Source: Agromyces aurantiacus (GTDB taxonomy: Bacteria; Actinomycetota; Actinomycetes; Actinomycetales; Microbacteriaceae). From it: 64,000 bases of DNA. The notes beneath the pieces are model-generated. The model saw nothing but the letters and a program-made list of their open reading frames with translations. It did not search any database and had not been told where the DNA came from. Both the position numbers and the translations under genes were made by a program. Shown in pieces: positions 1-64,000 of the stretch. The stretch lies in assembly GCF_016907355.1 (NCBI RefSeq), contig NZ_JAFBBW010000001.1, positions 1,426,001 to 1,490,000 of the forward strand, written 5' to 3'. The stretch's first letter is position 1. Each line of letters starts with the position of its first letter.

Positions 1-948
1 ACGCACGTGTCGCTGGCGGGCGACCCGGTCGCCGCAGTGGTGGTGCGGCCGGGCGGCGATTCGGTGCACGTCTTCGCGAACGAGGCCGACCGCATGCTCG
101 CCGAGGAGCTCGGCGACGCCGCCGACCTCGAGGTCGTGCGCGTGCCGTGGCACGAGCCGCTCCTCCCGCCCGGTGCCGAGGGCGGCGCACTCGACGAGGC
201 GGAGGTCGCAGCCGAGCTGCGCGCGGCCCGCGCCTCGCTGCTGCCCGGCGAGCTGGCCCGCTACCGCCGGCTCTGCCGCGAGGTCGCCGAGACGCTGACG
301 GATGCCGCGCTCGCCGCGTCGCCCGACGACACCGAGCGTGCCGTGGCGGCAGGCTTGGCGTTCGACCTCGTGGCGCGCGGGATCGACCCGGTCGTCGTCC
401 TCGTCGCCGGACGCGGCCGGCTCGCCCACCGGCATCCGCTGCCCACCGGTGACCCGCTCGGCGACCGCGCCATGCTCGTCGTCTGCGGGCGCCGGAACGG
501 GCTCATCGCGAACGCGACCCGCTGGGTGCGGTTCGGCCTCACCGACCCGGCCGAGGCACGGTCCATGAGCTGCATCCTGGACGTCGAGGCCGCGTTCCTC
601 GACGCCACGGTGCCCGGCGCGACCCTGGGTGAGGTGCTCGCGGCCGGCACCGCGGCCTACGCCGCGCACGGATTCGACCCGGAGGAGTGGCGGCGCCACC
701 ACCAGGGCGGTGCGGCCGGCTACGCCGGGCGCGACCCGCGCGCGGTGCCCGGCATCGCGGACGTCGTGCAGCCCGGCCAGGCGTTCGCGTGGAACCCGAC
801 CGCGCCGGGCGCGAAGGTCGAGGACACGGTCCTCGTCGGGCCGACGGGCATCGAGGTGCTCACCGTCGACCCGCGCTGGCCCTCGGGGCGGGTCGCGGGG
901 CGGGCACGGCCGGACGAACTGGAGCGCGGGCGGGACGCGCCGCGGTGA
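1..948 (+). CDS. M24-family metallopeptidase-like protein (Xaa-Pro peptidase type), 5' end outside window
   Basis: The reading frame is open from the first base, and the residues before the first GTG (position 7) continue the family-like phrase T-H-V-S-L-A-G, so the gene probably begins upstream of the window. At least 313 residues remain. The layout fits an M24 creatinase/prolidase-like protein: an N-terminal alpha/beta region followed by a pita-bread-like region with RYRRLCREVAETLTDA, LVARGIDPVVVLVAGRGRL, GHDP-like turns and QPGQAFAWNPTAPGAKVEDT near the end. The usual metal ligands are not all obvious, so peptidase activity is doubtful. No partner is visible; the next gene is 30 nt downstream with its own -10 box. 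Confidence 0.65.
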   Translation, partial: THVSLAGDPVAAVVVRPGGDSVHVFANEADRMLAEELGDAADLEVVRVPWHEPLLPPGAEGGALDEAEVAAELRAARASLLPGELARYRRLCREVAETLTDAALAASPDDTERAVAAGLAFDLVARGIDPVVVLVAGRGRLAHRHPLPTGDPLGDRAMLVVCGRRNGLIANATRWVRFGLTDPAEARSMSCILDVEAAFLDATVPGATLGEVLAAGTAAYAAHGFDPEEWRRHHQGGAAGYAGRDPRAVPGIADVVQPGQAFAWNPTAPGAKVEDTVLVGPTGIEVLTVDPRWPSGRVAGRARPDELERGRDAPR

Positions 949-965
949 GGGGCGGCGGATCGCAC

Positions 966-971
966 TAGGAT
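966..971 (+). promoter_or_regulatory. -10 box for a leaderless transcript
   Basis: TAGGAT lies 7 nt before GTG 979. Transcription would then start at about 978-979. The nearby ATG at 970 sits inside the -10 box and is therefore unlikely to be the start codon. No convincing -35 box is visible. Confidence 0.45.
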
Positions 972-978
972 GCACGGC

Positions 979-1848
979 GTGCAGGCGATCCCCGGCGAAC
1001 CGATCCGCGCCGTCACGCCGTCCGGCCGCACGCTCGCGGGCGCGGCGTACGGACCCGTCGACGGGACGCCGGTGCTGTTCGTGGCCGGCGCGGCCACCGG
1101 CAAGGCCATGCGGTTCGGCGACGACCAGCTCGGCCGCCGCAGCGTGCGCCTGCTCTGCCTCGACCGACCCGGAATGGGCGACTCCGATCCCGACCCGGAG
1201 CGCACCGTCGCCTCGACGGCCGAGGACTACCGCGTGTTCGCCTCCGCCGCGCTCGGCGCCGCTGCGCCCAGTCTGCCCGTCGTCGCCAACTCCCAGGGAT
1301 CGGTCTTCGGGCTCGAGATCGCCGCACGGGGCTGGGCGAGCTCGCTCACCCTGGTCTCCCCGGCCGACGAGGTCGCCCACCCCGCCATCCACCGCATGCT
1401 GCCCGCGCAGGTCGCCGAGCTCGTCGACCTGGTTCGGGACGACCCGGATGCCGCGCGTGGCGTCTTCGCGGCGTTCACCGCCGAGGCGATGGAGCAGATG
1501 GTGCTCACGGGCTCGCCCGAGCGCGACCGGGCCGTCTACGAGGACCCCGCGTTCGCGGCCGTCTACCGCGCCGCGCTCGCCGAGGGATTCGCGAACGGCG
1601 GCGCCGGCTACGTCGCGGACACGATGATGGCGATGTCGCCCTGGTCCGTGGACCCGGGCGCCGTCACGTGCCCGGTCGCCGTGCTCTTCGGTGCCGACGA
1701 CCGATCCCACTCGCCCGACCTCGGCGAGACCCTCGCAGGCCGGATCCCCGGTTCGTCGCGGCGCGTCCTGCCGGGCGAGGGCGGATCGCTGCTCTGGACG
1801 CGCGCCGACCTGGTGCTCGACGTCGCGCTCGGGCGGAGGCGCGGATGA
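979..1848 (+). CDS. alpha/beta-hydrolase fold protein lacking the usual catalytic histidine
   Basis: About 289 residues with an alpha/beta-hydrolase layout: the loop LDRPGMGDSDP, a nucleophile elbow read as A-N-S-Q-G instead of G-x-S-x-G, a cap region, then LFGADDRSHSP holding the acid. Where the family has G-H-S/F near the C-terminus, this protein reads PGEGGSLLW, so the expected His is Gly. It may be inactive, use another His such as the one in DRSHSP, or have a non-hydrolytic role. I chose GTG 979 because ATG 970 overlaps the -10 box. Its stop overlaps the next start (ATGA), so the two genes are co-translated. Confidence 0.75.
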   Translation: MQAIPGEPIRAVTPSGRTLAGAAYGPVDGTPVLFVAGAATGKAMRFGDDQLGRRSVRLLCLDRPGMGDSDPDPERTVASTAEDYRVFASAALGAAAPSLPVVANSQGSVFGLEIAARGWASSLTLVSPADEVAHPAIHRMLPAQVAELVDLVRDDPDAARGVFAAFTAEAMEQMVLTGSPERDRAVYEDPAFAAVYRAALAEGFANGGAGYVADTMMAMSPWSVDPGAVTCPVAVLFGADDRSHSPDLGETLAGRIPGSSRRVLPGEGGSLLWTRADLVLDVALGRRRG

Positions 1849-2510
1849 CGCGATCCGACGTCCTCGACGCGGTGGCGCGGCGGCTCGTCGAGCGCGACCC
1901 GGGCCATCCGCTCCGGGTCGGCGTCGACGGCGTGTGCGGCGTCGGCAAGAGCACGTTCGCCGAGGAGCTGGTCGGGCGCATCGCCGCGCACGGCCGCCCG
2001 GCGATCCTGCTCGACTCCGACGGGTTCCACCACGTGCGCGCCGTGCGCTATCGGCAGGGCCGTGAGTCGGCGCGCGGGTACTACGAGGACGCGTATGACT
2101 TCGATGCGCTGCGCGACCTGGCGCTCCGACCGCTCGGCCCGGGCGGCTCGCGACGGTACGCCGCGCGGGTGCACGACCTCGCGACCGACGAGGTGCGGCG
2201 CGAGTTCGCGACGGCACCCGGCGACGCGGTCGTCGTGTTCGCCGCGACGTTCCTGCAGCGCGACGGGCTCCGCGAGCACTGGGACGAGGTCGTCTACCTC
2301 GACGCGTCGATCGAACGCGCCGAGGGCCGCGGCATCGTGCGCGACGCGGAGCACCTCGGCGGCCGGGACGCCGCCGAGCAGGCGTACGCATTCCGGTACA
2401 TGGCCGCCTGCCGGATCTATCTCGACGAGCAGGACCCGCGGGGGCGGGCGTCGATCGTCGTCGACCACGACGACCCGCTGCATCCGCGCGTGGTCGAGCC
2501 GCGCGCCTGA
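1845..2510 (+). CDS. uridine kinase-like P-loop nucleoside/nucleotide kinase
   Basis: This 221-residue protein has a Walker A motif G-V-C-G-V-G-K-S-T at about residues 29-37. LDSDGFHH follows and probably corresponds to the substrate/Mg region of the uridine kinase/phosphoribulokinase superfamily. The block from RGYYEDAYDFDAL through VVFAATFLQRDGL to YLDASIERAEGR is the usual order of that superfamily. Substrate specificity cannot be read; nucleoside or pantothenate-like substrates are possible. It starts inside the stop codon of the preceding hydrolase gene. A hairpin at 2548-2573 probably ends the transcript. Confidence 0.75.
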   Translation: MTRSDVLDAVARRLVERDPGHPLRVGVDGVCGVGKSTFAEELVGRIAAHGRPAILLDSDGFHHVRAVRYRQGRESARGYYEDAYDFDALRDLALRPLGPGGSRRYAARVHDLATDEVRREFATAPGDAVVVFAATFLQRDGLREHWDEVVYLDASIERAEGRGIVRDAEHLGGRDAAEQAYAFRYMAACRIYLDEQDPRGRASIVVDHDDPLHPRVVEPRA

Positions 2511-2547
2511 CCGGCGCGTGTGCCGCGCCCGGCGCGTGGCCGCGTGT

Positions 2548-2573
2548 GGCGGCCGGTCCGCGCACTGGCCGCC
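2548..2573. terminator. hairpin after the kinase gene
   Basis: GGCGGCCGGT and ACTGGCCGCC pair over 10 positions with one G-T wobble and a 6-nt loop. There is no T-run. It is likely a GC-rich actinobacterial-type terminator between the kinase and the VOC gene. Confidence 0.5.
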
Positions 2574-2601
2574 GCGAGCGTTCCACGGCATGATGCGGGT
2601 C

Positions 2602-2985
2602 ATGTCGGATGCTCAGCCGCGTGATCGCGCCGTTCCCAACCTGCCGAGCCGCGACCTCGACGCCACCGAGGCGTTCTACTCGGGCTTCGGCTTCGTCCGC
2701 GCCTACCGTGACGACGGTTGGATGATCCTGCGGCGGGCCGACCTCCAGCTGGAGTTCTTCCGGTTCGACGGGCTCGATCCCGCCTCGAGCGCGGCGCGGT
2801 GCACCATCCGGATGGCCGACGTCGACGAGCTGGCGGCGGCCGTGGCGGCGTCGGGCGTGCCGGTCGGCGAGGTCGGCTTCCCGCGGCTCCATGAGGTCCG
2901 GATGCAGGAGTGGGGACTGCGGGCGGGCCACCTCGTCGATCCCGACGGGAACCTGCTGACGCTCATCGCGGAGCCGCGCGCATGA
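2602..2985 (+). CDS. VOC-family protein of the bleomycin-binding (Ble) type
   Basis: A 127-residue single vicinal-oxygen-chelate domain. The order NLPSRDLDATEAFYSGFGF, GWMILRRADLQLEFF, then MQEWGLRAGHLVDPDGNLLTLI matches bleomycin-resistance-like proteins, small dimers that bind glycopeptide-type drugs. Two more in-frame ATGs lie at 2590 and 2593. I prefer 2602 because a CATGAT box 7 nt upstream would give a leaderless message starting there and the family N-terminus begins at that point. Binding of bleomycin is a family inference only. Confidence 0.8.
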   Translation: MSDAQPRDRAVPNLPSRDLDATEAFYSGFGFVRAYRDDGWMILRRADLQLEFFRFDGLDPASSAARCTIRMADVDELAAAVAASGVPVGEVGFPRLHEVRMQEWGLRAGHLVDPDGNLLTLIAEPRA

Positions 2986-3012
2986 CGCGCGCCGTCGGCT
3001 CGGGTGCTACGC

Positions 3013-3030
3013 TGGGATAGCGCTTTCCCA
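3013..3030. promoter_or_regulatory. LacI-type operator 1 of the GGGAAGCGCTTTCC set
   Basis: TGGGATAGCGCTTTCCCA is an 18-bp palindrome with one mismatched pair. It sits 47 nt before the PmoA-like start and directly after a TACGCT -10-like box (3008-3013). Closely related sites stand at 6915-6932 and 20354-20371. The AAnCGnTT-like core is typical of LacI-family operators. Confidence 0.65.
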
Positions 3031-3077
3031 CTCAAGGCGACGACCCCGCCGGATCGACGACGACCACGAGGAGCCCG

Positions 3078-4028
3078 ATGCCCGACCTCCGCATCGACCG
3101 CGACGACGACCGGCTCGCGATCCGGCACGGCGGCGCGGTGCTCGCCGAGTACGTCTTCCGGCCCGAGCACCCGGCGTTCGAGTCGCCGCGGCCGTACTTC
3201 AGCCCGATCCGCACGCTCGGCGGCCAGACGGTGACGCTGTACCGCCCGCACGACCACGTCTGGCACAAGGGCATCGCGTGGTCGCTGCCGGTGGTCGGCG
3301 ACGAGAACTTCTGGGGCGGGCCGACGTACGTGCGCGGGAAGGGGTACGTGCAGCTGCCGAACAACGGCGAACAGCGGCACGTCGGCTTCGACGACGACCC
3401 GCCGGCGGATGGCGCGAGCATCGTCGCCGACGGCGAGCGCCCGGCCCGCGTCATCGAGCGCCTCACGTGGTTGACCCAGGCGGGCGAGGCGATCTTCGAC
3501 GAGCGACGCACGGTCGCGGCATCCAATCTCTCGGACGACGCCTGGCTGCTCGGCTTCGCCACGCGCATGACGAACTCGAGCGACCGCGCCATGCCGATCG
3601 GGTCGCCCACGACCCGCGGACGCGAGAACGCAGGCTACGGCGGCCTCTTCTGGCGCGGACCGCGCTCGTTCACGGGCGGCGCGGTGCTCGCCCCGGGCGT
3701 CGCGGGCGGCGATGAGCTGCGTGGCACGCGCGCGCCGTGGATGGGCTTCACCGGGCGGCACGACGAGACCGACGCCGCCTCGACGGTGGTGATGGTCGAT
3801 GACCCGGCCAACCTGCAGCATCCGCCGCAGTGGTTCGCGCGCAGCTTGGAGTTCGCGTGCCTCTGCCCGGCTCCGTTCTTCAGCGAGGAGCACGTCATCG
3901 AGCCGGGTGCCACGATGTCGCTGCGCTACGGCGTCGTGGTCGCCGACGGCGCCGCCGACCCCGAGCGGGCCGATCGCCTGGCGGGCGCCGCGGCGGCACG
4001 GTTGCCGGGGCTGCTGGGGGCGCCGTGA
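3078..4028 (+). CDS. PmoA-like protein (DUF6807 type)
   Basis: A 316-residue cytoplasmic protein with no signal peptide. It matches the PmoA-like group seen in carbohydrate clusters: IRTLGGQTVTLYRPHDHVWHKGIAWSLPVV, FWGGPTYV, GDELRGTRAPWMGFTGRHD and the late block FFSEEHVIEPGATMSLRYGVVV. The His-rich HDHVWHKG segment (about residues 55-62) resembles the putative metal or substrate site. The biochemical function of this family is not established as far as I know. GAGGAG precedes the ATG. It is the first gene of a four-gene operon with stop-start overlaps, so its job probably concerns the same sugar as the cupin and Gfo/Idh genes. Confidence 0.75.
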   Translation: MPDLRIDRDDDRLAIRHGGAVLAEYVFRPEHPAFESPRPYFSPIRTLGGQTVTLYRPHDHVWHKGIAWSLPVVGDENFWGGPTYVRGKGYVQLPNNGEQRHVGFDDDPPADGASIVADGERPARVIERLTWLTQAGEAIFDERRTVAASNLSDDAWLLGFATRMTNSSDRAMPIGSPTTRGRENAGYGGLFWRGPRSFTGGAVLAPGVAGGDELRGTRAPWMGFTGRHDETDAASTVVMVDDPANLQHPPQWFARSLEFACLCPAPFFSEEHVIEPGATMSLRYGVVVADGAADPERADRLAGAAAARLPGLLGAP

Positions 4029-4780
4029 CCCGCCCGGCCTTTCCGGGCGCGACCTCGATCAGCGCCCTCGCGGTCTACGACGGCGTCGCGCCCGACGGCC
4101 TCGCGGGCGGCGCCCCGCACCTGCACACCGTGTCGGCCGAGGCGTACCTCGTCGTCGCGGGCCACGGGCGCCTGCACACGATCGACGGCGCCGGCACGTT
4201 CGCCGAGCGCCCGCTCGCGCCGGGCGATCTCGTGTGGTTCGCGCCGGGGGTCATCCATCGTGCCGTGAACGACGGCGGGCTCGCCGTGCGGGTCATCATG
4301 CAGAACGCGGGCCTGCCCGAAGCGGGTGACGCGGTCATGACCTTCCCCGACGACGTGCTCGCCGACCCCGGGCGGTACGCGGATGCCGCGGAGCTGCCCG
4401 GCCCGGACGCGTCCGACGTCGACCGGCTCGCTGCCGCGCACGCACGCCGCGACCTCGCGGTCGAGGGCTACCTCGCACTGTTCGGCGACGCCGCGGAGGA
4501 CGGCGGCGCCGTGGACCGCGGGCGCCTCGCGCGGCTGCACGCGCGCGCCGCCGCGCTGGTCCGGCCGCGCGTCCCCGAGTGGCGCGATCGCTGGCGCGAC
4601 GGCGCCGTGGCCGCCGCGCTCGAGACGGGCGAGCGCCTGGACGCGCTCGATGCGGGACGCGATGCCGGCATGGGCGCGGCGGGCGTCGCGGAGGCATCCG
4701 GGGCCCCCGACTTCGGGATGTGCGGCCGGCTGCGCCGCTACGACACGACCCGCCTCGACCCCACCGGAGGAGACCGATGA
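4025..4780 (+). CDS. cupin-domain protein with extra C-terminal domain
   Basis: It starts with GTG 4025 inside the stop of the PmoA-like gene (GTGA) and has 251 residues. The N-terminal half is a cupin with metal-ligand pattern H32-x-H34, E39 and H78 (PHLHTVSAEAYLVVAG, GDLVWFAPGVIHRAVN). The C-terminal half (from about residue 120) is alpha-helical, Arg/Ala-rich and without a family I recognise. Cupins in sugar operons act as isomerases, epimerases or small-molecule sensors; which applies here is unknown. It overlaps the following oxidoreductase gene by 4 nt. Confidence 0.7.
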   Translation: MTRPAFPGATSISALAVYDGVAPDGLAGGAPHLHTVSAEAYLVVAGHGRLHTIDGAGTFAERPLAPGDLVWFAPGVIHRAVNDGGLAVRVIMQNAGLPEAGDAVMTFPDDVLADPGRYADAAELPGPDASDVDRLAAAHARRDLAVEGYLALFGDAAEDGGAVDRGRLARLHARAAALVRPRVPEWRDRWRDGAVAAALETGERLDALDAGRDAGMGAAGVAEASGAPDFGMCGRLRRYDTTRLDPTGGDR

Positions 4781-5871
4781 CCGCACCGACCACCCCGCTC
4801 CGCGCCGCGATCGTCGGCACGGGCGCCATCGCCGATGCGCACGCGCGCGCGATCGGCGCGACGGCCGATGCCGAGCTCGTCGCCGTCGTCGACCGCGACC
4901 CGGCGCGGGCGCAGGCGTTCGCCGATCGCTGGGGCGGACCGGCCGTCGCCGACTCGCTCGACGCGCTGTTCGCCGCCGGCGGCATCGACGTGCTGCACGT
5001 GTGCACCCCGCCCGGCGTGCACGCCGAGCAGGCGATCGCGGCGCTCGACGCCGGCGCGCATGTGATCTGCGAGAAGCCGGCGGCGCTCTCGCTCGACGAG
5101 CTCGACGCGATGGCGCAGGCCGCGTCGCGGAACGACCGCCGGCTCGCCGTCGTGTTCCAGCAGCGCACCGGGACCGCCGCCGCGCACGTCAGGGCCCTGC
5201 TCGGGTCGGGCGCGCTCGGTCGGCCGCTCGTCGCGACGTGCGAGACGCTCTGGTACCGCGATCCCGCGTACTTCGCGGTTCCGTGGCGCGGCAAGTGGGC
5301 GACCGAGGGCGGCGGGCCGACGCTCGGCCTCGGGATCCACCAGATCGACCTGCTCGCGTGGCTCCTCGGCGACTGGGCGAGCGTGCACGGCCGGCTCTGG
5401 CGGCTCGCGCGCGAGACCCAGATGGAGGACGTCTCGACGGCGACCGTCGAGTTCGCGAACGGCACCGTGGCCTCCGTGGTGACGAGCGCCCTCTCGCCCC
5501 GCGAGACGAGTTCCATCCGCATCGACACCGAGCTCGCGACCGTCACGGTCGATCACCTCTACGGGCACGGCCACGAGCATTGGCGCATCACGCCCGCGCC
5601 GCATGTCGACGCGGCCACGTCGGCCGCGTGGGCGCTGCCCGCGAGGGAGGAGCCGAGCGGCCACGATCCGCTCGTGCGCGACATCTACCGGGCCCTCGCC
5701 ACGCGCGGGCCGCTTCCGTCGACGGCGAGCGACCCGGCGCGCTCGTTCGAGATCGTGACCGCGATCTACTCGTCGGCGGCGACGGGCCGCACCGTGACGC
5801 CTGAGACCCTGCGTGCCGACGCCGATCGGCTCCGGAGCCTCGAGAGCCCGATCACCGACCTGCGGCCATGA
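4777..5871 (+). CDS. Gfo/Idh/MocA-family NAD(P)-dependent oxidoreductase
   Basis: This 364-residue protein has an N-terminal Rossmann motif (AIVGTGAIADAHARAI, residues 11-26), the family EKP motif with K100 (VICEKPAAL) and a GIHQID block with H188 and D191, the usual proton-relay positions. The enzymes oxidise or reduce sugar or inositol hydroxyls in the cytoplasm. A GGAGGAG ribosome-binding site lies inside the end of the cupin gene, and the stop overlaps the next ATG. Together with the PmoA-like and ThuA-like genes, this suggests oxidation at a sugar ring carbon; the substrate is unknown. Confidence 0.85.
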   Translation: MTAPTTPLRAAIVGTGAIADAHARAIGATADAELVAVVDRDPARAQAFADRWGGPAVADSLDALFAAGGIDVLHVCTPPGVHAEQAIAALDAGAHVICEKPAALSLDELDAMAQAASRNDRRLAVVFQQRTGTAAAHVRALLGSGALGRPLVATCETLWYRDPAYFAVPWRGKWATEGGGPTLGLGIHQIDLLAWLLGDWASVHGRLWRLARETQMEDVSTATVEFANGTVASVVTSALSPRETSSIRIDTELATVTVDHLYGHGHEHWRITPAPHVDAATSAAWALPAREEPSGHDPLVRDIYRALATRGPLPSTASDPARSFEIVTAIYSSAATGRTVTPETLRADADRLRSLESPITDLRP

Positions 5872-6866
5872 CCGCCGGGGCGCACCCCGGTATCGTCGAC
5901 GCGGCGACCGCCGACGACGCGCTGTTCCACGACCCCGTGCACGACGGCGCGACCGATCCGACCGTCATCCGCCATCAGGTCACGGGGGAGTGGTGGATGT
6001 TCTACACCCAGCGGCGGGCCTCGGTCGACGGGCCAGGCGTCGCCTGGGTGCACGGGAGCCGCATCGGCGTGGCGCGATCGGCAGACGGCGACCGGTGGCG
6101 GTACTCCGGCACCCTCGACGACCTGCGGCTCGGCGGCGGGCCGTCGACGGCCTGGGACGAGACGCACTGGGCCCCCGAGGTGATCCACGACGGCGAGCGG
6201 TACCGCATGTACCTGACGGTGATCGACGGGATCCCCGATCGGTGGGAGGGCCACTCGCGCCGGATCGTCGAGTACGAGAGCGACGACCTCGAGCGCTGGC
6301 GGCTCGTCGGCGACATCCCCCTGAGCTCGGACCGCGTGATCGACGCGTGCGTCGCGCACTGCCCCGACGGGCTGTGGCGGATGTGGTTCAAGGACGAGGC
6401 GGACGGCTCGACGACCTGGGTCGCATCGAGCCCCGACCTCGCGCCGCGGTCGTGGCGCGTCGAGGGCCGTGCGATCGGCGGTCGCCCGCATGAGGGGCCC
6501 AACGTGTTCGAGCTCGGCGGATGGTGGTGGATGCTCGTCGACGAATGGCGCGGCATGGGCGTGTTCCGCTCGCGCGACGCCGTGCGGTGGGTGCGGCAGG
6601 GCGGGCCCGACGACGTGATCCTCGGCGCACCGGGCCGGCGGCGCGGCGACGCCACGTTCGGGCGGCACGGCGACGTCGTCGTCGAGGGCGGCCGCGGCAT
6701 CCTCTTCTACTTCACGCACCCGCACTGGGACGGTTCGGAGCTGGGGCCGACGGATGCCGCGTCCGCGCGCCTCAGCGCCGTGTTCGCGGCGCCGCTCACG
6801 GTCGAGGACGGCGTGCTGCGCTGCGACCGCGACGCTGCGCCGCATCTCGGATCGATCACGAATTGA
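5868..6866 (+). CDS. GH43/GH130-like five-bladed propeller protein
   Basis: A 332-residue protein with no signal peptide. The repeated pattern DPTVIRHQVTGEWWMFYTQR, THWAPEVIHDGERYRMYLTV, DGLWRMWFKDEADGSTTWVA, GPNVFELGGWWWMLVDEWRG looks like the blades of a GH43/GH130-type beta-propeller. Candidate acidic catalytic residues are the Asp of DPTV and the Glu of WAPEV. It could be a hydrolase or phosphorylase acting on an intracellular oligosaccharide. It is the last gene of the operon. Its stop codon overlaps a possible regulator site (6864-6877) of the next promoter. Confidence 0.65.
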   Translation: MTAGAHPGIVDAATADDALFHDPVHDGATDPTVIRHQVTGEWWMFYTQRRASVDGPGVAWVHGSRIGVARSADGDRWRYSGTLDDLRLGGGPSTAWDETHWAPEVIHDGERYRMYLTVIDGIPDRWEGHSRRIVEYESDDLERWRLVGDIPLSSDRVIDACVAHCPDGLWRMWFKDEADGSTTWVASSPDLAPRSWRVEGRAIGGRPHEGPNVFELGGWWWMLVDEWRGMGVFRSRDAVRWVRQGGPDDVILGAPGRRRGDATFGRHGDVVVEGGRGILFYFTHPHWDGSELGPTDAASARLSAVFAAPLTVEDGVLRCDRDAAPHLGSITN

Positions 6867-6877
6867 AACGATTTTTC
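6864..6877. promoter_or_regulatory. second LacI-type site upstream of the 6.9-kb promoter
   Basis: TGAAACGATTTTTC contains the core AAACGATT (AAnCGnTT). It overlaps the stop codon of the preceding gene and lies 9 nt before the -35 box at 6886. Its flanks differ from the GGGAAGCGCTTTCC sites, so a different LacI-family protein may bind here. Confidence 0.35.
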
Positions 6878-6885
6878 CTTCCTGA

Positions 6886-6914
6886 TTGACCCGCGGGGGA
6901 GATGGGGCTATCTT
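6886..6914 (+). promoter_or_regulatory. sigma-70 type promoter of the receptor/permease/fucosidase operon
   Basis: TTGACC (6886-6891), a 17-nt spacer, and TATCTT (6909-6914). This is one of the best-matching promoters in the window. The predicted start of transcription lies inside the adjoining operator at 6915-6932. Confidence 0.7.
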
Positions 6915-6932
6915 TGGGGAAGCGCTTTCCCA
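6915..6932. promoter_or_regulatory. LacI-type operator 2 of the GGGAAGCGCTTTCC set
   Basis: TGGGGAAGCGCTTTCCCA is an 18-bp near-perfect palindrome placed directly after the -10 box, where a bound repressor would block initiation. It matches the sites at 3013 and 20354. Confidence 0.7.
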
Positions 6933-6982
6933 GAAGTGCCACCCCGCACCAGGCAGACAGAGACGTTTCCGGGAGGACAACG

Positions 6983-8293
6983 ATGTTCAACATTCGCACG
7001 CGTCGCGCGGCACTCGCCGCCGCCGCTGTCACGGCGAGCGCGGCGCTCGTGCTCACGGGCTGCTCCGGCGGCTCCGCGCCGGCCGCGACCTACGACCCCG
7101 ACGAGAAGGTCACGCTCGACTTCGCCTTCTGGGGCAACGACGTCCGCGCCGAGATGTACGACAAGGCCATCGCCGCCTTCAACGAGGAGTACCCGAACAT
7201 CACGGTGAACACCTCGTTCCTCGGCTTCCCCGAGTACTGGGAGAAGCGGCAGACCGAGGCCGCCGGCGGCGGCCTGCCCGACGTGATGCAGTTCGACTAC
7301 TCCTACCTGCGCCAGTACTCCGAGAACGGCCTGCTGCTCGACCTCACGCCGTACCTCGGCAACATCATCGACACCGAGCCGCTCAGCGACCAGATCCTGG
7401 ACATCGGCGTCGTCGGCGACGAGACCACCGGCATCCCGACCTCGACCAACGCGTGGGGCATGTACACCAACCCCACGCTGCTCGAGGAGGTCGGGGTCGA
7501 CGAGTTCGCCGGCGGCGACTGGGAGGACTACAACGCCTGGATGAAGGAGGTCACCGACGCGGCGGCCGCCAAGGGCGTCGAGCTCTGGGGCGGCACCGAC
7601 TACACGGGCCGCATCCAGAACTTCGAGATCCAGCAGCGCGCGAAGGGCGAGGACCTCTTCACCGAGGACGGCGAGCCGAACTTCACCAAGGAGGACCTCG
7701 CGGCCTTCTGGGAGCAGGGCGACGGGATCCGCACCGACGGCACCGTGATCGGCCAGCAGCGCCTCGAGGAGGTCAACCCGCTGTCGGGCTTCGACGCGGC
7801 CCTCACCGCGAGCGAGCTCACGTGGGACAACTTCGGCGCCGGCTACCTCGGCAACCTCGGCGAGGGCTACACCGAGCTCGGCCTGGTCGCCCCGCCCGTG
7901 ACCGAGGACGGTGCGAAGGACCTCTACCTCAAGCCGTCCATGCTGCACTCCATCGCCGCGACGACCAAGCACCCTGAGGCGGCCGCGACGCTGCTCAACT
8001 ACCTCGTGAACGCACCCGAGGTCGGTGAGGCCTTCGGCACCAACCGCGGCATCCCCGCCTCGGAGACCCAGCTCGAGGGCGCCAAGCTCGACCCGCTCGG
8101 CCAGCAGATCGCCGACTACGAGGCCTCCATCTCGGACCGCCTCGGCGACGCCCCGCCCGTGCCGATCGTCGGCTACGGCACGCTCGAGGAGAAGTTCCGC
8201 CAGATCGGCCAGGAGCTCGGGTACGGCACCCTGACCGTCGATGAGGCCGTCGACCAGTTCTTCGCCGAGATGGACGTCGTCCTGAACCAGTAG
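6983..8293 (+). CDS. ABC sugar-importer substrate-binding lipoprotein (receptor 1)
   Basis: A 436-residue extracellular lipoprotein. It has a basic N-terminus, a hydrophobic stretch and lipobox LTGC with Cys27 as the lipid-attachment residue. The mature part is a cluster-1 (MalE/UgpB-type) binding protein: VTLDFAFWGNDVRAEMYDKAI, PEYWEKRQTEAAGGGLPDVMQFD and the late block ASISDRLGDAPPVPIVGYGTLEEKF. GGGAGG precedes ATG 6983. It is a clear paralogue of the receptor at 20419, sharing whole blocks such as YWEKR, TEAAGGGLPDV and DAPPVP. It heads an operon with two permeases. Confidence 0.9.
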   Translation: MFNIRTRRAALAAAAVTASAALVLTGCSGGSAPAATYDPDEKVTLDFAFWGNDVRAEMYDKAIAAFNEEYPNITVNTSFLGFPEYWEKRQTEAAGGGLPDVMQFDYSYLRQYSENGLLLDLTPYLGNIIDTEPLSDQILDIGVVGDETTGIPTSTNAWGMYTNPTLLEEVGVDEFAGGDWEDYNAWMKEVTDAAAAKGVELWGGTDYTGRIQNFEIQQRAKGEDLFTEDGEPNFTKEDLAAFWEQGDGIRTDGTVIGQQRLEEVNPLSGFDAALTASELTWDNFGAGYLGNLGEGYTELGLVAPPVTEDGAKDLYLKPSMLHSIAATTKHPEAAATLLNYLVNAPEVGEAFGTNRGIPASETQLEGAKLDPLGQQIADYEASISDRLGDAPPVPIVGYGTLEEKFRQIGQELGYGTLTVDEAVDQFFAEMDVVLNQ

Positions 8294-8300
8294 GAGCCTT

Positions 8301-8333
8301 CGGGTCCGGGCCCCGACCGGGGGCCCGGACCCG
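8301..8333. terminator. strong hairpin between receptor and first permease
   Basis: A perfect 14-bp stem (8301-8314 with 8320-8333) around the 5-nt loop GACCG, without a T-run. Inside an operon such a structure usually protects the upstream receptor mRNA or partly terminates, giving more receptor than permease. Confidence 0.6.
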
Positions 8334-8365
8334 GAGTAGCCTCAGGACCGAACGGGAGAATGACT

Positions 8366-9358
8366 GTGAGCACCACCCTGACGAGAGCGATCGTCACGGC
8401 CGACGAGAGCGGCACGCGCCGCCCCGGCCGTCGCGGCCCCGACGTCCCCGCGCGAGCGGGCATCAAGGCCCGGAACCGCCGGGAGACGGCGACCGGCTAC
8501 ACCTTCCTCCTGCCGTGGATCATCGGCTTCGTCGGCCTCACGCTCGGTCCGATGCTGTACTCGCTGTACCTGGCGTTCACCAAGTACAACCTGTTCACCG
8601 AGCCGAAGTGGATCGGCTTCGACAACTTCACCCGGATGTTCACCGAGGACCCGGTCTACATCCAGTCGGTGCAGATCACGCTCGTGTACGTGCTGGTCGG
8701 CACCCCGATCAAGCTCGCCGCCGCGCTGGCGGTGGCGATGCTGCTGAACTACCGCGACCGCGGCTCGGCGTTCTTCCGCTCGTCGTTCTACGCCCCGTCC
8801 CTGATCGGCGCATCGGTCTCGGTCGCGATCGTGTGGCGCGCGATGTTCTCGACCGACGGCCCCGTCGACAACACGCTGAGCTTCTTCGGCATCGAGATCG
8901 GCGGATGGGTCGGCAATGTCGCCATGGTGCTGCCGATGATGATCCTGCTGGCGGTCTGGCAGTTCGGTGCCCCGATGGTGATCTTCCTCGCGGGCCTCAA
9001 GCAGATCCCGAAGGAGCTCTACGAGGCCGCCGAGGTCGACGGCGCCGGCCCGGTGCGCAAGTTCCGGTCGGTCACGTTCCCGATGCTCTCGAGCGTGATC
9101 TTCTTCAACCTGCTGCTCGAGCTGATCAACGCGTTCCAGGTGTTCGCGTCGGCGTACATCATCTCCAACGGCTCCGGCGGGCCCGCCGGCATGACCAACT
9201 TCTACACCGTCTACCTCTACAAGCGCGGCTTCGCCGACCTGCAGATGGGCTACGCCGCCGCCATGGCGTGGGTCCTCGTGATCGTCGTCGCGATCATCGC
9301 CGCGCTCCTGTTCAAGACCCAGAAGTCGTGGGTCCACTACGCGGGAGAGAACCGATGA
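8366..9358 (+). CDS. ABC sugar-importer permease, MalF/UgpA type
   Basis: About 330 residues with six membrane segments, the first at YTFLLPWIIGFVGLTLGPMLY. The cytoplasmic EAA loop reads EAAEVDGAGPVRKF and contacts the ATPase subunit. I chose GTG 8366, which has GGGAG at a 7-nt spacing; ATG 8360 is possible but lies almost on the ribosome-binding site. It overlaps the second permease by 4 nt. No ATPase gene is present, so a shared MsiK-type ATPase encoded elsewhere is likely. Confidence 0.9.
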   Translation: MSTTLTRAIVTADESGTRRPGRRGPDVPARAGIKARNRRETATGYTFLLPWIIGFVGLTLGPMLYSLYLAFTKYNLFTEPKWIGFDNFTRMFTEDPVYIQSVQITLVYVLVGTPIKLAAALAVAMLLNYRDRGSAFFRSSFYAPSLIGASVSVAIVWRAMFSTDGPVDNTLSFFGIEIGGWVGNVAMVLPMMILLAVWQFGAPMVIFLAGLKQIPKELYEAAEVDGAGPVRKFRSVTFPMLSSVIFFNLLLELINAFQVFASAYIISNGSGGPAGMTNFYTVYLYKRGFADLQMGYAAAMAWVLVIVVAIIAALLFKTQKSWVHYAGENR

Positions 9359-10275
9359 GCACCGCAACCAGTGAGATCGCCCGCTCCGAGTTCCTCGAGG
9401 TCGAGCTCCAGCCCGAGCCCGCCGGCCGTCGCCGCATCAAGCGCAAGACCGTCAACACCGTCATCTGGTTCGTGGTGCTGCTCGCCGTGACCGCCGTCGT
9501 GCTCTACCCGCTGGTCTGGCTGGTCTTCGCGACGTTCAAGCCGTCGAGCGAGTTCGGCCAGAACCCCGGGCTGCTGCCCGACCAGCCGACGATCGACAAC
9601 TACTTCAAGGTGCTCGAGGGCATCGGCGGCGTGCCGCTGTGGCGGTTCTTCGCGAACTCGCTGCTCATCGCGGTGCTCGCGGTGGTCGGCACGTTGTTCT
9701 CGTCGGCCCTCGCCGCCTACGCGTTCGCGCGCGTGCAGTTCAAGGGCGTCGGCATCCTGTTCGCCGCGATGATCGGCACGCTGCTGCTGCCGTTCCACGT
9801 CGTGATCATCCCGCAGTACATCATGTTCCAGAAGCTCGAGCTGGTGGACACGTACTGGCCGCTGATCCTGCCGAAGTTCCTCGCGACCGAGGCGTTCTTC
9901 GTCTTCCTCATCGTCCAGTTCATCCGCAACATCCCGCGCGACATGGATGAGGCGGCCAAGATCGACGGCGCCGGCCATTGGCGCATCTTCGTCTCGATCA
10001 TCCTGCCGCTGATCAAGCCCGCCCTGATCACGAGCGCGATCTTCACGTTCATCTGGACCTGGAACGACTTCCTCGGCCCGCTGCTCTACGTCAACAGCCC
10101 CGAGCTCTACCCGCTCCCGGTCGCACTCCGCCTCTACAACGACCAGACCTCGTCGTCCGACTACGGCGCGACCGTCGCGGTGTCGTTCCTGGCGCTGCTG
10201 CCGATCCTGATCTTCTTCGTCGTCTTCCAGCGGTTCCTGGTCGACGGCGTCGCGACCCAGGGTCTCAAGGGCTAG
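9355..10275 (+). CDS. ABC sugar-importer permease, MalG/UgpE type
   Basis: A 306-residue protein with a cytoplasmic N-terminus of about 35 residues and six membrane segments, starting with TVIWFVVLLAVTAVVLYPL. The EAA loop is EAAKIDGAGHWRIF. The late block FIWTWNDFLGPLLYVN is typical of the MalG subfamily. It pairs with the permease at 8366 to form the channel. The start ATG 9355 overlaps the previous stop. Confidence 0.9.
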   Translation: MSTATSEIARSEFLEVELQPEPAGRRRIKRKTVNTVIWFVVLLAVTAVVLYPLVWLVFATFKPSSEFGQNPGLLPDQPTIDNYFKVLEGIGGVPLWRFFANSLLIAVLAVVGTLFSSALAAYAFARVQFKGVGILFAAMIGTLLLPFHVVIIPQYIMFQKLELVDTYWPLILPKFLATEAFFVFLIVQFIRNIPRDMDEAAKIDGAGHWRIFVSIILPLIKPALITSAIFTFIWTWNDFLGPLLYVNSPELYPLPVALRLYNDQTSSSDYGATVAVSFLALLPILIFFVVFQRFLVDGVATQGLKG

Positions 10276-10284
10276 GGCGAGCGG

Positions 10285-10959
10285 ATGTCGCGGACGAGCG
10301 AGCGGGCGGCGCGACGCGCCGAGCGATCGGGCTCCGGCCCGGTGCGTTCCGGCGCGGCGCCCGCGCGCTTCCCGGGCGCGACGAGCGCGTTCGGGCTGCT
10401 CGGCGAGGTCCTCCTGATCGGCCTGCTGGTCACCCTCGTCGCGCTGCCCGTCGTGACCCTGCCGGTCGCGCTCGCGGCCGGCGTCCGGCACCTTCGGCGG
10501 TTCCTGAAGGCCGAGGCGTCGTCGATGGGCGCGTTCTGGGCCGACGTGCGTGCGGGCCTGGCCGGCGGGATCGCCGTCGGCGCGGCATCCGTCGTGCTCG
10601 TGCTCGTGCTGCTCGTCGACCTCGACCTCGCGAACAGCGGCGCGCTGCCGGGCGGCCCGCTCATCGGGGCCGTCGGCTGGGTCGGGCTCGCCGCGGCGGC
10701 GCTCGCGCTCTTCACGGCGGCGGGGCGCTGGACGCCCGCGCGGGGGTGGCGGCGTGCCCTGCGATCCGTGCCGCGTTCGGTCGGCGCCGACCCGATCGGC
10801 GCCGCGTACCTCGTGGCGACCGCCGTGTTCGCGGTCGTCGTGACCTGGCAGCTGCTGCCGCTCATCGTGCCCGCGCTCGGCTGCGTCGCGCTCGCGATCG
10901 TCGCGGTGCCCGAGCGGCCCCGTCGCACCCCGGCGGACGCGGCGTCCGGCGACGCGTGA
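10285..10959 (+). CDS. YesL-like (DUF624-type) membrane protein
   Basis: A 224-residue membrane protein with about four or five hydrophobic segments. The block FGLLGEVLLIGLLVTLVALP, then VVTLPVALAAGVRHLRRFLKAEAS and FWADVRAGLAGGI resembles YesL/DUF624 proteins, which often sit next to sugar importers and glycoside hydrolases. Their function is unresolved; an accessory role in importer assembly or regulation is a guess. It lies between the permeases (9 nt upstream) and the fucosidase, with a GTGA overlap downstream. Confidence 0.6.
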   Translation: MSRTSERAARRAERSGSGPVRSGAAPARFPGATSAFGLLGEVLLIGLLVTLVALPVVTLPVALAAGVRHLRRFLKAEASSMGAFWADVRAGLAGGIAVGAASVVLVLVLLVDLDLANSGALPGGPLIGAVGWVGLAAAALALFTAAGRWTPARGWRRALRSVPRSVGADPIGAAYLVATAVFAVVVTWQLLPLIVPALGCVALAIVAVPERPRRTPADAASGDA

Positions 10960-12161
10960 CCGCGTCGGGCCGGCCGCTGCCCGCCTGGGCGCGCGATGCG
11001 ACGCTCGGCATCTTCGTGCACTGGGGCGCCTACTCGGTGCCCGCCTGGGCGGAGCCGACGGGCGCGCTCGGCGCCGTGCCCGACGACGAGTGGTTCGCGC
11101 ACAACGCGTATGCCGAGTGGTACGGCAACACGATCCGGCTCGAGGGCTCGCCCGCGGCCGAGCACCACGCGCGCGAGCACGGCGGCCGCCCCTACGACGC
11201 GTTCCTCGACGAGTGGCGCGCCGAGGCCTGCGACCCCGGCGACTGGGCGAGGCTGTTCGCGGCCGTGGGCGCCGACTACGTCGTGCCGACCACCAAGCAC
11301 CACGACGGCATCGCGCTCTGGGACGCCCCGGGCTCGGGCGGCCTGACCACCGTCGCCCGCGGCCCGCGCCGCGACCTCGTCGCGCCGCTCGCCGAGGCGG
11401 TCCGAGCCGAGGGCCTGCGGTTCGGCGTCTACTACTCGGGCGGCCTGGACTGGGCGTTCGCCGACCTGCCTCCGCTGCGATCCAGCGCCGACGTCGAGCG
11501 CCTCCGGCCGACGGATGCCGCGTACGCCGCCTACGCGTACGGTCACGTCGCCGACCTGATCGACCGATTCCGTCCCGACCTGATCTGGAACGACATCGAC
11601 TGGCCCGACGCCGCCAAGCGGCCCGGTCTCCACTCGATCGACGCGCTGCTCGCGCACTACCGCGACGTGGTGCCCGAGGGCATCGTGAACGACCGCTGGG
11701 GCGCCGACGTGTGGGACTACCGCACGAGCGAGTACGACCACGACGCCCACCACGAGGCGTCCGTCGGCTGGGAGCACTGCCGCGGCCTCGGCTTCTCGTT
11801 CGGCTTCAACCGCGTCGAGGATGCCGCGCTCACGATGACGCCGCGTGAGCTCGCCCGCCTGTGGGCCGACGTCGTCGCGCGCGGCGGGCGGCTGCTGCTG
11901 AACGTCGGCCCCGACGCATCCGGTCGCATCCCCGACGTGCAGCGGCGCACGCTCGAGGGCGTCGCGCCGTGGCTCACGGCCGTGAAGCCCCGCACGCTCG
12001 GCCGGTCGGTGCTCGCGCCGGGCGAGGTCGAGGTGCCGGATGCCGCGTGGTGGCGCGCCTGGCGTACGCCCGGGCACGTGGTCGTCGTGACCGACGCGCC
12101 CGATGCCGCGCCGCGCGTGCGCGACGGGTCGCCGGTCGTCGTGGTGCCGTTGCCCGGCTGA
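10956..12161 (+). CDS. GH29 alpha-L-fucosidase, cytoplasmic
   Basis: A 401-residue protein with the GH29 N-terminal phrase LGIFVHWGAYSVPAWAE, then DYVVPTTKHHDGIALWD and FGVYYSGGLDW. The nucleophile region reads LIWNDIDWPD with D213 as the likely nucleophile, and GGRLLLNVGPDASGRIP closes the catalytic domain. No signal peptide is present, so it should remove terminal fucose (or a related residue) from imported oligosaccharides. GTG 10956 overlaps the stop of the YesL-like gene. It is somewhat short because the usual C-terminal beta-domain is reduced to about 60 residues. Confidence 0.85.
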   Translation: MTASGRPLPAWARDATLGIFVHWGAYSVPAWAEPTGALGAVPDDEWFAHNAYAEWYGNTIRLEGSPAAEHHAREHGGRPYDAFLDEWRAEACDPGDWARLFAAVGADYVVPTTKHHDGIALWDAPGSGGLTTVARGPRRDLVAPLAEAVRAEGLRFGVYYSGGLDWAFADLPPLRSSADVERLRPTDAAYAAYAYGHVADLIDRFRPDLIWNDIDWPDAAKRPGLHSIDALLAHYRDVVPEGIVNDRWGADVWDYRTSEYDHDAHHEASVGWEHCRGLGFSFGFNRVEDAALTMTPRELARLWADVVARGGRLLLNVGPDASGRIPDVQRRTLEGVAPWLTAVKPRTLGRSVLAPGEVEVPDAAWWRAWRTPGHVVVVTDAPDAAPRVRDGSPVVVVPLPG

Positions 12162-12180
12162 GCGAGCCGGCCGGGCCGAG

Positions 12181-12229
12181 TCGAGAGGTCGCGGATGCCG
12201 GGTCCGGCCCGCTATCCGCGACGTCTCGA
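12181..12229. terminator. inverted repeat between converging fucosidase and GH35 genes
   Basis: TCGAGAGGTCGCGGAT (12181-12196) and ATCCGCGACGTCTCGA (12214-12229) pair with one mismatch around a 17-nt loop that itself contains GCCGGGTCCGGC. It sits between two converging genes and can serve as a bidirectional terminator. It may also be a copy of a dispersed palindromic repeat. Confidence 0.55.
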
Positions 12230-12242
12230 TCGTGGCGGACCG

Positions 12243-14570
12243 TCACCCGACCGCGCGCCAGACCGTCGCGGTGCGCCCGGCGAGCCGGTCGAGTGAGCCG
12301 AGCGGGCCGTCGTGCGCGCGGCGCCGTGCGGCGGCGGGCTCGGGCAGGTGGACCTCACTGTCGGGATGCAGCGAGAGGATCCGCAGCTCGACCCGCGAGT
12401 CCGCGGCGACGCCCGCGGCATCGAGGTCGATGAGCCACGGTGTGCCGTCCCAGAACCGGTCGGCGACCGTGCGGCCGTCGACCTCGAGCGTCGCGACGTC
12501 GCCCGCCCAGCGCACCTCGAGCAGGCGCCGGACGCCGGCCCGCACGCCGCCGAGCCCGCCCAACCGGTGGGCGGATGCCGCGGCGTCGAGCTCGTCGGGC
12601 GACGGGGCGGCACGCCGCGCGGCCGTGCCGCCGTACGAGGGCTTCGGCATCCCGGCGCCTCGGACGAGCTCGGCGGTCACGTCGAGCCCCGCGACCTCCT
12701 CGCCGGCGAACGCGACAGGCGCGAACCGACCCGTCGTCGGGTCGTAGCGGTGCACGTCGGGCGCCTCCCCGGAACGGGCGACGAGCACGTCGCCGTCGAG
12801 TCGCAGCGGGGCAGCCGAGCGCAGCAGCATCCGTTCGCCCGAGGGGGCGTCGAGCACCCACACGTCGGCCGCCGCCTCGGCGGGGAGGATGAGCACGTCG
12901 AGCGCCGCAGCCCCGGCGCGCACGCGATGGACCGACTCGCCGCGGTCGACCGCGGCGTCCAGGAGCACGGGGGCGGACGCGCCATCCGCCCGCACCGCCG
13001 CCGTCGGCGTCACGCCCGCCTCGGCGAGCAGCACGAGCGTCGGCACCGCGCCCTCGAGCACGGTGAGCACCGACGCCGTCGCCCACTCCACGACGCCGCC
13101 CCCGAGCGCGAGCCCGAGCGGCCAGCGCGCGACGGTCCCGGCCGGGATCGCCAGCGGCGGCCGGCCGGCGGACGGCACGAGCACCGGTCCCGAGGCCAGG
13201 TCGACCTCGAACCGCACGCCCTCCACGCGCGACAGCGGCTCGAACGGCTGGTGGTGGCCGAGGAACAGGAACCCCGCGTCGCCCTCGGCACGAACCGCCC
13301 AGCGGAGGGTCTCGCGGTCGTCGTCGCCCCGCGGCATCCGCTCGGGCAGGCGCGCCGTCATCGGCGCGAGGCGCTCGCCGACGGCGGCGAGGAACGCATG
13401 CTGGATCCGCAGCGCCGCGTGGCTCGGCGCGACCGCGCCCGCGGCGCCGACCGGCGCGTGGAAGTCGTAGTCGAACCGCGGCAGGTCGTTCGGGTAGCCC
13501 GTGTCGAGCGACTCCTGCAGCCCGTCGGCCGGGTTCAGCCCGCCCGCGTACATGTAGTAGCCCTGCCAGTTCGAGCCCGAGCCGAGCTTCGCGTTCGCGA
13601 CCGCGGCGAGGTCGAGCGCCGACGGCAGCGGGCGCCGGTGGTACGCGGCGGCCATGCCGCCGCCGAGCTCGCACGTCGCGACCGGGAAATCGGGCGAGCC
13701 CGACGCGCCCGCCCGCGGGACGGAGACCGCGTCGGCCGGCGCCTCGCCGCCGCGCACGTCGGCCCCGATACCGGGATCGTCCCAGTCGCGGGAGAAGCGG
13801 AAGTGCGCACGGAAGCTCGAGGGCCACGGCGCATCCGCGTCGATCCAGAACCCGTCGGCGTACCCGCCGAACACGGGCATCACGACCCCGGGCGGCAGTT
13901 CGGCGCCGTCCCACGCGGTCGCCGTCCAGATCGGCGCCGACAGGCCGGCCTCGCGTGCCAGCCCGACGAGCGTCGCGAGGTGACCGGGCCGGTCGATGAG
14001 CTCGTTCTCGACCTGGATGCCGACGATGGGTCCGTCGGGGCCGCACAGCGGGGCGAGCTCGCGAGCGACTGCGGCGTACCATCCGCGCGCCAGGTCGAGG
14101 TAGGCGGGATCGTCGGTGCGATGGCGCACCGGCGCCGCCGCCACCCAGTCGGGGAACCCGCCGTTGCGCACCTCGCCGTGGCACCACGGCCCGAGCCGCA
14201 CGACGACGTCGAGCCCGACGTCGGCCGCGAGCCGCACGAACGCCGCCGCGTCGAGCCCGCCGTCGAAGCGCACGCGGCCGCGCTCGGGCTCGTGGTGGAT
14301 CCAGATGAGGTAGGTCGAGACGACCGTGACCCCGCCCGATCGCATGAGCTGCAGCCGCTCCCGCCACTCGCGCCGCGGCACGCGCGAGAAGTGCAGCTCG
14401 CCCGACACCGGGATCGCCGGGCGGCCGTCGAGCTCGACGTACCGGTTCGTCAGCGCGATGCGGTGGTGGCGGTCCCGCTCGTTCGACATGGCCGGGCGGG
14501 TGAGCGGCGGGCGCTCCTCCGCAGGCGCGAGACGCAACGGCGTCGGCTCGGACGGGTCGTGGGGGGTCAT
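12243..14570 (-). CDS. GH35 beta-galactosidase
   Basis: A 775-residue protein. The GH35 barrel begins near residue 45 (PAIPVSGELHFSRVP, then TYLIWIHHEPERGRVRF and VVVRLGPWCHGEVRNGGFPD). E190 in QVENE is the probable acid/base and E301 in CELGGG the probable nucleophile. About 350 C-terminal residues form beta-sandwich-like domains. It has no signal peptide. The start ATG at 14570 overlaps the stop of the upstream TIM-barrel hydrolase. Beta-1,2-, 1,3- or 1,4-galactoside preference cannot be read; removal of galactose from xyloglucan or galactan oligomers is the likely role. Confidence 0.85.
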   Translation of the reverse strand: MTPHDPSEPTPLRLAPAEERPPLTRPAMSNERDRHHRIALTNRYVELDGRPAIPVSGELHFSRVPRREWRERLQLMRSGGVTVVSTYLIWIHHEPERGRVRFDGGLDAAAFVRLAADVGLDVVVRLGPWCHGEVRNGGFPDWVAAAPVRHRTDDPAYLDLARGWYAAVARELAPLCGPDGPIVGIQVENELIDRPGHLATLVGLAREAGLSAPIWTATAWDGAELPPGVVMPVFGGYADGFWIDADAPWPSSFRAHFRFSRDWDDPGIGADVRGGEAPADAVSVPRAGASGSPDFPVATCELGGGMAAAYHRRPLPSALDLAAVANAKLGSGSNWQGYYMYAGGLNPADGLQESLDTGYPNDLPRFDYDFHAPVGAAGAVAPSHAALRIQHAFLAAVGERLAPMTARLPERMPRGDDDRETLRWAVRAEGDAGFLFLGHHQPFEPLSRVEGVRFEVDLASGPVLVPSAGRPPLAIPAGTVARWPLGLALGGGVVEWATASVLTVLEGAVPTLVLLAEAGVTPTAAVRADGASAPVLLDAAVDRGESVHRVRAGAAALDVLILPAEAAADVWVLDAPSGERMLLRSAAPLRLDGDVLVARSGEAPDVHRYDPTTGRFAPVAFAGEEVAGLDVTAELVRGAGMPKPSYGGTAARRAAPSPDELDAAASAHRLGGLGGVRAGVRRLLEVRWAGDVATLEVDGRTVADRFWDGTPWLIDLDAAGVAADSRVELRILSLHPDSEVHLPEPAAARRRAHDGPLGSLDRLAGRTATVWRAVG

Positions 14571-15895
14571 GCGTCGGGTCCCTCCGTGATGAGTGCGGTC
14601 ATGCGGCGCTGCCACGCGACGTCGGCCCACATCGGATGGTGCGGGGCTGCGTTCGAGCACGCCACCACGCCCCACACCCCGTGCGCGAGGGCGGTGCGGA
14701 TGCCGTGCTCGGCGAGTTCGAGGCCGAACCCCGTCTCCTCGAACCGGCCGTCGCGCGGCGTGTAGCCGACCCATCCCTCGCCCACCACCGCGGGAACGGC
14801 GCGCCATCGGGCCCACTCCGCGATCGCGACGACCCGCGACTCCACCTCGCGGAGCATGACCTCGCGGTACGGGTCGAGGTGCGCGACGAGCCAGGCATCC
14901 CACTTCGCCGGGTCGATCCAGTCGTAGCCGTAGAGCATCTGGTCGGTGATCACGGTCGCCTCCAGCTTCCAGTGGGCGGGGCGACCGTACTCGGCGAAGG
15001 ATGGCGCGTCCGCGCGCAGCAGCGTCCGCAGCTCGGCATTGGGGAAGCCCTCGGTGCCCTCGCTGCGGATGTCGATGCGCCGCTGGAGCGCGTCGAGCAC
15101 GCCGTACGAGTAGACGTGGAACTGCGCGACGCCGAGCGCCGGCGACACCCGGTGCATCGCCAGGTGCGGCGGCTTGCCGTAGCTCGCGGTGACCAGCTGC
15201 CCCGGATGCCGCGCCCCGAGCCATCGGATGGCGGCCTCACCGTCCTGCTCGATCGGCGGGAGGATCGAGAAGTCGACCTCGTTGTGCAGCTCGGTGAACG
15301 CGATCGCGTCGGCGAGGCCCGCCGCCTCGAGGTCGGTGAGCAGCCGGTCGAACGCCTCGGCGAGCACGCGGTGCCGCTCGTCGACGGGCACCGCGTCGAT
15401 CGCGCGGAACCAGGCCGGGTCGGCGGCGAATGCCGGGGACTGCTGGTACTCCCAGCTCGCGAGGACCACGACGACGCCGTGGCGCTTCGCGGCATCGACG
15501 AGTTCGAACAGGCGGGACCGCACGTCGAGGCGGTACCCGCCCGGAGCGTCGTACCAGCGCGTGCGCTCGCCGTAGTACCCGCCGACGGGCGTCGCGCCGA
15601 GGCCCTCGATCTCGAGGTCGCGCGCGAGCGCGTCGAGCCCCAGCTCCGGTCCGCCCGCGACCAGCAGCGGGGCCGCGCAGATCCGCACGGCGTCGTACCC
15701 GCGCTCGACGGTCTCGGCCATCGCGCGGTCGAGGTCCTCGAACGGCTCACCGGCGCCCGCCCGCGTGTACCACGAGAAGTCCCACAGGCAGATCGCGAGG
15801 CGCCCGGGCAGGTGCGCGGGCACCGGTCCCGTCGGGGCGGCGTCGGGCACGCCCGCGAGGGGCGTGCCGAGGTAGCGCGTGCCGGGCTCGCTCAC
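14567..15895 (-). CDS. cellulase-like TIM-barrel glycoside hydrolase
   Basis: A 442-residue protein without a signal peptide. The barrel starts at RLAICLWDFSWYTRA. E206 in FTELHNEVD and E373 in VGEGWVGYTP are placed like the acid/base and nucleophile of clan-A enzymes. I also see VASWEYQQSP and AQFHVYSYG on barrel strands. It resembles cellulase-like (GH5-related) proteins, but I cannot assign a named family. GTG 15895 overlaps the stop of the DUF5107 gene and its own stop overlaps GH35, so all three are translationally coupled. Confidence 0.6.
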   Translation of the reverse strand: MSEPGTRYLGTPLAGVPDAAPTGPVPAHLPGRLAICLWDFSWYTRAGAGEPFEDLDRAMAETVERGYDAVRICAAPLLVAGGPELGLDALARDLEIEGLGATPVGGYYGERTRWYDAPGGYRLDVRSRLFELVDAAKRHGVVVVLASWEYQQSPAFAADPAWFRAIDAVPVDERHRVLAEAFDRLLTDLEAAGLADAIAFTELHNEVDFSILPPIEQDGEAAIRWLGARHPGQLVTASYGKPPHLAMHRVSPALGVAQFHVYSYGVLDALQRRIDIRSEGTEGFPNAELRTLLRADAPSFAEYGRPAHWKLEATVITDQMLYGYDWIDPAKWDAWLVAHLDPYREVMLREVESRVVAIAEWARWRAVPAVVGEGWVGYTPRDGRFEETGFGLELAEHGIRTALAHGVWGVVACSNAAPHHPMWADVAWQRRMTALITEGPDA

Positions 15896-18800
15896 GCCGC
15901 CACCGCCGCGGCGTCGCGTCGCCCCGCGGCGGCGAGCTCGCGCAGCCGGGCCGCCTGCGCGCGGCGCCCCTCGGCGGTGTCGACCGAGAACAGCAGCAGC
16001 TCGGGCAGCGACGTCGCGAAGTAGTCGACCCGGTCGGATGCCGCGTCGAGCTCCCGGGCCCGCGCCTCGAGCGCGGTCCAGACGCGCTCGGCGCCGTCCG
16101 GGTCGCCCAGGCGCAGGCGCGCGACGCCGATCCACGCGTCGCGCTCGTCGACCGCGCGCTCGCCGGCCGCGAGCGGCCCCCCGCCGAGCGCCTGCCGCCA
16201 CGCGGCGCCCGCCGCGTGCGGGTCGCCGAGCGCGGCTTCCGCATCGCCGAGGAGCACGAAGCGCTCCGCCATGGGCTGCGCCGGGTGCCGTCCCTCGCCG
16301 AGGTGCTCGGGCGCACGGATGCCGCGCCGCAGCAGTTCCGCGGCCGCCGGCGCGTCGCCTCGCTCGAGCAGGTCGCGTGCCACGGCGGTGCTCGCCCGGT
16401 CGAACACGCGGATCACCTGCCCCTCTCCGCCCTCGAACGGCTGGAACTCGCGGGCGTCGAGGAACGCGAGGGCGTCATCCGCGCGGCCCACGTCGACGAG
16501 GAGGTTCGCGTACGCGATCGCGAGGTCGTCCCGTACGAGCACGTCACGGCCTGCGGCGACGATCGCGGAGATCCGCGCCGCCGGGGCAACCCCGCGGATC
16601 TCGGCGAGCTGGTCGCGCTCGAACACCAGGCGCGGGTCCGCGGGGCTGAGCTCGAGCGCGACGCGGTAGCGCCGGTCGGCCTCGTCGAGGTCGCCGCCCG
16701 AGTTCACGAGCGCGACGGCGGCGTTCCGCCACGCGACGGGGTCGTCGACGCCGACGGTGGTGCCGCCCGCGATCGCGGCGTCGAGCGTCGCGAGCGCGTC
16801 GGTCGTCCGCCCGGCGTCGAGCAGCCAGCACCCGAGGTGGGCGCGGGCGCGCGCATCCGAGGGATCGGCCTCGAGCGCGGCCTCGAGGACGCCGAGGTCG
16901 TCGAGGCCGTGCGGGAACGCGAGACGGGCGTCGGCGTCACGGGCGCGTCGCCGGGCGCGGTCCGCGTCATCCGCTCGCCCGGTCGTGTCGAGGAATCGCG
17001 CGAGCGCGTACGCGGCCAGCGGCGCGGGGTTGCCGAACGGACCCGGGCCCGTGGCGGCGGCGCGTTCGGCGAGTCCGATGCCGCGGGCGTGGTCGCCCAT
17101 CCGGAACACCTCGTGCGCCATGGCCAGGAGCGTACGCGGGTCGATCGGGTCGAGCTCGTCGGCGAGCGCCGCCAACAGCGGGTCGAGCGGGTCGGCGGCC
17201 CGGGCCCGGCCGAGCTCGCGGTCGGCGGCCTGGCCGCGGCCGAGCGCACGGAGCGCGACCACCCGGCTCGCGATCGCGGCCGTGCTCGACGCGTCGGCCC
17301 GCAGCGCGGTCTCCGCGAACGCGAGCGACAGCTCGGCGTCTCCCGCGACGAGCGCGAGGCGGGCACGACCCAGCGCGGCCGGCAGCGTCAGCCGGCCGTC
17401 CCATGCGGCCTTGCCGAACGCGTCGGCTGCGGCGTCCGCCCGACCCGAGCGCTCCAGGATGAGCGCGCGGAGCAGGTTCGCGTCGCCGTGCTCGGGATTG
17501 AGGTTGCGTCGCGTCAGCCGCTCGAGCGCCAGGTCGACGTGCGCGAGCGCGACGTCGAGCTCGCCCCGCGCGAAGGCGAGTCGCGCGAGCTGCAGCCGCG
17601 CACGCGAGTCGCCGGGGTCGCGCCGGATCGCCTCCGCGAAGTACGGCTCGGGGGAGCGGGTCGGGTGGCGGTACTGCACGAGGTGGAGGCCGGTGAGCAC
17701 GAGCTCGTCGGTCCCCGCGATCTGCTCGGGACCGGGCGGTTCGGTCGCGACCCACGGCTCGCGGGCGTCGACGGCGTGCGCGCGCCACGCGACGAGCGTG
17801 CGGCCGTCGGCGACCACGTCGACCTCGAGGTCGTCGCGGCGCGCCGACGCGCCATCCGTCTCGACGGCCGCGACGAACGGCTCGCCCGGCGCGACCCGCG
17901 CCGTCCACTCGCCGAGCACCGCACCGTCGTCGCGGCGCCGGAGCACGACCTGCACGGCGTCGTGCTCGGCCGTGGTGACGACGCCGAGGCGGGCGGACGC
18001 GCCATCCGCCTCGAGGCCGATCGCCGCGTCGAGGGTCGCCTGCACGGCCGGGCCGATGTCCTGGATCGGGTACCAGTACTGGCGGAAGCGGCGCGTCTCA
18101 CCGGGCAGGAGCCAGCTGAAGTCGGGCTGGTTGTCGGTGAACACGCCGGCCATGAGCTCGACGTACGGGCCGTCGTCGTCGGTGAGGTGACGATCCCAGG
18201 CGTGGCCGACCTCGCCGTCGCCCCAGGTCCACTGCTTCTTTCCGGGCGCGATCGCGCGATCGGCCCAGTGCACGAACCCGGCGCCCGCGTCGTGGTCGTA
18301 GCCGCCGAAGAAGTCGTCGGCGGTGTCGGTGATCATGTACGACGTCGGCACTGGGATGTTCGAGTACAGGTCGATCCGGTCGGCGCCGGACCGCTCGGTC
18401 GCGAGCGAGGGGTAGTCGACGCCGTAGTACGGACGGTCGGCGGCCGGGAACGCGGTGATCGCGCGTCGCGCGTGGTCGGCGACGTACCGCACGTCGGTGG
18501 GGAAGAACGACTGGTAGCGCTCGTGCGAGCGCGCCGCGACGTTCGCCCACCACAGGAAGGTCTGCGGCACGTCGGTGCGGTTCACGAGCGCGACCTCGAG
18601 CTCGATGAGCGTCGAGTCGCCGCGCAGCCGGATGCCGTGCGTGCCGCGCATGCGCTGCAGCGGGTCGAGGTCGGAGTGCCAGACGACGACCTCGCCGTCG
18701 CCGCCGCGCTCGATCCGCGTCTCGACGGGCAGGAACGTGGCTGGCCGGTGGTGCTGCGGCCAGTTGAACTCGACGCCGCCCGACACCCACGGGCCGGAGA

Positions 18801-19182
18801 GCCCCACGAGCGCGGGCTTGATCACGTTGTTGCGGTAGAAGAAGTCGTAGTCCCGGGTCTTGTCGTAGCCGACGTGGATGCGTCCGCCGAGCTCGGGCAG
18901 CAGCACGAGCCGCACCCACCGGTTCTCGAGGTGGATCGCACGCCACGCACGCGGGCGCGCCTCACGCTCGATGCGGTCGGTGAACGGGATCGGGTACACG
19001 CGCCCGCTCGAACCCTGGTACACCCGGCGGTCGAGGAACAACGGGTAGCGGTCGGGCGCCGCCGGCTCGTACGTGTCGATGACCAGCGGCTCCTCCCAGC
19101 ACGCGACGCCGCCCGCCTCGAGTCGCGCGCGCTCGGCGAGGGGCGGTTCGGGCAGCTGGATGCGACGGTGCACGGGATTCAC
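15892..19182 (-). CDS. large DUF5107-domain protein with TPR repeats
   Basis: A 1096-residue cytoplasmic protein. Residues of about 40-370 form a DUF5107 region of galactose-mutarotase-like character: VRLVLLPELGGRIHVGYDK, FYRNNVIKPALVGLSGPW, GGVEFNWPQHHRPATFLP, then TFLWWANVAARS. From about residue 490 onward, roughly 34-residue Ala-rich helical repeats (ARLQLARLAFARGELDVALA, TLDAAIAGG and similar) look like TPRs. The family is common in plant-glycan clusters of actinobacteria, but its activity is not established. The start GTG is 8 nt after a TACGCT -10 box, so the message is probably leaderless. An AraC regulator is divergent. Confidence 0.8.
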   Translation of the reverse strand: MNPVHRRIQLPEPPLAERARLEAGGVACWEEPLVIDTYEPAAPDRYPLFLDRRVYQGSSGRVYPIPFTDRIEREARPRAWRAIHLENRWVRLVLLPELGGRIHVGYDKTRDYDFFYRNNVIKPALVGLSGPWVSGGVEFNWPQHHRPATFLPVETRIERGGDGEVVVWHSDLDPLQRMRGTHGIRLRGDSTLIELEVALVNRTDVPQTFLWWANVAARSHERYQSFFPTDVRYVADHARRAITAFPAADRPYYGVDYPSLATERSGADRIDLYSNIPVPTSYMITDTADDFFGGYDHDAGAGFVHWADRAIAPGKKQWTWGDGEVGHAWDRHLTDDDGPYVELMAGVFTDNQPDFSWLLPGETRRFRQYWYPIQDIGPAVQATLDAAIGLEADGASARLGVVTTAEHDAVQVVLRRRDDGAVLGEWTARVAPGEPFVAAVETDGASARRDDLEVDVVADGRTLVAWRAHAVDAREPWVATEPPGPEQIAGTDELVLTGLHLVQYRHPTRSPEPYFAEAIRRDPGDSRARLQLARLAFARGELDVALAHVDLALERLTRRNLNPEHGDANLLRALILERSGRADAAADAFGKAAWDGRLTLPAALGRARLALVAGDAELSLAFAETALRADASSTAAIASRVVALRALGRGQAADRELGRARAADPLDPLLAALADELDPIDPRTLLAMAHEVFRMGDHARGIGLAERAAATGPGPFGNPAPLAAYALARFLDTTGRADDADRARRRARDADARLAFPHGLDDLGVLEAALEADPSDARARAHLGCWLLDAGRTTDALATLDAAIAGGTTVGVDDPVAWRNAAVALVNSGGDLDEADRRYRVALELSPADPRLVFERDQLAEIRGVAPAARISAIVAAGRDVLVRDDLAIAYANLLVDVGRADDALAFLDAREFQPFEGGEGQVIRVFDRASTAVARDLLERGDAPAAAELLRRGIRAPEHLGEGRHPAQPMAERFVLLGDAEAALGDPHAAGAAWRQALGGGPLAAGERAVDERDAWIGVARLRLGDPDGAERVWTALEARARELDAASDRVDYFATSLPELLLFSVDTAEGRRAQAARLRELAAAGRRDAAAVAA

Positions 19183-19189
19183 GCGGTCG

Positions 19190-19195
19190 AGCGTA
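19190..19195 (-). promoter_or_regulatory. -10 box of the leaderless DUF5107 operon
   Basis: TACGCT on the minus strand ends 7 nt before GTG 19182, matching the leaderless spacing seen elsewhere in the window. Confidence 0.45.
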
Positions 19196-19310
19196 GGCGG
19201 CTCGTCGCGCCGTGCCCATGGCGGATCGGGCGAGCGGCATGGACGTTCCGACGATCGGCGCGTTCACGCCATCCGCTCGCCGGAGCAGCTCGCGATGCGA
19301 GGATGGACGC

Positions 19311-20174
19311 ATGGAGCGCAGGGAGGGGTTCGAGCACCAGCGTCTCTGCGTCGTGCCGCGCCCGCTCGTGGACCAGGCCCTCGCACGGCCGGTCACCCGG
19401 CGGCTCGTCGTCACCGACGCCGGCCTGTTCCCCGCGGCCGAGGGGCACCTGCGCCGTCGGCCGCGCGGTGCCGCCGAGGCCATCGTGATCGTCTGCGTCG
19501 ACGGCGGCGGATGGGTCGAGCTCGGCGGTGCGCGCACGCGCGTCGCCGCAGGCACGGCCGCGCTGATCCCCGCCGGAACGCCGCACGCGTACGGCGCCGA
19601 CGACGGGCGACCGTGGACGATCTGGTGGTGCCACCTGCGGGGCAGCGACCTGGGCGACCTGTGGGACGCGGTGGGCGCGTCGCTCGAACGCCCGATCGTG
19701 TCGCTGCACGCGGTCGACCGCGTGACGGCGCTGCTCGACGAGATCGTGTCGGGGCTCGAGCGCGACCAATCGCCCGCGCGGCTGCTCGCCACGGCGGGCA
19801 TCGCCTGGCGGCTCATGACCCAGATCGCGGTCGACCGACGCCTGCCGGAGCTGGGCGAGCCGCTCGAGCGGGCGATGCGCTACCTCGAGGAGCGCGTCGA
19901 CGGCAGCATCCGCGTGGGCGAGCTCGCCCGGCTGGTGGGCGTCTCGGCGTCGCACCTCGGCGCGCTGTTCCGAGAGGCGACGGGCGGCGGCGTGCTCGCG
20001 CACCACACCGCCCTGAAGATGGCCCGCGCCCGGCGGCTCCTCGACACGACCCGGCTCAATGTCGCCGAGGTCGCCCGAGAGGTCGGCTACGCCGACCAGT
20101 TCTACTTCTCGCGGCAGTTCCGCCGCATGCACGGCCTCAGCCCGACGGCCTACCGCGAGCAGCGCAAGGGCTGA
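19311..20174 (+). CDS. AraC-family transcriptional regulator
   Basis: A 287-residue protein with an N-terminal cupin-like sugar-sensing domain (GGGWVELGGARTRVAAGTAA, LIPAGTPHAYGADD, WTIWWCHLRG). The C-terminal double helix-turn-helix runs IRVGELARLVGVSASHLGAL, LKMARARRLLDTTRLNVAEV and GYADQFYFSRQFRRMHGLSP. It is divergent from the DUF5107/TIM-barrel/GH35 operon across 128 nt, so it probably activates that operon on sensing a saccharide. ATG 19311 is preferred: GAGGAT ends 7 nt upstream (leaderless pattern). A longer frame from 19212 has no ribosome-binding site. Confidence 0.85.
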   Translation: MERREGFEHQRLCVVPRPLVDQALARPVTRRLVVTDAGLFPAAEGHLRRRPRGAAEAIVIVCVDGGGWVELGGARTRVAAGTAALIPAGTPHAYGADDGRPWTIWWCHLRGSDLGDLWDAVGASLERPIVSLHAVDRVTALLDEIVSGLERDQSPARLLATAGIAWRLMTQIAVDRRLPELGEPLERAMRYLEERVDGSIRVGELARLVGVSASHLGALFREATGGGVLAHHTALKMARARRLLDTTRLNVAEVAREVGYADQFYFSRQFRRMHGLSPTAYREQRKG

Positions 20175-20179
20175 GCGGC

Positions 20180-20209
20180 GAGCGGATGTCGCGGGCGCGC
20201 CATCCGCTC
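20180..20209. terminator. hairpin after the AraC gene
   Basis: GAGCGGATG (20180-20188) and CATCCGCTC (20201-20209) form a 9-bp stem with a 12-nt GC-rich loop, 6 nt after the AraC stop. The rest of the 244-nt gap to the next gene holds the operator-promoter at 20324-20371 and nothing else I recognise. Confidence 0.45.
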
Positions 20210-20323
20210 GGTCGGTCGTTCGTCGCCCCGGCGGTCAGGTCGGGCGCGCCATCGCGGATGGCCGCGCCCCCCGAGACGATTCGATGGTGCGGATCGGGTG
20301 ATCGCCACCGCGCAGGGAGGTTG

Positions 20324-20353
20324 TTGACGCTCCGCCGTCCTCCGCGCTATCGT
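20324..20353 (+). promoter_or_regulatory. promoter of the receptor 2/GH42 operon
   Basis: TTGACG (20324-20329), 18-nt spacer, TATCGT (20348-20353), directly followed by the operator at 20354. The arrangement copies the promoter at 6886. Confidence 0.65.
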
Positions 20354-20371
20354 TCGGGAAGCGCTTTCCAA
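20354..20371. promoter_or_regulatory. LacI-type operator 3 of the GGGAAGCGCTTTCC set
   Basis: TCGGGAAGCGCTTTCCAA is palindromic over its central 12 bp (GGAAGCGCTTCC with one offset) and matches the operators at 3013 and 6915. It starts one base after the -10 box. Confidence 0.65.
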
Positions 20372-20418
20372 CCCACCCCCAGGCGCACCCACCCGACGAC
20401 GACGACGGAGGACCACGC

Positions 20419-21708
20419 ATGTTCACGAGGAACGGCCGGCGACGCATGCTCGCCGCAGCGGCCATGACCGGGGCCGCGGCCCTCGCGCTCACCGGCTGCG
20501 CGGGCGGCGGCAACGAGGCATCCGCCTACGACCCCGACGAGGAGGTGACCCTCAACTTCACCTGGTGGGGCAACGACGACCGTGCCCAGCGCTACCAGCA
20601 GCTCATCGACGCGTTCGAAGAGGAGCACCCCAACATCACGATCGACGGCACCTTCACCGACTTCCCGTCGTACTGGGAGAAGCGCAAGACCGAGGCGGCC
20701 GGCGGCGGCCTGCCCGACGTCTGGCAGTTCTCCGACTCGTACCTGCGGGAGTACGCCGAACCGGGCCTGCTGCTCGACCTCGGCGAGGTCGCCGACTACG
20801 TCGACTTCGACGCGTTCGACGACGGCCTCAAGCAGACCGGGCAGCTCGAGGGCACCCAGTACTCGCTGCCGACCGGGTACAGCGCGTGGGCCGTCTTCCT
20901 CAACGATGCGCTCATCGAGCAGGCCGGCGTCGAGCCCTACGAGGGCGGCACCTCGTACGAGGAGTACGACGAGTGGATGGCGTCGGTGACCGAGGCCACC
21001 GGCGGCGCGGTCTACGGCGGCACCGACATGACCCAGCGCATCCAGACCTTCGAGAACGTGCTGCGCGCGCGGGGCGACAACCTCTACACGGAGGACGGCG
21101 AGCTGGGCTTCACCGAGGACCAGCTGCGCGACTTCTGGAACTCGGGCGCCGCCGCGCGCGACGGCGTCGCGATCCCGCAGCAGAAGCTCGAGGAGATCTC
21201 TCCGATCTCGGGCTTCGGCGCCAACCTCACCGCGAGCGAGGGCAGCTGGTCGAACTTCCTCGGCGGCTACCTCGCCGACTCGGGCGCCGAGTCGATCACC
21301 CTGGTCGCGCCCCCGACCGACGACCCGTCGGGCACGGACCTCTACCGCCAGGCGGGCCTGCAGATGGCGATCTCGGCTGACACCGAGCACCCCGAGGCGG
21401 CGGCGATGTGGCTGGACTACGTCGTGAACAGCGAGAAGGCCGGGGAGGTCTTCGGTACCACGCTCGGCTTCCCCGCCTCCGAGACCAAGCTCGCCGGCAC
21501 GACGCTCGAGGGCGTCGACAAGCAGGTCGCCGACTACCTCGACTCGGTCGCCGACCGCATCGGCGACGCGCCCCCGGTGCCGGTCGTGGGCTACGGCTCG
21601 CTCGAGCAGACGTTCTGGGACCTCGGCAAGTCGATCGGCCTCGGCGCGATCACGGTGGATGATGCGGTGGACCAGTTCTTCAGCGAGGCTGAGGTCATCC
21701 TCGGCTGA
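20419..21708 (+). CDS. ABC sugar-importer substrate-binding lipoprotein (receptor 2)
   Basis: A 429-residue lipoprotein with an Arg-rich N-terminus and lipobox LTGC, Cys27. Mature blocks VTLNFTWWGNDDRAQRYQQL, SYWEKRKTEAAGGGLPDVWQ, GTDMTQRIQTFENVLRARGD and DRIGDAPPVPVVGYGSLEQT parallel receptor 1 at 6983 along the whole length. No permease genes follow, unlike receptor 1. It probably uses the permeases at 8366 and 9355 or others elsewhere. GGAGGA lies upstream of ATG 20419. Confidence 0.9.
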   Translation: MFTRNGRRRMLAAAAMTGAAALALTGCAGGGNEASAYDPDEEVTLNFTWWGNDDRAQRYQQLIDAFEEEHPNITIDGTFTDFPSYWEKRKTEAAGGGLPDVWQFSDSYLREYAEPGLLLDLGEVADYVDFDAFDDGLKQTGQLEGTQYSLPTGYSAWAVFLNDALIEQAGVEPYEGGTSYEEYDEWMASVTEATGGAVYGGTDMTQRIQTFENVLRARGDNLYTEDGELGFTEDQLRDFWNSGAAARDGVAIPQQKLEEISPISGFGANLTASEGSWSNFLGGYLADSGAESITLVAPPTDDPSGTDLYRQAGLQMAISADTEHPEAAAMWLDYVVNSEKAGEVFGTTLGFPASETKLAGTTLEGVDKQVADYLDSVADRIGDAPPVPVVGYGSLEQTFWDLGKSIGLGAITVDDAVDQFFSEAEVILG

Positions 21709-21723
21709 CCCCGAGCCCCATCA

Positions 21724-21786
21724 CGTCGAGTGGGCGATCCTGACGGTCCCGCAGCAGCAGGATGCGCCAAGATCGCCCACTCGACG
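21724..21786. repeat. 63-bp inverted repeat between receptor 2 and GH42 genes
   Basis: Perfect 16-bp arms CGTCGAGTGGGCGATC (21724-21739) and GATCGCCCACTCGACG (21771-21786). An inner ATCCTG/CAGGAT pair lies within the 31-nt loop. It may act as a receptor-mRNA stabiliser or partial terminator, or be a dispersed palindromic element inserted in the operon. Confidence 0.6.
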
Positions 21787-21845
21787 AGTCATCCTCGGCG
21801 CGCAGGCGGATGACGCGTGCCGCATCGAATCAGGGAGGGCCCACC

Positions 21846-23852
21846 GTGCACTACGGCGCCGACTACAACCCCGAGCAGTGGCCCGAGGCGGTGTGGCCCG
21901 AGGATGTCGCGCGCATGCGCGAGGCCGGCGTCACGATGGTCAGCCTCGGCATCTTCGCGTGGTCGCGCATCCAGCCGCGCGAGGGCGAGTTCGACTTCGG
22001 ATGGCTCGACCGGGTGATCGACGTGCTGCACGAGGGGGGCATCGCGGTCGACCTCGCGACCGCGACCGCATCGCCCCCGCCGTGGGCCACCGCGCGATAT
22101 CCCGAGATCCTGCCGCAGGACGAGGACGGGGCGACGTACTGGCCGGGCAGCCGGCAGCAGTTCGCGCCATCCTCGCCGGTGTACCGGCGCCTCGCGGGCG
22201 AGCTGGTCGACGCCCTCGCGCAGCGATATGCGCAGCATCCGGCCGTGGCGATGTGGCACGTGAACAACGAGTACGGCTGCCACCTGAACGCCGACTACTC
22301 GGATGCCGCGCGCGACGCGTTCCGCCGGTGGCTCAGCGATCGCTACGGCGACGTCCAGGCGCTGAACGACGCCTGGGGCACGAGCTTCTGGTCGCAGCGG
22401 TACGGGTCGTTCGACGAGGTCTTCCCGCCGCGCAAGGCGCCGTACAGCCGCAATCCCGGGCAGGAGCTCGACTTCCGCCGGTTCACGAGCGACATGCTCC
22501 TCGAGTGCTACCTCATGGAACGCGAGCTCATCCGGCGCGCCGGCGCGACGCAGCCGATCACGACGAACTTCATGGGCGCGTTCAAGCCCGCGGACTACGC
22601 GCGATGGGCCGAGCACCTGGACGTGGTCAGCGACGACTGCTACCCCGACCCGAACGACCCCGAGTCCTTCCGCGCGGCCGCGTTCCAGCGCGACCTCGTG
22701 CGCTCGCTGAAGCCCGGGGTGCCGTGGCTGCTCATGGAACAGGCGACGAACGCGCTGAACTGGCGGCCGGCGAACGCGCCGAAGGCGCCCGGCCAGATGG
22801 CGGCGCTCAGCGCGCAGGCCATCGGGCGCGGGGCCGACGGCATCCTCTTCTTCCAGTGGCGGCAGTCGCGGGCGGGTGCCGAGAAGTTCCACTCGGCGAT
22901 GCTCCCGCACGCCGGCACCGAGACGCGCACCTGGCGCGAGGCCGTCGCGCTGGGCGAGACGCTCGCGGCGCTGCCGACCCTGCCGGCCGGCGCGCGCGAC
23001 GCGCGGGTCGCGCTCGTGTTCGACTGGGAGAACTGGTGGGCCGTCGAGGCCTCCGATCACCCGCAGAACGCGCTCGACTACCTCGCGGTGATCCAGCGCT
23101 GGTACCGCGCGCTGCACCGACGGCACGTGCAGGTCGACCTCGTGCCCGCGACCCGGGTCGGCGAGGGGTACGACCTCGCGATCGCGCCGCTGCTGTACCT
23201 GGTGCGCGAGGCGGATGCCGCGGCGCTGACCTCGTTCGTCGAAGCGGGCGGGCACCTGCTCGCCGGGCCGTTCACCGACCTCGTCGACGAGTGCGACCGG
23301 TTCCGCGACGGCGGGTTCGCGACGCAGCTCGGTCCGCTCTGCGGCATCCGCATCGAGGACTTCGGGGCGCTCGTCGCGCCGGATGCCGCGGCGTCGGCGC
23401 CAGGCGAACGCGAGGCGCCGTTCGCGGGCGACGCGACCGATGCCGCCGGGCCGGTCGCCGGCGTCGGCACGCTGCTCGCCGAGGAGGTGCACCTCACCGC
23501 CGACGACACCGTGGTCGAGTCCGCGTTCACGGCCGGTCGACGCGCGGGCGACCCCGCCCTCACCGTGCGCCGCGTCGGCCCGGGCACGGCCCGGTACCTC
23601 GCGACCGTGCCCGACGAGGACGGCGTGCAGCGCGTCGTCGACCGACTCCTCGCGGCGACCGGGGTGGAGCCGGTCGCCGCGGGGCTGCCCCCGCACGTCG
23701 AGGCCGCGCGCCGCGGACGGCTCCTCACGCTCGTCAACCACGGCGGCCCCGCGGCATCCGTCGCCGTCATCGGTGTCGACGCGGTCACGGGCGAGCGCGT
23801 CGCGCGCGTCGAGCTCGGCCCGTACGACTGGGCCATGGTGCTCACCGACTGA
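21846..23852 (+). CDS. GH42 beta-galactosidase
   Basis: A 668-residue protein starting VHYGADYNPEQWPE, the characteristic GH42 N-terminus. I chose GTG 21846 because GGGAGG lies 7 nt upstream; ATG 21810 is possible but lacks such a site. E142 in HVNNEYG is the likely acid/base and E298 in WLLMEQATN the likely nucleophile. A trimerisation/Rossmann-like region and a C-terminal beta-domain follow. No signal peptide is present, so it should hydrolyse imported beta-galactosides. It is in one operon with receptor 2, the ThuA-like gene and glycerate kinase. Confidence 0.9.
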   Translation: MHYGADYNPEQWPEAVWPEDVARMREAGVTMVSLGIFAWSRIQPREGEFDFGWLDRVIDVLHEGGIAVDLATATASPPPWATARYPEILPQDEDGATYWPGSRQQFAPSSPVYRRLAGELVDALAQRYAQHPAVAMWHVNNEYGCHLNADYSDAARDAFRRWLSDRYGDVQALNDAWGTSFWSQRYGSFDEVFPPRKAPYSRNPGQELDFRRFTSDMLLECYLMERELIRRAGATQPITTNFMGAFKPADYARWAEHLDVVSDDCYPDPNDPESFRAAAFQRDLVRSLKPGVPWLLMEQATNALNWRPANAPKAPGQMAALSAQAIGRGADGILFFQWRQSRAGAEKFHSAMLPHAGTETRTWREAVALGETLAALPTLPAGARDARVALVFDWENWWAVEASDHPQNALDYLAVIQRWYRALHRRHVQVDLVPATRVGEGYDLAIAPLLYLVREADAAALTSFVEAGGHLLAGPFTDLVDECDRFRDGGFATQLGPLCGIRIEDFGALVAPDAAASAPGEREAPFAGDATDAAGPVAGVGTLLAEEVHLTADDTVVESAFTAGRRAGDPALTVRRVGPGTARYLATVPDEDGVQRVVDRLLAATGVEPVAAGLPPHVEAARRGRLLTLVNHGGPAASVAVIGVDAVTGERVARVELGPYDWAMVLTD

Positions 23853-23885
23853 ACGCCGTACGATGCAGCCGAGCGAGGAGGACCC

Positions 23886-24608
23886 ATGCGCGCCATCATC
23901 CTGAGCGGAGCCGGTCGCTACGCCGACCCCTGGCACCCGTACGCCGAGACCAGTGCGCGGCTGGCCGAGCTCGTCGCGGCCGCGGGGTACGACGTCGAGG
24001 TGCGCGACGACGTGGATGCCGCGCTCGCCGCGCTGCGCGACGACGTCGACCTGGTCGTCGTGAACGCCGGCGACCCAGACGGCCCCGTCCCCGACGGCGT
24101 CGAGGCCGATGCGCAGGTCGAGGTCGACGACACCGCACTCGCGGCGGCGATGGATCGCGGCATCGGGGTGCTCGCGATGCACGCGTCGGCGTCGAGCCTG
24201 CGCGACTACCCGGCGTTCGACCACGCGATCGGCGCCCGCTGGGAACCCGAGGTGTCCTGGCATCCGCCCTTCGGCGAGGCCCGCGTGCACCTCGTCGGCA
24301 CCCATGCGGTGTGCGAGGGGCTCGACGACTTCACGGTCGAGGACGAGCGGTACGCGAACCTGCGGCTGCTCGAGGTGATCGAGCCGATCGCCGAGCACGA
24401 GGAGGGCGGGGTGCGCCATCCGCTCGTCTGGGCCCGCGAGTTCGGCCGGTCGCGACTGGTGTACGACGCGCTCGGGCACGACGCGCGCTCGTACGACTCG
24501 GCCGGGCACCGGGCGCTCCTCGCCCGCGCGCTCGAGTGGCTCTCGCACGTGCCCGCACCCACCGCCGACGATCGGCGTGGCGCCGCCGGGCCGACGAGCG
24601 CGACATGA
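23886..24608 (+). CDS. ThuA-like domain protein
   Basis: A 240-residue cytoplasmic protein with a class-I glutamine-amidotransferase-like fold of the ThuA group: RAIILSGAGRYADPWHPYAE, GIGVLAMHASASSLRDYPAF, GARWEPEVSWHPPF and HPLVWAREFGRSRLVYDALG. ThuA proteins accompany Gfo/Idh oxidoreductases in disaccharide use through 3-keto intermediates, though their own reaction is unclear. GAGGAG lies 6 nt before ATG 23886. Its stop overlaps the glycerate kinase start by 4 nt. Confidence 0.8.
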   Translation: MRAIILSGAGRYADPWHPYAETSARLAELVAAAGYDVEVRDDVDAALAALRDDVDLVVVNAGDPDGPVPDGVEADAQVEVDDTALAAAMDRGIGVLAMHASASSLRDYPAFDHAIGARWEPEVSWHPPFGEARVHLVGTHAVCEGLDDFTVEDERYANLRLLEVIEPIAEHEEGGVRHPLVWAREFGRSRLVYDALGHDARSYDSAGHRALLARALEWLSHVPAPTADDRRGAAGPTSAT

Positions 24609-25696
24609 GCCGTCGCGTGGTCCTCGCGCCCGACTCGTTCAAGGGCACCGCGACCGCCGCGCAGGCGGCCGACGCGCTCGCACGCGGCTGGCGCTCGGTC
24701 GCGCCGTCCGACGAGCTCGTCGAGAAGCCCATGGCCGACGGCGGGGAGGGCACGCTCGACGCGTTCGCCGCCGCCGTGCCCGGCGCCGAGCGCGTGCCCG
24801 TCACGGTGCAGGGGCCCGACGACCGCCCCGTCGATGCCGCCTGGCTGCGGTTGCCCGGTGGGGCGGCGGTGGTCGAGCTCGCCATGACGAGCGGCATCAC
24901 ACTGCTCGACCCGCTCCGCCCGCTCGACGCCCACACGTTCGGCTTCGGCCAGGCGATCGCCGCCGCGCTCGACGCGGGCGCGACCCGGCTGCTGCTCGCG
25001 ATCGGCGGAAGCTCGTCGACCGACGGCGGGGTCGGCGCGCTCGCGGCCGTCGGCGGCGTGTTCCTCGACGCGCACGGCCGGCCCGTGCGGCTCGGCAACC
25101 GCGGCGTCGGCACGCTGGCGCGCGTCGACCTGAGCGCGTTGCGGCCGCTGCCGCGGGACGGCGCGCTCATCCTGAGCGACGTCAGCAATCCGCTGTGCGG
25201 CCCGTTCGGCGCCGCCGCGATCTTCGGCCCGCAGAAGGGCGCGACCCCCGAGCTCGTCGAGGCCATGGACGAGCACCTCACGCGGCTCGTGCGCGCCGTG
25301 CCCGGCGGCGCCGACCTGTGCGAGCAGCACGGCGCGGGCGCCGCCGGCGGCACCGGTTTCGGGCTGCTCGCCTGGGGCGCGCGCATGGCCGGCGGAGCGG
25401 GCGCGGTCGCCGATGCGATCGGGCTCTCCGAGGCGCTGCGCGGCGCCGACCTCGTCGTGACCGGCGAGGGCCGCTTCGACGGGCAGTCGGCTGCCGGGAA
25501 AGTTCCGAGCGAGGTCGCGGCGCGAGCGGCGGCCTGGGGCGTGCCCGTCGCACTCGTCGCAGGGGCGATCGACGCGGATGCCACGGGCTTCGCGGCATCC
25601 GCCTCGCTCACCGAGCTCGCGGGCAGCGGCGCGGCCGCGATGGCCGAACCGCTGCGATGGCTCGAGGCCGCGGGAGCATCGCTCGCCCGCGGCTGA
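24605..25696 (+). CDS. glycerate kinase (type I, GarK/GlxK family)
   Basis: A 363-residue protein with the family motifs VLAPDSFKGTATAAQAADAL, PMADGGEGTLDAF, LLLAIGGSSSTDGGVGALAA and LVVTGEGRFDGQSAAGKVP. It phosphorylates D-glycerate, usually giving 2-phosphoglycerate, and so feeds lower glycolysis. The position behind GH42 and ThuA suggests that a sugar-acid or glycerate breakdown product arises from the imported glycoside. The start overlaps the ThuA-like stop (ATGA). It converges on the small gene at 25720 with only 23 nt between. Confidence 0.88.
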   Translation: MSRRVVLAPDSFKGTATAAQAADALARGWRSVAPSDELVEKPMADGGEGTLDAFAAAVPGAERVPVTVQGPDDRPVDAAWLRLPGGAAVVELAMTSGITLLDPLRPLDAHTFGFGQAIAAALDAGATRLLLAIGGSSSTDGGVGALAAVGGVFLDAHGRPVRLGNRGVGTLARVDLSALRPLPRDGALILSDVSNPLCGPFGAAAIFGPQKGATPELVEAMDEHLTRLVRAVPGGADLCEQHGAGAAGGTGFGLLAWGARMAGGAGAVADAIGLSEALRGADLVVTGEGRFDGQSAAGKVPSEVAARAAAWGVPVALVAGAIDADATGFAASASLTELAGSGAAAMAEPLRWLEAAGASLARG

Positions 25697-25719
25697 ACGC
25701 GCTCAGGACGACCGGATCG

Positions 25720-26001
25720 TCAGATGTGGTGCATGCCGGGGTGCGGCTTCGGCGGCTCCGAGCGCACGAACTTCCCGTGCCGTTCGGCCGGGTCGTGCGT
25801 GAGCGGGTGCTCGTCGGTCGACACGTAGTCGCCGACCTCCGACTCGTCGTCGGCGACACCGTCGGTGCGCGTGTAGGCGCCTGCGACGCCGCGCGGGTGC
25901 GCGCCCTCGGTCGTCTCGGTGTAGACGCCCTCCACGCGGTCCTCGTCGCGGACCTCGCGGTCGGGCTCGGCGTTCTCGCCGGCCGGTGTGCGGTCTGACA
26001 T
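25720..26001 (-). CDS. small acidic hydrophilic protein of unknown function
   Basis: A 93-residue protein rich in Asp, Glu, Thr and Pro, without hydrophobic segments and probably disordered. Two similar stretches, EGVYTETTEGAHPRGVAGAY and GVADDESEVGDYVSTDE, suggest short internal repetition, and the C-terminus is PKPHPGMHHI. GGGAG lies before ATG 26001, and a TAGCAT box on the minus strand at 26057-26062 may be its -10 box. I do not recognise the family. Strong composition bias could also come from a spurious frame, but the ribosome-binding site and sensible start support a real gene. Confidence 0.6.
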   Translation of the reverse strand: MSDRTPAGENAEPDREVRDEDRVEGVYTETTEGAHPRGVAGAYTRTDGVADDESEVGDYVSTDEHPLTHDPAERHGKFVRSEPPKPHPGMHHI

Positions 26002-26162
26002 CTTCGCTCCCTCGCTCGTGGTCGGGGCGCCGTCGTACGGGCGACGTCTCACCTTCATGCTAAGCCCGACGGGGCCCGGGGCCTCCTTCGCGCACCCGCG
26101 AGATCCCGGCTCGGCCGCGTGCCTGCCGCCGGAGGAGGGGGGTGGGACCGGCACCCGAGAAG

Positions 26163-27587
26163 CTAGCGGATGGCGGCCTCGGCGACGTCGGCCGCCCGCT
26201 CGGCGTACTGCGCGCGGATGATTCCGCGCGGGTCGGGGGGCAGTTCGGCGGCGAGCTCGACCGGCCAGGCCGGCCGCTCGCCCGTGAGCGTCCACGCCGC
26301 CTGCCGCGCCGCGCCGTCGGCCACATACTCGCCCGGGGCCGGCACCACGACCGGCACATCGAACACCTGCGCGGCGATCCGCCGCACGGCCGGATTCTGC
26401 GCCGCCCCGCCGATGAGCAGGATCCGCCGCGCCTCGACGCCCTGCGACCGCACGGCGTCGAGCCCGTCGGCGAGCCCGCACAGCAGGCCCTCGACGGCCG
26501 CGCGTGCGAGGTTCGCGGGGGTCGTGTTCGCGAGCGTCAGGCCCGAGAGCGAGGCCGTGGCATCCGGGAGGTTGGGCGTGCGCTCGCCCGCGAAGTAGGG
26601 CACGAGCACCGCGCCTCCGGCGCCCGGCTCGGCGTCGAGCGCGAGCCGTCCGAGCTCGTCGTGGTCGACGCCGAGCAGGCGTGCGACGACGTCGAGCACC
26701 TGCGCGGCGTTCAGCGTCGCGATGAGCGGCAGCCACGCACCGGTGGCGTCGGCGAACCCCGCGACCGTGCCCGCGGCGTCGGCGACGGGCGAGTCCGCGA
26801 CCGCGAAGACGGTGCCGCTCGTGCCGATCGAGACGACCACGTCGCCGGGGCGCGCGTCCAGCCCCAGTGCGGCACCGGCGTTGTCGCCCGCGCCCGCGCC
26901 GACGAGCGCGCCGCCGCCGGGCATCGGGCCCGCGGCGTCCGTCGGACCGAGCACGCGCGGGAGCACCGCGTCGTGGCCGAGGGCGCGCACGAGCAGGTCG
27001 CGGTCGTATCCGCCGGCGCCCCAGTACGCCGTGCCGGACGCGTCGGACCGGTCGGTCGCGAGCTCGTCGAGCACCGGGCCGAGCGGAGCGTCCGCGTCAT
27101 CCGCCGGGCCGAAGCCGCGCAGCCGCCACGACAGCCAGTCGTGGGGGAGGGCGACCGCCGCGACGCGCGCCGCGGCATCCGGCTCGGCATCGCGCAGCCA
27201 GCGCAGCTTCGTCGCGGTGAACGACGCCACCGGCACGACGCCCGTGCGGCGCGCGTACTCGGCCGCGCCGACCTCGGCGATGAGGTCGCGCGCCGCACCG
27301 GCCGATCGGGTGTCGTTCCAGAGCAGGGCGGGGCGGATGACGCGACCCGCGTCATCCAGCACGACCATGCCGTGCTGCTGGCCCGCCACCGCGATCGCCG
27401 CGACGTCGTCGAGCCCGCCCGCCTCGGTGATCGCCGCGCGCAGGGCCTCCCACCAGGCCTGCGGATCGACCTCCGTGCCGTCGGGGTGCGCGGCCCGACC
27501 GGAGCGCACGAGCGCGCCGGTCGCGGCATCCCGGACCACGACCTTGCACGACTGCGTCGACGAGTCGACGCCGGCGACGAGCGTCAT
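26163..27587 (-). CDS. xylB: xylulokinase
   Basis: A 474-residue FGGY-family kinase. The first phosphate loop is [14 protein letters not shown], the substrate region includes [20 protein letters not shown] and LLWNDTRS, and the ATPase half has [14 protein letters not shown] and [20 protein letters not shown]. It converts xylulose to xylulose-5-phosphate for the pentose phosphate route. ATG 27587 has AAAGGAA-type ribosome-binding sequence. It follows xylA in the same direction, but the 188-nt space between them is filled by an 83-bp repeat and a heptamer array. Confidence 0.92.
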
Positions 27588-27615
27588 CGGGGTTCCTTTC
27601 CGAATGCATCCTCCG

Positions 27616-27698
27616 GCGCAACGCAGGTGCGCGCCCGGCGTGTCGGCGCGACACGCCGGTCGGGCCTGGTGCGACACGGCCCCGCACCTGCATTGCGC
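27616..27698. repeat. 83-bp palindromic dispersed element, copy A
   Basis: The ends GCGCAACGCAGGTGCG (27616-27631) and CGCACCTGCATTGCGC (27683-27698) are inverted repeats with one mismatch. A second copy of exactly the same length lies at 51238-51320 in the opposite orientation. The first 30 bases differ from it at only two positions, and the centre is variable except for a GCGACAC block. Confidence 0.75.
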
Positions 27699-27754
27699 GG
27701 GTGGCGGGTGGCGGGTGGCGGGTGGCGGGTGGCGGGTGGCAAGTGGCGGGTGGC
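27699..27754. repeat. tandem heptamer array (GGGTGGC) x 8
   Basis: Seven exact GGGTGGC units plus one AAGTGGC variant (27741-27747), joined directly to the end of the 83-bp element and 21 nt before the xylA stop. The G-runs on the plus strand could form a G-quadruplex. A 7-nt unit would shift any reading frame. Confidence 0.85.
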
Positions 27755-27775
27755 GGGGAGAGCGGGGTGGGTGGG

Positions 27776-28966
27776 TCAGCGGGCGCCGAGCAGGTGCTCG
27801 GTCGCGAGCTGCTGCAGGCGCACGAAGCCGAAGCCCTTGCCGCCGAGGTAGGCCGACGGGTCGAAGTCCTCGTAGGCGGAGCGGTCGGCGAGCAGGTCGT
27901 CGACCGACTCGCCCTCGCCGAGCGTGGGCACGGCGAGCTCGGGCACGCGAGCGGCCTCGAGCGCCTCCTGCACCTCGGGGTCGGCGCGGAACGCCGCGGC
28001 CCGCTCCTTGAGCAGCAGGTAGGTGCGCATGTTCGCGGCCGCCGAGTCCCAGACGCCGGTCTCGTCCTCGGTGCGGCTCGGCTTGTAGTCGAAGTGGCGC
28101 GGGCCCTCGTAGGCCGGACCGCCGTTGGGGCCGCCGAACTCGAGCAGGTCGACGAGCGCGAACGCGTTGTGCAGGTCGCCGTGGCCGAACACGAGGTCCT
28201 GGTCGTACTTGATGCCGCGCTGACCGTTGAGGTCGATGTGGAAGAGCTTGCCGTGGTACAGCGCCTGCGCGATGCCGGCCGCGAAGTTGAGGCCCGCCAT
28301 CTGCTCGTGGCCGACCTCGGGGTTGAGGCCGACGAGCTCGGGGCGCTCGAGCGACTCGATGAACGCGAGCGCGTGGCCGACCGTCGGCAGCAGGATGTCG
28401 CCGCGCGGCTCGTTGGGCTTGGGCTCGATCGCGAAGCGGATGTCGTAGCCCTGGTCGGTCACGTAGTCGCCGAGCAGGTTCACGGCCTCGCGGTAGCGCT
28501 CGAGGGCCGAGCGGATGTCCTTGGCCGCGTCGTACTCGGCGCCCTCGCGCCCGCCCCACATGACGAAGGTCTTCGCGCCGAGCTCGGCTGCGAGGTCGAG
28601 GTTGCGCAGCACCTTGCGCAGCGCGAAGCGACGCACCTGGCGGTCGTTCGACGTGAAGCCGCCGTCCTTGAAGACGGGTGCGCTGAAGAGGTTGGTCGTG
28701 ACCATCGGGACGATGACGCCCGTGTCGGCGAGCACCTGCTTCAGGCGGTCGATCTGCGTCTGCCGCTCGGCGTCGGTCGAGCCGAACGCGAAGAGGTCGT
28801 CGTCGTGGAACGTGAGGCCGTACGCGCCGAGCTCGGAGAGCTTCTCGACCGCGTGCACGACGTCGAGCGCGTTGCGGGTCGGGCCGCCGAAGGGGTCGGT
28901 GCCGTTGTAGCCGATGGTCCAGAGACCGAAGGAGAACTTGTCGTCACGGGTCGGGGCGCTGGCCAT
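27776..28966 (-). CDS. xylA: xylose isomerase
   Basis: A 396-residue TIM barrel of the size usual for actinobacterial enzymes. Metal and substrate residues are visible in [10 protein letters not shown] (His of the relay), [13 protein letters not shown] (Glu), [11 protein letters not shown] (Glu and His) and [17 protein letters not shown] (two Asp). [13 protein letters not shown] is also characteristic. It converts xylose to xylulose in the cytoplasm. GAGAGG stands before ATG 28966. The divergent space towards the LacI gene carries its promoter (29008-29036) and two TTTGTT-type palindromes. Confidence 0.95.
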
Positions 28967-28992
28967 GATCCGCCTCTCAGCGTCGTCGATGA

Positions 28993-29009
28993 TTTGTTGG
29001 CAGATCAAA
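28993..29009. promoter_or_regulatory. XylR-like operator, proximal
   Basis: TTTGTTGGCAGATCAAA is an imperfect palindrome of TTTG...CAAA type covering the predicted xylA transcription start, just after its -10 box. ROK-family XylR proteins bind related TTTGTT/AACAAA sequences, so a ROK regulator is the inferred ligand. Confidence 0.45.
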
Positions 29010-29036
29010 CATAACCGGATGGCGCGACGCGCGCAA
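29008..29036 (-). promoter_or_regulatory. xylA promoter
   Basis: On the minus strand: TTGCGC (29036-29031), 17-nt spacer, TATGTT (29013-29008). The -10 box overlaps the edge of the proximal operator by two bases. Confidence 0.6.
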
Positions 29037-29061
29037 CCCGAACGCCGCGCGATCCGAGCCA

Positions 29062-29082
29062 TTTGTTCTCAATTGCCACAAA
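29062..29082. promoter_or_regulatory. XylR-like operator, distal
   Basis: A 21-bp imperfect palindrome beginning TTTGTTCTC and ending GCCACAAA, upstream of the xylA -35 box and just before the divergent lacI promoter. With the proximal site it could allow looping or joint control of both directions. Confidence 0.4.
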
Positions 29083-29086
29083 CCAC

Positions 29087-29116
29087 TTGCGAAACGCTTC
29101 GACACCTGCGTAGAGT
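29087..29116 (+). promoter_or_regulatory. promoter of the LacI-type regulator at 29161
   Basis: TTGCGA (29087-29092), 18-nt spacer, TAGAGT (29111-29116). Operator 29089-29102 overlaps the -35 box and spacer. Confidence 0.5.
29089..29102. promoter_or_regulatory. operator a of the GAAnCGCTTC set
   Basis: GCGAAACGCTTCGA differs at two positions from the perfect palindrome TCGAAGCGCTTCGA at 30218. It lies on the regulator's own promoter. Confidence 0.55.
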
Positions 29117-29131
29117 CCCCGTCAGTCCCAA

Positions 29132-29145
29132 TCGAAACGCTTAGA
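29132..29145. promoter_or_regulatory. operator b of the GAAnCGCTTC set
   Basis: TCGAAACGCTTAGA lies in the 5' leader, 15 nt before ATG 29161. With operator a it brackets the transcription start and implies autoregulation. Confidence 0.5.
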
Positions 29146-29160
29146 CGATGGAGTCTCGAC

Positions 29161-30180
29161 ATGGCGAAGATCCACGAGGTGGCCGAGGCCGCCGGCGTGT
29201 CCATCAGCACCGTGTCGTACGCGCTGAGCGGCAAGCGCTCGATCTCGCCCGACACGCGTCGGCGGATCGAGGAGGCGGCGCGCGAGCTCGACTACCGCCC
29301 GAACGCCGGGGCACGCATGCTCGCCGGCCGGCGGACCCAGATCTTCGCGCTCACCGAGCCGTTCCGGGCCGACACGCACGCGCCGGCCCACATGGCGTTC
29401 GTGCTCGCGACCTCGATCGCCGCGCGCAGGTACGAGTACGACATCCTGCTCCTCACCGAGGAGGAGGCGTCGGCCGGCATGCGCCGCGTCGCCTCGAGCG
29501 GGCTCGCCGACGGCGTGCTCGTCCTCGATGTCGCGCCCGACGACGAGCGCGTGGCCCTGGCGCGTCGCATCTCGCTGCCCACCGTGTTCATCGGCGTGCC
29601 CGACGACCACGACGGGCTCGTGTGCGTCGACCTCGACTTCGAGGCCGCCGCGGCGCTCGCGGTCGACCGGCTCGCGGGGCTCGGGCACCGCTCCATCGGC
29701 TTCATCGGCCACCCGCCGACGTCGTACGAGAAGTCGAACTTCCCGCCGCGCGTGCGGCGCGGGCTCGAGGCCCGCGCGTCCGAGCTCGGGCTCGCCTGCA
29801 CGACCGTGCTGCCCGAGAACGACGGCCCGCGTCGCGCGTCGGTGCGCGCCGCCGTCCGGACGCTGCTCGACGGCGGCTCGACCGCGCTCGTGCTGCACTG
29901 CGACGACACGGCCCACGCCGTCGCGCTCGACGAGCTCGCGGCGCTCGGTCGCCGCGTGCCCGACGACGTGTCGGTCGTCTCCGTGGGAGCGACCTTCGAC
30001 ACGTCCGCCTTCCACCCGGCGATCGACTCGATCCCGCTCGTGCCGGGCGCGTCGTGCGAGCTCGCGGTCGAGCTCGCGATGCGCCTGGTCGAACGCGAGG
30101 AGGTGCCGGCCGGCGTCCGCCTGATCGCCCCCGAGTACCGCGAGCACGGTTCGACCGCGCCGCCTCGCGCCTCGGACTGA
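29161..30180 (+). CDS. LacI-family transcriptional regulator
   Basis: A 339-residue protein. The N-terminal helix-turn-helix and hinge read KIHEVAEAAGVSISTVSYAL and SGKRSISPDTRRRIEEAARE; a periplasmic-binding-protein-like sensor domain follows (GLGHRSIGFIGHPPTSYEKS, VSVVSVGATFDTSAFHPAID). It is divergent from xylA and directly upstream of a receptor/permease/alpha-xylosidase operon. The operator half-site GAAnCGCTTC occurs twice before this gene and once before the receptor, so it most likely represses itself and that operon. The effector is perhaps an alpha-xyloside such as isoprimeverose, which is inference. Confidence 0.9.
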   Translation: MAKIHEVAEAAGVSISTVSYALSGKRSISPDTRRRIEEAARELDYRPNAGARMLAGRRTQIFALTEPFRADTHAPAHMAFVLATSIAARRYEYDILLLTEEEASAGMRRVASSGLADGVLVLDVAPDDERVALARRISLPTVFIGVPDDHDGLVCVDLDFEAAAALAVDRLAGLGHRSIGFIGHPPTSYEKSNFPPRVRRGLEARASELGLACTTVLPENDGPRRASVRAAVRTLLDGGSTALVLHCDDTAHAVALDELAALGRRVPDDVSVVSVGATFDTSAFHPAIDSIPLVPGASCELAVELAMRLVEREEVPAGVRLIAPEYREHGSTAPPRASD

Positions 30181-30217
30181 CACGAGGCGTCGCCCCGCGA
30201 CATCCGTTCGCCGCCGT

Positions 30218-30231
30218 TCGAAGCGCTTCGA
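30218..30231. promoter_or_regulatory. operator c of the GAAnCGCTTC set, perfect palindrome
   Basis: TCGAAGCGCTTCGA is a perfect 14-bp palindrome 75 nt before the receptor gene start at 30306. No clear -35/-10 pair is visible around it. Confidence 0.65.
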
Positions 30232-30305
30232 CACCCAAGACCAGACCCGGCGCCACCACCCACCAACCGCACCCCCCCCGCACCACCCCACACCAGGAGG
30301 TAGCA

Positions 30306-31598
30306 ATGAAGCACACCAGAACCCTCGCCACGGCCGCGTCGCTCGCGGCGGCGGCGATCATCCTGAGCGGCTGCTCGGCCGGCGACTCGGGAGGCGACGA
30401 CGACGTCCTGCGCCTCTGGCACTACGAGGGCGCCGACTCGGCCATGGGCGTCGCCTGGGACCAGGCCATCAAGACCTTCGAGGAGGAGACCGGCGCGACG
30501 GTCGAGTTCGAGGAGAAGAGCTTCGAGCAGATCCGCTCGACGGCCAGCCAGGTGCTCAACTCCGACGAGGCGCCCGACATCCTCGAGTACAACAAGGGCA
30601 ACGCGACGGCGGGCCTGCTCTCGAGCGAGGGCCTGCTCACGCCGCTCGACGACGTCGTCGACGAGTACGGCTGGGCGGACCAGCTCGCGCCATCGCTGCA
30701 GACCACCGCGAAGTACGACGAGAACGGCATCATGGGCTCGGGCAGCTGGTACGGCGTGCCCAACTACGGCGAGTTCGTGCAGGTCTACTACAACAAGGAC
30801 GCGTTCGCCGCGGCCGGCGTCGAGGTGCCGACCACGCTCGCCGAGTTCGAGGAGGTCATGCAGACCTTCGCCGACCAGGGCACGACGCCGCTCGCCGAGT
30901 CGGCCGCCGAGTACCCGCTCGGCCAGCTCTGGTACCAGCTCGCGCTCACCGAGGCCGACCGGCAGTTCGTGAACGACTACCAGCTGTACGAGAACCCGGT
31001 CGACTGGTCGGGCGACGAGATCTCGTTCGCGACCGACACGATCAAGGACTGGACCGACAAGGGCTACATCTCGACGGATGCCTCGGGCCTCAAGGCCGAG
31101 GACGCCGGCGTGAGCTTCATCAGCGGCGACGCCCCGATCTTCTACTCGGGCAGCTGGTGGTACGGCCGCTTCCAGAGCGAGATCACCGACTTCGAGTGGG
31201 GCACGTTCCTCTTCCCCGAAACCGAGCTCTCGCCGGGCTCCGCGGGCAACATGTGGGTCGTGCCCGAGCGCGCGAAGAACAAGGAGCTCGCGTACCAGTT
31301 CATCGACATCACGATGCGCCCCGAGATCCAGGCGCTCATCGGCAACAACGGCGGCGTGCCCGTCGCGGCCGACGAGGCCGACATCACCGACGAGAAGTCG
31401 AAGGAGCTCATCGCGAACTTCAACGCGCTGAACGAGAAGGACGGCATCTCGTTCTACCCCGACTGGCCCACGCCGACGTTCTACGACGAGCTCAACGCGG
31501 GCCTGCAGGAGCTCGTGAACGGCACGAAGTCGCCGGCCGAGGTGCAGGAACAGCTCGGCGAGCAGTACCAGTCGGGCGTCGACGACATCGTCGGCTGA
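30306..31598 (+). CDS. ABC sugar-importer substrate-binding lipoprotein (receptor 3)
   Basis: A 430-residue lipoprotein, lipobox LSGC with Cys23, then a short Gly/Asp linker. Mature blocks LRLWHYEGADSAMGVAWDQA, GATVEFEEKSFEQIRSTASQ, DEAPDILEYNKGNATAGLLS and PGSAGNMWVVPERAKNKELA are typical of MalE/UgpB-type binding proteins. It differs clearly from receptors 1 and 2. A strong ribosome-binding site (AGGAGGT) precedes ATG 30306. Together with the permeases and GH31 enzyme behind it, the ligand is probably an alpha-xylosylated oligosaccharide. Confidence 0.9.
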   Translation: MKHTRTLATAASLAAAAIILSGCSAGDSGGDDDVLRLWHYEGADSAMGVAWDQAIKTFEEETGATVEFEEKSFEQIRSTASQVLNSDEAPDILEYNKGNATAGLLSSEGLLTPLDDVVDEYGWADQLAPSLQTTAKYDENGIMGSGSWYGVPNYGEFVQVYYNKDAFAAAGVEVPTTLAEFEEVMQTFADQGTTPLAESAAEYPLGQLWYQLALTEADRQFVNDYQLYENPVDWSGDEISFATDTIKDWTDKGYISTDASGLKAEDAGVSFISGDAPIFYSGSWWYGRFQSEITDFEWGTFLFPETELSPGSAGNMWVVPERAKNKELAYQFIDITMRPEIQALIGNNGGVPVAADEADITDEKSKELIANFNALNEKDGISFYPDWPTPTFYDELNAGLQELVNGTKSPAEVQEQLGEQYQSGVDDIVG

Positions 31599-31612
31599 CC
31601 CGCTGACCGGCC

Positions 31613-31648
31613 CGGATGCCGCGGCGAGTGCGTGCGCCGCGGCATCCG
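31613..31648. terminator. strong hairpin between receptor 3 and its permease
   Basis: A perfect 14-bp stem (31613-31626 with 31635-31648) around an 8-nt loop. It is built from the genome-favoured word GGATGCCGCGG and its complement. It occupies the same intra-operon place as the hairpin at 8301. No T-run follows. Confidence 0.6.
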
Positions 31649-31744
31649 CCCCTCGGGGCGTCGTCGTCCACCGCGACCCGACGTCCCGCTCCATCGCCCG
31701 ACCACCGACCCCGCCGACCCGGACGGACCACCGGAAGGACCACC

Positions 31745-32752
31745 ATGTCAGCCCTCGACACCAGGGCCGCGACGACGATCGAGGCCGCGGATGCCGCATC
31801 CGCCCGCCGCGCGTCGCGCCGTCGCCCGCGCGGGCCCGAGGAGGGCCTGATCCCCGGCGCCCGACGCAGCACCTATTGGCTCTACCTCGCACCCGGACTC
31901 GCGCTCCTCGCGATCATCGTCGTGGTGCCGCTCGTCTGGAACGTCTACCTCACGTTCACGGAGTACCGCGGCATCCGCCCGCCGCAGTGGATCGGCCTCG
32001 AGAACTGGGTCGAGCTCATGGGCGACGAGGTGTTCTGGACGAGCTTCGGCAACTCCATCGCCATGATCCTCGCGATGGTGATCGTGCCGACCCTCCTCGG
32101 CCTGCTGCTCGCCGCGATGCTCTTCGACCTCATCGGCCGCAAGTTCGGCGGCAAGCTGGCGAGCTTCCTGCGCGCGACGTACTACCTGCCGCAGATCCTG
32201 CCGGCGGTGATCGCGGCGATCGTGATCGGCTGGATCCTGCGGCCCAAGAACGGCGCGCTGAACCAGGTGCTCGAGGCGGTCGGGCTCGGCCACCTCGCCC
32301 ACAACTGGCTCGGCAGCCCCGACACCGCGCTCGCCAGCATCATGGTGATCATGGTCTGGGTGCAGCTCGGCTACCCGATCGTGATCTTCATGGCCGCGTT
32401 GCAGCGCGTCGACCCCGAGCTGTACGAGGCCGCCGAGCTCGACGGCGCGAACTGGTTCCAGCGCTTCCGGGCGATCACGCTCGGCATGATCCGCCCCGAG
32501 ATCTTCGTCGTCACCCTCACGTGCACGATCGCGGCGCTCAAGGTCTTCGGCCCGGTCTACGCGCTCACGGGCGGCGGACCCGGCACCGCGACCATCGTGC
32601 CCGCCTACTACGCATACAGCGAGTTCTTCCAGTCGCAGCAGGTCGGCTACGGCGCGACCATCGCGACCGCGCTGACCGTGGTGATCGCCGCGGTGAGCGT
32701 GCTGTTCATCCTCGCCCAGCACCGCATGGAGAAGAAGGAGGCGGGGCGATGA
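31745..32752 (+). CDS. ABC sugar-importer permease, MalF/UgpA type
   Basis: A 335-residue protein with an Arg-rich cytoplasmic N-terminus of about 45 residues and six membrane segments, the first at YWLYLAPGLALLAIIVVVPL. The EAA loop reads EAAELDGANWFQRF. It also has GGPGTATIVPAYYAYSEFF, usual near the last segments. GGAAGG precedes ATG 31745. Its stop overlaps the next permease start. Confidence 0.9.
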   Translation: MSALDTRAATTIEAADAASARRASRRRPRGPEEGLIPGARRSTYWLYLAPGLALLAIIVVVPLVWNVYLTFTEYRGIRPPQWIGLENWVELMGDEVFWTSFGNSIAMILAMVIVPTLLGLLLAAMLFDLIGRKFGGKLASFLRATYYLPQILPAVIAAIVIGWILRPKNGALNQVLEAVGLGHLAHNWLGSPDTALASIMVIMVWVQLGYPIVIFMAALQRVDPELYEAAELDGANWFQRFRAITLGMIRPEIFVVTLTCTIAALKVFGPVYALTGGGPGTATIVPAYYAYSEFFQSQQVGYGATIATALTVVIAAVSVLFILAQHRMEKKEAGR

Positions 32753-33711
32753 CCGCCATCGTCGAAGAGCTCGACCCCGAGCGGCGCGACATCGAGCTGC
32801 CGACGGATGACGCGCCCGCGCGTCGCGCGCGCCGCGACCTCCGCGGCACCGGCCGCGCGCGGCGTTCCCGCCGCCCCGGCGGCCCGGCCCGCCGCACCGC
32901 GGGCGACTGGCTCGTGCTGCTCGTCGCGATCGCGCTGGGCTTCCTCATCGCCGTGCCGTTCCTGTTGATCCTCGTGAACTCGTTCAAGTCGCCGGCCGAC
33001 TACAACACCTCCGGTCCGCTGACGCTGCCGACCGAGCTCTACTTCGACGGCATCGTGAAGTTCTGGGAGCGCGTCGACTTCCCCGAGAAGCTGTGGAACA
33101 GCGTGTTCATCTCGGGGATGGTCGCGGTGTTCGCGGTGCTCATCTCGATGCTCAACGCCTTCGCGCTCGGCATCGGGCGCGTGAAGGGCCGGCTCTGGAT
33201 CGTCGTGCTCATCCTGCTCGCGAACATGCTGCCGCAGGAGGTGCTGCTCTACCCGCTGTACTTCATGTTCAAGCAGGTGGGCCTCTACGACAGCCAGTGG
33301 GCCGTGATCATCATCTTCACCGTCATCCAGTCCGCCTTCGGCACGTACCTGCTCGCGTCGGTCTACTCGACGTTCCCGAAGGAGCTGCTCGAGGCCGCGT
33401 CGCTCGACGGCGCCTCGCGCTGGCAGATCCTCTGGCGCGTGGTCTACCCGATCTCGCGGCCGACGCTCTCGGTGCTGCTCATCTTCTTCTTCATCTGGAC
33501 GTGGAACGAGTTCCTGATCCCGCTGACGTTCCTCGTGTCGAACTCGACCCAGACGGTCCCCGTGGCGATCACGGTGCTGCAGGGCGATCGGCTGATGGAT
33601 GTCACGACCACGAGCGCGTCGGCCCTGCTCGGCCTCATCCCCACGCTCGTCTTCTTCCTCATCTTCCAGCGCACCCTCACGAGGGGCATCACGGCAGGAG
33701 CGGTCAAGTAA
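32749..33711 (+). CDS. ABC sugar-importer permease, MalG/UgpE type
   Basis: A 320-residue protein with a very basic N-terminal tail (ARRARRDLRGTGRARRSRRP) and six membrane segments starting at WLVLLVAIALGFLIAVPFLL. The EAA loop reads EAASLDGASRWQIL, and FIWTWNEFLIPLTFLV is the subfamily's late motif. The stop TAA shares its last base with the ATG of the GH31 gene. Confidence 0.9.
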   Translation: MTAIVEELDPERRDIELPTDDAPARRARRDLRGTGRARRSRRPGGPARRTAGDWLVLLVAIALGFLIAVPFLLILVNSFKSPADYNTSGPLTLPTELYFDGIVKFWERVDFPEKLWNSVFISGMVAVFAVLISMLNAFALGIGRVKGRLWIVVLILLANMLPQEVLLYPLYFMFKQVGLYDSQWAVIIIFTVIQSAFGTYLLASVYSTFPKELLEAASLDGASRWQILWRVVYPISRPTLSVLLIFFFIWTWNEFLIPLTFLVSNSTQTVPVAITVLQGDRLMDVTTTSASALLGLIPTLVFFLIFQRTLTRGITAGAVK

Positions 33712-35855
33712 TGAAGTTCACCGACGGGTTCTGGCACGCTCGCCCGGGCGTCGAGGCGCTCTACGCGCAGGAGGCGCGCGACCTCGCGGTCCTGGGCGAC
33801 GAGGGCGGCGACGAGCTGGTGGTCTGGGCGCCGACCCGCGTCATCGCCGGCCGCGGCGACACGCTGAACCGGCCCATGCTCACGCTGTCGCTCGCGAGCC
33901 CGGCCGAGGGCGTGATCCGCGTGCGGGTCGAGCACCACTGCGGCACGCCGCGCGACGTGGGGTTCGAGATCGCGGCGGATGACACGTGGCGCGCGTCGGT
34001 CGCGGCCGACGACGAGGGCGGCGTGGTCGACGCGGGCTCCCTGCGGGCGCGCATCCGCCGTGGTGCGCCGTGGGACCTGGTGTTCGAGGATGCCGCGGGC
34101 GAGCCGGTCACCTCGAGCGGGCACAAGTCGGTCGGGTACATGAAGCTCGCGTCCGGTGCGCCGGTGGCGGCGGAGCCCGCGGGCGTCACGGGCATCACGA
34201 CGACCGGGCTCGCCGAGGCATCCGCGTACCTGCACACCCAGCTCTCGCTGGGGGTCGGCGAGCTCGTCTACGGGCTCGGCGAGCGCTTCGGACCGCTCGT
34301 GAAGAACGGCCAGACGGTCGACATCTGGAACGCCGACGGCGGCACGTCGAGCGAGCAGTCCTACAAGAACGTGCCGTTCTACCTGACGAACCGCGGCTAC
34401 GGCGTGCTCGTGAACCACGCCGGGCACGTGTCGTTCGAGGTCGGCTCGGAGGCGGTCGAGCAGGTGCAGTTCTCGGTCGCGGGGGAGTGCCTGGAGTACT
34501 TCGTGATCGCCGGGCCGACGCCCGCCGAGGTGCTCGACCGCTACACGCGGCTCACCGGCCGACCGGCGCGCGTGCCCGACTGGTCGTACGGGCTCTGGCT
34601 CTCGACGAGCTTCACGACCGACTACGACGAGGCGACGGTGAACGCGTTCATCGACGGCATGGCCGAGCGCGACATCCCGCTCGAAGTGTTCCACTTCGAC
34701 TGCTTCTGGATGCGCGAGTTCCACTGGACCGACTTCGAGTGGGACCCGGCGGTCTTCCCCGACCCCGAGGGCATGCTCGCGCGCCTGCACGAGCGCGGCC
34801 TGCGCGTGAGCGCGTGGCTGAACCCGTACATCGCGCAGCGGTCGCAGCTGTTCCGCGAGGGCGTCGAGCACGGCTACCTCGTGCGCCGAGCGGATGCCTC
34901 GGTGTGGCAGTGGGACCTCTGGCAGGCCGGGATGGCGCTCGTGGACTTCACGAACCCCGAGGCGACGCGCTGGTTCCAGGAGCACCTGCGGCGGCTCATC
35001 GCGCAGGGCGTCGACGCCATCAAGACCGACTTCGGCGAGCGCATCCCCATCGACGTCGTCTGGCACGACGGCAGCGACCCCGAGGCGATGCACCACCGGT
35101 ACACCCAGCTGTACAACCGCGCGGTCTTCGAGGTGCTCGAGGCCGAGCGCGGCGCGGGCGAGGCCGTGCTGTTCGCGCGGTCGGCGACCGCCGGCGGCCA
35201 GTCGATGCCCGTGCACTGGGGCGGCGACAACTCGTCGTCGTTCACGTCGATGGCCGAGAGCCTGCGCGGCGGGCTCTCGCTCGCGCTCAGCGGCTTCGGG
35301 TACTGGAGCCACGACATCGGCGGCTTCGAGGGCGACCCCGACCCCGCGGTGTTCAAGCGCTGGCTCGCGTTCGGGCTGCTCTCGAGCCATTCGCGCCTGC
35401 ACGGCTCGACGAGCTACCGCGTGCCGTGGGCGTTCGACCGCGGCGACGAGGCGCCGGGGCAGTCGGCCGTCGAGGTGGCGCGCACGTTCGCGAAGCTCAA
35501 GGCGTCGCTGCGGCCGTACCTCGTCGCCGCTGGCGAGGAGGCGCACCGCACGGGCACGCCCGTGATGCGGCCGATGCCGCTCGCGTTCCCCGGCGACCCG
35601 GCGGCGGCGTACCTCGACCGGCAGTACCTGCTCGGGCCGGACCTGCTCGTCGCGCCGGTGTTCTCGGCGTCGGGCGACGTCGAGTACTACCTGCCCGAGG
35701 GTCGCTGGACGAACTGGTTCACGCGCGAGACCGTCGACGGCGGTGCGTGGCGCCGGGAGCGGCACGGCTTCGACACCGTGCCGCTGTGGGTTCGCGGCGG
35801 CGCGGTGATCCCGGTGGTCGGCGCAGATGGGTCGGCGAGCGAGATCCGCGGCTGA
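33711..35855 (+). CDS. GH31 alpha-xylosidase, YicI-like
   Basis: A 714-residue cytoplasmic protein. FHFDCFWMREFHWTDFEWDP contains the Cys-Phe pair characteristic of the YicI alpha-xylosidase group. The nucleophile is D440 in IKTDFGERI and the acid/base D506 in HWGGDNSSS. Their 66-residue spacing equals that of E. coli YicI (D416/D482). It should remove alpha-1,6-xylose from the non-reducing end of imported xyloglucan oligosaccharides or isoprimeverose, feeding xylose to XylA and XylB. It is the last gene of the LacI-controlled operon. Confidence 0.92.
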   Translation: MKFTDGFWHARPGVEALYAQEARDLAVLGDEGGDELVVWAPTRVIAGRGDTLNRPMLTLSLASPAEGVIRVRVEHHCGTPRDVGFEIAADDTWRASVAADDEGGVVDAGSLRARIRRGAPWDLVFEDAAGEPVTSSGHKSVGYMKLASGAPVAAEPAGVTGITTTGLAEASAYLHTQLSLGVGELVYGLGERFGPLVKNGQTVDIWNADGGTSSEQSYKNVPFYLTNRGYGVLVNHAGHVSFEVGSEAVEQVQFSVAGECLEYFVIAGPTPAEVLDRYTRLTGRPARVPDWSYGLWLSTSFTTDYDEATVNAFIDGMAERDIPLEVFHFDCFWMREFHWTDFEWDPAVFPDPEGMLARLHERGLRVSAWLNPYIAQRSQLFREGVEHGYLVRRADASVWQWDLWQAGMALVDFTNPEATRWFQEHLRRLIAQGVDAIKTDFGERIPIDVVWHDGSDPEAMHHRYTQLYNRAVFEVLEAERGAGEAVLFARSATAGGQSMPVHWGGDNSSSFTSMAESLRGGLSLALSGFGYWSHDIGGFEGDPDPAVFKRWLAFGLLSSHSRLHGSTSYRVPWAFDRGDEAPGQSAVEVARTFAKLKASLRPYLVAAGEEAHRTGTPVMRPMPLAFPGDPAAAYLDRQYLLGPDLLVAPVFSASGDVEYYLPEGRWTNWFTRETVDGGAWRRERHGFDTVPLWVRGGAVIPVVGADGSASEIRG

Positions 35856-35882
35856 CCGGCGTCGCGGCATCCGATTCCGGAA

Positions 35883-35905
35883 GTTTCGACGCTAGACTCC
35901 GAAAC
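35883..35905. promoter_or_regulatory. palindrome and -10 box before the second LacI gene
   Basis: A 23-bp palindrome beginning GTTTCG and ending CGAAAC with central CTAG touches the ATG at 35906. TAGACT (35893-35898) inside it serves as a -10 box 7 nt before the start, giving a leaderless, probably autoregulated transcript. Confidence 0.5.
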
Positions 35906-36946
35906 ATGTCAACGGATGCCGCGGCCGAGCGCGTCACGCTCGCCGACCTCGCCGACGAGGCGGGCGTGTCCCTCTCGACCATCTCGAAGGTCCTGAACGG
36001 CCGGGCGGATGTCGCGGCCGCGACCCGCGCGCGCGTCGAGCACGTGCTCGCCGAACGCGGCTACCGCCGACGGGGCGGCGGGCGCTCCGAATCGCGTGCC
36101 GAGCTCATCGAGCTCGTGTTTCACGAGCTCGACCCGATCTGGTCCATGGAGGTCATCGACGGGGTCGAGTCGGTCGCGAAGGAGCACGGGCTCTCCGTCG
36201 TGCTCACCGTGAGCGGCACCCGGCACTCGCCCGACCCCGACTGGGTCGAGGGCGTCATGCGCCGCCGTCCGGTCGGCGTGGTGCTCGTGTTCAGCGACCT
36301 CGCGCCCGAGTACCGCGAACAGCTGCACGCGCGCGCCATCCCGTTCGTGATCGTCGACCCCGCCGGCGACCCGTCGCCCGACGCGCCATCCGTCGGCTCG
36401 GCGAACTGGTCGGGCGGGCTCGCGGCGACCCGGCACCTCATCGAGCTCGGCCACCGCCGCATCGCCGCCATCACCGGCCCGGCCGACATGATGTGCTCGC
36501 TCGCGCGCATCGACGGCTACCGGTCGGCGATGAACTCGGCCGGGCTGCCGATCGACGAGTCGTGGATCCGCTTCGGCGACTTCCACGTGTCGGGCGGTCG
36601 CGACCGCGCGCGCGAGCTGCTCGACGTGCCCAGCTCCGAGCGGCCGACCGCGATCTTCGCCGGCAGCGACATGCAGGCGCTCGGCGTGCTCGAGGCGGCG
36701 CGGGAGCGCGGCATCCGCGTGCCCGAGGAGCTCTCGGTCGTCGGGTACGACGACATCCCGCTCGCGGCCTGGCTCACGCCCAAGCTCACGACGGTGCACC
36801 AGCCGCTCCGTCGCATGGGCGAGGAGGCGGCGCGGCTCGCCATCCGCCTCGCCGACTCGCCGCTCGAGCCCGCCGCGCCGACGCCCCGCATGGACCTCGC
36901 GACGAGCCTCGTCGTGCGCGAGAGCACGGCGCGGCCGGCCGCCTGA
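35906..36946 (+). CDS. LacI-family transcriptional regulator
   Basis: A 346-residue protein with N-terminal DNA-binding region VTLADLADEAGVSLSTISKV and LNGRADVAAATRARVEHVLA, then a ligand domain (IELGHRRIAAITGPADMMCS, FAGSDMQALGVLEAARERGI, VVGYDDIPLAAWLTPKLTTV). The last motif is complete, so ligand binding should be intact. It lies behind the GH31 gene but has its own leaderless promoter. A GTTTCG-type palindrome differs from both AAnCGnTT operator sets, so its targets beyond itself are not visible here. Confidence 0.9.
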   Translation: MSTDAAAERVTLADLADEAGVSLSTISKVLNGRADVAAATRARVEHVLAERGYRRRGGGRSESRAELIELVFHELDPIWSMEVIDGVESVAKEHGLSVVLTVSGTRHSPDPDWVEGVMRRRPVGVVLVFSDLAPEYREQLHARAIPFVIVDPAGDPSPDAPSVGSANWSGGLAATRHLIELGHRRIAAITGPADMMCSLARIDGYRSAMNSAGLPIDESWIRFGDFHVSGGRDRARELLDVPSSERPTAIFAGSDMQALGVLEAARERGIRVPEELSVVGYDDIPLAAWLTPKLTTVHQPLRRMGEEAARLAIRLADSPLEPAAPTPRMDLATSLVVRESTARPAA

Positions 36947-36964
36947 GCGCGTCTCGAAGCCCGG

Positions 36965-38353
36965 TCAGTCGAGCCCGGCCAGCTCCGCGAGCCGGGCGAG
37001 GCCTGGGCCACGATGCGCCTGCAGGCGATCGAGCACGTCGTCGAGGGCCGCGGTGCGCGGAGAGTCCGGCGGGATGCGCGCGGGATTGAGCGCGACCGTG
37101 TCGGCCCAGGCGGCGACGTCGGGCGCGGATCCGAAGGCGGCCGCCGACCTGGCGCCGAGGACGGTCATCCGGGCCCACGCCGCTCGCGAATCGCCGTAGG
37201 GCGACGGCGGGCAGAGGCGGTTCTTCTCTGCGTCGTCGTCGCGCGTCGCCTCGACGTAGCCGACGAGGGCGGCGCCGAAGCACGGGAATCCCGAGCGGAT
37301 CGGCTGCAACGTGATGGCGTCCGCTGCCCAGACGGGGACCAGCGGGGGAGTCGGCAGGCCCTCGCCCGCGCAGTGCACCACCAGCGCGTCGTCGGCGACG
37401 CGAACGACCGCGCCGTCGACGAATTCGAGGCGACCGAACCGGACGGCCGCGAGGTGGCCGTGGTGGACCACGTTCGGGATGGAGCGCAGGAGGTCGAGCT
37501 CCCACGCCGCGAGCGTCGGCGTGCGCGCCATCGTCGGCTCGATCGCGGGATCGATGCGCAGCATGACCCCGGCGTCCTCGAGCCGCAGGAACAGGTCCGC
37601 CAGCGAGGACGCCGACTCCGCCGCCTGCATCGTGTCGGCCACCATGCCGAGGAAGACCGCGGGGTCGGGTTGCACCACCGCGCGGTTCAGCATCCAGGGG
37701 TCGCGCGGCCGCACCCAGCGGATCGCGCCGGGATCGACCCCGCGGGCCAGGAGCCACACGCAGGCATCCGTGGCGGTCTTCCCCGACCCGACGATGACGT
37801 ACTCGCTCGGCGGCCGGTCGAGGTGCGCGAGCTCGTTCACCGGCACCACGCGTGCTCCGTCGGCCACGTCGAAGGGCGGCGCCAGCTCAGCCGGGATCCG
37901 CGGCGAGAGGTAGTGGGCGTCGACCACGCGGCAGTGCTCGGTGACGGTGAACTCCTCGCCCGACACGCGCGAGACGAAGGTCCGGCCGTCGCCGACCACC
38001 TCGCACCCCGGGAAGAACTCGACCCGACCCGACTCGAGCAGGCGGTCGGCGAGGATGCCCTCGTAGTACGCGCAGATCTCGGCACGCGTGGCGCGCTCCT
38101 GGAGTCCGGCCTCGGGCCCGCGATGCTGCACCCGGCCGCCGCCGAGCAGCGTCGACGCGACCCCGTAGAACGCCGAGGCCTGGTGCAGGCGCACGAACGG
38201 GTACGCCTCGAGCCAGTGGCCGCCCACGCCGTGACGCCGGTCGACCATCGCCACGGTCGCGCCCGGGGCGTGGTCGATCAGCGCGTCGGTGAACGCCATC
38301 CCGGTGGCGCCGGCGCCCACGACGAGGTAGTCCGCCCGGACCACGTGAGCCAC
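36965..38353 (-). CDS. FAD/NAD(P)-binding oxidoreductase of unknown substrate
   Basis: A 462-residue protein with two dinucleotide folds: VVGAGATGMAFTDALI near the N-terminus for FAD, and YVIVGSGKTATDACVWLLAR in the middle for NAD(P). VDRRHGVGGHW is a second part of the FAD site. The layout resembles flavin monooxygenase-like or ornithine-monooxygenase-like proteins. The later sequence, such as HYLSPRIPAE and RPRDPWMLNRAVV, belongs to a group I cannot name. GTG 38353 is used; an in-frame stop lies 15 nt upstream. It converges on the LacI gene. Confidence 0.7.
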   Translation of the reverse strand: MAHVVRADYLVVGAGATGMAFTDALIDHAPGATVAMVDRRHGVGGHWLEAYPFVRLHQASAFYGVASTLLGGGRVQHRGPEAGLQERATRAEICAYYEGILADRLLESGRVEFFPGCEVVGDGRTFVSRVSGEEFTVTEHCRVVDAHYLSPRIPAELAPPFDVADGARVVPVNELAHLDRPPSEYVIVGSGKTATDACVWLLARGVDPGAIRWVRPRDPWMLNRAVVQPDPAVFLGMVADTMQAAESASSLADLFLRLEDAGVMLRIDPAIEPTMARTPTLAAWELDLLRSIPNVVHHGHLAAVRFGRLEFVDGAVVRVADDALVVHCAGEGLPTPPLVPVWAADAITLQPIRSGFPCFGAALVGYVEATRDDDAEKNRLCPPSPYGDSRAAWARMTVLGARSAAAFGSAPDVAAWADTVALNPARIPPDSPRTAALDDVLDRLQAHRGPGLARLAELAGLD

Positions 38354-38491
38354 GTCACCACTGAATCACGACGACCCGCGGAAGTCCACGGATCGATCGG
38401 CTCCCCGTCGCCTCCGGCGCGCTCGAACCGGATGGCGCCGGTCTCGAGTCGGACCTCGACGAGGCCCGACCCGGCGGGGACGGTGGCCGGG

Positions 38492-38680
38492 TCAGATCGC
38501 GCCGGTGCCGGCGTTGCGCGCGGCGCCGGAGGCGTGCGCGCGGGCCTGCGCCTCGGCCTGGAGGGCGTCGGCCGAGGCTTCCGACGTGCCCGATCGGTCC
38601 GCCCGCCCGCGCAGCGCGAGCACGATGACGAGCCCGGCGATCAGTGCGATCACGACGACGGCTCCGATGATGACGTCCAC
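38492..38680 (-). CDS. small single-pass membrane protein
   Basis: A 62-residue protein with one N-terminal membrane segment (VIIGAVVVIALIAGLVIVLA, about residues 3-22), a basic RGRADRS stop-transfer and a polar Ala-rich tail. GTG 38680 has GGGAGAGG upstream. Function unknown. The 138 nt between it and the next gene downstream (38354-38491) contain no start signal, but see the finding on a possible remnant frame. Confidence 0.65.
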   Translation of the reverse strand: MDVIIGAVVVIALIAGLVIVLALRGRADRSGTSEASADALQAEAQARAHASGAARNAGTGAI

Positions 38681-38768
38681 AGTGACCCCTCTCCCTTTCG
38701 GCGAGGCTAGCAGCGGGGCGGCTCGCTCGGCGAGGGCCGGTGCGCCCGACCGGTCCTGCCGATCGGAC

Positions 38769-40046
38769 TCACGCCGCGCCCGGTCCCGAGACCGGGATCG
38801 GCCGCGTGAACGGCGGTTCGGGGGCGACCGCGGCGCGCGGCGCGGCGAGCGCGCGGTGCACGCGCCAGGCGGCGAAGACCGCGAGTGCGCTGATCGCGAG
38901 GTGCATGAGCAGGAACCCGTCGACGAGACCTGCGCCGAGCAGCACGCCCGCGACGAGCGGGCCGGCCGCCGTGAACGCGGTCTGCAGTGCGGCCATCGCG
39001 CCGAGCGTCTGGCCGACGCGTCCCTTCGGGGCGAGCGATGCGGTCAGCGGGTTCAGGACCGGGCTGTAGATCGTCTCGCCCACGGCGAAGATGCCGTAGG
39101 TCATCACGAAGATCGCCGACGCGACGCCCGGCGCGAGCTGCGCGGCCGAGAGCCCGAGCCAGGCGATCACCCAGATCGTGCCCACGGCCATGAGCAGCAC
39201 CGGGGCGCTGCGCTTGGCGGTGACGCGGACGACCACGACCTGGATGGCGACGATGACGAGGCAGTTCACCGCGGCCGCGATCCCGATCGCGGCGGGGTCG
39301 ACGTCGAGCACGGTGATGCCGTACGCCGGCAGGCCCGACTCGAACTGCGCGTAGAAGCCGAGTGCGAGCGTGATCGTGACGATCGCGGTCCAGCGCAGCG
39401 CGGGGTTGCCGAAGATCAGGCGCAGGATGCCGCGCGAGCGCCCCTCGACGGCGGCGATCGCGCCGGTCGGGTCGGCGGCGAACTCGGCCGGGACGATCGC
39501 GCCGCGACCGGCGATGGCGATGATGGCGGATGACACGGCGAAGCCCGCGGCGGCCATCAGGAACCCGACGTCGAGCCCGTCGGGCCGGTCGAGGTCGACG
39601 AGGAGGCCGGCGATGAACGCGCCCGCGGCCATGCCCAGCGCCTCGCCCGTGAACTTGTAGGCGAACACCTTGCGGCGGTCGCCGGTCGAGGACCACTGCA
39701 GCGCGAGCACCTGCTTGGCCGGCGCAGCCGCAGACAGGCCGAGGCCGAACACGAGCATGCCCGCGAGGAAGAGCGCGGGCGTGTCGGCGAAGATGAGCGA
39801 CGCCGCGCCGGCCGCGCCGATGAGCTGCGTCACGACCGCGACGCGCACCGGCGGGAACCGGTCGCTCAGGCGGCCCGCGATGGGCGCCGCGACGAGCGCA
39901 CCGACGGAGAAGAGCGAGGACGCCGCGGCGGCGACGATCGCGCCCCACTCGCGCGTGTCGGCCGCGTACGCGTACTGGTACGGCAGCACGCCTCCCCATC
40001 CGAGCGAACCGATGCCGGAGGCGATGACGAGCAGCATCGCGCGCAC
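38769..40046 (-). CDS. MFS transporter, probable exporter
   Basis: A 425-residue protein with about 12 membrane segments. The loop after the second segment reads GRLSDRFPPVRVAV, a form of the MFS A-motif. I also see GEALGMAAGAFIAGLL and GETIYSPVLNPLTASLAPKG. GTG 40046 has AAGGAG 7 nt upstream and is preferred over ATG 40037. A divergent MarR gene and an operator inside its promoter spacer suggest export of a MarR-sensed compound; the substrate is unknown. Confidence 0.8.
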   Translation of the reverse strand: MRAMLLVIASGIGSLGWGGVLPYQYAYAADTREWGAIVAAAASSLFSVGALVAAPIAGRLSDRFPPVRVAVVTQLIGAAGAASLIFADTPALFLAGMLVFGLGLSAAAPAKQVLALQWSSTGDRRKVFAYKFTGEALGMAAGAFIAGLLVDLDRPDGLDVGFLMAAAGFAVSSAIIAIAGRGAIVPAEFAADPTGAIAAVEGRSRGILRLIFGNPALRWTAIVTITLALGFYAQFESGLPAYGITVLDVDPAAIGIAAAVNCLVIVAIQVVVVRVTAKRSAPVLLMAVGTIWVIAWLGLSAAQLAPGVASAIFVMTYGIFAVGETIYSPVLNPLTASLAPKGRVGQTLGAMAALQTAFTAAGPLVAGVLLGAGLVDGFLLMHLAISALAVFAAWRVHRALAAPRAAVAPEPPFTRPIPVSGPGAA

Positions 40047-40131
40047 GGGCGGACTCCTTCCAGGTCGAGGGGGATGACGCGATCCCGGGGTCCGACGCAG
40101 CCGGCGCGCGGAATCCTCCGAGATTCGGCGT

Positions 40132-40160
40132 CGAATACTTCGATGTCGAAATCTTAGCAA
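40132..40160 (-). promoter_or_regulatory. MFS promoter with MarR-type operator in the spacer
   Basis: On the minus strand TTGCTA (40160-40155), 17-nt spacer, TATTCG (40137-40132). The 16-bp near-palindrome ACTTCGATGTCGAAAT (40137-40152) fills the spacer. A bound regulator would exclude RNA polymerase. Confidence 0.55.
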
Positions 40161-40187
40161 CCGAAACGCCTGTGCGAGAATTCCCGC

Positions 40188-40694
40188 ATGGGGAAGCGGA
40201 GGCCGAGCGCGGCCGAGCAGCACCGGCGGGCCGTCGCCGCCTACGTCGCGGCGGGCGGCGAGGAGTCGGTGCAGCGCGTGATCACCGCGATCGGGAGCCT
40301 CTCGCGCAAGCTCGACCAGTGGTACGCCCGGCAGCTCGCCGACCTCGGCGTCACGGCGGGGGAGTGGGCCGTCATCGCCGCACTCGCCAAGTCGGACTCG
40401 GCGCTCACCCCGAGCCAGCTCGCCGACCTCACCAACGTCGCGCCGTCGTCGATGACGCATCGGCTCGACAAGCTCGCCGAGCGCGGATTCATCGAGCGCA
40501 CGCCCGACGCCGAGAACCGCACGCGCATCCAGGTCGGCCTCACCCAGGACGGGTGGGAGTTCTTCAGCGTCGCGATCCGCGGATCCGACGTGGTCGAGTC
40601 GGACGTGCTGCAGGACCTGAGCGACGGCGACCGGGCCGAGCTCGCACGCCTCCTCGAGGTCGTGATCGCACGGCTCGACGACGTCGACGCGTAG
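40188..40694 (+). CDS. MarR-family transcriptional regulator
   Basis: A 168-residue winged-helix protein: LTPSQLADLTNVAPSSMTHR recognition region, LDKLAERGFIERTPDAENRT wing and flanking dimerisation helices. It is divergent from the MFS gene and is presumably its repressor, released by the exported compound. GAGAAT ends 7 nt before ATG 40188, so it may be leaderless. Confidence 0.88.
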   Translation: MGKRRPSAAEQHRRAVAAYVAAGGEESVQRVITAIGSLSRKLDQWYARQLADLGVTAGEWAVIAALAKSDSALTPSQLADLTNVAPSSMTHRLDKLAERGFIERTPDAENRTRIQVGLTQDGWEFFSVAIRGSDVVESDVLQDLSDGDRAELARLLEVVIARLDDVDA

Positions 40695-40754
40695 GGGCCG
40701 GGACTCCCCGTCGGGACCCGCCGACCGGGCGGACCCCCGTAGGCGCCTCCGGTG

Positions 40755-41150
40755 CTACCCGACCTCGGCTGGCACCGCGGCGATCGCCTCGATCTCGACG
40801 AGCGCGCCCGGTCGCGCCGGTGCGACGGCGAGCACGGTCACGGCGGTGCGCTGCCCGCCCCACACCGAGCCGGTCGCCGCATACGCCTCGCTCGGATCGA
40901 TGTCGGGCGCGAGATAGATCGTGAGCTTGGCGACGTGCTCGGGGCCGGTGCCGGCCGCGTCGAGCACCGCGAGCACGTTGCGGAGCGCCTGTTCGGTCTG
41001 CGGGCCCAGGCCCTCGAGCAGGGTGCCCGAGGCATCCGTGCCGTTCTGGCCGCCGACGTAGAGCGTGGGGCCCGCCGGCGCCAGCATGCCCTGCGCGAAG
41101 GCGGGGCTTCGGTGGAGCTGCTCCGGGTCGACCGGTGTCACGAGCGTCAT
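40755..41150 (-). CDS. RidA/YjgF-family protein
   Basis: A 131-residue single-domain protein: SPAFAQGMLAPAGPTLYVGG, NVLAVLDAAGTGPEHVAKLT and VLAVAPARPGALVEIEAIAA follow the family order. RidA proteins are cytoplasmic trimers that hydrolyse reactive enamines/imines. The usual catalytic Arg position near the end is read as part of PARPGALVEIEA. ATG 41150 has AAGGGA at a workable distance; ATG 41159 is too close to it. There is no obvious functional tie to its neighbours. Confidence 0.82.
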   Translation of the reverse strand: MTLVTPVDPEQLHRSPAFAQGMLAPAGPTLYVGGQNGTDASGTLLEGLGPQTEQALRNVLAVLDAAGTGPEHVAKLTIYLAPDIDPSEAYAATGSVWGGQRTAVTVLAVAPARPGALVEIEAIAAVPAEVG

Positions 41151-41214
41151 GATTCTCATCCCTTCGGGTCGTGACCATCCTCCCGGGACCCGCCGACACC
41201 CGCCCGGCGGCGGC

Positions 41215-42771
41215 TCAGTCGAGCGGGCGCACCTCGAGCTCGTCGATGCGGATGACGCCGTCGCCGACCGCGAGCGCACCGGCCCAGACGCCGAGGAAAC
41301 CGCCCGCGGCATCCGGCCCGAGGGCCCAGACCTCCGCCGTGCCGATTGCGATCTCGGGTGCGTCACCCACCCGCGCGGTACCCGTGGCCGTGAACCCGTC
41401 GACCTCGATGCGCAGCTCGACGACGCCGCCGTCGCCCGGCGCGGCCGTCTCGATCGCGCGCGTCGCGCCGTCGGCCGACCGCACGGTCGTGACGATCCGC
41501 CGCGCGTCCGCGCCGTCCTCCACGAGCAGGGTCAGGTGCGCGGCCTCGGAGTGGCGGAGCATCAGCCCGGCCGCGAACCCGGCGTGGGCGCGCTCGATCG
41601 AGAACCGCATCCGCACGAGCGAGCGGAGCCCGGGCAGTCGGGCGCCCAGGAATCCCAGCCCTCCGACGCGGTCGGGCGGGCAGCCGCCGGCGAGGAGCAC
41701 GGCACCGTCGCCATCGAACTCGACGACCTCCTCGGGCAGCCGGCGCACCGCGTTCCATTCGGGATCGAGCCACTCGGTGCCCGAACCCTGGACAGCCGCC
41801 CCGAGCGAGACCCCGTCGGCCGGTGGCGTCGCGATCTCCGGCACGCCCTCGGACTCGACCTCGAGCGCCACGCGCCCGACGCCGGGCGCGAAGACCGGTC
41901 GCCCGTCCTCCCACTCGACCGGCACGAGGCAGGTCTGGCGGGCGAGGAGGCTCCGGCGACCCTCGACCAGACGCGTGGCGAGCAGCACCGCCCAGGTGCG
42001 GCCGTCGTCGTCGTCGACCAGGTCGGCGTGCCCGACGTCGACGAGCTCGGCGCGCGAGCCGAGATCGCGGTGCGTGAGCCTGGGATTGCCGGGGTCGCCC
42101 GCATAGGGCCCGGTGATCTCGTCGGCGTACGCCACGACGATCGCGTGGTCGCGCTCGGTGCCGCCCTCCGCCGCGAGCAGCAGCCAGCGGCCGGCGCGAT
42201 GGAAGAGGTGCGGGCCCTCGGCCCAGCGTGCACCGAGGAGCGCGCCGCGCCACAGCACGTGCTCGTCGCCGATCGGCGCCCAGGTCGCGGCATCCAGCTC
42301 GCGCAGCCACACCTCGGTCTGCTCGGGCCAGTCGCCGGGGTCGGCGAGCCGCGTGCCGTGCAGCCACACGCGGCCGTCGTGGAACACGAGGGACGGATCG
42401 ATGCCCTCGATCCCGTCGAACCACACCGGATCGGACCAGGGCCCGGCCGGATCGGACGCCGTCACGAGGAAATGCCCGCGGCGCCCGTTCCCGCCGACGA
42501 CCGTGCACACGACGTGGAGGCGTCCGCCGTGCGCGCGGACGGTCGGCGCGAAGAGCCCGCCCGATGCGGGCACGCTCGAGAGGTCGAGCTGCCCGGGCCG
42601 GTGGACGGCGTGCCCCGCGAGCTCCCAGTGCACGAGGTCGCGCGACCGGTGCACCGGGAGCCCGGGCAGCATCTCGAAGGTGCTCGTGACGAGCACGAAC
42701 TCGTCGCCCCACCGGCAGATGCTCGGGTCGGGGTGGCAACCCGGCAGGATCGGATTGCGATAGCGGCCCAC
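41215..42771 (-). CDS. GH43 beta-xylosidase/arabinofuranosidase-like enzyme
   Basis: A 518-residue protein. It starts GRYRNPILPGCHPDPSICRW with D15 as the probable general base, has IDPSLVFHDG for the pKa-modulating Asp and ARWAEGPHLFHRAG for the general acid Glu. A C-terminal beta-sandwich of about 200 residues is typical of GH43 beta-xylosidases. It lacks a signal peptide. It is the last gene of the receptor/permease/GH3 operon, 9 nt after GH3. Xylo-oligosaccharide or arabinoxylan side-chain cleavage is likely. GTG start; the ribosome-binding site is weak. Confidence 0.82.
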   Translation of the reverse strand: MGRYRNPILPGCHPDPSICRWGDEFVLVTSTFEMLPGLPVHRSRDLVHWELAGHAVHRPGQLDLSSVPASGGLFAPTVRAHGGRLHVVCTVVGGNGRRGHFLVTASDPAGPWSDPVWFDGIEGIDPSLVFHDGRVWLHGTRLADPGDWPEQTEVWLRELDAATWAPIGDEHVLWRGALLGARWAEGPHLFHRAGRWLLLAAEGGTERDHAIVVAYADEITGPYAGDPGNPRLTHRDLGSRAELVDVGHADLVDDDDGRTWAVLLATRLVEGRRSLLARQTCLVPVEWEDGRPVFAPGVGRVALEVESEGVPEIATPPADGVSLGAAVQGSGTEWLDPEWNAVRRLPEEVVEFDGDGAVLLAGGCPPDRVGGLGFLGARLPGLRSLVRMRFSIERAHAGFAAGLMLRHSEAAHLTLLVEDGADARRIVTTVRSADGATRAIETAAPGDGGVVELRIEVDGFTATGTARVGDAPEIAIGTAEVWALGPDAAGGFLGVWAGALAVGDGVIRIDELEVRPLD

Positions 42772-42780
42772 GCGCGAGGC

Positions 42781-45207
42781 CTACGCGTTCCGGGCGGGAA
42801 CTGCCGCGGCATCCGGCAGCGGCGCGACGGTCACGTCGGCGTGCAGTCGCCGGGTGTGGTCCACCCGACGCACGCGCCCCGTCAGCCGCAGCGCGTGCGA
42901 GAAGACGAGGTCGCCGCTCGAGCGACCGGCGCTCAGCACCAGCTCGCCCGGCTCCACGATGCGATCGCCGTCGCGTCCGGTGAACGCGGCCAGGTCGGCG
43001 GGAACCGCGAACGCGACCTCCACCGACTCGCCCGGCGCGAGCGGCACGCGCGCGTACGCGACGAGTCGTTGCACCGGCCGCACCACCGAGGCGACCGGGT
43101 CGTGCAGGTAGAGCTGCACGACCTCGACGGCCGCGCGCTCGCCCGCGTTGCGCAGCCGCAGCCGCACGGTCGCCTCGCCGGCGGTGTCGACCACGTCGTC
43201 GTCGCCCGCGAACGACTCCCACACGAACTCGCTGTACCCGAGCCCGTGCCCGAACGGGAAGGCCGGGGTCGGGTCGAGGTTCGACACGTCCGACGCCTGC
43301 GCGAGCGGGGCCGCGAGGTAGGTCGCGGGCTGCCCGCCGGGCGACGCCGGGATGCCGATCGGCAGCCGGCCGCTCGGGTTCACGCGCCCGCTCAGCACGC
43401 CGGCGATCGCGGTCGCGCCCTCCTCGCCCGCGAAGAACGCCTGGACGATCGCGGCGGCCTCGCCGGCGGCCCGGCCGAGCCAGTACGGCCGGCCCGAGAG
43501 CATGGTGACGACCGTCGGCGTGCCGCTGTCGAGCACCGCATCGACGAGCGTCGCCTGCGCGCCCGGCAGGTCGAGCGTGGCCACGTCGCAGCCCTCGCCG
43601 CTCGTGCCGCGCCCGAACAGCCCGGCCCGGTCGCCGAGCGCGAGCACGACGACGTCGGCGGATGCCGCGGCGCGCGCCGCGGCCGGGATGCCGTCGGTCT
43701 CGCCGCCGTCCACGCTCGTGCCCGTCTCGTGCACGACCTCGGCGTCGGAGAACTCGGCGCGGATCGCCTCGAGCAGGGTCGGGATGCGGATGCCCATCGC
43801 GACGCCCGGATGCTGCGACACGACGTGCGTCGGGAACGAGTAGCAGCCGAGCATCGCGTAGGGGTCATCGGCGTTCGGGCCGATCACCGCGATGCGCCTC
43901 GGCGCCGCGGCTCCGGCGCCGAGCGGCAGGACGCCGTGGTTCGCGACGAGCACGACCGACTCCTCGGCGAGCCGCGCGGCGAGGGCCCGGTTCTCGGGCG
44001 GGTCGAGGTCGACGGTGCCGCGCAGGGCCTCCGCGTCGGAGCGCGTCGCGCCGACGAGCGCCTCGGGCACGGGCGACCACTCGGCGTCGAGGAGGCCGAG
44101 TTCCGCCTTCTGGCGCAGCACGCGCCCGAGCGCCACGTCGACGAGCGCGACATCCAGCTCGCCCGCCTCGATCGCGCGGCGCAGCGGCTCGCCGAACGCC
44201 TTCACCGTCGGCAGCTCGACGTCGATGCCGGCCTCGAGCGCCTGCCCGGCCGCCTCGGCCCACGTGCCGGCGGTGCCGTGCAGCAGCTTGAGGAACGCGA
44301 CCGCGAAGTAGTCGGCCACGACCGTGCCGTCGAAGCCCCAGGTCTCCCGGAGCAGCTCGGTGAGGATCCGGCGGTCGCCGGCGGTCGGTACGCCATCGAG
44401 GTCGGTGTACGCGTTCATGACGCTGCGCGCACCGCCCTCGCGGACGGCCATCTCGAACGGCGGCAGCAGCACGTCGGCGACCTCGCGAGGCCCGGCCGAG
44501 ACCGGCGCGAGGTTGCGCCCCGCACGCGAGGCCGAGTAGCCGACGAAGTGCTTCAGGGTCGACACGACGCCGGAGGCCTCGAGCCCGCGCACGTACGCGG
44601 TGCCCACGGTGGCGACGAGGTACGGGTCCTCGCCGATCGTCTCCTCGACCCGGCCCCAGCGCGGGTCGCGGACGACGTCGAGCACGGGGGCGAGCCCTTG
44701 GTGCACGCCGACCGAGCGCATGTCCTCGCCGATGCGGCGCGCCATCCGCTCGACCAGCTCGGGGTCGAACGACGCGCCCCAGGACAGCGGGACCGGGTAG
44801 GCGGTCGCGCCCCACGCCGCGAAGCCCGCGAGGCACTCCTCGTGCGCGAGCGCCGGGATGCCGAAGCGGTTCGAGGCCGCGATGCGCTCCTGCGCGCGGG
44901 CGAGCGAGAGGGCACCCACGGCGGCGTCGATCGGCGCCGTGCCGAACGGCCGGGTGAGCTGGCCGAGCCCCGCGGGCAGCAGCGCGTCGAGGTCGACGTC
45001 GTCGTTCAGGTCGTGCTGGTGCGGGGCGACGTCGCCGCCCTCGTCGGAGGCGCCGACCCAGACGCCGTAGAGCTGCGCGAGCTTCTCGTCGAGCGACATC
45101 CGCTCGATCAGGGCCGCGACCCGCTCGGCCACGGGCAGCGACGCGTCGCGCCAGGGCGTGGCGGGCGCGTCATCCGCGGTGCCGGCGATGGCGAGCTGCT
45201 CGGTCAT
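42781..45207 (-). CDS. GH3 beta-glucosidase/beta-xylosidase
   Basis: An 808-residue protein with N-terminal GH3 barrel (MSLDEKLAQLYGVWVGAS, LAPVLDVVRDPRWGRVEETI, STLKHFVGYS). The nucleophile is D299 in GTVVADYFAVAF. The second domain includes RRIAVIGPNADDPYAMLGCY, and the C-terminal fibronectin-III-like domain VRLRLRNAGERAAVEVVQLY. No signal peptide. The start overlaps the permease stop (ATGA). The group fits beta-xylosidases or beta-glucosidases acting on short imported oligomers. Confidence 0.88.
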   Translation of the reverse strand: MTEQLAIAGTADDAPATPWRDASLPVAERVAALIERMSLDEKLAQLYGVWVGASDEGGDVAPHQHDLNDDVDLDALLPAGLGQLTRPFGTAPIDAAVGALSLARAQERIAASNRFGIPALAHEECLAGFAAWGATAYPVPLSWGASFDPELVERMARRIGEDMRSVGVHQGLAPVLDVVRDPRWGRVEETIGEDPYLVATVGTAYVRGLEASGVVSTLKHFVGYSASRAGRNLAPVSAGPREVADVLLPPFEMAVREGGARSVMNAYTDLDGVPTAGDRRILTELLRETWGFDGTVVADYFAVAFLKLLHGTAGTWAEAAGQALEAGIDVELPTVKAFGEPLRRAIEAGELDVALVDVALGRVLRQKAELGLLDAEWSPVPEALVGATRSDAEALRGTVDLDPPENRALAARLAEESVVLVANHGVLPLGAGAAAPRRIAVIGPNADDPYAMLGCYSFPTHVVSQHPGVAMGIRIPTLLEAIRAEFSDAEVVHETGTSVDGGETDGIPAAARAAASADVVVLALGDRAGLFGRGTSGEGCDVATLDLPGAQATLVDAVLDSGTPTVVTMLSGRPYWLGRAAGEAAAIVQAFFAGEEGATAIAGVLSGRVNPSGRLPIGIPASPGGQPATYLAAPLAQASDVSNLDPTPAFPFGHGLGYSEFVWESFAGDDDVVDTAGEATVRLRLRNAGERAAVEVVQLYLHDPVASVVRPVQRLVAYARVPLAPGESVEVAFAVPADLAAFTGRDGDRIVEPGELVLSAGRSSGDLVFSHALRLTGRVRRVDHTRRLHADVTVAPLPDAAAVPARNA

Positions 45208-46076
45208 CCCTTCACCGCCCCGGTGAGGCCGCCGACGATGCGGCGCTCGAAGATGCTGAAGAAGACCAGCGCCGGGATCATCGACAGCGACGTGAACGCG
45301 AGCACCTTGGCGGTGTCGACCGAGTACTGCGACGCGAAGGCCTGGACGCCGAGCGGCAGGGTGAACGACTCCTCGTTGTTCAGGATGAACAGCGGCAGGA
45401 GGTAGCTGTTCCAGCTCGCGATGAACGCGAGGATGCCCACCGTGATGACGCCCGGCAGGGCCAGCGGCACCACCATGCGCCAGAAGAAGCCGAGCCGCGA
45501 CGCGCCGTCGATCGCGGCGGCCTCCTCGATCTCGTCGGGGATGGCGCGCAGGAACGGCACGAGGATGATGATCGTCGTGGGGAGCGCGAACGCGATCTGC
45601 GGCAGGATGAGGCCCGTCATCGAGTTCATCAGGCCGAGGTTGCGCACCACGATGTACAGCGGCGTGATCGCGACCGTCATCGGGAACATGAGCCCGGCGG
45701 CGAAGATCGCGTAGAGCACCCCGCGCGCCCGGAAGCGGTAGCGCGCGAGCACGTAGCTGGCCATGAGCCCGAGCGCGACGACGCCGATCGTCGTCACCAC
45801 GGCGGCGATGGTGGAGTTGCCCACCTCGCCCCAGAAGGTCGTGCTGCCGAGCACGCCGAGGTAGTTCTCGGTCACCCACGGCGACGGCATCCCCGACGGG
45901 TCGGCCGTGATCTGGGAGTTGGTCCGGAAGCCGCCGATGATGATGTAGAGGATCGGCGCCAGCATCAGGCCGATCACCACGAGGGCGACGAAGTAGATCG
46001 CGGGGCTGCCCCACGGCAGCCGGTCGGTGCCGCGGGCTCGGGCGGCTCGCGGGATGGCGATGGACGACGCGGTCAT
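45204..46076 (-). CDS. ABC sugar-importer permease, MalG/UgpE type
   Basis: A 290-residue protein with six membrane segments, starting AIYFVALVVIGLMLAPILYI. The EAA loop reads EAAAIDGASRLGFF, and FIASWNSYLLPLFILN is the late motif. It overlaps the upstream permease and the downstream GH3 gene by 4 nt each. Confidence 0.9.
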   Translation of the reverse strand: MTASSIAIPRAARARGTDRLPWGSPAIYFVALVVIGLMLAPILYIIIGGFRTNSQITADPSGMPSPWVTENYLGVLGSTTFWGEVGNSTIAAVVTTIGVVALGLMASYVLARYRFRARGVLYAIFAAGLMFPMTVAITPLYIVVRNLGLMNSMTGLILPQIAFALPTTIIILVPFLRAIPDEIEEAAAIDGASRLGFFWRMVVPLALPGVITVGILAFIASWNSYLLPLFILNNEESFTLPLGVQAFASQYSVDTAKVLAFTSLSMIPALVFFSIFERRIVGGLTGAVKG

Positions 46077-47110
46077 CGATCGCTCCGTTCGGTGAGGGCG
46101 CCCGCGGTGTCCCGGCGCAGCACGAAGCGCTGGTAGACGAGGGCGACGACGAGTGAGATGAGGAACAGCACGACCGCCACGGCGCTGCCGTAGCCGTAGT
46201 TGCCCGCGTTGCGGCCGTTGGCGACCATGTAGGTCGCCATGGTCGAGGTGCCCGCGGTCGAGGCGATGTACTGGCCCCAGATGATGTAGACGAGGTCGAA
46301 GAGCTGCAGCGATCCGATGATCGACAGGAACGCCCAGATGCGCAGGGTCGGGCCCAGGAGCGGCAGCGTGATCCGGCGCTGGATCTGCCAGTAGGACGCG
46401 CCGTCGATCTGCGCGGCCTCGGTGAGCTCCTGCGGGATGCCCTGGAGGCCGGCGAGGAACAGGATGACGGCGAAGCCGACGTACTTCCAGGTGATGATGC
46501 CGAGCAGGGTCCAGATGGCGAGGTCGGGGTTGGAGAGCCAGTCCTGCGCGAGGGCTCCCAGGCCGACCTTCTCGAGGAGGCCGTTCAGCGCGCCGTTGCT
46601 CTGGAGCATGAGGCTCCAGCCGGTGCCCACGACGACCTCGGCGATGACATAGGGCACGAAGATGAGCACCCGGATCGCCGACTGCCCGCGCATGGGGCGG
46701 TTGAGCAGCAGCGCGAGCAGCAGCGCGAGCGGCCCCTGCAGGACGAGCGACATCACGACGATCACGAGGTTGTGCCAGAGCGCCTCGTGGAAGGTCGGGT
46801 CCTGCACGATCGTGACGTAGTTCTGCAGCCCGATGAAGTCGGTCGGCGGGCCGAAGCCCTTCCAGCGGAAGAAGCCGTAGTACCCCGCCATGACCACGGG
46901 GAAGATGACGAAGGCGAGGAAGATCACGAGGGCCGGGCCGACGAGCACGGCGATCTCCATGACCTGGCGCCAGTCGGCCGCCCGGCGCCGCCGGGTCGAG
47001 GCCGCCGGCGCGGCGGCTCGGCGAGGGGCCGGGGACGACAGCTCGTCCCCGGCCCGGTCGCCGTTCGCCGGGGCTCGCCCCACGGAAGGGGAGCTGGTGC
47101 GAACGCTCAT
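46073..47110 (-). CDS. ABC sugar-importer permease, MalF/UgpA type
   Basis: A 345-residue protein with a long Ala/Arg-rich cytoplasmic N-terminus of about 50 residues, then six membrane segments beginning IAVLVGPALVIFLAFVIFPV. The EAA loop is EAAQIDGASYWQIQ. It starts 14 nt after the receptor gene, with no hairpin in between, unlike the other two importers. Confidence 0.9.
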   Translation of the reverse strand: MSVRTSSPSVGRAPANGDRAGDELSSPAPRRAAAPAASTRRRRAADWRQVMEIAVLVGPALVIFLAFVIFPVVMAGYYGFFRWKGFGPPTDFIGLQNYVTIVQDPTFHEALWHNLVIVVMSLVLQGPLALLLALLLNRPMRGQSAIRVLIFVPYVIAEVVVGTGWSLMLQSNGALNGLLEKVGLGALAQDWLSNPDLAIWTLLGIITWKYVGFAVILFLAGLQGIPQELTEAAQIDGASYWQIQRRITLPLLGPTLRIWAFLSIIGSLQLFDLVYIIWGQYIASTAGTSTMATYMVANGRNAGNYGYGSAVAVVLFLISLVVALVYQRFVLRRDTAGALTERSDR

Positions 47111-47124
47111 GGTGCGGGAGCCTC

Positions 47125-48423
47125 TCAGCCCTTCTTGATGGCGTCTTCGACGGCGTCGACGATGCCCTGCGGGTCGCCCTTGCCGGCGAGCAGGTCGACG
47201 ACGCCGACGTTCAGCGCGTTGCCGACGTTCTGGCCGAGCAGCGTGTCGAGCCACACCGAGACGTAGGGCGCGTCGTTGTAGGAGGCGAGCACCTCCTGCA
47301 GCGCGGGGTCGGTCACGACGCCCTGCGCGTCCTTGTTGGCCGGCAGCGTGACGAACGCCTCGGCGTACGCCTCCTGCTGCGCCTTCTGCGAGGCGAACTC
47401 GAGGAACTCGGCGCACTCCTTCGGCGCATCGACATAGCAGCTGTAGCCGTCGACGCCGCCCATCATGGCGCCCTCGCCGCCGTCGCCCCCGTCCACGGCC
47501 GGGAAGGGGAACCAGCCGAGGTCGGCGAGCGGCTGCTCGTCGGGCGTGAGCGAGGCGATCACGCCCGGATCCCACGCGCCCATGAGCTCCATCGCGGCCT
47601 TGTGGTTGGCGACCAGGCCGGCCGAGGACCCGGCGCCCTGCTGGGCCGACGTGGTGAGGAAGCCGTCGTTGAACGGCTCGGTCGCGGCGAACTCCTGGAG
47701 GTCCTCGCCGGCGCGCAGGAAGCACTCGTCGGAGAAGCTCGGCTCGGTCGCGAGCTCGGCCATGACGTCCTGCGAGCACTCGCGCAGGGCGAAGAAGTAG
47801 TACCAGTGGGCGGCGGGCCAGGCGTCCTTGGCGCCCAGGGCGATGGGCGCGATCCCGCTGGCCTTGAGCTTGTCGACGGCGTCGCCCAGCTCGTCGAACG
47901 TGGTGGGCGTCTCGGTGATGCCCGCCTGCTCGAAGAGGTCCTTGCTGTAGTAGATGCCGCCGGGCAGCACCGAGGACGGCACGCCGTAGATCTTGCCGTC
48001 GACCGAGAAGGCGGCGAGCGAGCCCTCGCCGAGCGCGGTCTTGGTGTCGTCCGAGAGCGCGTCGGTCAGGTCCTGCGCCTGGCCGGCCTCGACGACGGCG
48101 GCGAGCTTGCCGCCGCCGCGGGCCATGAAGATGTCGGGCGCGTCGCCGGAGTTCAGCGCGGTCTGGAGCTTGCCGTCCATGTCCTCGTTCTGCACGGACT
48201 GGATCGTGATGTCGACGCCCGGGTGCTCGGCTTCGAACGCCGTGGCCGTCTCCTCCCAGTACGCCTTGCCGGGGCCGGTGGTGGAGTTGTGCCAGAAGGT
48301 GAGCTCGACCGAGCCGTCCTCCGAGCCACTGTCTCCCGTGCTGCACCCCGTCACGGTGCCCAGGGCCACGGCGGCCACGGCGCCGAGCGTCACGAGCCGC
48401 GTGATGCTGCGTCTGTTCATCAT
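47125..48423 (-). CDS. ABC sugar-importer substrate-binding lipoprotein (receptor 4)
   Basis: A 432-residue lipoprotein with lipobox VTGC, Cys27. The mature sequence contains VELTFWHNSTTGPGKAYWEE, HPGVDITIQSVQNEDMDGKL and NSGDAPDIFMARGGGKLAAV. Several Cys residues in the mature part (ALRECSQ, DECFLRAGE, GYSCYVDAPKECAEF) suggest disulfides, absent from the other receptors. Start 48423 or 48420 cannot be separated; GAGAGG fits either. A promoter at 48476-48504 and an operator at 48439-48458 precede it, and the ROK regulator is divergent. Confidence 0.9.
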   Translation of the reverse strand: MMNRRSITRLVTLGAVAAVALGTVTGCSTGDSGSEDGSVELTFWHNSTTGPGKAYWEETATAFEAEHPGVDITIQSVQNEDMDGKLQTALNSGDAPDIFMARGGGKLAAVVEAGQAQDLTDALSDDTKTALGEGSLAAFSVDGKIYGVPSSVLPGGIYYSKDLFEQAGITETPTTFDELGDAVDKLKASGIAPIALGAKDAWPAAHWYYFFALRECSQDVMAELATEPSFSDECFLRAGEDLQEFAATEPFNDGFLTTSAQQGAGSSAGLVANHKAAMELMGAWDPGVIASLTPDEQPLADLGWFPFPAVDGGDGGEGAMMGGVDGYSCYVDAPKECAEFLEFASQKAQQEAYAEAFVTLPANKDAQGVVTDPALQEVLASYNDAPYVSVWLDTLLGQNVGNALNVGVVDLLAGKGDPQGIVDAVEDAIKKG

Positions 48424-48438
48424 TGAACCTCTCGAAAG

Positions 48439-48458
48439 TTTCGACGGCAACGTCGAAA
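48439..48458. promoter_or_regulatory. operator of the ROK-controlled importer operon
   Basis: TTTCGACGGCAACGTCGAAA: perfect 8-bp arms with a 4-nt centre, placed between the -10 box and the start of the receptor gene. The flanks add a further partial TCGAAAGT repeat (48433-48439). Confidence 0.65.
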
Positions 48459-48475
48459 GTGATCTGGACGGCTCG

Positions 48476-48504
48476 AATATACGCGGCGACCGATATGCGG
48501 TCAA
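48476..48504 (-). promoter_or_regulatory. promoter of the receptor 4 operon
   Basis: On the minus strand TTGACC (48504-48499), 17-nt spacer, TATATT (48481-48476). The palindromic operator lies 18 nt downstream of the -10 box. Confidence 0.7.
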
Positions 48505-48551
48505 GCGCAACATATTTGGCGTGCCGCGGCGCGTCGCAGCGCGGCCGTCCC

Positions 48552-48557
48552 TAGAGT
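48552..48557 (+). promoter_or_regulatory. -10 box of the leaderless ROK gene
   Basis: TAGAGT ends 6 nt before GTG 48564, the leaderless spacing also seen at 966, 35893 and 51406. No clear -35 box. Confidence 0.5.
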
Positions 48558-48563
48558 GGACGC

Positions 48564-49748
48564 GTGGCAGACCGGCTCGGCAGTTTCGACGGCGTGCATC
48601 GACGCAATCTCGCGCGCGTGCTCGGCCTCGTGCACCTCGAAGGGCCGCTGTCGCGCGCCCGGCTGACCTCGCTCACGGGGCTCAACCGCTCGACGATCGC
48701 CGCGCTCGCGGGCGAGCTCGTCGAGATCGGCCTCGTCGAGGAGCGCGCTCCCGACCCGACCAACCGCGTGGGTCGCCCCTCGCCGGTGGTCGCCCCCGAC
48801 GTCCGCGTGGTCGCGATCGCCGTGAACCCCGAGGTCGACGCGGTCACGATCGCCGCCGTCGGGCTCAACGGACGGATCGCGGCGCGCGAGCGCATCGAGG
48901 TCGACCACCTCGTCACGCCCGAGGAGACCGCGAGGCTCACGGCCGACGCGATCGCGCGCTGGCGCGCGGCGTCGCTCCGCAGCGCCCGGTTCGCCGGCGT
49001 CGGGCTCGCCGTGCCGGGACTCGTCCGCGCCTCCGACGGGCTCGTGCGCTTCGCGCCCCACCTCGAGTGGCGCGAGGCGCCGATCCGGGCATTCGTCGAG
49101 GAGGCGACCGGGCTGCCCACCGCCGTCGGCAACGATGCGAGCCTCGGCGCGATCGCCGAGCACCTCTTCGGCGCGGGCCGAGGCGTCGACGACCTCGTCT
49201 ACCTCAACGGCGGCGCGAGCGGCATCGGCGGCGGCCTCATCGTGCACGGCCGCGCGGTCGGCGGCACGAGCGGGTACGCGGGGGAGTTCGGACAGAACCG
49301 ACCCGGCATCGCGTCGGCCGACGATCGCCGCGCCGCGGGCGGCGTGCTCGAGGACGAGGTCAGTCGCACGCGCCTGCTCGAGGCGGTCGGGCTGCGCGCG
49401 GCCGACGAGCCGACGCTCGCCGCCGCCATCCGCTCGGCGCTCGACGGCGCGGATGCCGCGACCGTCGCCGCGGAGCTCGACCGCCAGCGCCGCATCCTCG
49501 CCACCGCGCTCGCCAATGCCGTCAACGTGCTGAACCCCTCGCTCGTGATCCTGGGCGGCTTCCTCGCCACGCTCGCCGACCTCGACCCCGAGGCGCTCCG
49601 TGCCGCCATGGCCGCCCAGGCCATGCCCGCCGCGGTCGAGGACGTCGAGGTGCGCGTCGCCGCGCTCGGCGAGGACCGCCTGATGATCGGTGCGGCCGAG
49701 GCCGCGTTCGCCGGCCTCCTGGCGGATCCGCTCGCCGCGGCCGGCTGA
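48564..49748 (+). CDS. ROK-family transcriptional regulator (XylR/NagC type)
   Basis: A 394-residue protein. The N-terminal winged helix reads LVHLEGPLSRARLTSLTGLN, RSTIAALAGELVEIGLVEE; the ROK domain follows with VGLAVPGLVRASDGLVRFAP, TAVGNDASLGAIAEHLFGAG and NGGASGIGGGLIVHG. The ROK zinc motif (C-x-C-G-x2-G-C) is missing: after AGEFGQNRPG the sequence runs into DDRRAAGGVLEDE without Cys, and the metal-ligand His of GE-x-G-H is Gln. It probably represses the divergent receptor 4/GH3/GH43 operon; it is not a sugar kinase because it has a DNA-binding domain. Confidence 0.88.
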   Translation: MADRLGSFDGVHRRNLARVLGLVHLEGPLSRARLTSLTGLNRSTIAALAGELVEIGLVEERAPDPTNRVGRPSPVVAPDVRVVAIAVNPEVDAVTIAAVGLNGRIAARERIEVDHLVTPEETARLTADAIARWRAASLRSARFAGVGLAVPGLVRASDGLVRFAPHLEWREAPIRAFVEEATGLPTAVGNDASLGAIAEHLFGAGRGVDDLVYLNGGASGIGGGLIVHGRAVGGTSGYAGEFGQNRPGIASADDRRAAGGVLEDEVSRTRLLEAVGLRAADEPTLAAAIRSALDGADAATVAAELDRQRRILATALANAVNVLNPSLVILGGFLATLADLDPEALRAAMAAQAMPAAVEDVEVRVAALGEDRLMIGAAEAAFAGLLADPLAAAG

Positions 49749-49792
49749 CGCCGTCGGGCGCCCGCACTTGCGCGACCGGGGGGTCCGTTCGC

Positions 49793-49798
49793 TAAGAT
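49793..49798 (+). promoter_or_regulatory. -10 box upstream of the Bcr/CflA-type gene
   Basis: TAAGAT with TTGCGC at 49768-49773, a 19-nt spacer that is longer than ideal. Transcription from here would pass through the hairpin at 49848 before the gene. Confidence 0.4.
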
Positions 49799-49847
49799 CG
49801 AGGGCAGTCGAATCGATTCGAGGCCACGACGGCCGAGATCGCTCACG

Positions 49848-49875
49848 GCGGCGCCCCAGCGCGGGCGCCGCTTTT
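49848..49875 (+). terminator. intrinsic terminator or attenuator before the Bcr/CflA-type gene
   Basis: GCGGCGCCC (49848-49856) and GGGCGCCGC (49863-49871) form a perfect 9-bp stem with a 6-nt loop, followed directly by TTTT. It is the only hairpin with a T-run in the window. It ends the ROK transcript or attenuates the following exporter gene, whose ATG is 77 nt further on. Confidence 0.6.
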
Positions 49876-49951
49876 CGTTCGCCCGGCGCCCGACGGCGTG
49901 CGCCCGCGGCCCCCACCGCACGTCCGCCTCTCCGCACGCCTCGGGAACACC

Positions 49952-51223
49952 ATGTCAACCGCCTCCATCCCCATCGTCCGACCCGACGACTACAGCGCCC
50001 CGCGCCACCCCGGCGACCTGCTCAGCCGGCGCCAGCGCCTCGTCTACGTGCTCGTGCTGGGCGCGCTCACCGCGCTCGGGCCGTTCACGATCGACCTCTA
50101 CCTGCCCGCGTTCCCCGCGCTCGAGGCCGAGCTCGGCGTCAACGCCGCGGCGATCCAGATCACCCTCACGGGCACCATGATCGGCTTCGGCCTCGGCCAG
50201 CTCATCGTCGGTCCGTGGAGCGACAAGGTCGGCCGCCGGCTTCCCCTCATGCTCTCGACCGCGCTGCACATCGCGGCCTCGGTCGCCGCCGCGCTCGCGC
50301 CCGACATCGCGTGGCTCGTGGTGTTCCGCCTCCTGCAGGGCTTCGGCGCCGCCGCCGGCGGCGTCGTGGCCATGGCGATGGTCCGCGACCTCTTCGGCGG
50401 CAAGCCGCTCGTGCGGATGCTCTCGCGCCTCGCGCTCGTCAATGGCCTCGCGCCCGTGCTCGCGCCGGTCATCGGCTCGCAGCTGCTCCAGGTCATGGAC
50501 TGGCGCGGCGTCTTCTGGGTGCTCGCCGGCTACGGCATCGTCGTCGTCGTCGCGGTCGCGTTCTTCATCGTCGAGACCCTGCCCGAGTCGCGCCGGCACG
50601 TCGCCGGCCACTCGTCGGTCGGCCAGCGGTACCGGGCGCTGTTCCGCGACCGCATCTACCTCGGCGCCGCGCTCATCGGCGGCATGACCTTCACCGGGCT
50701 CTTCGCCTACCTCTCGACGTCGTCGTTCCTCTTCCAGCAGGTCTACGACTTCACGCCGCAGCAGTACGGCCTGCTCTTCGCCGTGAACTCGATCGGCGTC
50801 GTCGTGGGCGTGCAGGTCTCGTCCCGGCTGATCCGCGGGCCGATCCCGCCGCAGTACGTGCTCGCGGGTACCACCGTCGTGCACCTCGCGATGGCCACCG
50901 CGATCATCGTGCTCGACGGCGCCGGCGCGGGCTTCTGGGGCACCGCCATCCCGCTGTGGATCTACATCGCCGCGTGCGGCTTCACGTTCCCGGCCGTCCA
51001 GGTGCTCGCGCTCGCCAACCACGGCGCCGAGGCCGGCACCGCCGCGTCGCTGCTCGGCGCGCTGAACTTCGGCCTCGCCGGCGCGATCACGCCGCTCATC
51101 GGCGTCTTCGGCGTGGGCAGCGCCGTGCCCATGGCGGCCCTCATGCTCGGAGCCGCCGTGGTCGCGATCATCGGCGTCTGGGCGCTCGTGCGCCCCTCGA
51201 GCGTGCCCGCGCTCTCCGACTGA
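49952..51223 (+). CDS. Bcr/CflA-type MFS multidrug exporter
   Basis: A 423-residue protein with 12 membrane segments. The phrase LGALTALGPFTIDLYLPAFP in the first segment is the hallmark of Bcr/CflA proteins. The A-motif reads GPWSDKVGRRLPLML, and FRLLQGFGAAAGGVVAMAMV RDLF follows. It exports drugs such as sulfonamide, bicyclomycin or chloramphenicol in known members; the substrate here is unknown. ATG 49952 has CGGGAA upstream. A hairpin with T-run in the leader may regulate it. Confidence 0.88.
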   Translation: MSTASIPIVRPDDYSAPRHPGDLLSRRQRLVYVLVLGALTALGPFTIDLYLPAFPALEAELGVNAAAIQITLTGTMIGFGLGQLIVGPWSDKVGRRLPLMLSTALHIAASVAAALAPDIAWLVVFRLLQGFGAAAGGVVAMAMVRDLFGGKPLVRMLSRLALVNGLAPVLAPVIGSQLLQVMDWRGVFWVLAGYGIVVVVAVAFFIVETLPESRRHVAGHSSVGQRYRALFRDRIYLGAALIGGMTFTGLFAYLSTSSFLFQQVYDFTPQQYGLLFAVNSIGVVVGVQVSSRLIRGPIPPQYVLAGTTVVHLAMATAIIVLDGAGAGFWGTAIPLWIYIAACGFTFPAVQVLALANHGAEAGTAASLLGALNFGLAGAITPLIGVFGVGSAVPMAALMLGAAVVAIIGVWALVRPSSVPALSD

Positions 51224-51237
51224 GCGCCCCGCCCCCT

Positions 51238-51320
51238 GCGGAATGCAGGTGCGGCGTCGTGTCGCGGCGTCGGATGGCGCGTCCGCACCACGACGCGCCG
51301 AGCGCGCACCTGCGTTGCGC
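51238..51320. repeat. 83-bp palindromic dispersed element, copy B
   Basis: Inverted ends GCGGAATGCAGGTGCG (51238-51253) and CGCACCTGCGTTGCGC (51305-51320). It is the reverse-oriented counterpart of copy A at 27616-27698 with identical length. It lies 15 nt after the exporter stop and may act as a terminator there. Confidence 0.75.
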
Positions 51321-51405
51321 CCGCCCGGGCGGGCCCACGGCCCCACCGGGAGCCGGAAGCGCGGGCGCGCGGCATCCGTTCTCAGGAGCTTCACGGCGCG
51401 GCGGT

Positions 51406-51411
51406 TAACGT
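51406..51411 (+). promoter_or_regulatory. -10 box of the leaderless PAP2 gene
   Basis: TAACGT ends 6 nt before ATG 51418; GAGGGG between them could also aid ribosome binding. Confidence 0.4.
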
Positions 51412-51417
51412 GAGGGG

Positions 51418-52248
51418 ATGAGCGCACCCGGCACCGACGCAGGTCCCCCGGCCACCCCGCCCAGCGAGGGCGGCGCCGCGACCAAGGAGGGCGAGGACCT
51501 CCGCCCGGTCGCACGCGAGGCACGCACCGAGTACGTCGGGCGGTTCGTGCCGTTCGCCGCCGGCATCGCGGCCGTCGTGATGGCGGCCGTGCTCGGGCTG
51601 GTCATCGTGATGCGCGCGGGCGGCCTGCCGTTCGGCATCGACGAGGAGTGGGCCGAGGAGGTCTTCGAGTTCCGCGGCGGCATCGGCGACGTCGTCGCGT
51701 TCGGGATGGACCGGCTGGGCGGCGGCATCATGGGCGTCTTCGTCGTGCCGATCGTCACCGCGGCGATCCTGCTCGTCGTGCGACGGCCGTGGGCCGCGCT
51801 CTACTTCATCGTCGCGTCGGCGGCGAGCGCCGGGATGGTGCAGGTGCTGAAGAACCTCTTCGGCCGCGCCCGCCCCGAGGACATCCTCGTGATCGCCGAC
51901 TACGGCTCGTTCCCGTCGGGGCACGTGGCGAACGCCGCGACCATCGCGGTGGCGATCGGCATCATCGTGCCCAAGCGCTGGGTGTGGGTCACGGGCGCCG
52001 CGTACACGTTCCTCATGGCCGTCAGCCGCACGTACGTCGGCGCGCACTGGATCACGGACACGATCGGCGGCGCGCTCGTCGGCGCGGGCATGGCGCTGCT
52101 CGTGTGGACCGTGTTCGCGCGCAAGCTCGAGGACGAGCGCCTCCGCAGGCTCGCCATCGTCTCGGAGCGGAACGCCGCGCTCGCGCAGTCGCACATCACG
52201 CCGCCGGCGCGCCCGCGCGAGCGGGATCCGCTGGTCGAGTCGCCCTAG
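51418..52248 (+). CDS. PAP2-family membrane phosphatase
   Basis: A 276-residue protein with a polar N-terminus of about 40 residues and five to six membrane segments. The three PAP2 motifs are complete: KNLFGRARP, PSGH (in YGSFPSGHVANAAT) and SRTYVGAHWITDTIGG. It probably dephosphorylates a lipid phosphate such as undecaprenyl pyrophosphate or phosphatidate on the outer face of the membrane. The C-terminal 30 residues are polar. It converges with and overlaps the xdhC-like gene by 4 nt. Confidence 0.88.
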   Translation: MSAPGTDAGPPATPPSEGGAATKEGEDLRPVAREARTEYVGRFVPFAAGIAAVVMAAVLGLVIVMRAGGLPFGIDEEWAEEVFEFRGGIGDVVAFGMDRLGGGIMGVFVVPIVTAAILLVVRRPWAALYFIVASAASAGMVQVLKNLFGRARPEDILVIADYGSFPSGHVANAATIAVAIGIIVPKRWVWVTGAAYTFLMAVSRTYVGAHWITDTIGGALVGAGMALLVWTVFARKLEDERLRRLAIVSERNAALAQSHITPPARPRERDPLVESP

Positions 52249-53078
52249 CCGGCAGCCGCCGCGGCCGTCGCCTCGACGAGCTGCAGCGTGCGGGCCGCGA
52301 CGCTCACCGCGATCGCCGCCGGTTCCTTCGAGCGGATGCCGGCGATGCCGATCGGCGTCGTGATGCGCTCGAGTGCGGCGTCGTCGTGCCCGGCCGAGGC
52401 GAGCTGCGTGCGGAACCTCGCCCACTTCGAGCGCGACCCGATGAGCCCGATCGAGGCGATGCCGGGTGTGCGCAGGGCGAGGTCGCAGATCGCGAGGTCC
52501 TCGGCGTGGTCGTGCGTCATGACGAGCACGTGCGCGCCCGCGGGCAGGTCGGCGAGGACCGACTCGGGCACGCGCGCGTGGTGCACGCGCACCGTCGCGA
52601 CGGCATCGGCGCGCGGGCCGGGCGTGCCGCCCACGCCGAGCCGTGCGGGGGCGAGCATCTCCTCGCGCGAGTCGACGAGGTGCAGCTCGAGCGGCTGCCG
52701 CGCGAGGATCCGCGCGAGCTCGAGCCCGACGTGGCCGAGCCCGAACACCGCGACGACGGGCACCACCGGCACGGGTTCCAGCAGCATGGTGACCTCTCCT
52801 CCGCAGCACTGCACGCCGTACTCGGTCGTGGCCCGGTCGCTCAGCGTCAGGGTGAGCAGCTCGGGTTCGGCGGCCGCCTCGACGAGCATCGTGCGTGCGC
52901 GCTCGATCGCCGTGCGCTCGAGGTTGCCGCCGCCGACCGTGCCCGCGACCGCCTCCGACGAGACCACCATCTTCGCGCCGCCGTTGCGCGGCGCGTGCCC
53001 GCGGACCATCGCGAGCGTGACGATCACGCCGGGCCGGCGCTCGGCACGCAGCCGCTGCACGGCGTCGACCCAGTCCAT
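52245..53078 (-). CDS. xdhC: XdhC-family molybdenum-cofactor insertion factor
   Basis: A 277-residue protein with an N-terminal XdhC region (TLAMVRGHAPRNGGAKMVVS, then GVQCCGGEVTMLLEPVP) and a C-terminal Rossmann-like XdhC domain (VAVFGLGHVGLELARILARQ, HVLVMTHDHAEDLAICDLAL, IGLIGSRSKWARFRTQL). It sulfurates and inserts the molybdenum cofactor into xanthine dehydrogenase and is not part of the final enzyme. It follows the large subunit by 11 nt. Confidence 0.9.
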   Translation of the reverse strand: MDWVDAVQRLRAERRPGVIVTLAMVRGHAPRNGGAKMVVSSEAVAGTVGGGNLERTAIERARTMLVEAAAEPELLTLTLSDRATTEYGVQCCGGEVTMLLEPVPVVPVVAVFGLGHVGLELARILARQPLELHLVDSREEMLAPARLGVGGTPGPRADAVATVRVHHARVPESVLADLPAGAHVLVMTHDHAEDLAICDLALRTPGIASIGLIGSRSKWARFRTQLASAGHDDAALERITTPIGIAGIRSKEPAAIAVSVAARTLQLVEATAAAAAG

Positions 53079-53089
53079 GCGCGCTCCGA

Positions 53090-55500
<2,411 letters not shown>

Positions 55501-55504
<4 letters not shown>

Positions 55505-56961
55505 GCGGGCACCACCTCCTCGGGGCGGGCGCTCCGGTAGAGCTTCAGCAGCGATCGGTTCAGCATGAGCGCGCGGTACTCGGCGCTCGCCCGGTGGTCC
55601 GACATCGGCGTGCCCTCGGACCCGAGCACGGATGCCGCGTCCCGCACGGTATCGAGGTCCCACCGACGCCCGACCAGCACGGCCTCGGTCGCGCGGGCGC
55701 GGATCGGCGTCGCGGCGACGCCGCCGAGCCCGATCCGGGCGGACGCGACGACGCCGTCGGCGCCCACGTCGAGCGCGAACGCGACCGCGACGCTCGAGAT
55801 GTCGTCGTACCGGCGCTTGGCGACCTTGTGGAACCCGGTGAGCGGGGCGAGCGGCAGCGGGATCCGCACCGCGCGGATGAGCTCGCCGGGGCGGCGCACC
55901 GTCGTGCGGTAGCCGGTGAAGTACTCCGCGAGGTCGACCTCGCGCTCGCCGTCGGCCGCGACCAGCACGAGGCGCGCCTCGAGGGCGAGGAGGGCCGGCG
56001 CGGCGTCGCCGATGGGCGAGGCCGTGCCGAGGTTGCCGCCGAGCGTCGCGCGGTTGCGGATGAGGGGCGAGGCGAACTGCGGGAGCAGGTCGTCGAGGAG
56101 GGGCGCGCGCCCGTCGAGCAGTCGGCCGACCTCGGAGAGGGTCAGGGCCGCGCCGAGTTCGATGCCGGCATCGTCGACCGCGAACGCGCGCAGCTCGGGC
56201 AGCCGGTCGATCGCGACCGTGAGCGGTGCGCGCCGCCCGCGGAGGTTGACCTCGACGCCCCAGTCCGTGGAACCCGCGATCACCGTCGCGTCGGGCTCGT
56301 CGGCGAGGCGCGCGAGGGCGTCGTCGAGCGAGGCCGGGCGCACGAACCGGGCGCCGCCGGCCTCGAGCGAGGTCGCCACGACGGCGGGTGCGGGATGGCT
56401 CCGCCGCTCGGCGAGCGGATCGTCGGCGTCGGGCACCCCGAGCCCCTCGGCCGCGTCGCGGATCGGGCGGTAGCCGGTGCAACGGCAGAGATTGCCGGCG
56501 AGCGCGTGCAGGTCGAAGGCGACCGCGTCATCCGTCGGCGCCGCGTCATCCGTCGAGGCATCCGCCCCGCCGGTCGCCCGACCGGCCCGGTAGAACTCGG
56601 CCGCCATGCTGCACGCGAACCCGGGCGTGCAGTAGCCGCACTGCGAGCCGCCCGCCGCCGCGAGCGCCGCCTGCACCGGATGCATCGACTCGGGCGTGCC
56701 GAGCCCCTCGGCGGTCACGACCTCCTGGCCGTCGAGCGCCGCGGCCGGCACGAGGCACGAGTTCACGGCCGTCCACGCGGTGCCGTCGGCGCCGTCGGGC
56801 GTGGCCAGGAGCACCGAGCATGCGCCGCACTCGCCCTCGGCGCACCCCTCCTTCGCGCCGGTCAGGCCCTGCGCGCGCAGCCAGTCGAGCGCCGACGTGT
56901 GCGGTGCCACGTCGTGCAGCGACCGCGATCGTCCGTTGACGGTCACCGTCCAGTCGTCCAT
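55501..56961 (-). CDS. xdhA: xanthine dehydrogenase, FAD/iron-sulfur subunit
   Basis: A 486-residue protein. The N-terminal [2Fe-2S] domain has EGCAEGECGACSVLL and a later NSCLVP; the second cluster domain has GSQCGYCTPGFACSMAAEF and NLCRCTGYRPIRDAA. The FAD domain follows: TVIAGSTDWGVEVNLRGRRA and RNRATLGGNLGTASPIGDAA. It passes electrons from the molybdenum subunit to NAD. It heads the three-gene xdh operon. TAGACT on the minus strand (56983-56988) is the likely -10 box. Confidence 0.93.
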
Positions 56962-56982
56962 CGTCGCACCCCCGTCCCGGCG

Positions 56983-56988
56983 AGTCTA
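56983..56988 (-). promoter_or_regulatory. -10 box of the xdh operon
   Basis: TAGACT on the minus strand gives a leader of about 15-20 nt containing GGGACGGGGG before ATG 56961. The 125-nt divergent space is shared with the aceB promoter and is a natural place for a common regulator site; I see no clear palindrome. Confidence 0.45.
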
Positions 56989-57013
56989 CGCCCGCGACTT
57001 CGCCCCGGATTCC

Positions 57014-57042
57014 GTGACGGAGCGACCGGCGTGCGCCAAGAT
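57014..57042 (+). promoter_or_regulatory. promoter of the malate synthase/ureide operon
   Basis: GTGACG (57014-57019), 17-nt spacer, CAAGAT (57037-57042), then a GGAGGGGAG-rich leader to ATG 57087. Confidence 0.45.
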
Positions 57043-57086
57043 GAGGGCAGCGTGGTGGCATCGACCCGGAGGGGAGCGGGAGCCGC

Positions 57087-58685
57087 ATGACGATCGAGAT
57101 CCGTGCCGACGACGTCGCGGGCGGCGAGGAGATCCTCACCGGCGAGGCGCTCGCGTTCGTGGAGGAGTTGCACCGTCGGTTCGACGCGCGACGGCGTGAA
57201 CTGCTGCGGGCACGGCGCGATCGCCGCGAGCGCATCGCGCGCGGCGAGGAGCGGCTCGACTTCCTCGCCGAGACCGCCGAGGTGCGTGCGGGCGAGTGGC
57301 GCGTGGCGCCGCCGCCGCCCGCCCTGGCCGACCGCCGCGTCGAGATCACGGGCCCCGCGACACCGGCGAAGATGGCGATCAACGCGCTGAACTCGGGCGC
57401 GCGCGTGTGGCTCGCCGACCTCGAGGACGCGTGCAGCCCGACGTGGGCGAACATCGTCGGCAGCATCCGCAACCTGCGCGACGCGGCGCTCGGCGCGCTC
57501 GCGCACACCTCGCCCGAGGGCCGGGCGTACGCGCTGCGCGACGACCTCCGTCGCCCGACGGTGGTGACGCGGCCCCGCGGATGGCACCTGCCCGAGAAGC
57601 ACGTGCTCGTCGACGGCGAGCGCGCCTCGGCGTCGCTCGTCGACCTCGGCCTGCACCTCGTCCACACCGCGCGGCCGCTCCTGGATCGCGGCGACGGGCC
57701 CTTCTACTACCTCCCCAAGCTCGAGTCCCACCTGGAGGCCCGGCTGTGGAACGAGGTCTTCGCCTTCGCCGAGGAGCGGATGGCGCTGCCATCCGGCACC
57801 ATCCGGGCCACGGTGCTCATCGAGACCATCCCGGCGGCGTTCGAGATGGACGAGATCCTCTGGGAGCTGCGCGAGCACGCGTCGGGGCTGAACGCCGGCC
57901 GGTGGGACTACCTGTTCAGCATCATCAAGGTCTTCCGCGACGCCGGGCCCGAGTTCGTCGTGCCCGACCGCGCGTCGGTGGCGATGACCGCGCCGTTCAT
58001 GCGCGCCTACACCGAGCTGCTCGTGCAGACGTGCCATCGCCGCGGTGCCGTCGCGATGGGCGGCATGGCCGCGTTCGTGCCGAACCGCTCCGACCCCGAG
58101 GCGACCGCGGTCGCGATCGAGAAGGTCCGCGCCGACAAGGCGCGCGAGGCGGGCGACGGCTTCGACGGCTCGTGGGTCGCGCATCCCGACCTCGTGGCGG
58201 TGTGCCGCGAGGTGTTCGACGGCGTGCTCGGCGACCGGCCGAACCAGCTCGACCGGCAGCGACCCGAGGTGCGGGTCGCCGCGGAAGACCTGCTCGATGT
58301 CGCCTCCGCCGCCGGCCGGGTGACCGAGGCGGGGCTCCGCACCAACCTCTCGGTCGCGGTCGCGTACGTCGCGGCCTGGCTGGCCGGCAACGGTGCGGTC
58401 GCGCTGCACAGCCTCATGGAGGATGCGGCCACCGCCGAGATCTCGCGGTCGCAGGTGTGGCAGCAGCTGCGGCACGACGTCGTCCTCGCCGACTCGGGCC
58501 GCCGGCTCACGCCCGAGCTCGTGCGCGAGGTGCTCGACGAGGAGGTCGAGGGGCTCCGGGCCGAGACGACGCCCGAGCGGTTCGCCGCGTTCACCGAACC
58601 CGCCGCGCGACTGGTCGCCGAGCTGTGCCTCGCCGACGACTACGCCGACTTCCTGACCCTGCCGGCCTACGAGCTGCTGGAATGA
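57087..58685 (+). CDS. aceB: malate synthase A
   Basis: A 532-residue protein, the usual size for the A isoform. The family signature EHASGLNAGRWDYLF spans residues 263-277, preceded by VLIETIPAAFEMDEILWEL. LNSGARVWLADLEDACSPTW holds acidic metal residues. It condenses glyoxylate and acetyl-CoA to malate. No isocitrate lyase gene is adjacent. Its place ahead of ureidoglycine aminohydrolase and allantoinase indicates disposal of glyoxylate from purine breakdown. The stop overlaps the next start. Confidence 0.93.
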   Translation: MTIEIRADDVAGGEEILTGEALAFVEELHRRFDARRRELLRARRDRRERIARGEERLDFLAETAEVRAGEWRVAPPPPALADRRVEITGPATPAKMAINALNSGARVWLADLEDACSPTWANIVGSIRNLRDAALGALAHTSPEGRAYALRDDLRRPTVVTRPRGWHLPEKHVLVDGERASASLVDLGLHLVHTARPLLDRGDGPFYYLPKLESHLEARLWNEVFAFAEERMALPSGTIRATVLIETIPAAFEMDEILWELREHASGLNAGRWDYLFSIIKVFRDAGPEFVVPDRASVAMTAPFMRAYTELLVQTCHRRGAVAMGGMAAFVPNRSDPEATAVAIEKVRADKAREAGDGFDGSWVAHPDLVAVCREVFDGVLGDRPNQLDRQRPEVRVAAEDLLDVASAAGRVTEAGLRTNLSVAVAYVAAWLAGNGAVALHSLMEDAATAEISRSQVWQQLRHDVVLADSGRRLTPELVREVLDEEVEGLRAETTPERFAAFTEPAARLVAELCLADDYADFLTLPAYELLE

Positions 58686-59941
58686 CCGCGCGCACCGCCC
58701 TCTCGGCCGCCACGCTCGCCGCGATCGAGCACCGCCTCGCCGCGACCGACGAGCTGCTGGCCCGCGCCTACCCGGGAGACGATGGCCGGCGCCAGCCCGT
58801 GCACACGGTCTACGTGCCCGCCGACCGGTTCACCCCCGAGCTGACCACGGTCTGGGGTCGCGCCGCCCGTGAGGCCGTCGCCCAGGCGGGGGGCCTCGCC
58901 GACCTCGCCGCGTGGATCGGGATGCCCGAGCGCACCGCGGCGGCCGTCGTGCCGCGCGTGCACGACAAGCTCGAGCGCGAGCCGATCGAGGACCTCCGCA
59001 TCGACTTCGAGGACGGCTACGGCGACCACGGCGACGACGCCGAGGATGCCGACGCGATCCGCGCGGCCCGGCGGGTCCTCGCGGCCGAGGGCGCGGGCTT
59101 CGCCCCGCCGATGGTCGGGATCCGATTCAAGAGCTTCGAGGCCGCGACGCGGGCCCGCGGCATCCGGACCCTCGACCTGTTCATCACCACGCTCGTCGAG
59201 CACGGCGGGCTGCCGGCGGGTCTCGTGCTGACCCTGCCGAAGGTGTCGACCGTCTCGCAGGTCGAGGCGATGGCCGAGGTGGCCGGCGCGCTCGAACGCG
59301 CCCACGGCCTGCCGGAGGGACGGCTGCGGTTCGAGGTGCAGGTCGAGACGCCGCAGCTCGTGCTCGGCGCCGACGGCGACGCGCCGGTCGCGCGCCTCGC
59401 GCTCGCCGCGCCGGGGCGGGTGAGCGGGCTGCACTTCGGCACGTACGACTACAGCGCCGCACTCGGCATCGCGGGGCCGTACCAGTCGCTCGACCATCCG
59501 GCCGCCGACCACGCGAAGGCGGTCATGCAGGTCGCGGTGGCGGGCACCGGCATCCGACTCTCGGACGGCTCGACCAACGTGCTGCCGGTCGGCGACCGCG
59601 CGCCGGCGGCATGGCGCCTGCACGCGCGGCTCGTGCGGCGCTCGCTCGAGCGCGGGTTCCCGCAGGGGTGGGACCTGCACCCCGCCCAGCTGCCGACCCG
59701 GTTCCTCGCGACGTACGCATACTTCCGCGACGGCTACCCCGAGGCGAGCGGCCGGCTGCGCGACGTGCACGACCGGCGCACCGGGGGCGTGCTCGACGAA
59801 CCCGCGACGGTGCGCGCGCTCGCCGGGTTCGTGCGGCGGGGCGCCCAGTGCGGCGCGCTGACCGCGGCGGAGATCGAGGCCGACACCGGGTTCGACGAGC
59901 ACGCGCTCGCCGGGCTCGCGCGCGTGAGGGAGGGCGCATGA
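58682..59941 (+). CDS. DUF6986-type aldolase/citrate-lyase-like protein
   Basis: A 419-residue TIM-barrel protein of the HpcH/CitE-like superfamily. I see RIDFEDGYGDHGDDAED (acidic metal site), GIRFKSFEAATRARGIRTLD, RLRFEVQVETPQLVLGADG and SGLHFGTYDYSAALGIAGPY. Such proteins cleave or form bonds between 2-oxo acids or glyoxylate and an acyl partner. The constant company of malate synthase and allantoin genes suggests a glyoxylate-related reaction, which is not demonstrated. It is translationally coupled on both sides (ATGA). Confidence 0.75.
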   Translation: MTARTALSAATLAAIEHRLAATDELLARAYPGDDGRRQPVHTVYVPADRFTPELTTVWGRAAREAVAQAGGLADLAAWIGMPERTAAAVVPRVHDKLEREPIEDLRIDFEDGYGDHGDDAEDADAIRAARRVLAAEGAGFAPPMVGIRFKSFEAATRARGIRTLDLFITTLVEHGGLPAGLVLTLPKVSTVSQVEAMAEVAGALERAHGLPEGRLRFEVQVETPQLVLGADGDAPVARLALAAPGRVSGLHFGTYDYSAALGIAGPYQSLDHPAADHAKAVMQVAVAGTGIRLSDGSTNVLPVGDRAPAAWRLHARLVRRSLERGFPQGWDLHPAQLPTRFLATYAYFRDGYPEASGRLRDVHDRRTGGVLDEPATVRALAGFVRRGAQCGALTAAEIEADTGFDEHALAGLARVREGA

Positions 59942-60798
59942 GCTACCACACCCCGGCCGGCGGGCTGCCCGGCCAGTCCGAGCTGCTCACCGACCGGGCG
60001 ATCGTGACCGAGGCGTACACCGTGATCCCGCGGGGGGTGCTGCGCGACATCGTCACGAGCCGGCTGCCCGGTTTCGAGCGGACCCGGTCGTGGATCCTCG
60101 CGCGCCCCATCGCGGGGTTCTCGACGACGTTCGCGCAGCTCATCGTCGAGGTCGCGCCAGGCGGCGGCGCGGAGCGGCCCGAGCGCGAGCCGGGCGTCGA
60201 GGGCGTCGTGTTCGTGACCGCGGGAGCGCTCACCGTCCGGCTCGCGGGGGAGCGGCACGTGCTCGAGCCCGGCGGCTACGCCTACCTGGCCGCGGGCGCC
60301 GACTGGTCGATCGCGAACGAGGGCGACGCGACGACGAGCTTCCACTGGATCCGCAAGGCGTACGAGCCGCTCGACGACGTGGCGCCGCCGGCGTCGTTCG
60401 TCACGAGCGACGCGGCCGTGTCGCCCCAGCCCATGCCCGGCACCGGCGGCGCGTGGGCGACCTCGCGGTTCGTCGACCCCGACGACCTCGCGCACGACAT
60501 GCACGTGAACATCGTGACCTTCCAGCCGGGCGGGGTGATCCCGTTCGCGGAGACGCACGTCATGGAGCACGGGCTCTACGTGCTCGAGGGCAAGGGCGTG
60601 TACCGGCTCAACGGCGACTGGGTCGAGGTCGAGGCGGGCGACTTCATGTGGCTGCGGGCGTTCTGCCCGCAGGCCTGCTACGCGGGCGGGCCGGGGCCGT
60701 TCCGGTACCTGCTGTACAAGGACGTGAACCGGCAGGTGCGGCTCACCGACCCCGCGGGCGGCCCGGCCGGCGGGCGCGCCGCGAGCCGGTGGGGGTGA
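59938..60798 (+). CDS. allE: (S)-ureidoglycine aminohydrolase, bicupin
   Basis: A 286-residue bicupin, close to E. coli AllE (YlbA). The Mn-binding set is E205, H207, H211 and Q245 (FAETHVMEHGLY, FCPQAC). Its spacing of 2, 4 and 34 equals that in the Arabidopsis enzyme. VYRLNGDWVEVEAGDFMWLR is nearly invariant in the family. It releases ammonia from (S)-ureidoglycine, giving ureidoglycolate. It overlaps the aldolase and allantoinase genes. Confidence 0.92.
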   Translation: MSYHTPAGGLPGQSELLTDRAIVTEAYTVIPRGVLRDIVTSRLPGFERTRSWILARPIAGFSTTFAQLIVEVAPGGGAERPEREPGVEGVVFVTAGALTVRLAGERHVLEPGGYAYLAAGADWSIANEGDATTSFHWIRKAYEPLDDVAPPASFVTSDAAVSPQPMPGTGGAWATSRFVDPDDLAHDMHVNIVTFQPGGVIPFAETHVMEHGLYVLEGKGVYRLNGDWVEVEAGDFMWLRAFCPQACYAGGPGPFRYLLYKDVNRQVRLTDPAGGPAGGRAASRWG

Positions 60799-62171
60799 GC
60801 GGGCGGATGCCGACGGGCGAGTCGGACGGCGCGGCCGGCTCCTCGTTCGACCTCGTGGTGGCCGGCGCGCGCGTGCTCGTCGCGGGCGCGTTCACGCCGG
60901 CCGAGGTCGGCGTGCGCGACGGACGCGTCGCCGCGATCGAGCCGCTCGGTGCGGGCCTGGCCGGCGAGCGGATGGCGCGGCTCGGCGACGACGAGGTGCT
61001 GCTCCCGGGGCTCGTCGACACGCACGTGCACGTGAACGAGCCGGGGCGCACCGAGTGGGAGGGCTTCCGCACCGCGACGCGCGCGGCCGCCGCGGGCGGC
61101 GTCACGTCGATCGTCGACATGCCGCTGAACAGCATCCCGCCGACCGTCTCGGTCGCCGCCCTGGAGGAGAAGCGGCGCGCGGCCGCCGCGGCCGGGCTCG
61201 CGGTCGACGTCGGGTTCTGGGGCGGGATCGTGCCGGGTGGCCTGCGCGAGCTGCGGCCGCTCGCGGCCGACGGCGTGTTCGGGTTCAAGTGCTTCCTGGT
61301 CGACTCCGGCGTGCCCGAGTTCCCGCCCGTGACCGCGGCCGAGCTCGAGGCCGCGATGGCGGTGCTCGCCGAGCTGGGACTGCCGGTGATCGTGCACGCC
61401 GAGGACGCGGGCGTGATCGGCGAGGCGCCGCATCCGCACAGCCGCCGGTACGCCGACTTCCTCGCCTCGCGGCCGGATGCGGCGGAGCGCACGGCGGTCG
61501 AGCACGTGATCGAGGCCGCGCGGCGCACGGGCGCGCACGCGCACATCCTGCACCTGGCCTCGGCCGAGGCGCTGCCGCCGATCGCCGCGGCGCGTCGCGA
61601 GGGGGTTCGGATCACCGCGGAGACGTGCCCGCACTACCTGGCGCTCACGTCCGAGGACGTGCCCGACGGTGCGACCGCCTACAAGTGCTGCCCGCCCATC
61701 CGCGACGCGGCGAACCGCGACGCCCTCTGGCGCGGGCTGGAGGACGGCACGATCGACCTCGTGGTCTCCGACCACTCGCCGGCGCCGGCGTCGATGAAGC
61801 TCGCCGGCGGCGGCGACTTCGCCGAGGCGTGGGGCGGCATCGCCTCGCTGCAGCTCGGGCTGCCGGTGGTGTGGACCGAGGCGCGGCGTCGCGGCATCCC
61901 ACTCGAGCGCGTCGTCGAGTGGATGGCGACCGCGCCCGCGCGCACGCTCGGCGTGCCCGCCAAGGGTGAGATCGTGGTCGGCGGCGCGGCTGATCTCGTC
62001 GCGTTCGCCCCCGACGCCGAGTGGCGAGTGGATGCCGCGCGGCTCGAGCACCGCCATCCGATCACGCCCTACGACGGGCGCACCGTCGCGGGAGCGGTGC
62101 GCGGCGTGTGGCTCGCGGGTGCGGCCCTCGACTCGACCGCGCCCACGGGGCGGTTGCTGCGCGCCGGATGA
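60795..62171 (+). CDS. allB: allantoinase
   Basis: A 458-residue amidohydrolase-superfamily enzyme. The metal site is H77-x-H79 in DTHVHVNEPG, the carboxylated Lys K165 in GFKCFLVDSG, later His residues in VIVHAEDAG and HILHLAS, and the Asp of VVSDHSPAP. It opens the allantoin ring to allantoate. GTG 60795 overlaps the previous stop; ATG 60807 is the alternative. Uricase and allantoate amidohydrolase genes, needed before and after it, are not in the window. Confidence 0.92.
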   Translation: MSGRMPTGESDGAAGSSFDLVVAGARVLVAGAFTPAEVGVRDGRVAAIEPLGAGLAGERMARLGDDEVLLPGLVDTHVHVNEPGRTEWEGFRTATRAAAAGGVTSIVDMPLNSIPPTVSVAALEEKRRAAAAAGLAVDVGFWGGIVPGGLRELRPLAADGVFGFKCFLVDSGVPEFPPVTAAELEAAMAVLAELGLPVIVHAEDAGVIGEAPHPHSRRYADFLASRPDAAERTAVEHVIEAARRTGAHAHILHLASAEALPPIAAARREGVRITAETCPHYLALTSEDVPDGATAYKCCPPIRDAANRDALWRGLEDGTIDLVVSDHSPAPASMKLAGGGDFAEAWGGIASLQLGLPVVWTEARRRGIPLERVVEWMATAPARTLGVPAKGEIVVGGAADLVAFAPDAEWRVDAARLEHRHPITPYDGRTVAGAVRGVWLAGAALDSTAPTGRLLRAG

Positions 62172-62195
62172 CGCGCGCGACGCTTGCTATCCATC

Positions 62196-62224
62196 TGGAC
62201 AATTCGCTCCAGGGCGGCTACCGT
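62196..62224 (+). promoter_or_regulatory. promoter of a leaderless gene
   Basis: TGGACA (62196-62201), 17-nt spacer, TACCGT (62219-62224), with ATG 62232 7 nt after the -10 box. This gene is therefore expressed separately from the allantoin operon. Confidence 0.55.
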
Positions 62225-62231
62225 ACCCACC

Positions 62232-63509
62232 ATGCGAATCCTCCTCGTCGGCGCCGGAGGCGTCGGAGACGCCATCGCCAAGATCGCCGCGCGCCGCGAC
62301 TTCTTCGAGCTCATCGTCGTCAGCGACTACGACGAGTCCCGCGCTCGCCGCACCGTCGACTGGATCGCCGCGAAGCACGGCGACGACGTCGCGGCCCGCT
62401 TCGCCACCGCGCAGATCGACGCGAGCGACCCCGAGGTCGTGGCCGCCGTCGCGCGCGCCCACGGCGCCACGCACGTCATGAACGCGGTCGAGCCGAAGTT
62501 CGTGCCGTCGATCTTCCGCGGCGCGCTCGCCGCCGCGGCCGACTACCTCGACATGGCCATGAGCCTGTCGGAACCGCACCCCACCGACCCCTACGCCGAG
62601 ACCGGCGTGAAGCTCGGCGACGACCAGTTCGCCCAGGCCGACGACTGGGAGAAGGCCGGGCGCCTCGCCCTCGTGGGCATGGGCGTCGAGCCCGGCCTCT
62701 CCGACGTGTTCGCGCGCTACGCCGCCGACCACCTCTTCAGCGAGATCGACGAGCTCGGCACGCGCGACGGCGCGAACCTCGTCGTGCGCGACGAGCACGG
62801 CAACGAGATCTTCGCGCCCAGCTTCTCCATCTGGACCACGATCGAGGAGTGCCTGAACCCGCCGGTCGTGTGGGAGAAGGAGCGGGGCTGGTACACGACG
62901 CCGCCGTTCAGCGAACCCGAGGTGTTCGAGTTCCCCGAGGGCATCGGACCGGTCGAGTGCGTGAACGTCGAGCACGAGGAGGTGCTCCTCATGCCGCGCT
63001 GGGTCGACGCGAAGCGCGTGACGTTCAAGTACGGCCTCGGCGACGAGTTCATCGGCGTCCTCAAGACCCTCAACCTGCTCGGTCTCGACAAGACGGCGCC
63101 GATCCGCGTGCGCAGCGCGAACGGCCCCGTCGAGGTCGCCCCGCGCGACGTCGTCGCGGCCGCGCTGCCCGACCCCGCGACGATCGGTCCTCGCATGACC
63201 GGCAAGACGTGCGCGGGCCTCTGGGTGACCGGCACGGGCGTCGACGGTGCGCCGCGCGAGGTCTACCTGTACCACGTCAGCGACAACGAGTGGACCATGC
63301 GAGAGTACGAGGCCCAGTGCGTCGTGTGGCAGACCGCGCTGAACCCCGTCATCGCGCTCGAGCTGCTCGCGACCGGGGCCTGGCAGGGCGCGGGCGTGCT
63401 CGGGCCCGAGGCGTTCGACGCGCAGCCCTTCCTCGACCTCATGGCGCGCGCCGAGGCCGACGGCGGCTACGGCCAGGCGTGGGGCATGGAGGACCGGCTC
63501 GCGCGCTGA
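62232..63509 (+). CDS. saccharopine dehydrogenase-family oxidoreductase
   Basis: A 425-residue protein. The N-terminal Rossmann fold reads RILLVGAGGVGDAIAKIAAR, with the acidic VVSDYDES after the second strand. HVMNAVEPKFVPSIFRGALA, DYLDMAMSLSEPHP and ALVGMGVEPGLSDVFARYAA follow the saccharopine/carboxynorspermidine dehydrogenase order. It probably acts on an amino acid or polyamine imine; the exact substrate is unknown. ATG 62232 begins the conserved Rossmann strand and is 7 nt from the -10 box; the longer frame from 62184 adds an unrelated tail. Confidence 0.83.
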   Translation: MRILLVGAGGVGDAIAKIAARRDFFELIVVSDYDESRARRTVDWIAAKHGDDVAARFATAQIDASDPEVVAAVARAHGATHVMNAVEPKFVPSIFRGALAAAADYLDMAMSLSEPHPTDPYAETGVKLGDDQFAQADDWEKAGRLALVGMGVEPGLSDVFARYAADHLFSEIDELGTRDGANLVVRDEHGNEIFAPSFSIWTTIEECLNPPVVWEKERGWYTTPPFSEPEVFEFPEGIGPVECVNVEHEEVLLMPRWVDAKRVTFKYGLGDEFIGVLKTLNLLGLDKTAPIRVRSANGPVEVAPRDVVAAALPDPATIGPRMTGKTCAGLWVTGTGVDGAPREVYLYHVSDNEWTMREYEAQCVVWQTALNPVIALELLATGAWQGAGVLGPEAFDAQPFLDLMARAEADGGYGQAWGMEDRLAR

Positions 63510-63516
63510 GGATGCC

Positions 63517-63548
63517 GGGGTGCCGCGGCCCCTGCGCCGCGGCACCCC
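63517..63548. terminator. bidirectional hairpin between converging genes
   Basis: GGGGTGCCGCGGC (63517-63529) and GCCGCGGCACCCC (63536-63548) form a perfect 13-bp stem with a 6-nt loop, 7 nt after one stop and 7 nt before the other. Confidence 0.65.
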
Positions 63549-63554
63549 AGCGGC

Positions 63555-64000
63555 TCACTCCGGGATGAACGAGATCTCGAGCGACTCGAAGCCGCCCGTC
63601 GACCACCACCTGGTCGCCGCGACGCGGTCGAGGTAGGTGCGGTACCGCGGGTTGCGCTCCCACGTCGTGCCCTGCGCGACCGAGGCCGAGCTGGCCACGA
63701 GCGACTTCGCCTGCGTCACCATCGAGTACGTGCCGCCCGACCCGTTCGGCGAGTCCCAGATGTCGCGCTTCACCCCCGGCCCGGTACCCGTTCCCGCACC
63801 CGTGCGCTTCGCGGCGCCGGCCGTCACGGCGAGCGTGGCGAAGTCGATGCGGTCGCCGTCGACCAGGTAGCTCCAGCGCACGCCCTCGGCGCGCGTGCCG
63901 ACGATGTCGGCCGGGTACAGGTCGAGCACCGAGACGCCGTGCACGCCGATCACCTCGCCCACGCGCGTGGCGCGGTCGTAGACGAGGGCCGTGGTCTCGT
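63555..64000 (-). CDS. protein of unknown function, N-terminal part outside window
   Basis: The frame is open to the window end, and the residues before GTG 63962 (ETTALVYDRATRVGEVIGVH) read as a continuous domain. So the visible 148 residues are only the C-terminal part. The segment is rich in Gly, Ser and Thr with a possible beta-rich fold (VRWSYLVDGDRIDFATLAVT, then GFESLEISFIPE at the end). I do not recognise the family. A tail or surface protein is conceivable, but nothing in view supports it. Confidence 0.6.
   Translation of the reverse strand, partial: ETTALVYDRATRVGEVIGVHGVSVLDLYPADIVGTRAEGVRWSYLVDGDRIDFATLAVTAGAAKRTGAGTGTGPGVKRDIWDSPNGSGGTYSMVTQAKSLVASSASVAQGTTWERNPRYRTYLDRVAATRWWSTGGFESLEISFIPE

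What the first reader, a model, noticed from the sequence alone, without database searches (positions are those of the whole stretch)
3078..6866. Four-gene PmoA-like/cupin/Gfo-Idh/propeller operon: a candidate undescribed sugar-oxidation route
All four genes overlap by 4 nt or less, so they are a translational unit. They combine a family without known function (PmoA-like), a cupin with an unrecognised C-terminal domain, a Gfo/Idh dehydrogenase and a GH43-like propeller. Family knowledge (ThuA/ThuB-type 3-keto glycoside pathways) makes an oxidation-first glycoside cleavage plausible. I know of no described pathway with exactly these parts.
Basis: inference. Interest (0 to 1): 0.7.

Follow-up and report, generated by a model that had tools for sequence, protein, structure and literature searches.

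The report
Conserved sugar-oxidation operon with unknown enzyme
A soil bacterium carries a small group of genes, kept together in many relatives, that appears to take in plant sugar chains and break them down using an enzyme family whose job seems not yet to have been worked out.

Summary
The four genes are real: three 4-nt overlaps, + strand, in an Agromyces-like genome. 'PmoA' is DUF6807 (PF14100). The 'GH43-like propeller' matches a solved GH159 galactofuranosidase/arabinofuranosidase (E 2.5e-71, 46% identity, catalytic residues kept). The cupin keeps its metal ligands and has an unassigned C-terminal part. The Gfo/Idh protein keeps Lys and His but has Gly where Asp is usual (recalled).

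The association is conserved. Of 104 loci with a called stand-alone DUF6807, 93 have Gfo/Idh and 74 the cupin in the same gene run (controls 32 and 0 of 1192 genes). DUF6807 is also fused to Gfo/Idh and, separately, to LacI repressors. GH159 is a lineage-specific addition. A LacI-type operator precedes both this operon and the adjacent ABC-transporter operon. Upstream lie an aldarate-type pathway, an M24-fold protein that has lost most metal ligands, and a Gfo/Idh-DUF993-TIM-barrel set, each also found near DUF6807 elsewhere.

The sugar-oxidation idea is partly supported. Oxidation-first bond cleavage is plausible but untested; the known eliminase and 3-keto hydrolase families tested are not in the operon.

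The parts
3014..3029 (.). LacI-type operator-like palindrome (GGGATAGCGCTTTCCC), 48 nt before the DUF6807 start
   Evidence: within 2 mismatches upstream of DUF6807 in 22 of 25 chosen sources
3078..4028 (+). DUF6807 (PF14100, old name PmoA), 316 aa; invariant in 19 sequences: D59, H60, H63, W79-G80-G81, E142, R144, P177, R193, W252, R255 among others
4025..4780 (+). cupin, 251 aa; H34, E39, H78 invariant and H32 nearly so (cupin metal-ligand pattern, recalled); unassigned C-terminal part with conserved GMCGxL
4777..5871 (+). Gfo/Idh/MocA dehydrogenase, 364 aa; EKP lysine K100 and H188 kept, Gly at the position of the usual catalytic Asp (recalled)
5868..6866 (+). [quoted passage not shown]
6916..6931 (.). 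second operator of the same type, before the transporter operon
6983..8293 (+). ABC sugar-binding protein (SBP_bac_1), lipoprotein-like N-terminus by eye
8360..9358 (+). ABC sugar permease
9355..10275 (+). ABC sugar permease
10342..10959 (+). small protein without a Pfam match that travels with the transporter
10956..12161 (+). GH29 alpha-L-fucosidase family protein
1..948 (+). C-terminal part of an M24-fold protein (the gene starts upstream of the window); four of five metal ligands replaced; next to DUF6807 in several relatives

Best explanation
This is the Agromyces version of a widespread sugar-oxidation module made of Gfo/Idh, DUF6807 and a cupin, serving an imported plant-type oligosaccharide. 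Proposed working: the ABC transporter (6983-10275) brings in an oligosaccharide. GH29 and GH159 trim terminal alpha-L-fucosyl and alpha-L-arabinofuranosyl (or beta-D-galactofuranosyl) residues. The Gfo/Idh enzyme oxidises a ring hydroxyl of a remaining sugar unit with NAD(P)+, perhaps at C3. DUF6807 then acts on the resulting keto-sugar (bond cleavage, epimerisation or lactone chemistry), and the metal cupin isomerises or hydrates the product. A LacI-type repressor controls this operon and the transporter together. Shown by sequence: gene unit, families, GH159 catalytic residues, shared operator-like sites, conserved association and fusions. Inferred: every chemical step of the dehydrogenase, DUF6807 and cupin, their order, the position oxidised, the repressor's role and the natural substrate.
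For: Of 104 loci with a called stand-alone DUF6807, Gfo/Idh is in the same gene run in 93, the cupin in 74, both in 67; among 1192 other genes of the same loci outside that run: Gfo/Idh 32, cupin 0. Of 164 junctions between DUF6807 and a close same-strand neighbour, 116 are exactly -4 nt. The order DUF6807-cupin-Gfo/Idh-GH159 occurs in 10 loci: Agromyces, Demequina, Cryobacterium, Microbacterium. Gfo/Idh-DUF6807 fusions occur in 4 distinct loci. A haloarchaeal plasmid has the Gfo/Idh-DUF6807 pair. GH159: 132 of 289 aligned residues identical to 7ZEI; catalytic D/D/E in 16 of 16 aligned proteins, one locus counted twice. Operator-like site before SBP in 23 of 23 and before DUF6807 in 22 of 25 chosen sources; 65 of 3000 random windows of the same loci. 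Best PDB match of the cupin profile: glucose-6-phosphate isomerase, weak (0.0022). Of 55 PDB sequences matching the Gfo/Idh at E<=1e-10, the best are 3q2i/3q2k 'dehydrogenase/oxidoreductase' (5.7e-39, 8.7e-38); glucuronide-3-dehydrogenase 8tdi (1.3e-22) and DgpA (6.2e-22) are among the next, as are inositol and glucose-fructose enzymes. Enzymes of xylan and arabinose breakdown sit beside the module in some loci: GH10 in 3 of 80 scanned operon neighbours from 46 loci; a protein with an alpha-L-arabinofuranosidase C-terminal domain on the opposite strand in one cluster of 9 loci; an annotated endo-1,4-beta-xylanase and an arabinofuranosidase on a Streptomyces plasmid.
Against: No fold or known activity for DUF6807: no PDB sequence matches its profile at E<=10 and structure prediction was off. 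DUF6807 is also fused to LacI-type regulators in 7 loci, which fits a sensing role as well as an enzyme. Its partner Gfo/Idh is not always of one subtype: by a rough motif test 66 of 104 operons have only the GIHQ type, 24 only another, 3 both, 11 none; 6 of the 24 (L080-L085) are in fact 68-79% identical to the window protein and missed by the motif, the other 18 are of a different subtype. One fixed substrate is therefore unlikely. The Gfo/Idh lacks the usual catalytic Asp. 11 of 104 operons lack Gfo/Idh and 30 lack the cupin. In L052 a Gfo/Idh-GH159 pair lies 4.2 kb from the next DUF6807-Gfo/Idh pair.
Confidence: 0.45

Rival explanations
1. Aldose route: the Gfo/Idh is a sugar 1-dehydrogenase acting on released monosaccharide (L-arabinose, L-fucose, galactose or a uronate); DUF6807 is a lactonase or mutarotase; the acids go into the neighbouring SDR-KdgD-MR/MLE-ALDH pathway to 2-oxoglutarate. 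No glycosidic bond is cut by oxidation.
For: Upstream in the same genome lie an SDR, a keto-deoxy-galactarate-dehydratase-like protein (PDB 4ur7, 1.3e-53), an MR/MLE-type protein (L-talarate/galactarate dehydratase among its best PDB matches) and an ALDH homologue; three or more of these four are in 21 of 115 loci. GH159 and GH29 would release free sugars. Gfo/Idh aldose 1-dehydrogenases exist (NCBIfam Gfo6 hit, 63.1 vs cut-off 350).
Against: 94 of 115 loci lack that pathway within the stretch read. The pathway already carries its own SDR.
Confidence: 0.25
2. Epimerisation route as in the E. coli ycj cluster: the Gfo/Idh makes a keto-glycoside, DUF6807 or cupin epimerises it, and it is reduced back, so an unusual sugar unit becomes an ordinary one for normal hydrolases.
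For: A second, different Gfo/Idh with DUF993 and an AP_endonuc_2 TIM-barrel protein is linked in 18 of 115 loci (two or more of the three genes) and lies upstream in this genome. YcjQ and YcjS (dehydrogenases) and YcjR (isomerase) are described in PMC11543891 (passages). The cupin's best, weak PDB match is a sugar-phosphate isomerase.
Against: Only one Gfo/Idh in the four-gene operon; the TIM-barrel protein is in another operon about 17 kb upstream.
Confidence: 0.15
3. DUF6807 is not an enzyme of the path but a sugar-sensing or scaffolding domain that modulates the dehydrogenase and the regulator.
For: Fusions to LacI-type regulators in 7 loci.
Against: Invariant polar residues D59, H60, H63, E142, R144, R193, R255 across 19 diverse sequences look catalytic or metal-binding; in 104 of 115 loci a free-standing copy was called, mostly with a 4-nt overlap to a neighbour.
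Confidence: 0.1

Closest known systems
3-keto-glycoside oxidation-elimination-hydration-reduction operons (A. tumefaciens GlycDH/OGE/HYD/Gfo, PUE puerarin operon, levoglucosan operon; PMC10628242, passages read)
   Same: Compact operon around an oxidoreductase acting on glycosides; a Gfo oxidoreductase is present in the A. tumefaciens operon
   Different: There two 'sugar phosphate isomerase/epimerase' proteins act as eliminase and presumed hydratase; this operon has DUF6807 and a cupin instead
Bacteroides glycoside/disaccharide 3-dehydrogenases and the 3-keto-disaccharide hydrolase domain (NCBIfam BT_2158/BT_2159; PF06439)
   Same: Gfo/Idh fold
   Different: BT_2158 21.6 vs 750 bits, BT_2159 20.5 vs 650; PF06439 not found in this genome
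GH159 (Ch_Gaf159A, PDB 7ZEI; PMC9278983, passages read)
   Same: Match over residues 18-323, 46% identity; D19, D142, E190 and H244 conserved
   Different: Actinobacterial, in an operon with DUF6807; activity not tested
E. coli ycj cluster (YcjQ/YcjR/YcjS; PMC11543891, passages read)
   Same: ABC importer, LacI-type repressor, sugar dehydrogenases and isomerase together
   Different: Phosphorylases instead of GH29/GH159; no DUF6807 among the genes named in the passages read
Lac161 soil cosmid (PMC5342196, passages and one section read)
   Same: A PF14100 gene (ORF9) beside a five-bladed propeller beta-galactosidase (ORF10) in a putative operon
   Different: Assigned to Chthoniobacter; ORF10 is 63.7 kDa and DUF377-like, not shown to be GH159; ORF9 itself untested in what I read

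Membership tests
GH159 | Sequence similarity over the domain to a characterised member | tested here: met
   7ZEI Ch_Gaf159A, E 2.5e-71, residues 18-323 of 332; 132 of 289 identical
GH159 | Catalytic D19, D142, E190 (mutants inactive in PMC9278983) | tested here: met
   D30, D159, E209; 16 of 16 rows, one duplicate locus
GH159 | Activity on beta-D-Galf or alpha-L-Araf | not testable with these tools
   needs assay
DUF6807 / PF14100 | Pfam gathering score | tested here: met
   259.2 vs 27 bits
Inositol 2-dehydrogenase IolG | TIGR04380 equivalog cut-off | tested here: not met
   108.3 vs 355 bits
Bacteroides-type glycoside 3-dehydrogenases (BT_2158/BT_2159 families) | NCBIfam cut-off | tested here: not met
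   21.6 vs 750 and 20.5 vs 650 bits
3-keto-glycoside eliminase pathway | Known cleaving or hydrating family (AP_endonuc_2 or PF06439) in the operon | tested here: not met
   none in the genes at 3078-12161; PF06439 not found in the genome; among genes scanned in this genome, AP_endonuc_2 only at L151:3081-3980 and window 27779-28966
3-keto-glycoside eliminase pathway | C3 oxidation of a glycoside by the dehydrogenase | not testable with these tools
   needs enzyme assay
Gfo/Idh/MocA | Rossmann domain, EKP lysine, catalytic His | tested here: met
Gfo/Idh/MocA | Asp of the K-D-H triad (recalled) | tested here: not met
   Gly (24) or Ser (4) in 28 of 28 close rows, duplicates included
M24 metallopeptidase | Five metal ligands D, D, H, E, E (recalled; compared with the 6xmr alignment) | tested here: not met
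   C/T, N/S, G, N, and E kept, in 22 rows, four of them duplicate loci

The most novel reading that the evidence does not exclude
Gfo/Idh, DUF6807 and the cupin form a new, independently evolved oxidation-first route for breaking or remodelling glycosidic sugar units, in which DUF6807 is a new class of keto-glycoside lyase, hydrolase or epimerase. The module can be tuned by swapping dehydrogenases, by adding hydrolases such as GH159, and by fusing DUF6807 to LacI repressors. In Agromyces it is one of three linked modules, with a metal-free M24-fold protein as a further unknown enzyme of the same pathway.
Probability: 0.22. Interest if true: 0.78.

Novelty: new variant of a known kind. Interest (0 to 1): 0.5.

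Why it matters
DUF6807 is a large family: one search found 2936 proteins at E<=1e-3 among the 7998 candidates that it scored, and a scan of one genome per species found 567 encoding stretches; it reaches archaea. Part of the public annotation still names it PmoA, after methane oxidation, and two searches of open PMC papers for its names showed no function for it in what I saw of them. The conserved partnership, two kinds of fusion and a recognisable GH159 partner turn 'unknown' into a concrete assay: which sugar does the paired Gfo/Idh oxidise, and what does DUF6807 do to the product. An answer would help to re-annotate thousands of genes.

Tried and rejected
2. Profile-profile comparison of DUF6807 with Aldose_epim, DUF4432, DUF5107, GH35, M24 and the operon's own families gave nothing, but the positive control (Aldose_epim vs DUF4432) also failed, so it says nothing.
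3. Methane oxidation ('PmoA') was set aside: the label is an old name of PF14100. One search found three papers with its names; I opened passages of two (PMC5342196, a neighbour gene; PMC10971088, the DUF number only), the third (PMC10291797) was seen in the listing only. One search found 27 papers, 15 listed, which by title concern methane or other gas oxidation or soil communities; none was opened.
4. GH43 was rejected in favour of GH159.
5. IolG-type inositol dehydrogenase not supported by the curated cut-off.
6. A link of Lac161_ORF10 (PMC5342196) to the window propeller was considered; size and family differ, so it is a lead only.
7. A single substrate was sought from neighbours: GH10 genes in 3 loci, an arabinofuranosidase-domain protein in 9, an aldarate-type pathway in 21 of 115. 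Glucuronoarabinoxylan and arabinogalactan-protein side chains both fit (recalled chemistry); neither is proven.
8. A cupin search in viral contigs found no relative.
9. Of five plasmid records with a DUF6807 match three were read; H1 and H4 were not.

Limits of the counts: genes were called with a script of my own. L141 and L144 gave no gene calls; they stay in the 115 but not in the 104. Nine more loci had no stand-alone DUF6807 call. Loci are related to each other and biased to close relatives (best 80 of 567 kept).

Literature limits: only open-licence PMC papers were searched. DUF6807/PF14100/PmoA names; keto-glycoside paths; GH159; GH165/Lac161; uronate plus M24; Ycj. The roles of cupin and Gfo/Idh motif residues, the M24 ligand pattern and plant polysaccharide composition are recalled and come from no call.


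Full report
WHAT IS THERE. The window lies at 1426001-1490000 of a single-contig 3.88 Mb genome. The best named relatives of the first gene are Agromyces. The four genes are at 3078-4028, 4025-4780, 4777-5871 and 5868-6866, all + strand; each junction is a 4-nt overlap. None shows an obvious export signal by eye, while the next gene (6983-8293) is a sugar-binding protein with a lipoprotein-like start, followed by two permeases, a small protein without a Pfam match and a GH29 protein. The pathway is therefore probably cytoplasmic and fed by the transporter (inference).

THE FOUR PROTEINS. Gene 1 is DUF6807, 259 bits against a cut-off of 27. In 19 diverse sequences D59, H60, H63, W79-G81, E142, R144, P177, R193, W252 and R255 are among 21 invariant positions. 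No PDB sequence matches its profile at E<=10. Gene 2 is a cupin with H34, E39 and H78 invariant and H32 nearly so in 62 sequences, and a conserved GMCGxL near the C-terminus. Its only PDB matches at E<=0.01 are two glucose-6-phosphate isomerase sequences (0.0022 and 0.0049). Gene 3 is Gfo/Idh; of 55 PDB sequences at E<=1e-10 the best are 3q2i and 3q2k (5.7e-39, 8.7e-38); glucuronide-3-dehydrogenase, DgpA, inositol dehydrogenases and glucose-fructose oxidoreductase follow. It reaches none of the 11 NCBIfam cut-offs listed for it. Its EKP lysine and H188 are kept in 28 of 28 close rows; where other family members have Asp (recalled) there is Gly (24) or Ser (4). Gene 4 reaches Pfam GH43 only marginally, but matches GH159 Ch_Gaf159A, PDB 7ZEI, at 2.5e-71 over 18-323. 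D19, D142 and E190, whose mutants were inactive (PMC9278983, passages), correspond to D30, D159 and E209 here, and H244 to H267. D30, D159 and E209 are kept in 16 of 16 rows, one locus counted twice. The GH159 enzymes studied there cleave pNP-beta-D-galactofuranoside and, more weakly, pNP-alpha-L-arabinofuranoside.

CONSERVATION. In the family, 58 of 299 genomes have a DUF6807 relative; in a thin draw from the phylum, 7 of 149, this genome included. A scan of one genome per species gave 567 encoding stretches of 588 pattern hits, of which the best 80 were kept, so the set is biased to close relatives. With 40 stretches and five duplicate loci removed, 115 loci were read; two of them (L141, L144) gave no gene calls and nine more no stand-alone DUF6807, leaving 104. 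Gfo/Idh lies in the same run of genes (gaps up to 100 nt) in 93, the cupin in 74, both in 67. Among 1192 other genes of the same loci, outside that run and not themselves of these families, the figures are 32 and 0. The loci are related to each other, so no probability is claimed. Of 164 junctions of DUF6807 with a close same-strand neighbour 116 are exactly -4 nt, 57 with the cupin and 55 with Gfo/Idh. The full order DUF6807-cupin-Gfo/Idh-GH159 is in L031, L071, L072, L075, L076, L080, L084, L086, L090 and L093; GH159 follows Gfo/Idh without cupin in L087, L097 and L134. The other 91 of the 104 operons have no GH159, and in L052 a Gfo/Idh-GH159 pair stands apart from DUF6807. Five of 72,556 plasmid records matched; of the three read, Paenarthrobacter and Streptomyces have Gfo/Idh-type oxidoreductase, DUF6807 and cupin in a row, and the archaeon Halomontanus rarus has the pair. 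Of eight further stretches from the phylum draw, seven show a Gfo/Idh match next to DUF6807 and one (L199) does not.

FUSIONS. Of 11 distinct long DUF6807 proteins (13 rows, two duplicates), 4 carry a Gfo/Idh and 7 a LacI-type regulator at the N-terminus (five rows checked by Pfam). The Gfo/Idh fusion supports a shared substrate. The LacI fusion is unexplained.

PARTNER SUBTYPES. By a rough motif test 66 of 104 operons have only a GIHQ-type Gfo/Idh, 24 only another, 3 both, 11 none. Six of the 24 (L080-L085) are 68-79% identical to the window protein and were missed by the motif; the other 18 hold a different subtype. DUF6807 thus works beside more than one kind of dehydrogenase.

REGULATION. 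A palindrome of the LacI type lies at 3014-3029, 6916-6931 and 20355-20370: 6 matches on two strands against 1.08 expected, largest shuffle 4. In 25 chosen sources (window plus 24 loci) it is within 2 mismatches before DUF6807 in 22 and, in the 23 that have the SBP, before it in all 23; before the M24 gene in 0 of 11; in random 270-nt windows of the loci, real sites included, 65 of 3000. Exceptions before DUF6807: L087, L093, L056.

SURROUNDINGS. Upstream of the window (L151) are a LacI gene overlapping the M24 gene and, divergent, an SDR, a KdgD-like, an MR/MLE, an ALDH and an MFS gene. KdgD-type, tested on the relative L079: NF002958 384.9 vs cut-off 278, but TIGR03249 270.7 vs 373.95; the window genome's own copy: PDB 4ur7, 1.3e-53. 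The SDR has one PDB match at E<=1e-12, a short-chain dehydrogenase not named as uronate dehydrogenase. Further upstream is a Gfo/Idh-DUF993-AP_endonuc_2 set. Three or more of the SDR-KdgD-MR/MLE-ALDH genes are in 21 of 115 loci, two or more of the second set in 18, both in 7. The M24 protein is in 17 of 115, 14 of these with the first set (Fisher 1.8e-10, relatedness ignored). In all 22 aligned M24 rows (four duplicates) four of five metal ligands are replaced.

READING. Association, fusions, coupling and shared operators make it likely that Gfo/Idh, DUF6807 and cupin act on one sugar path. GH159 and GH29 suggest arabinofuranosyl, galactofuranosyl and fucosyl residues. GH10 genes sit among the operon neighbours of L045, L048 and L050: 3 of 80 proteins scanned. 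The list had 85; four were left out for length and one by oversight, and one arabinofuranosidase-domain protein (L117) was added by hand, so the call scanned 81. Glucuronoarabinoxylan or arabinogalactan-protein side chains would fit; this is inference. The described oxidation-elimination operons use other protein families for the cleaving steps (PMC10628242, passages), so this operon is not a member, though it may work alike.

VERDICT. Real, conserved and, in the papers searched, undescribed as far as I saw them; the mechanism is open. Interest 0.5.

Noticed in passing
window 1-948 and L151:17845-18948: M24-fold protein with four of five metal ligands replaced (C/T, N/S, G, N), overlapping a LacI gene and linked to an aldarate-type pathway and DUF6807 in relatives; probably not a peptidase.
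   Followed up: partly
L039, L040, L041, L042, L061, L064, L065: DUF6807 fused to the C-terminus of LacI-type transcription factors, an unexplained combination of a presumed enzyme domain and a repressor.
   Followed up: partly
L151:3078-6480; also L081-L083, L085, L111, L122: Gfo/Idh-DUF993-AP_endonuc_2 gene set, often divergent from DUF6807 loci; I know of no function for DUF993.
   Followed up: partly
L151:10999-16677: MFS, ALDH, MR/MLE, KdgD-like and SDR genes: an aldarate-type route next to the DUF6807 region; the SDR's specificity is unclear.
   Followed up: partly
window 12243-19182 (-): GH35, cellulase-like (PF12876) and DUF5107-TPR genes; homologues of the last two also lie beside DUF6807 in L074.
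   Followed up: no
window 20355-25696: Second sugar operon behind an operator of the same type: SBP, GH42, ThuA-type protein, glycerate kinase.
   Followed up: no
window 10333-10411: ARAGORN calls a tRNA-Gly that overlaps the start of a called protein gene (10342-10959); probably a false call.
   Followed up: no
L107:6333-10232; similar-sized genes in L105, L110, L112: Large proteins (1300-1354 aa) directly after the cupin in Nonomuraea; the one scanned (L107) has beta-helix, carboxypeptidase-regulatory and cadherin-like domains.
   Followed up: no
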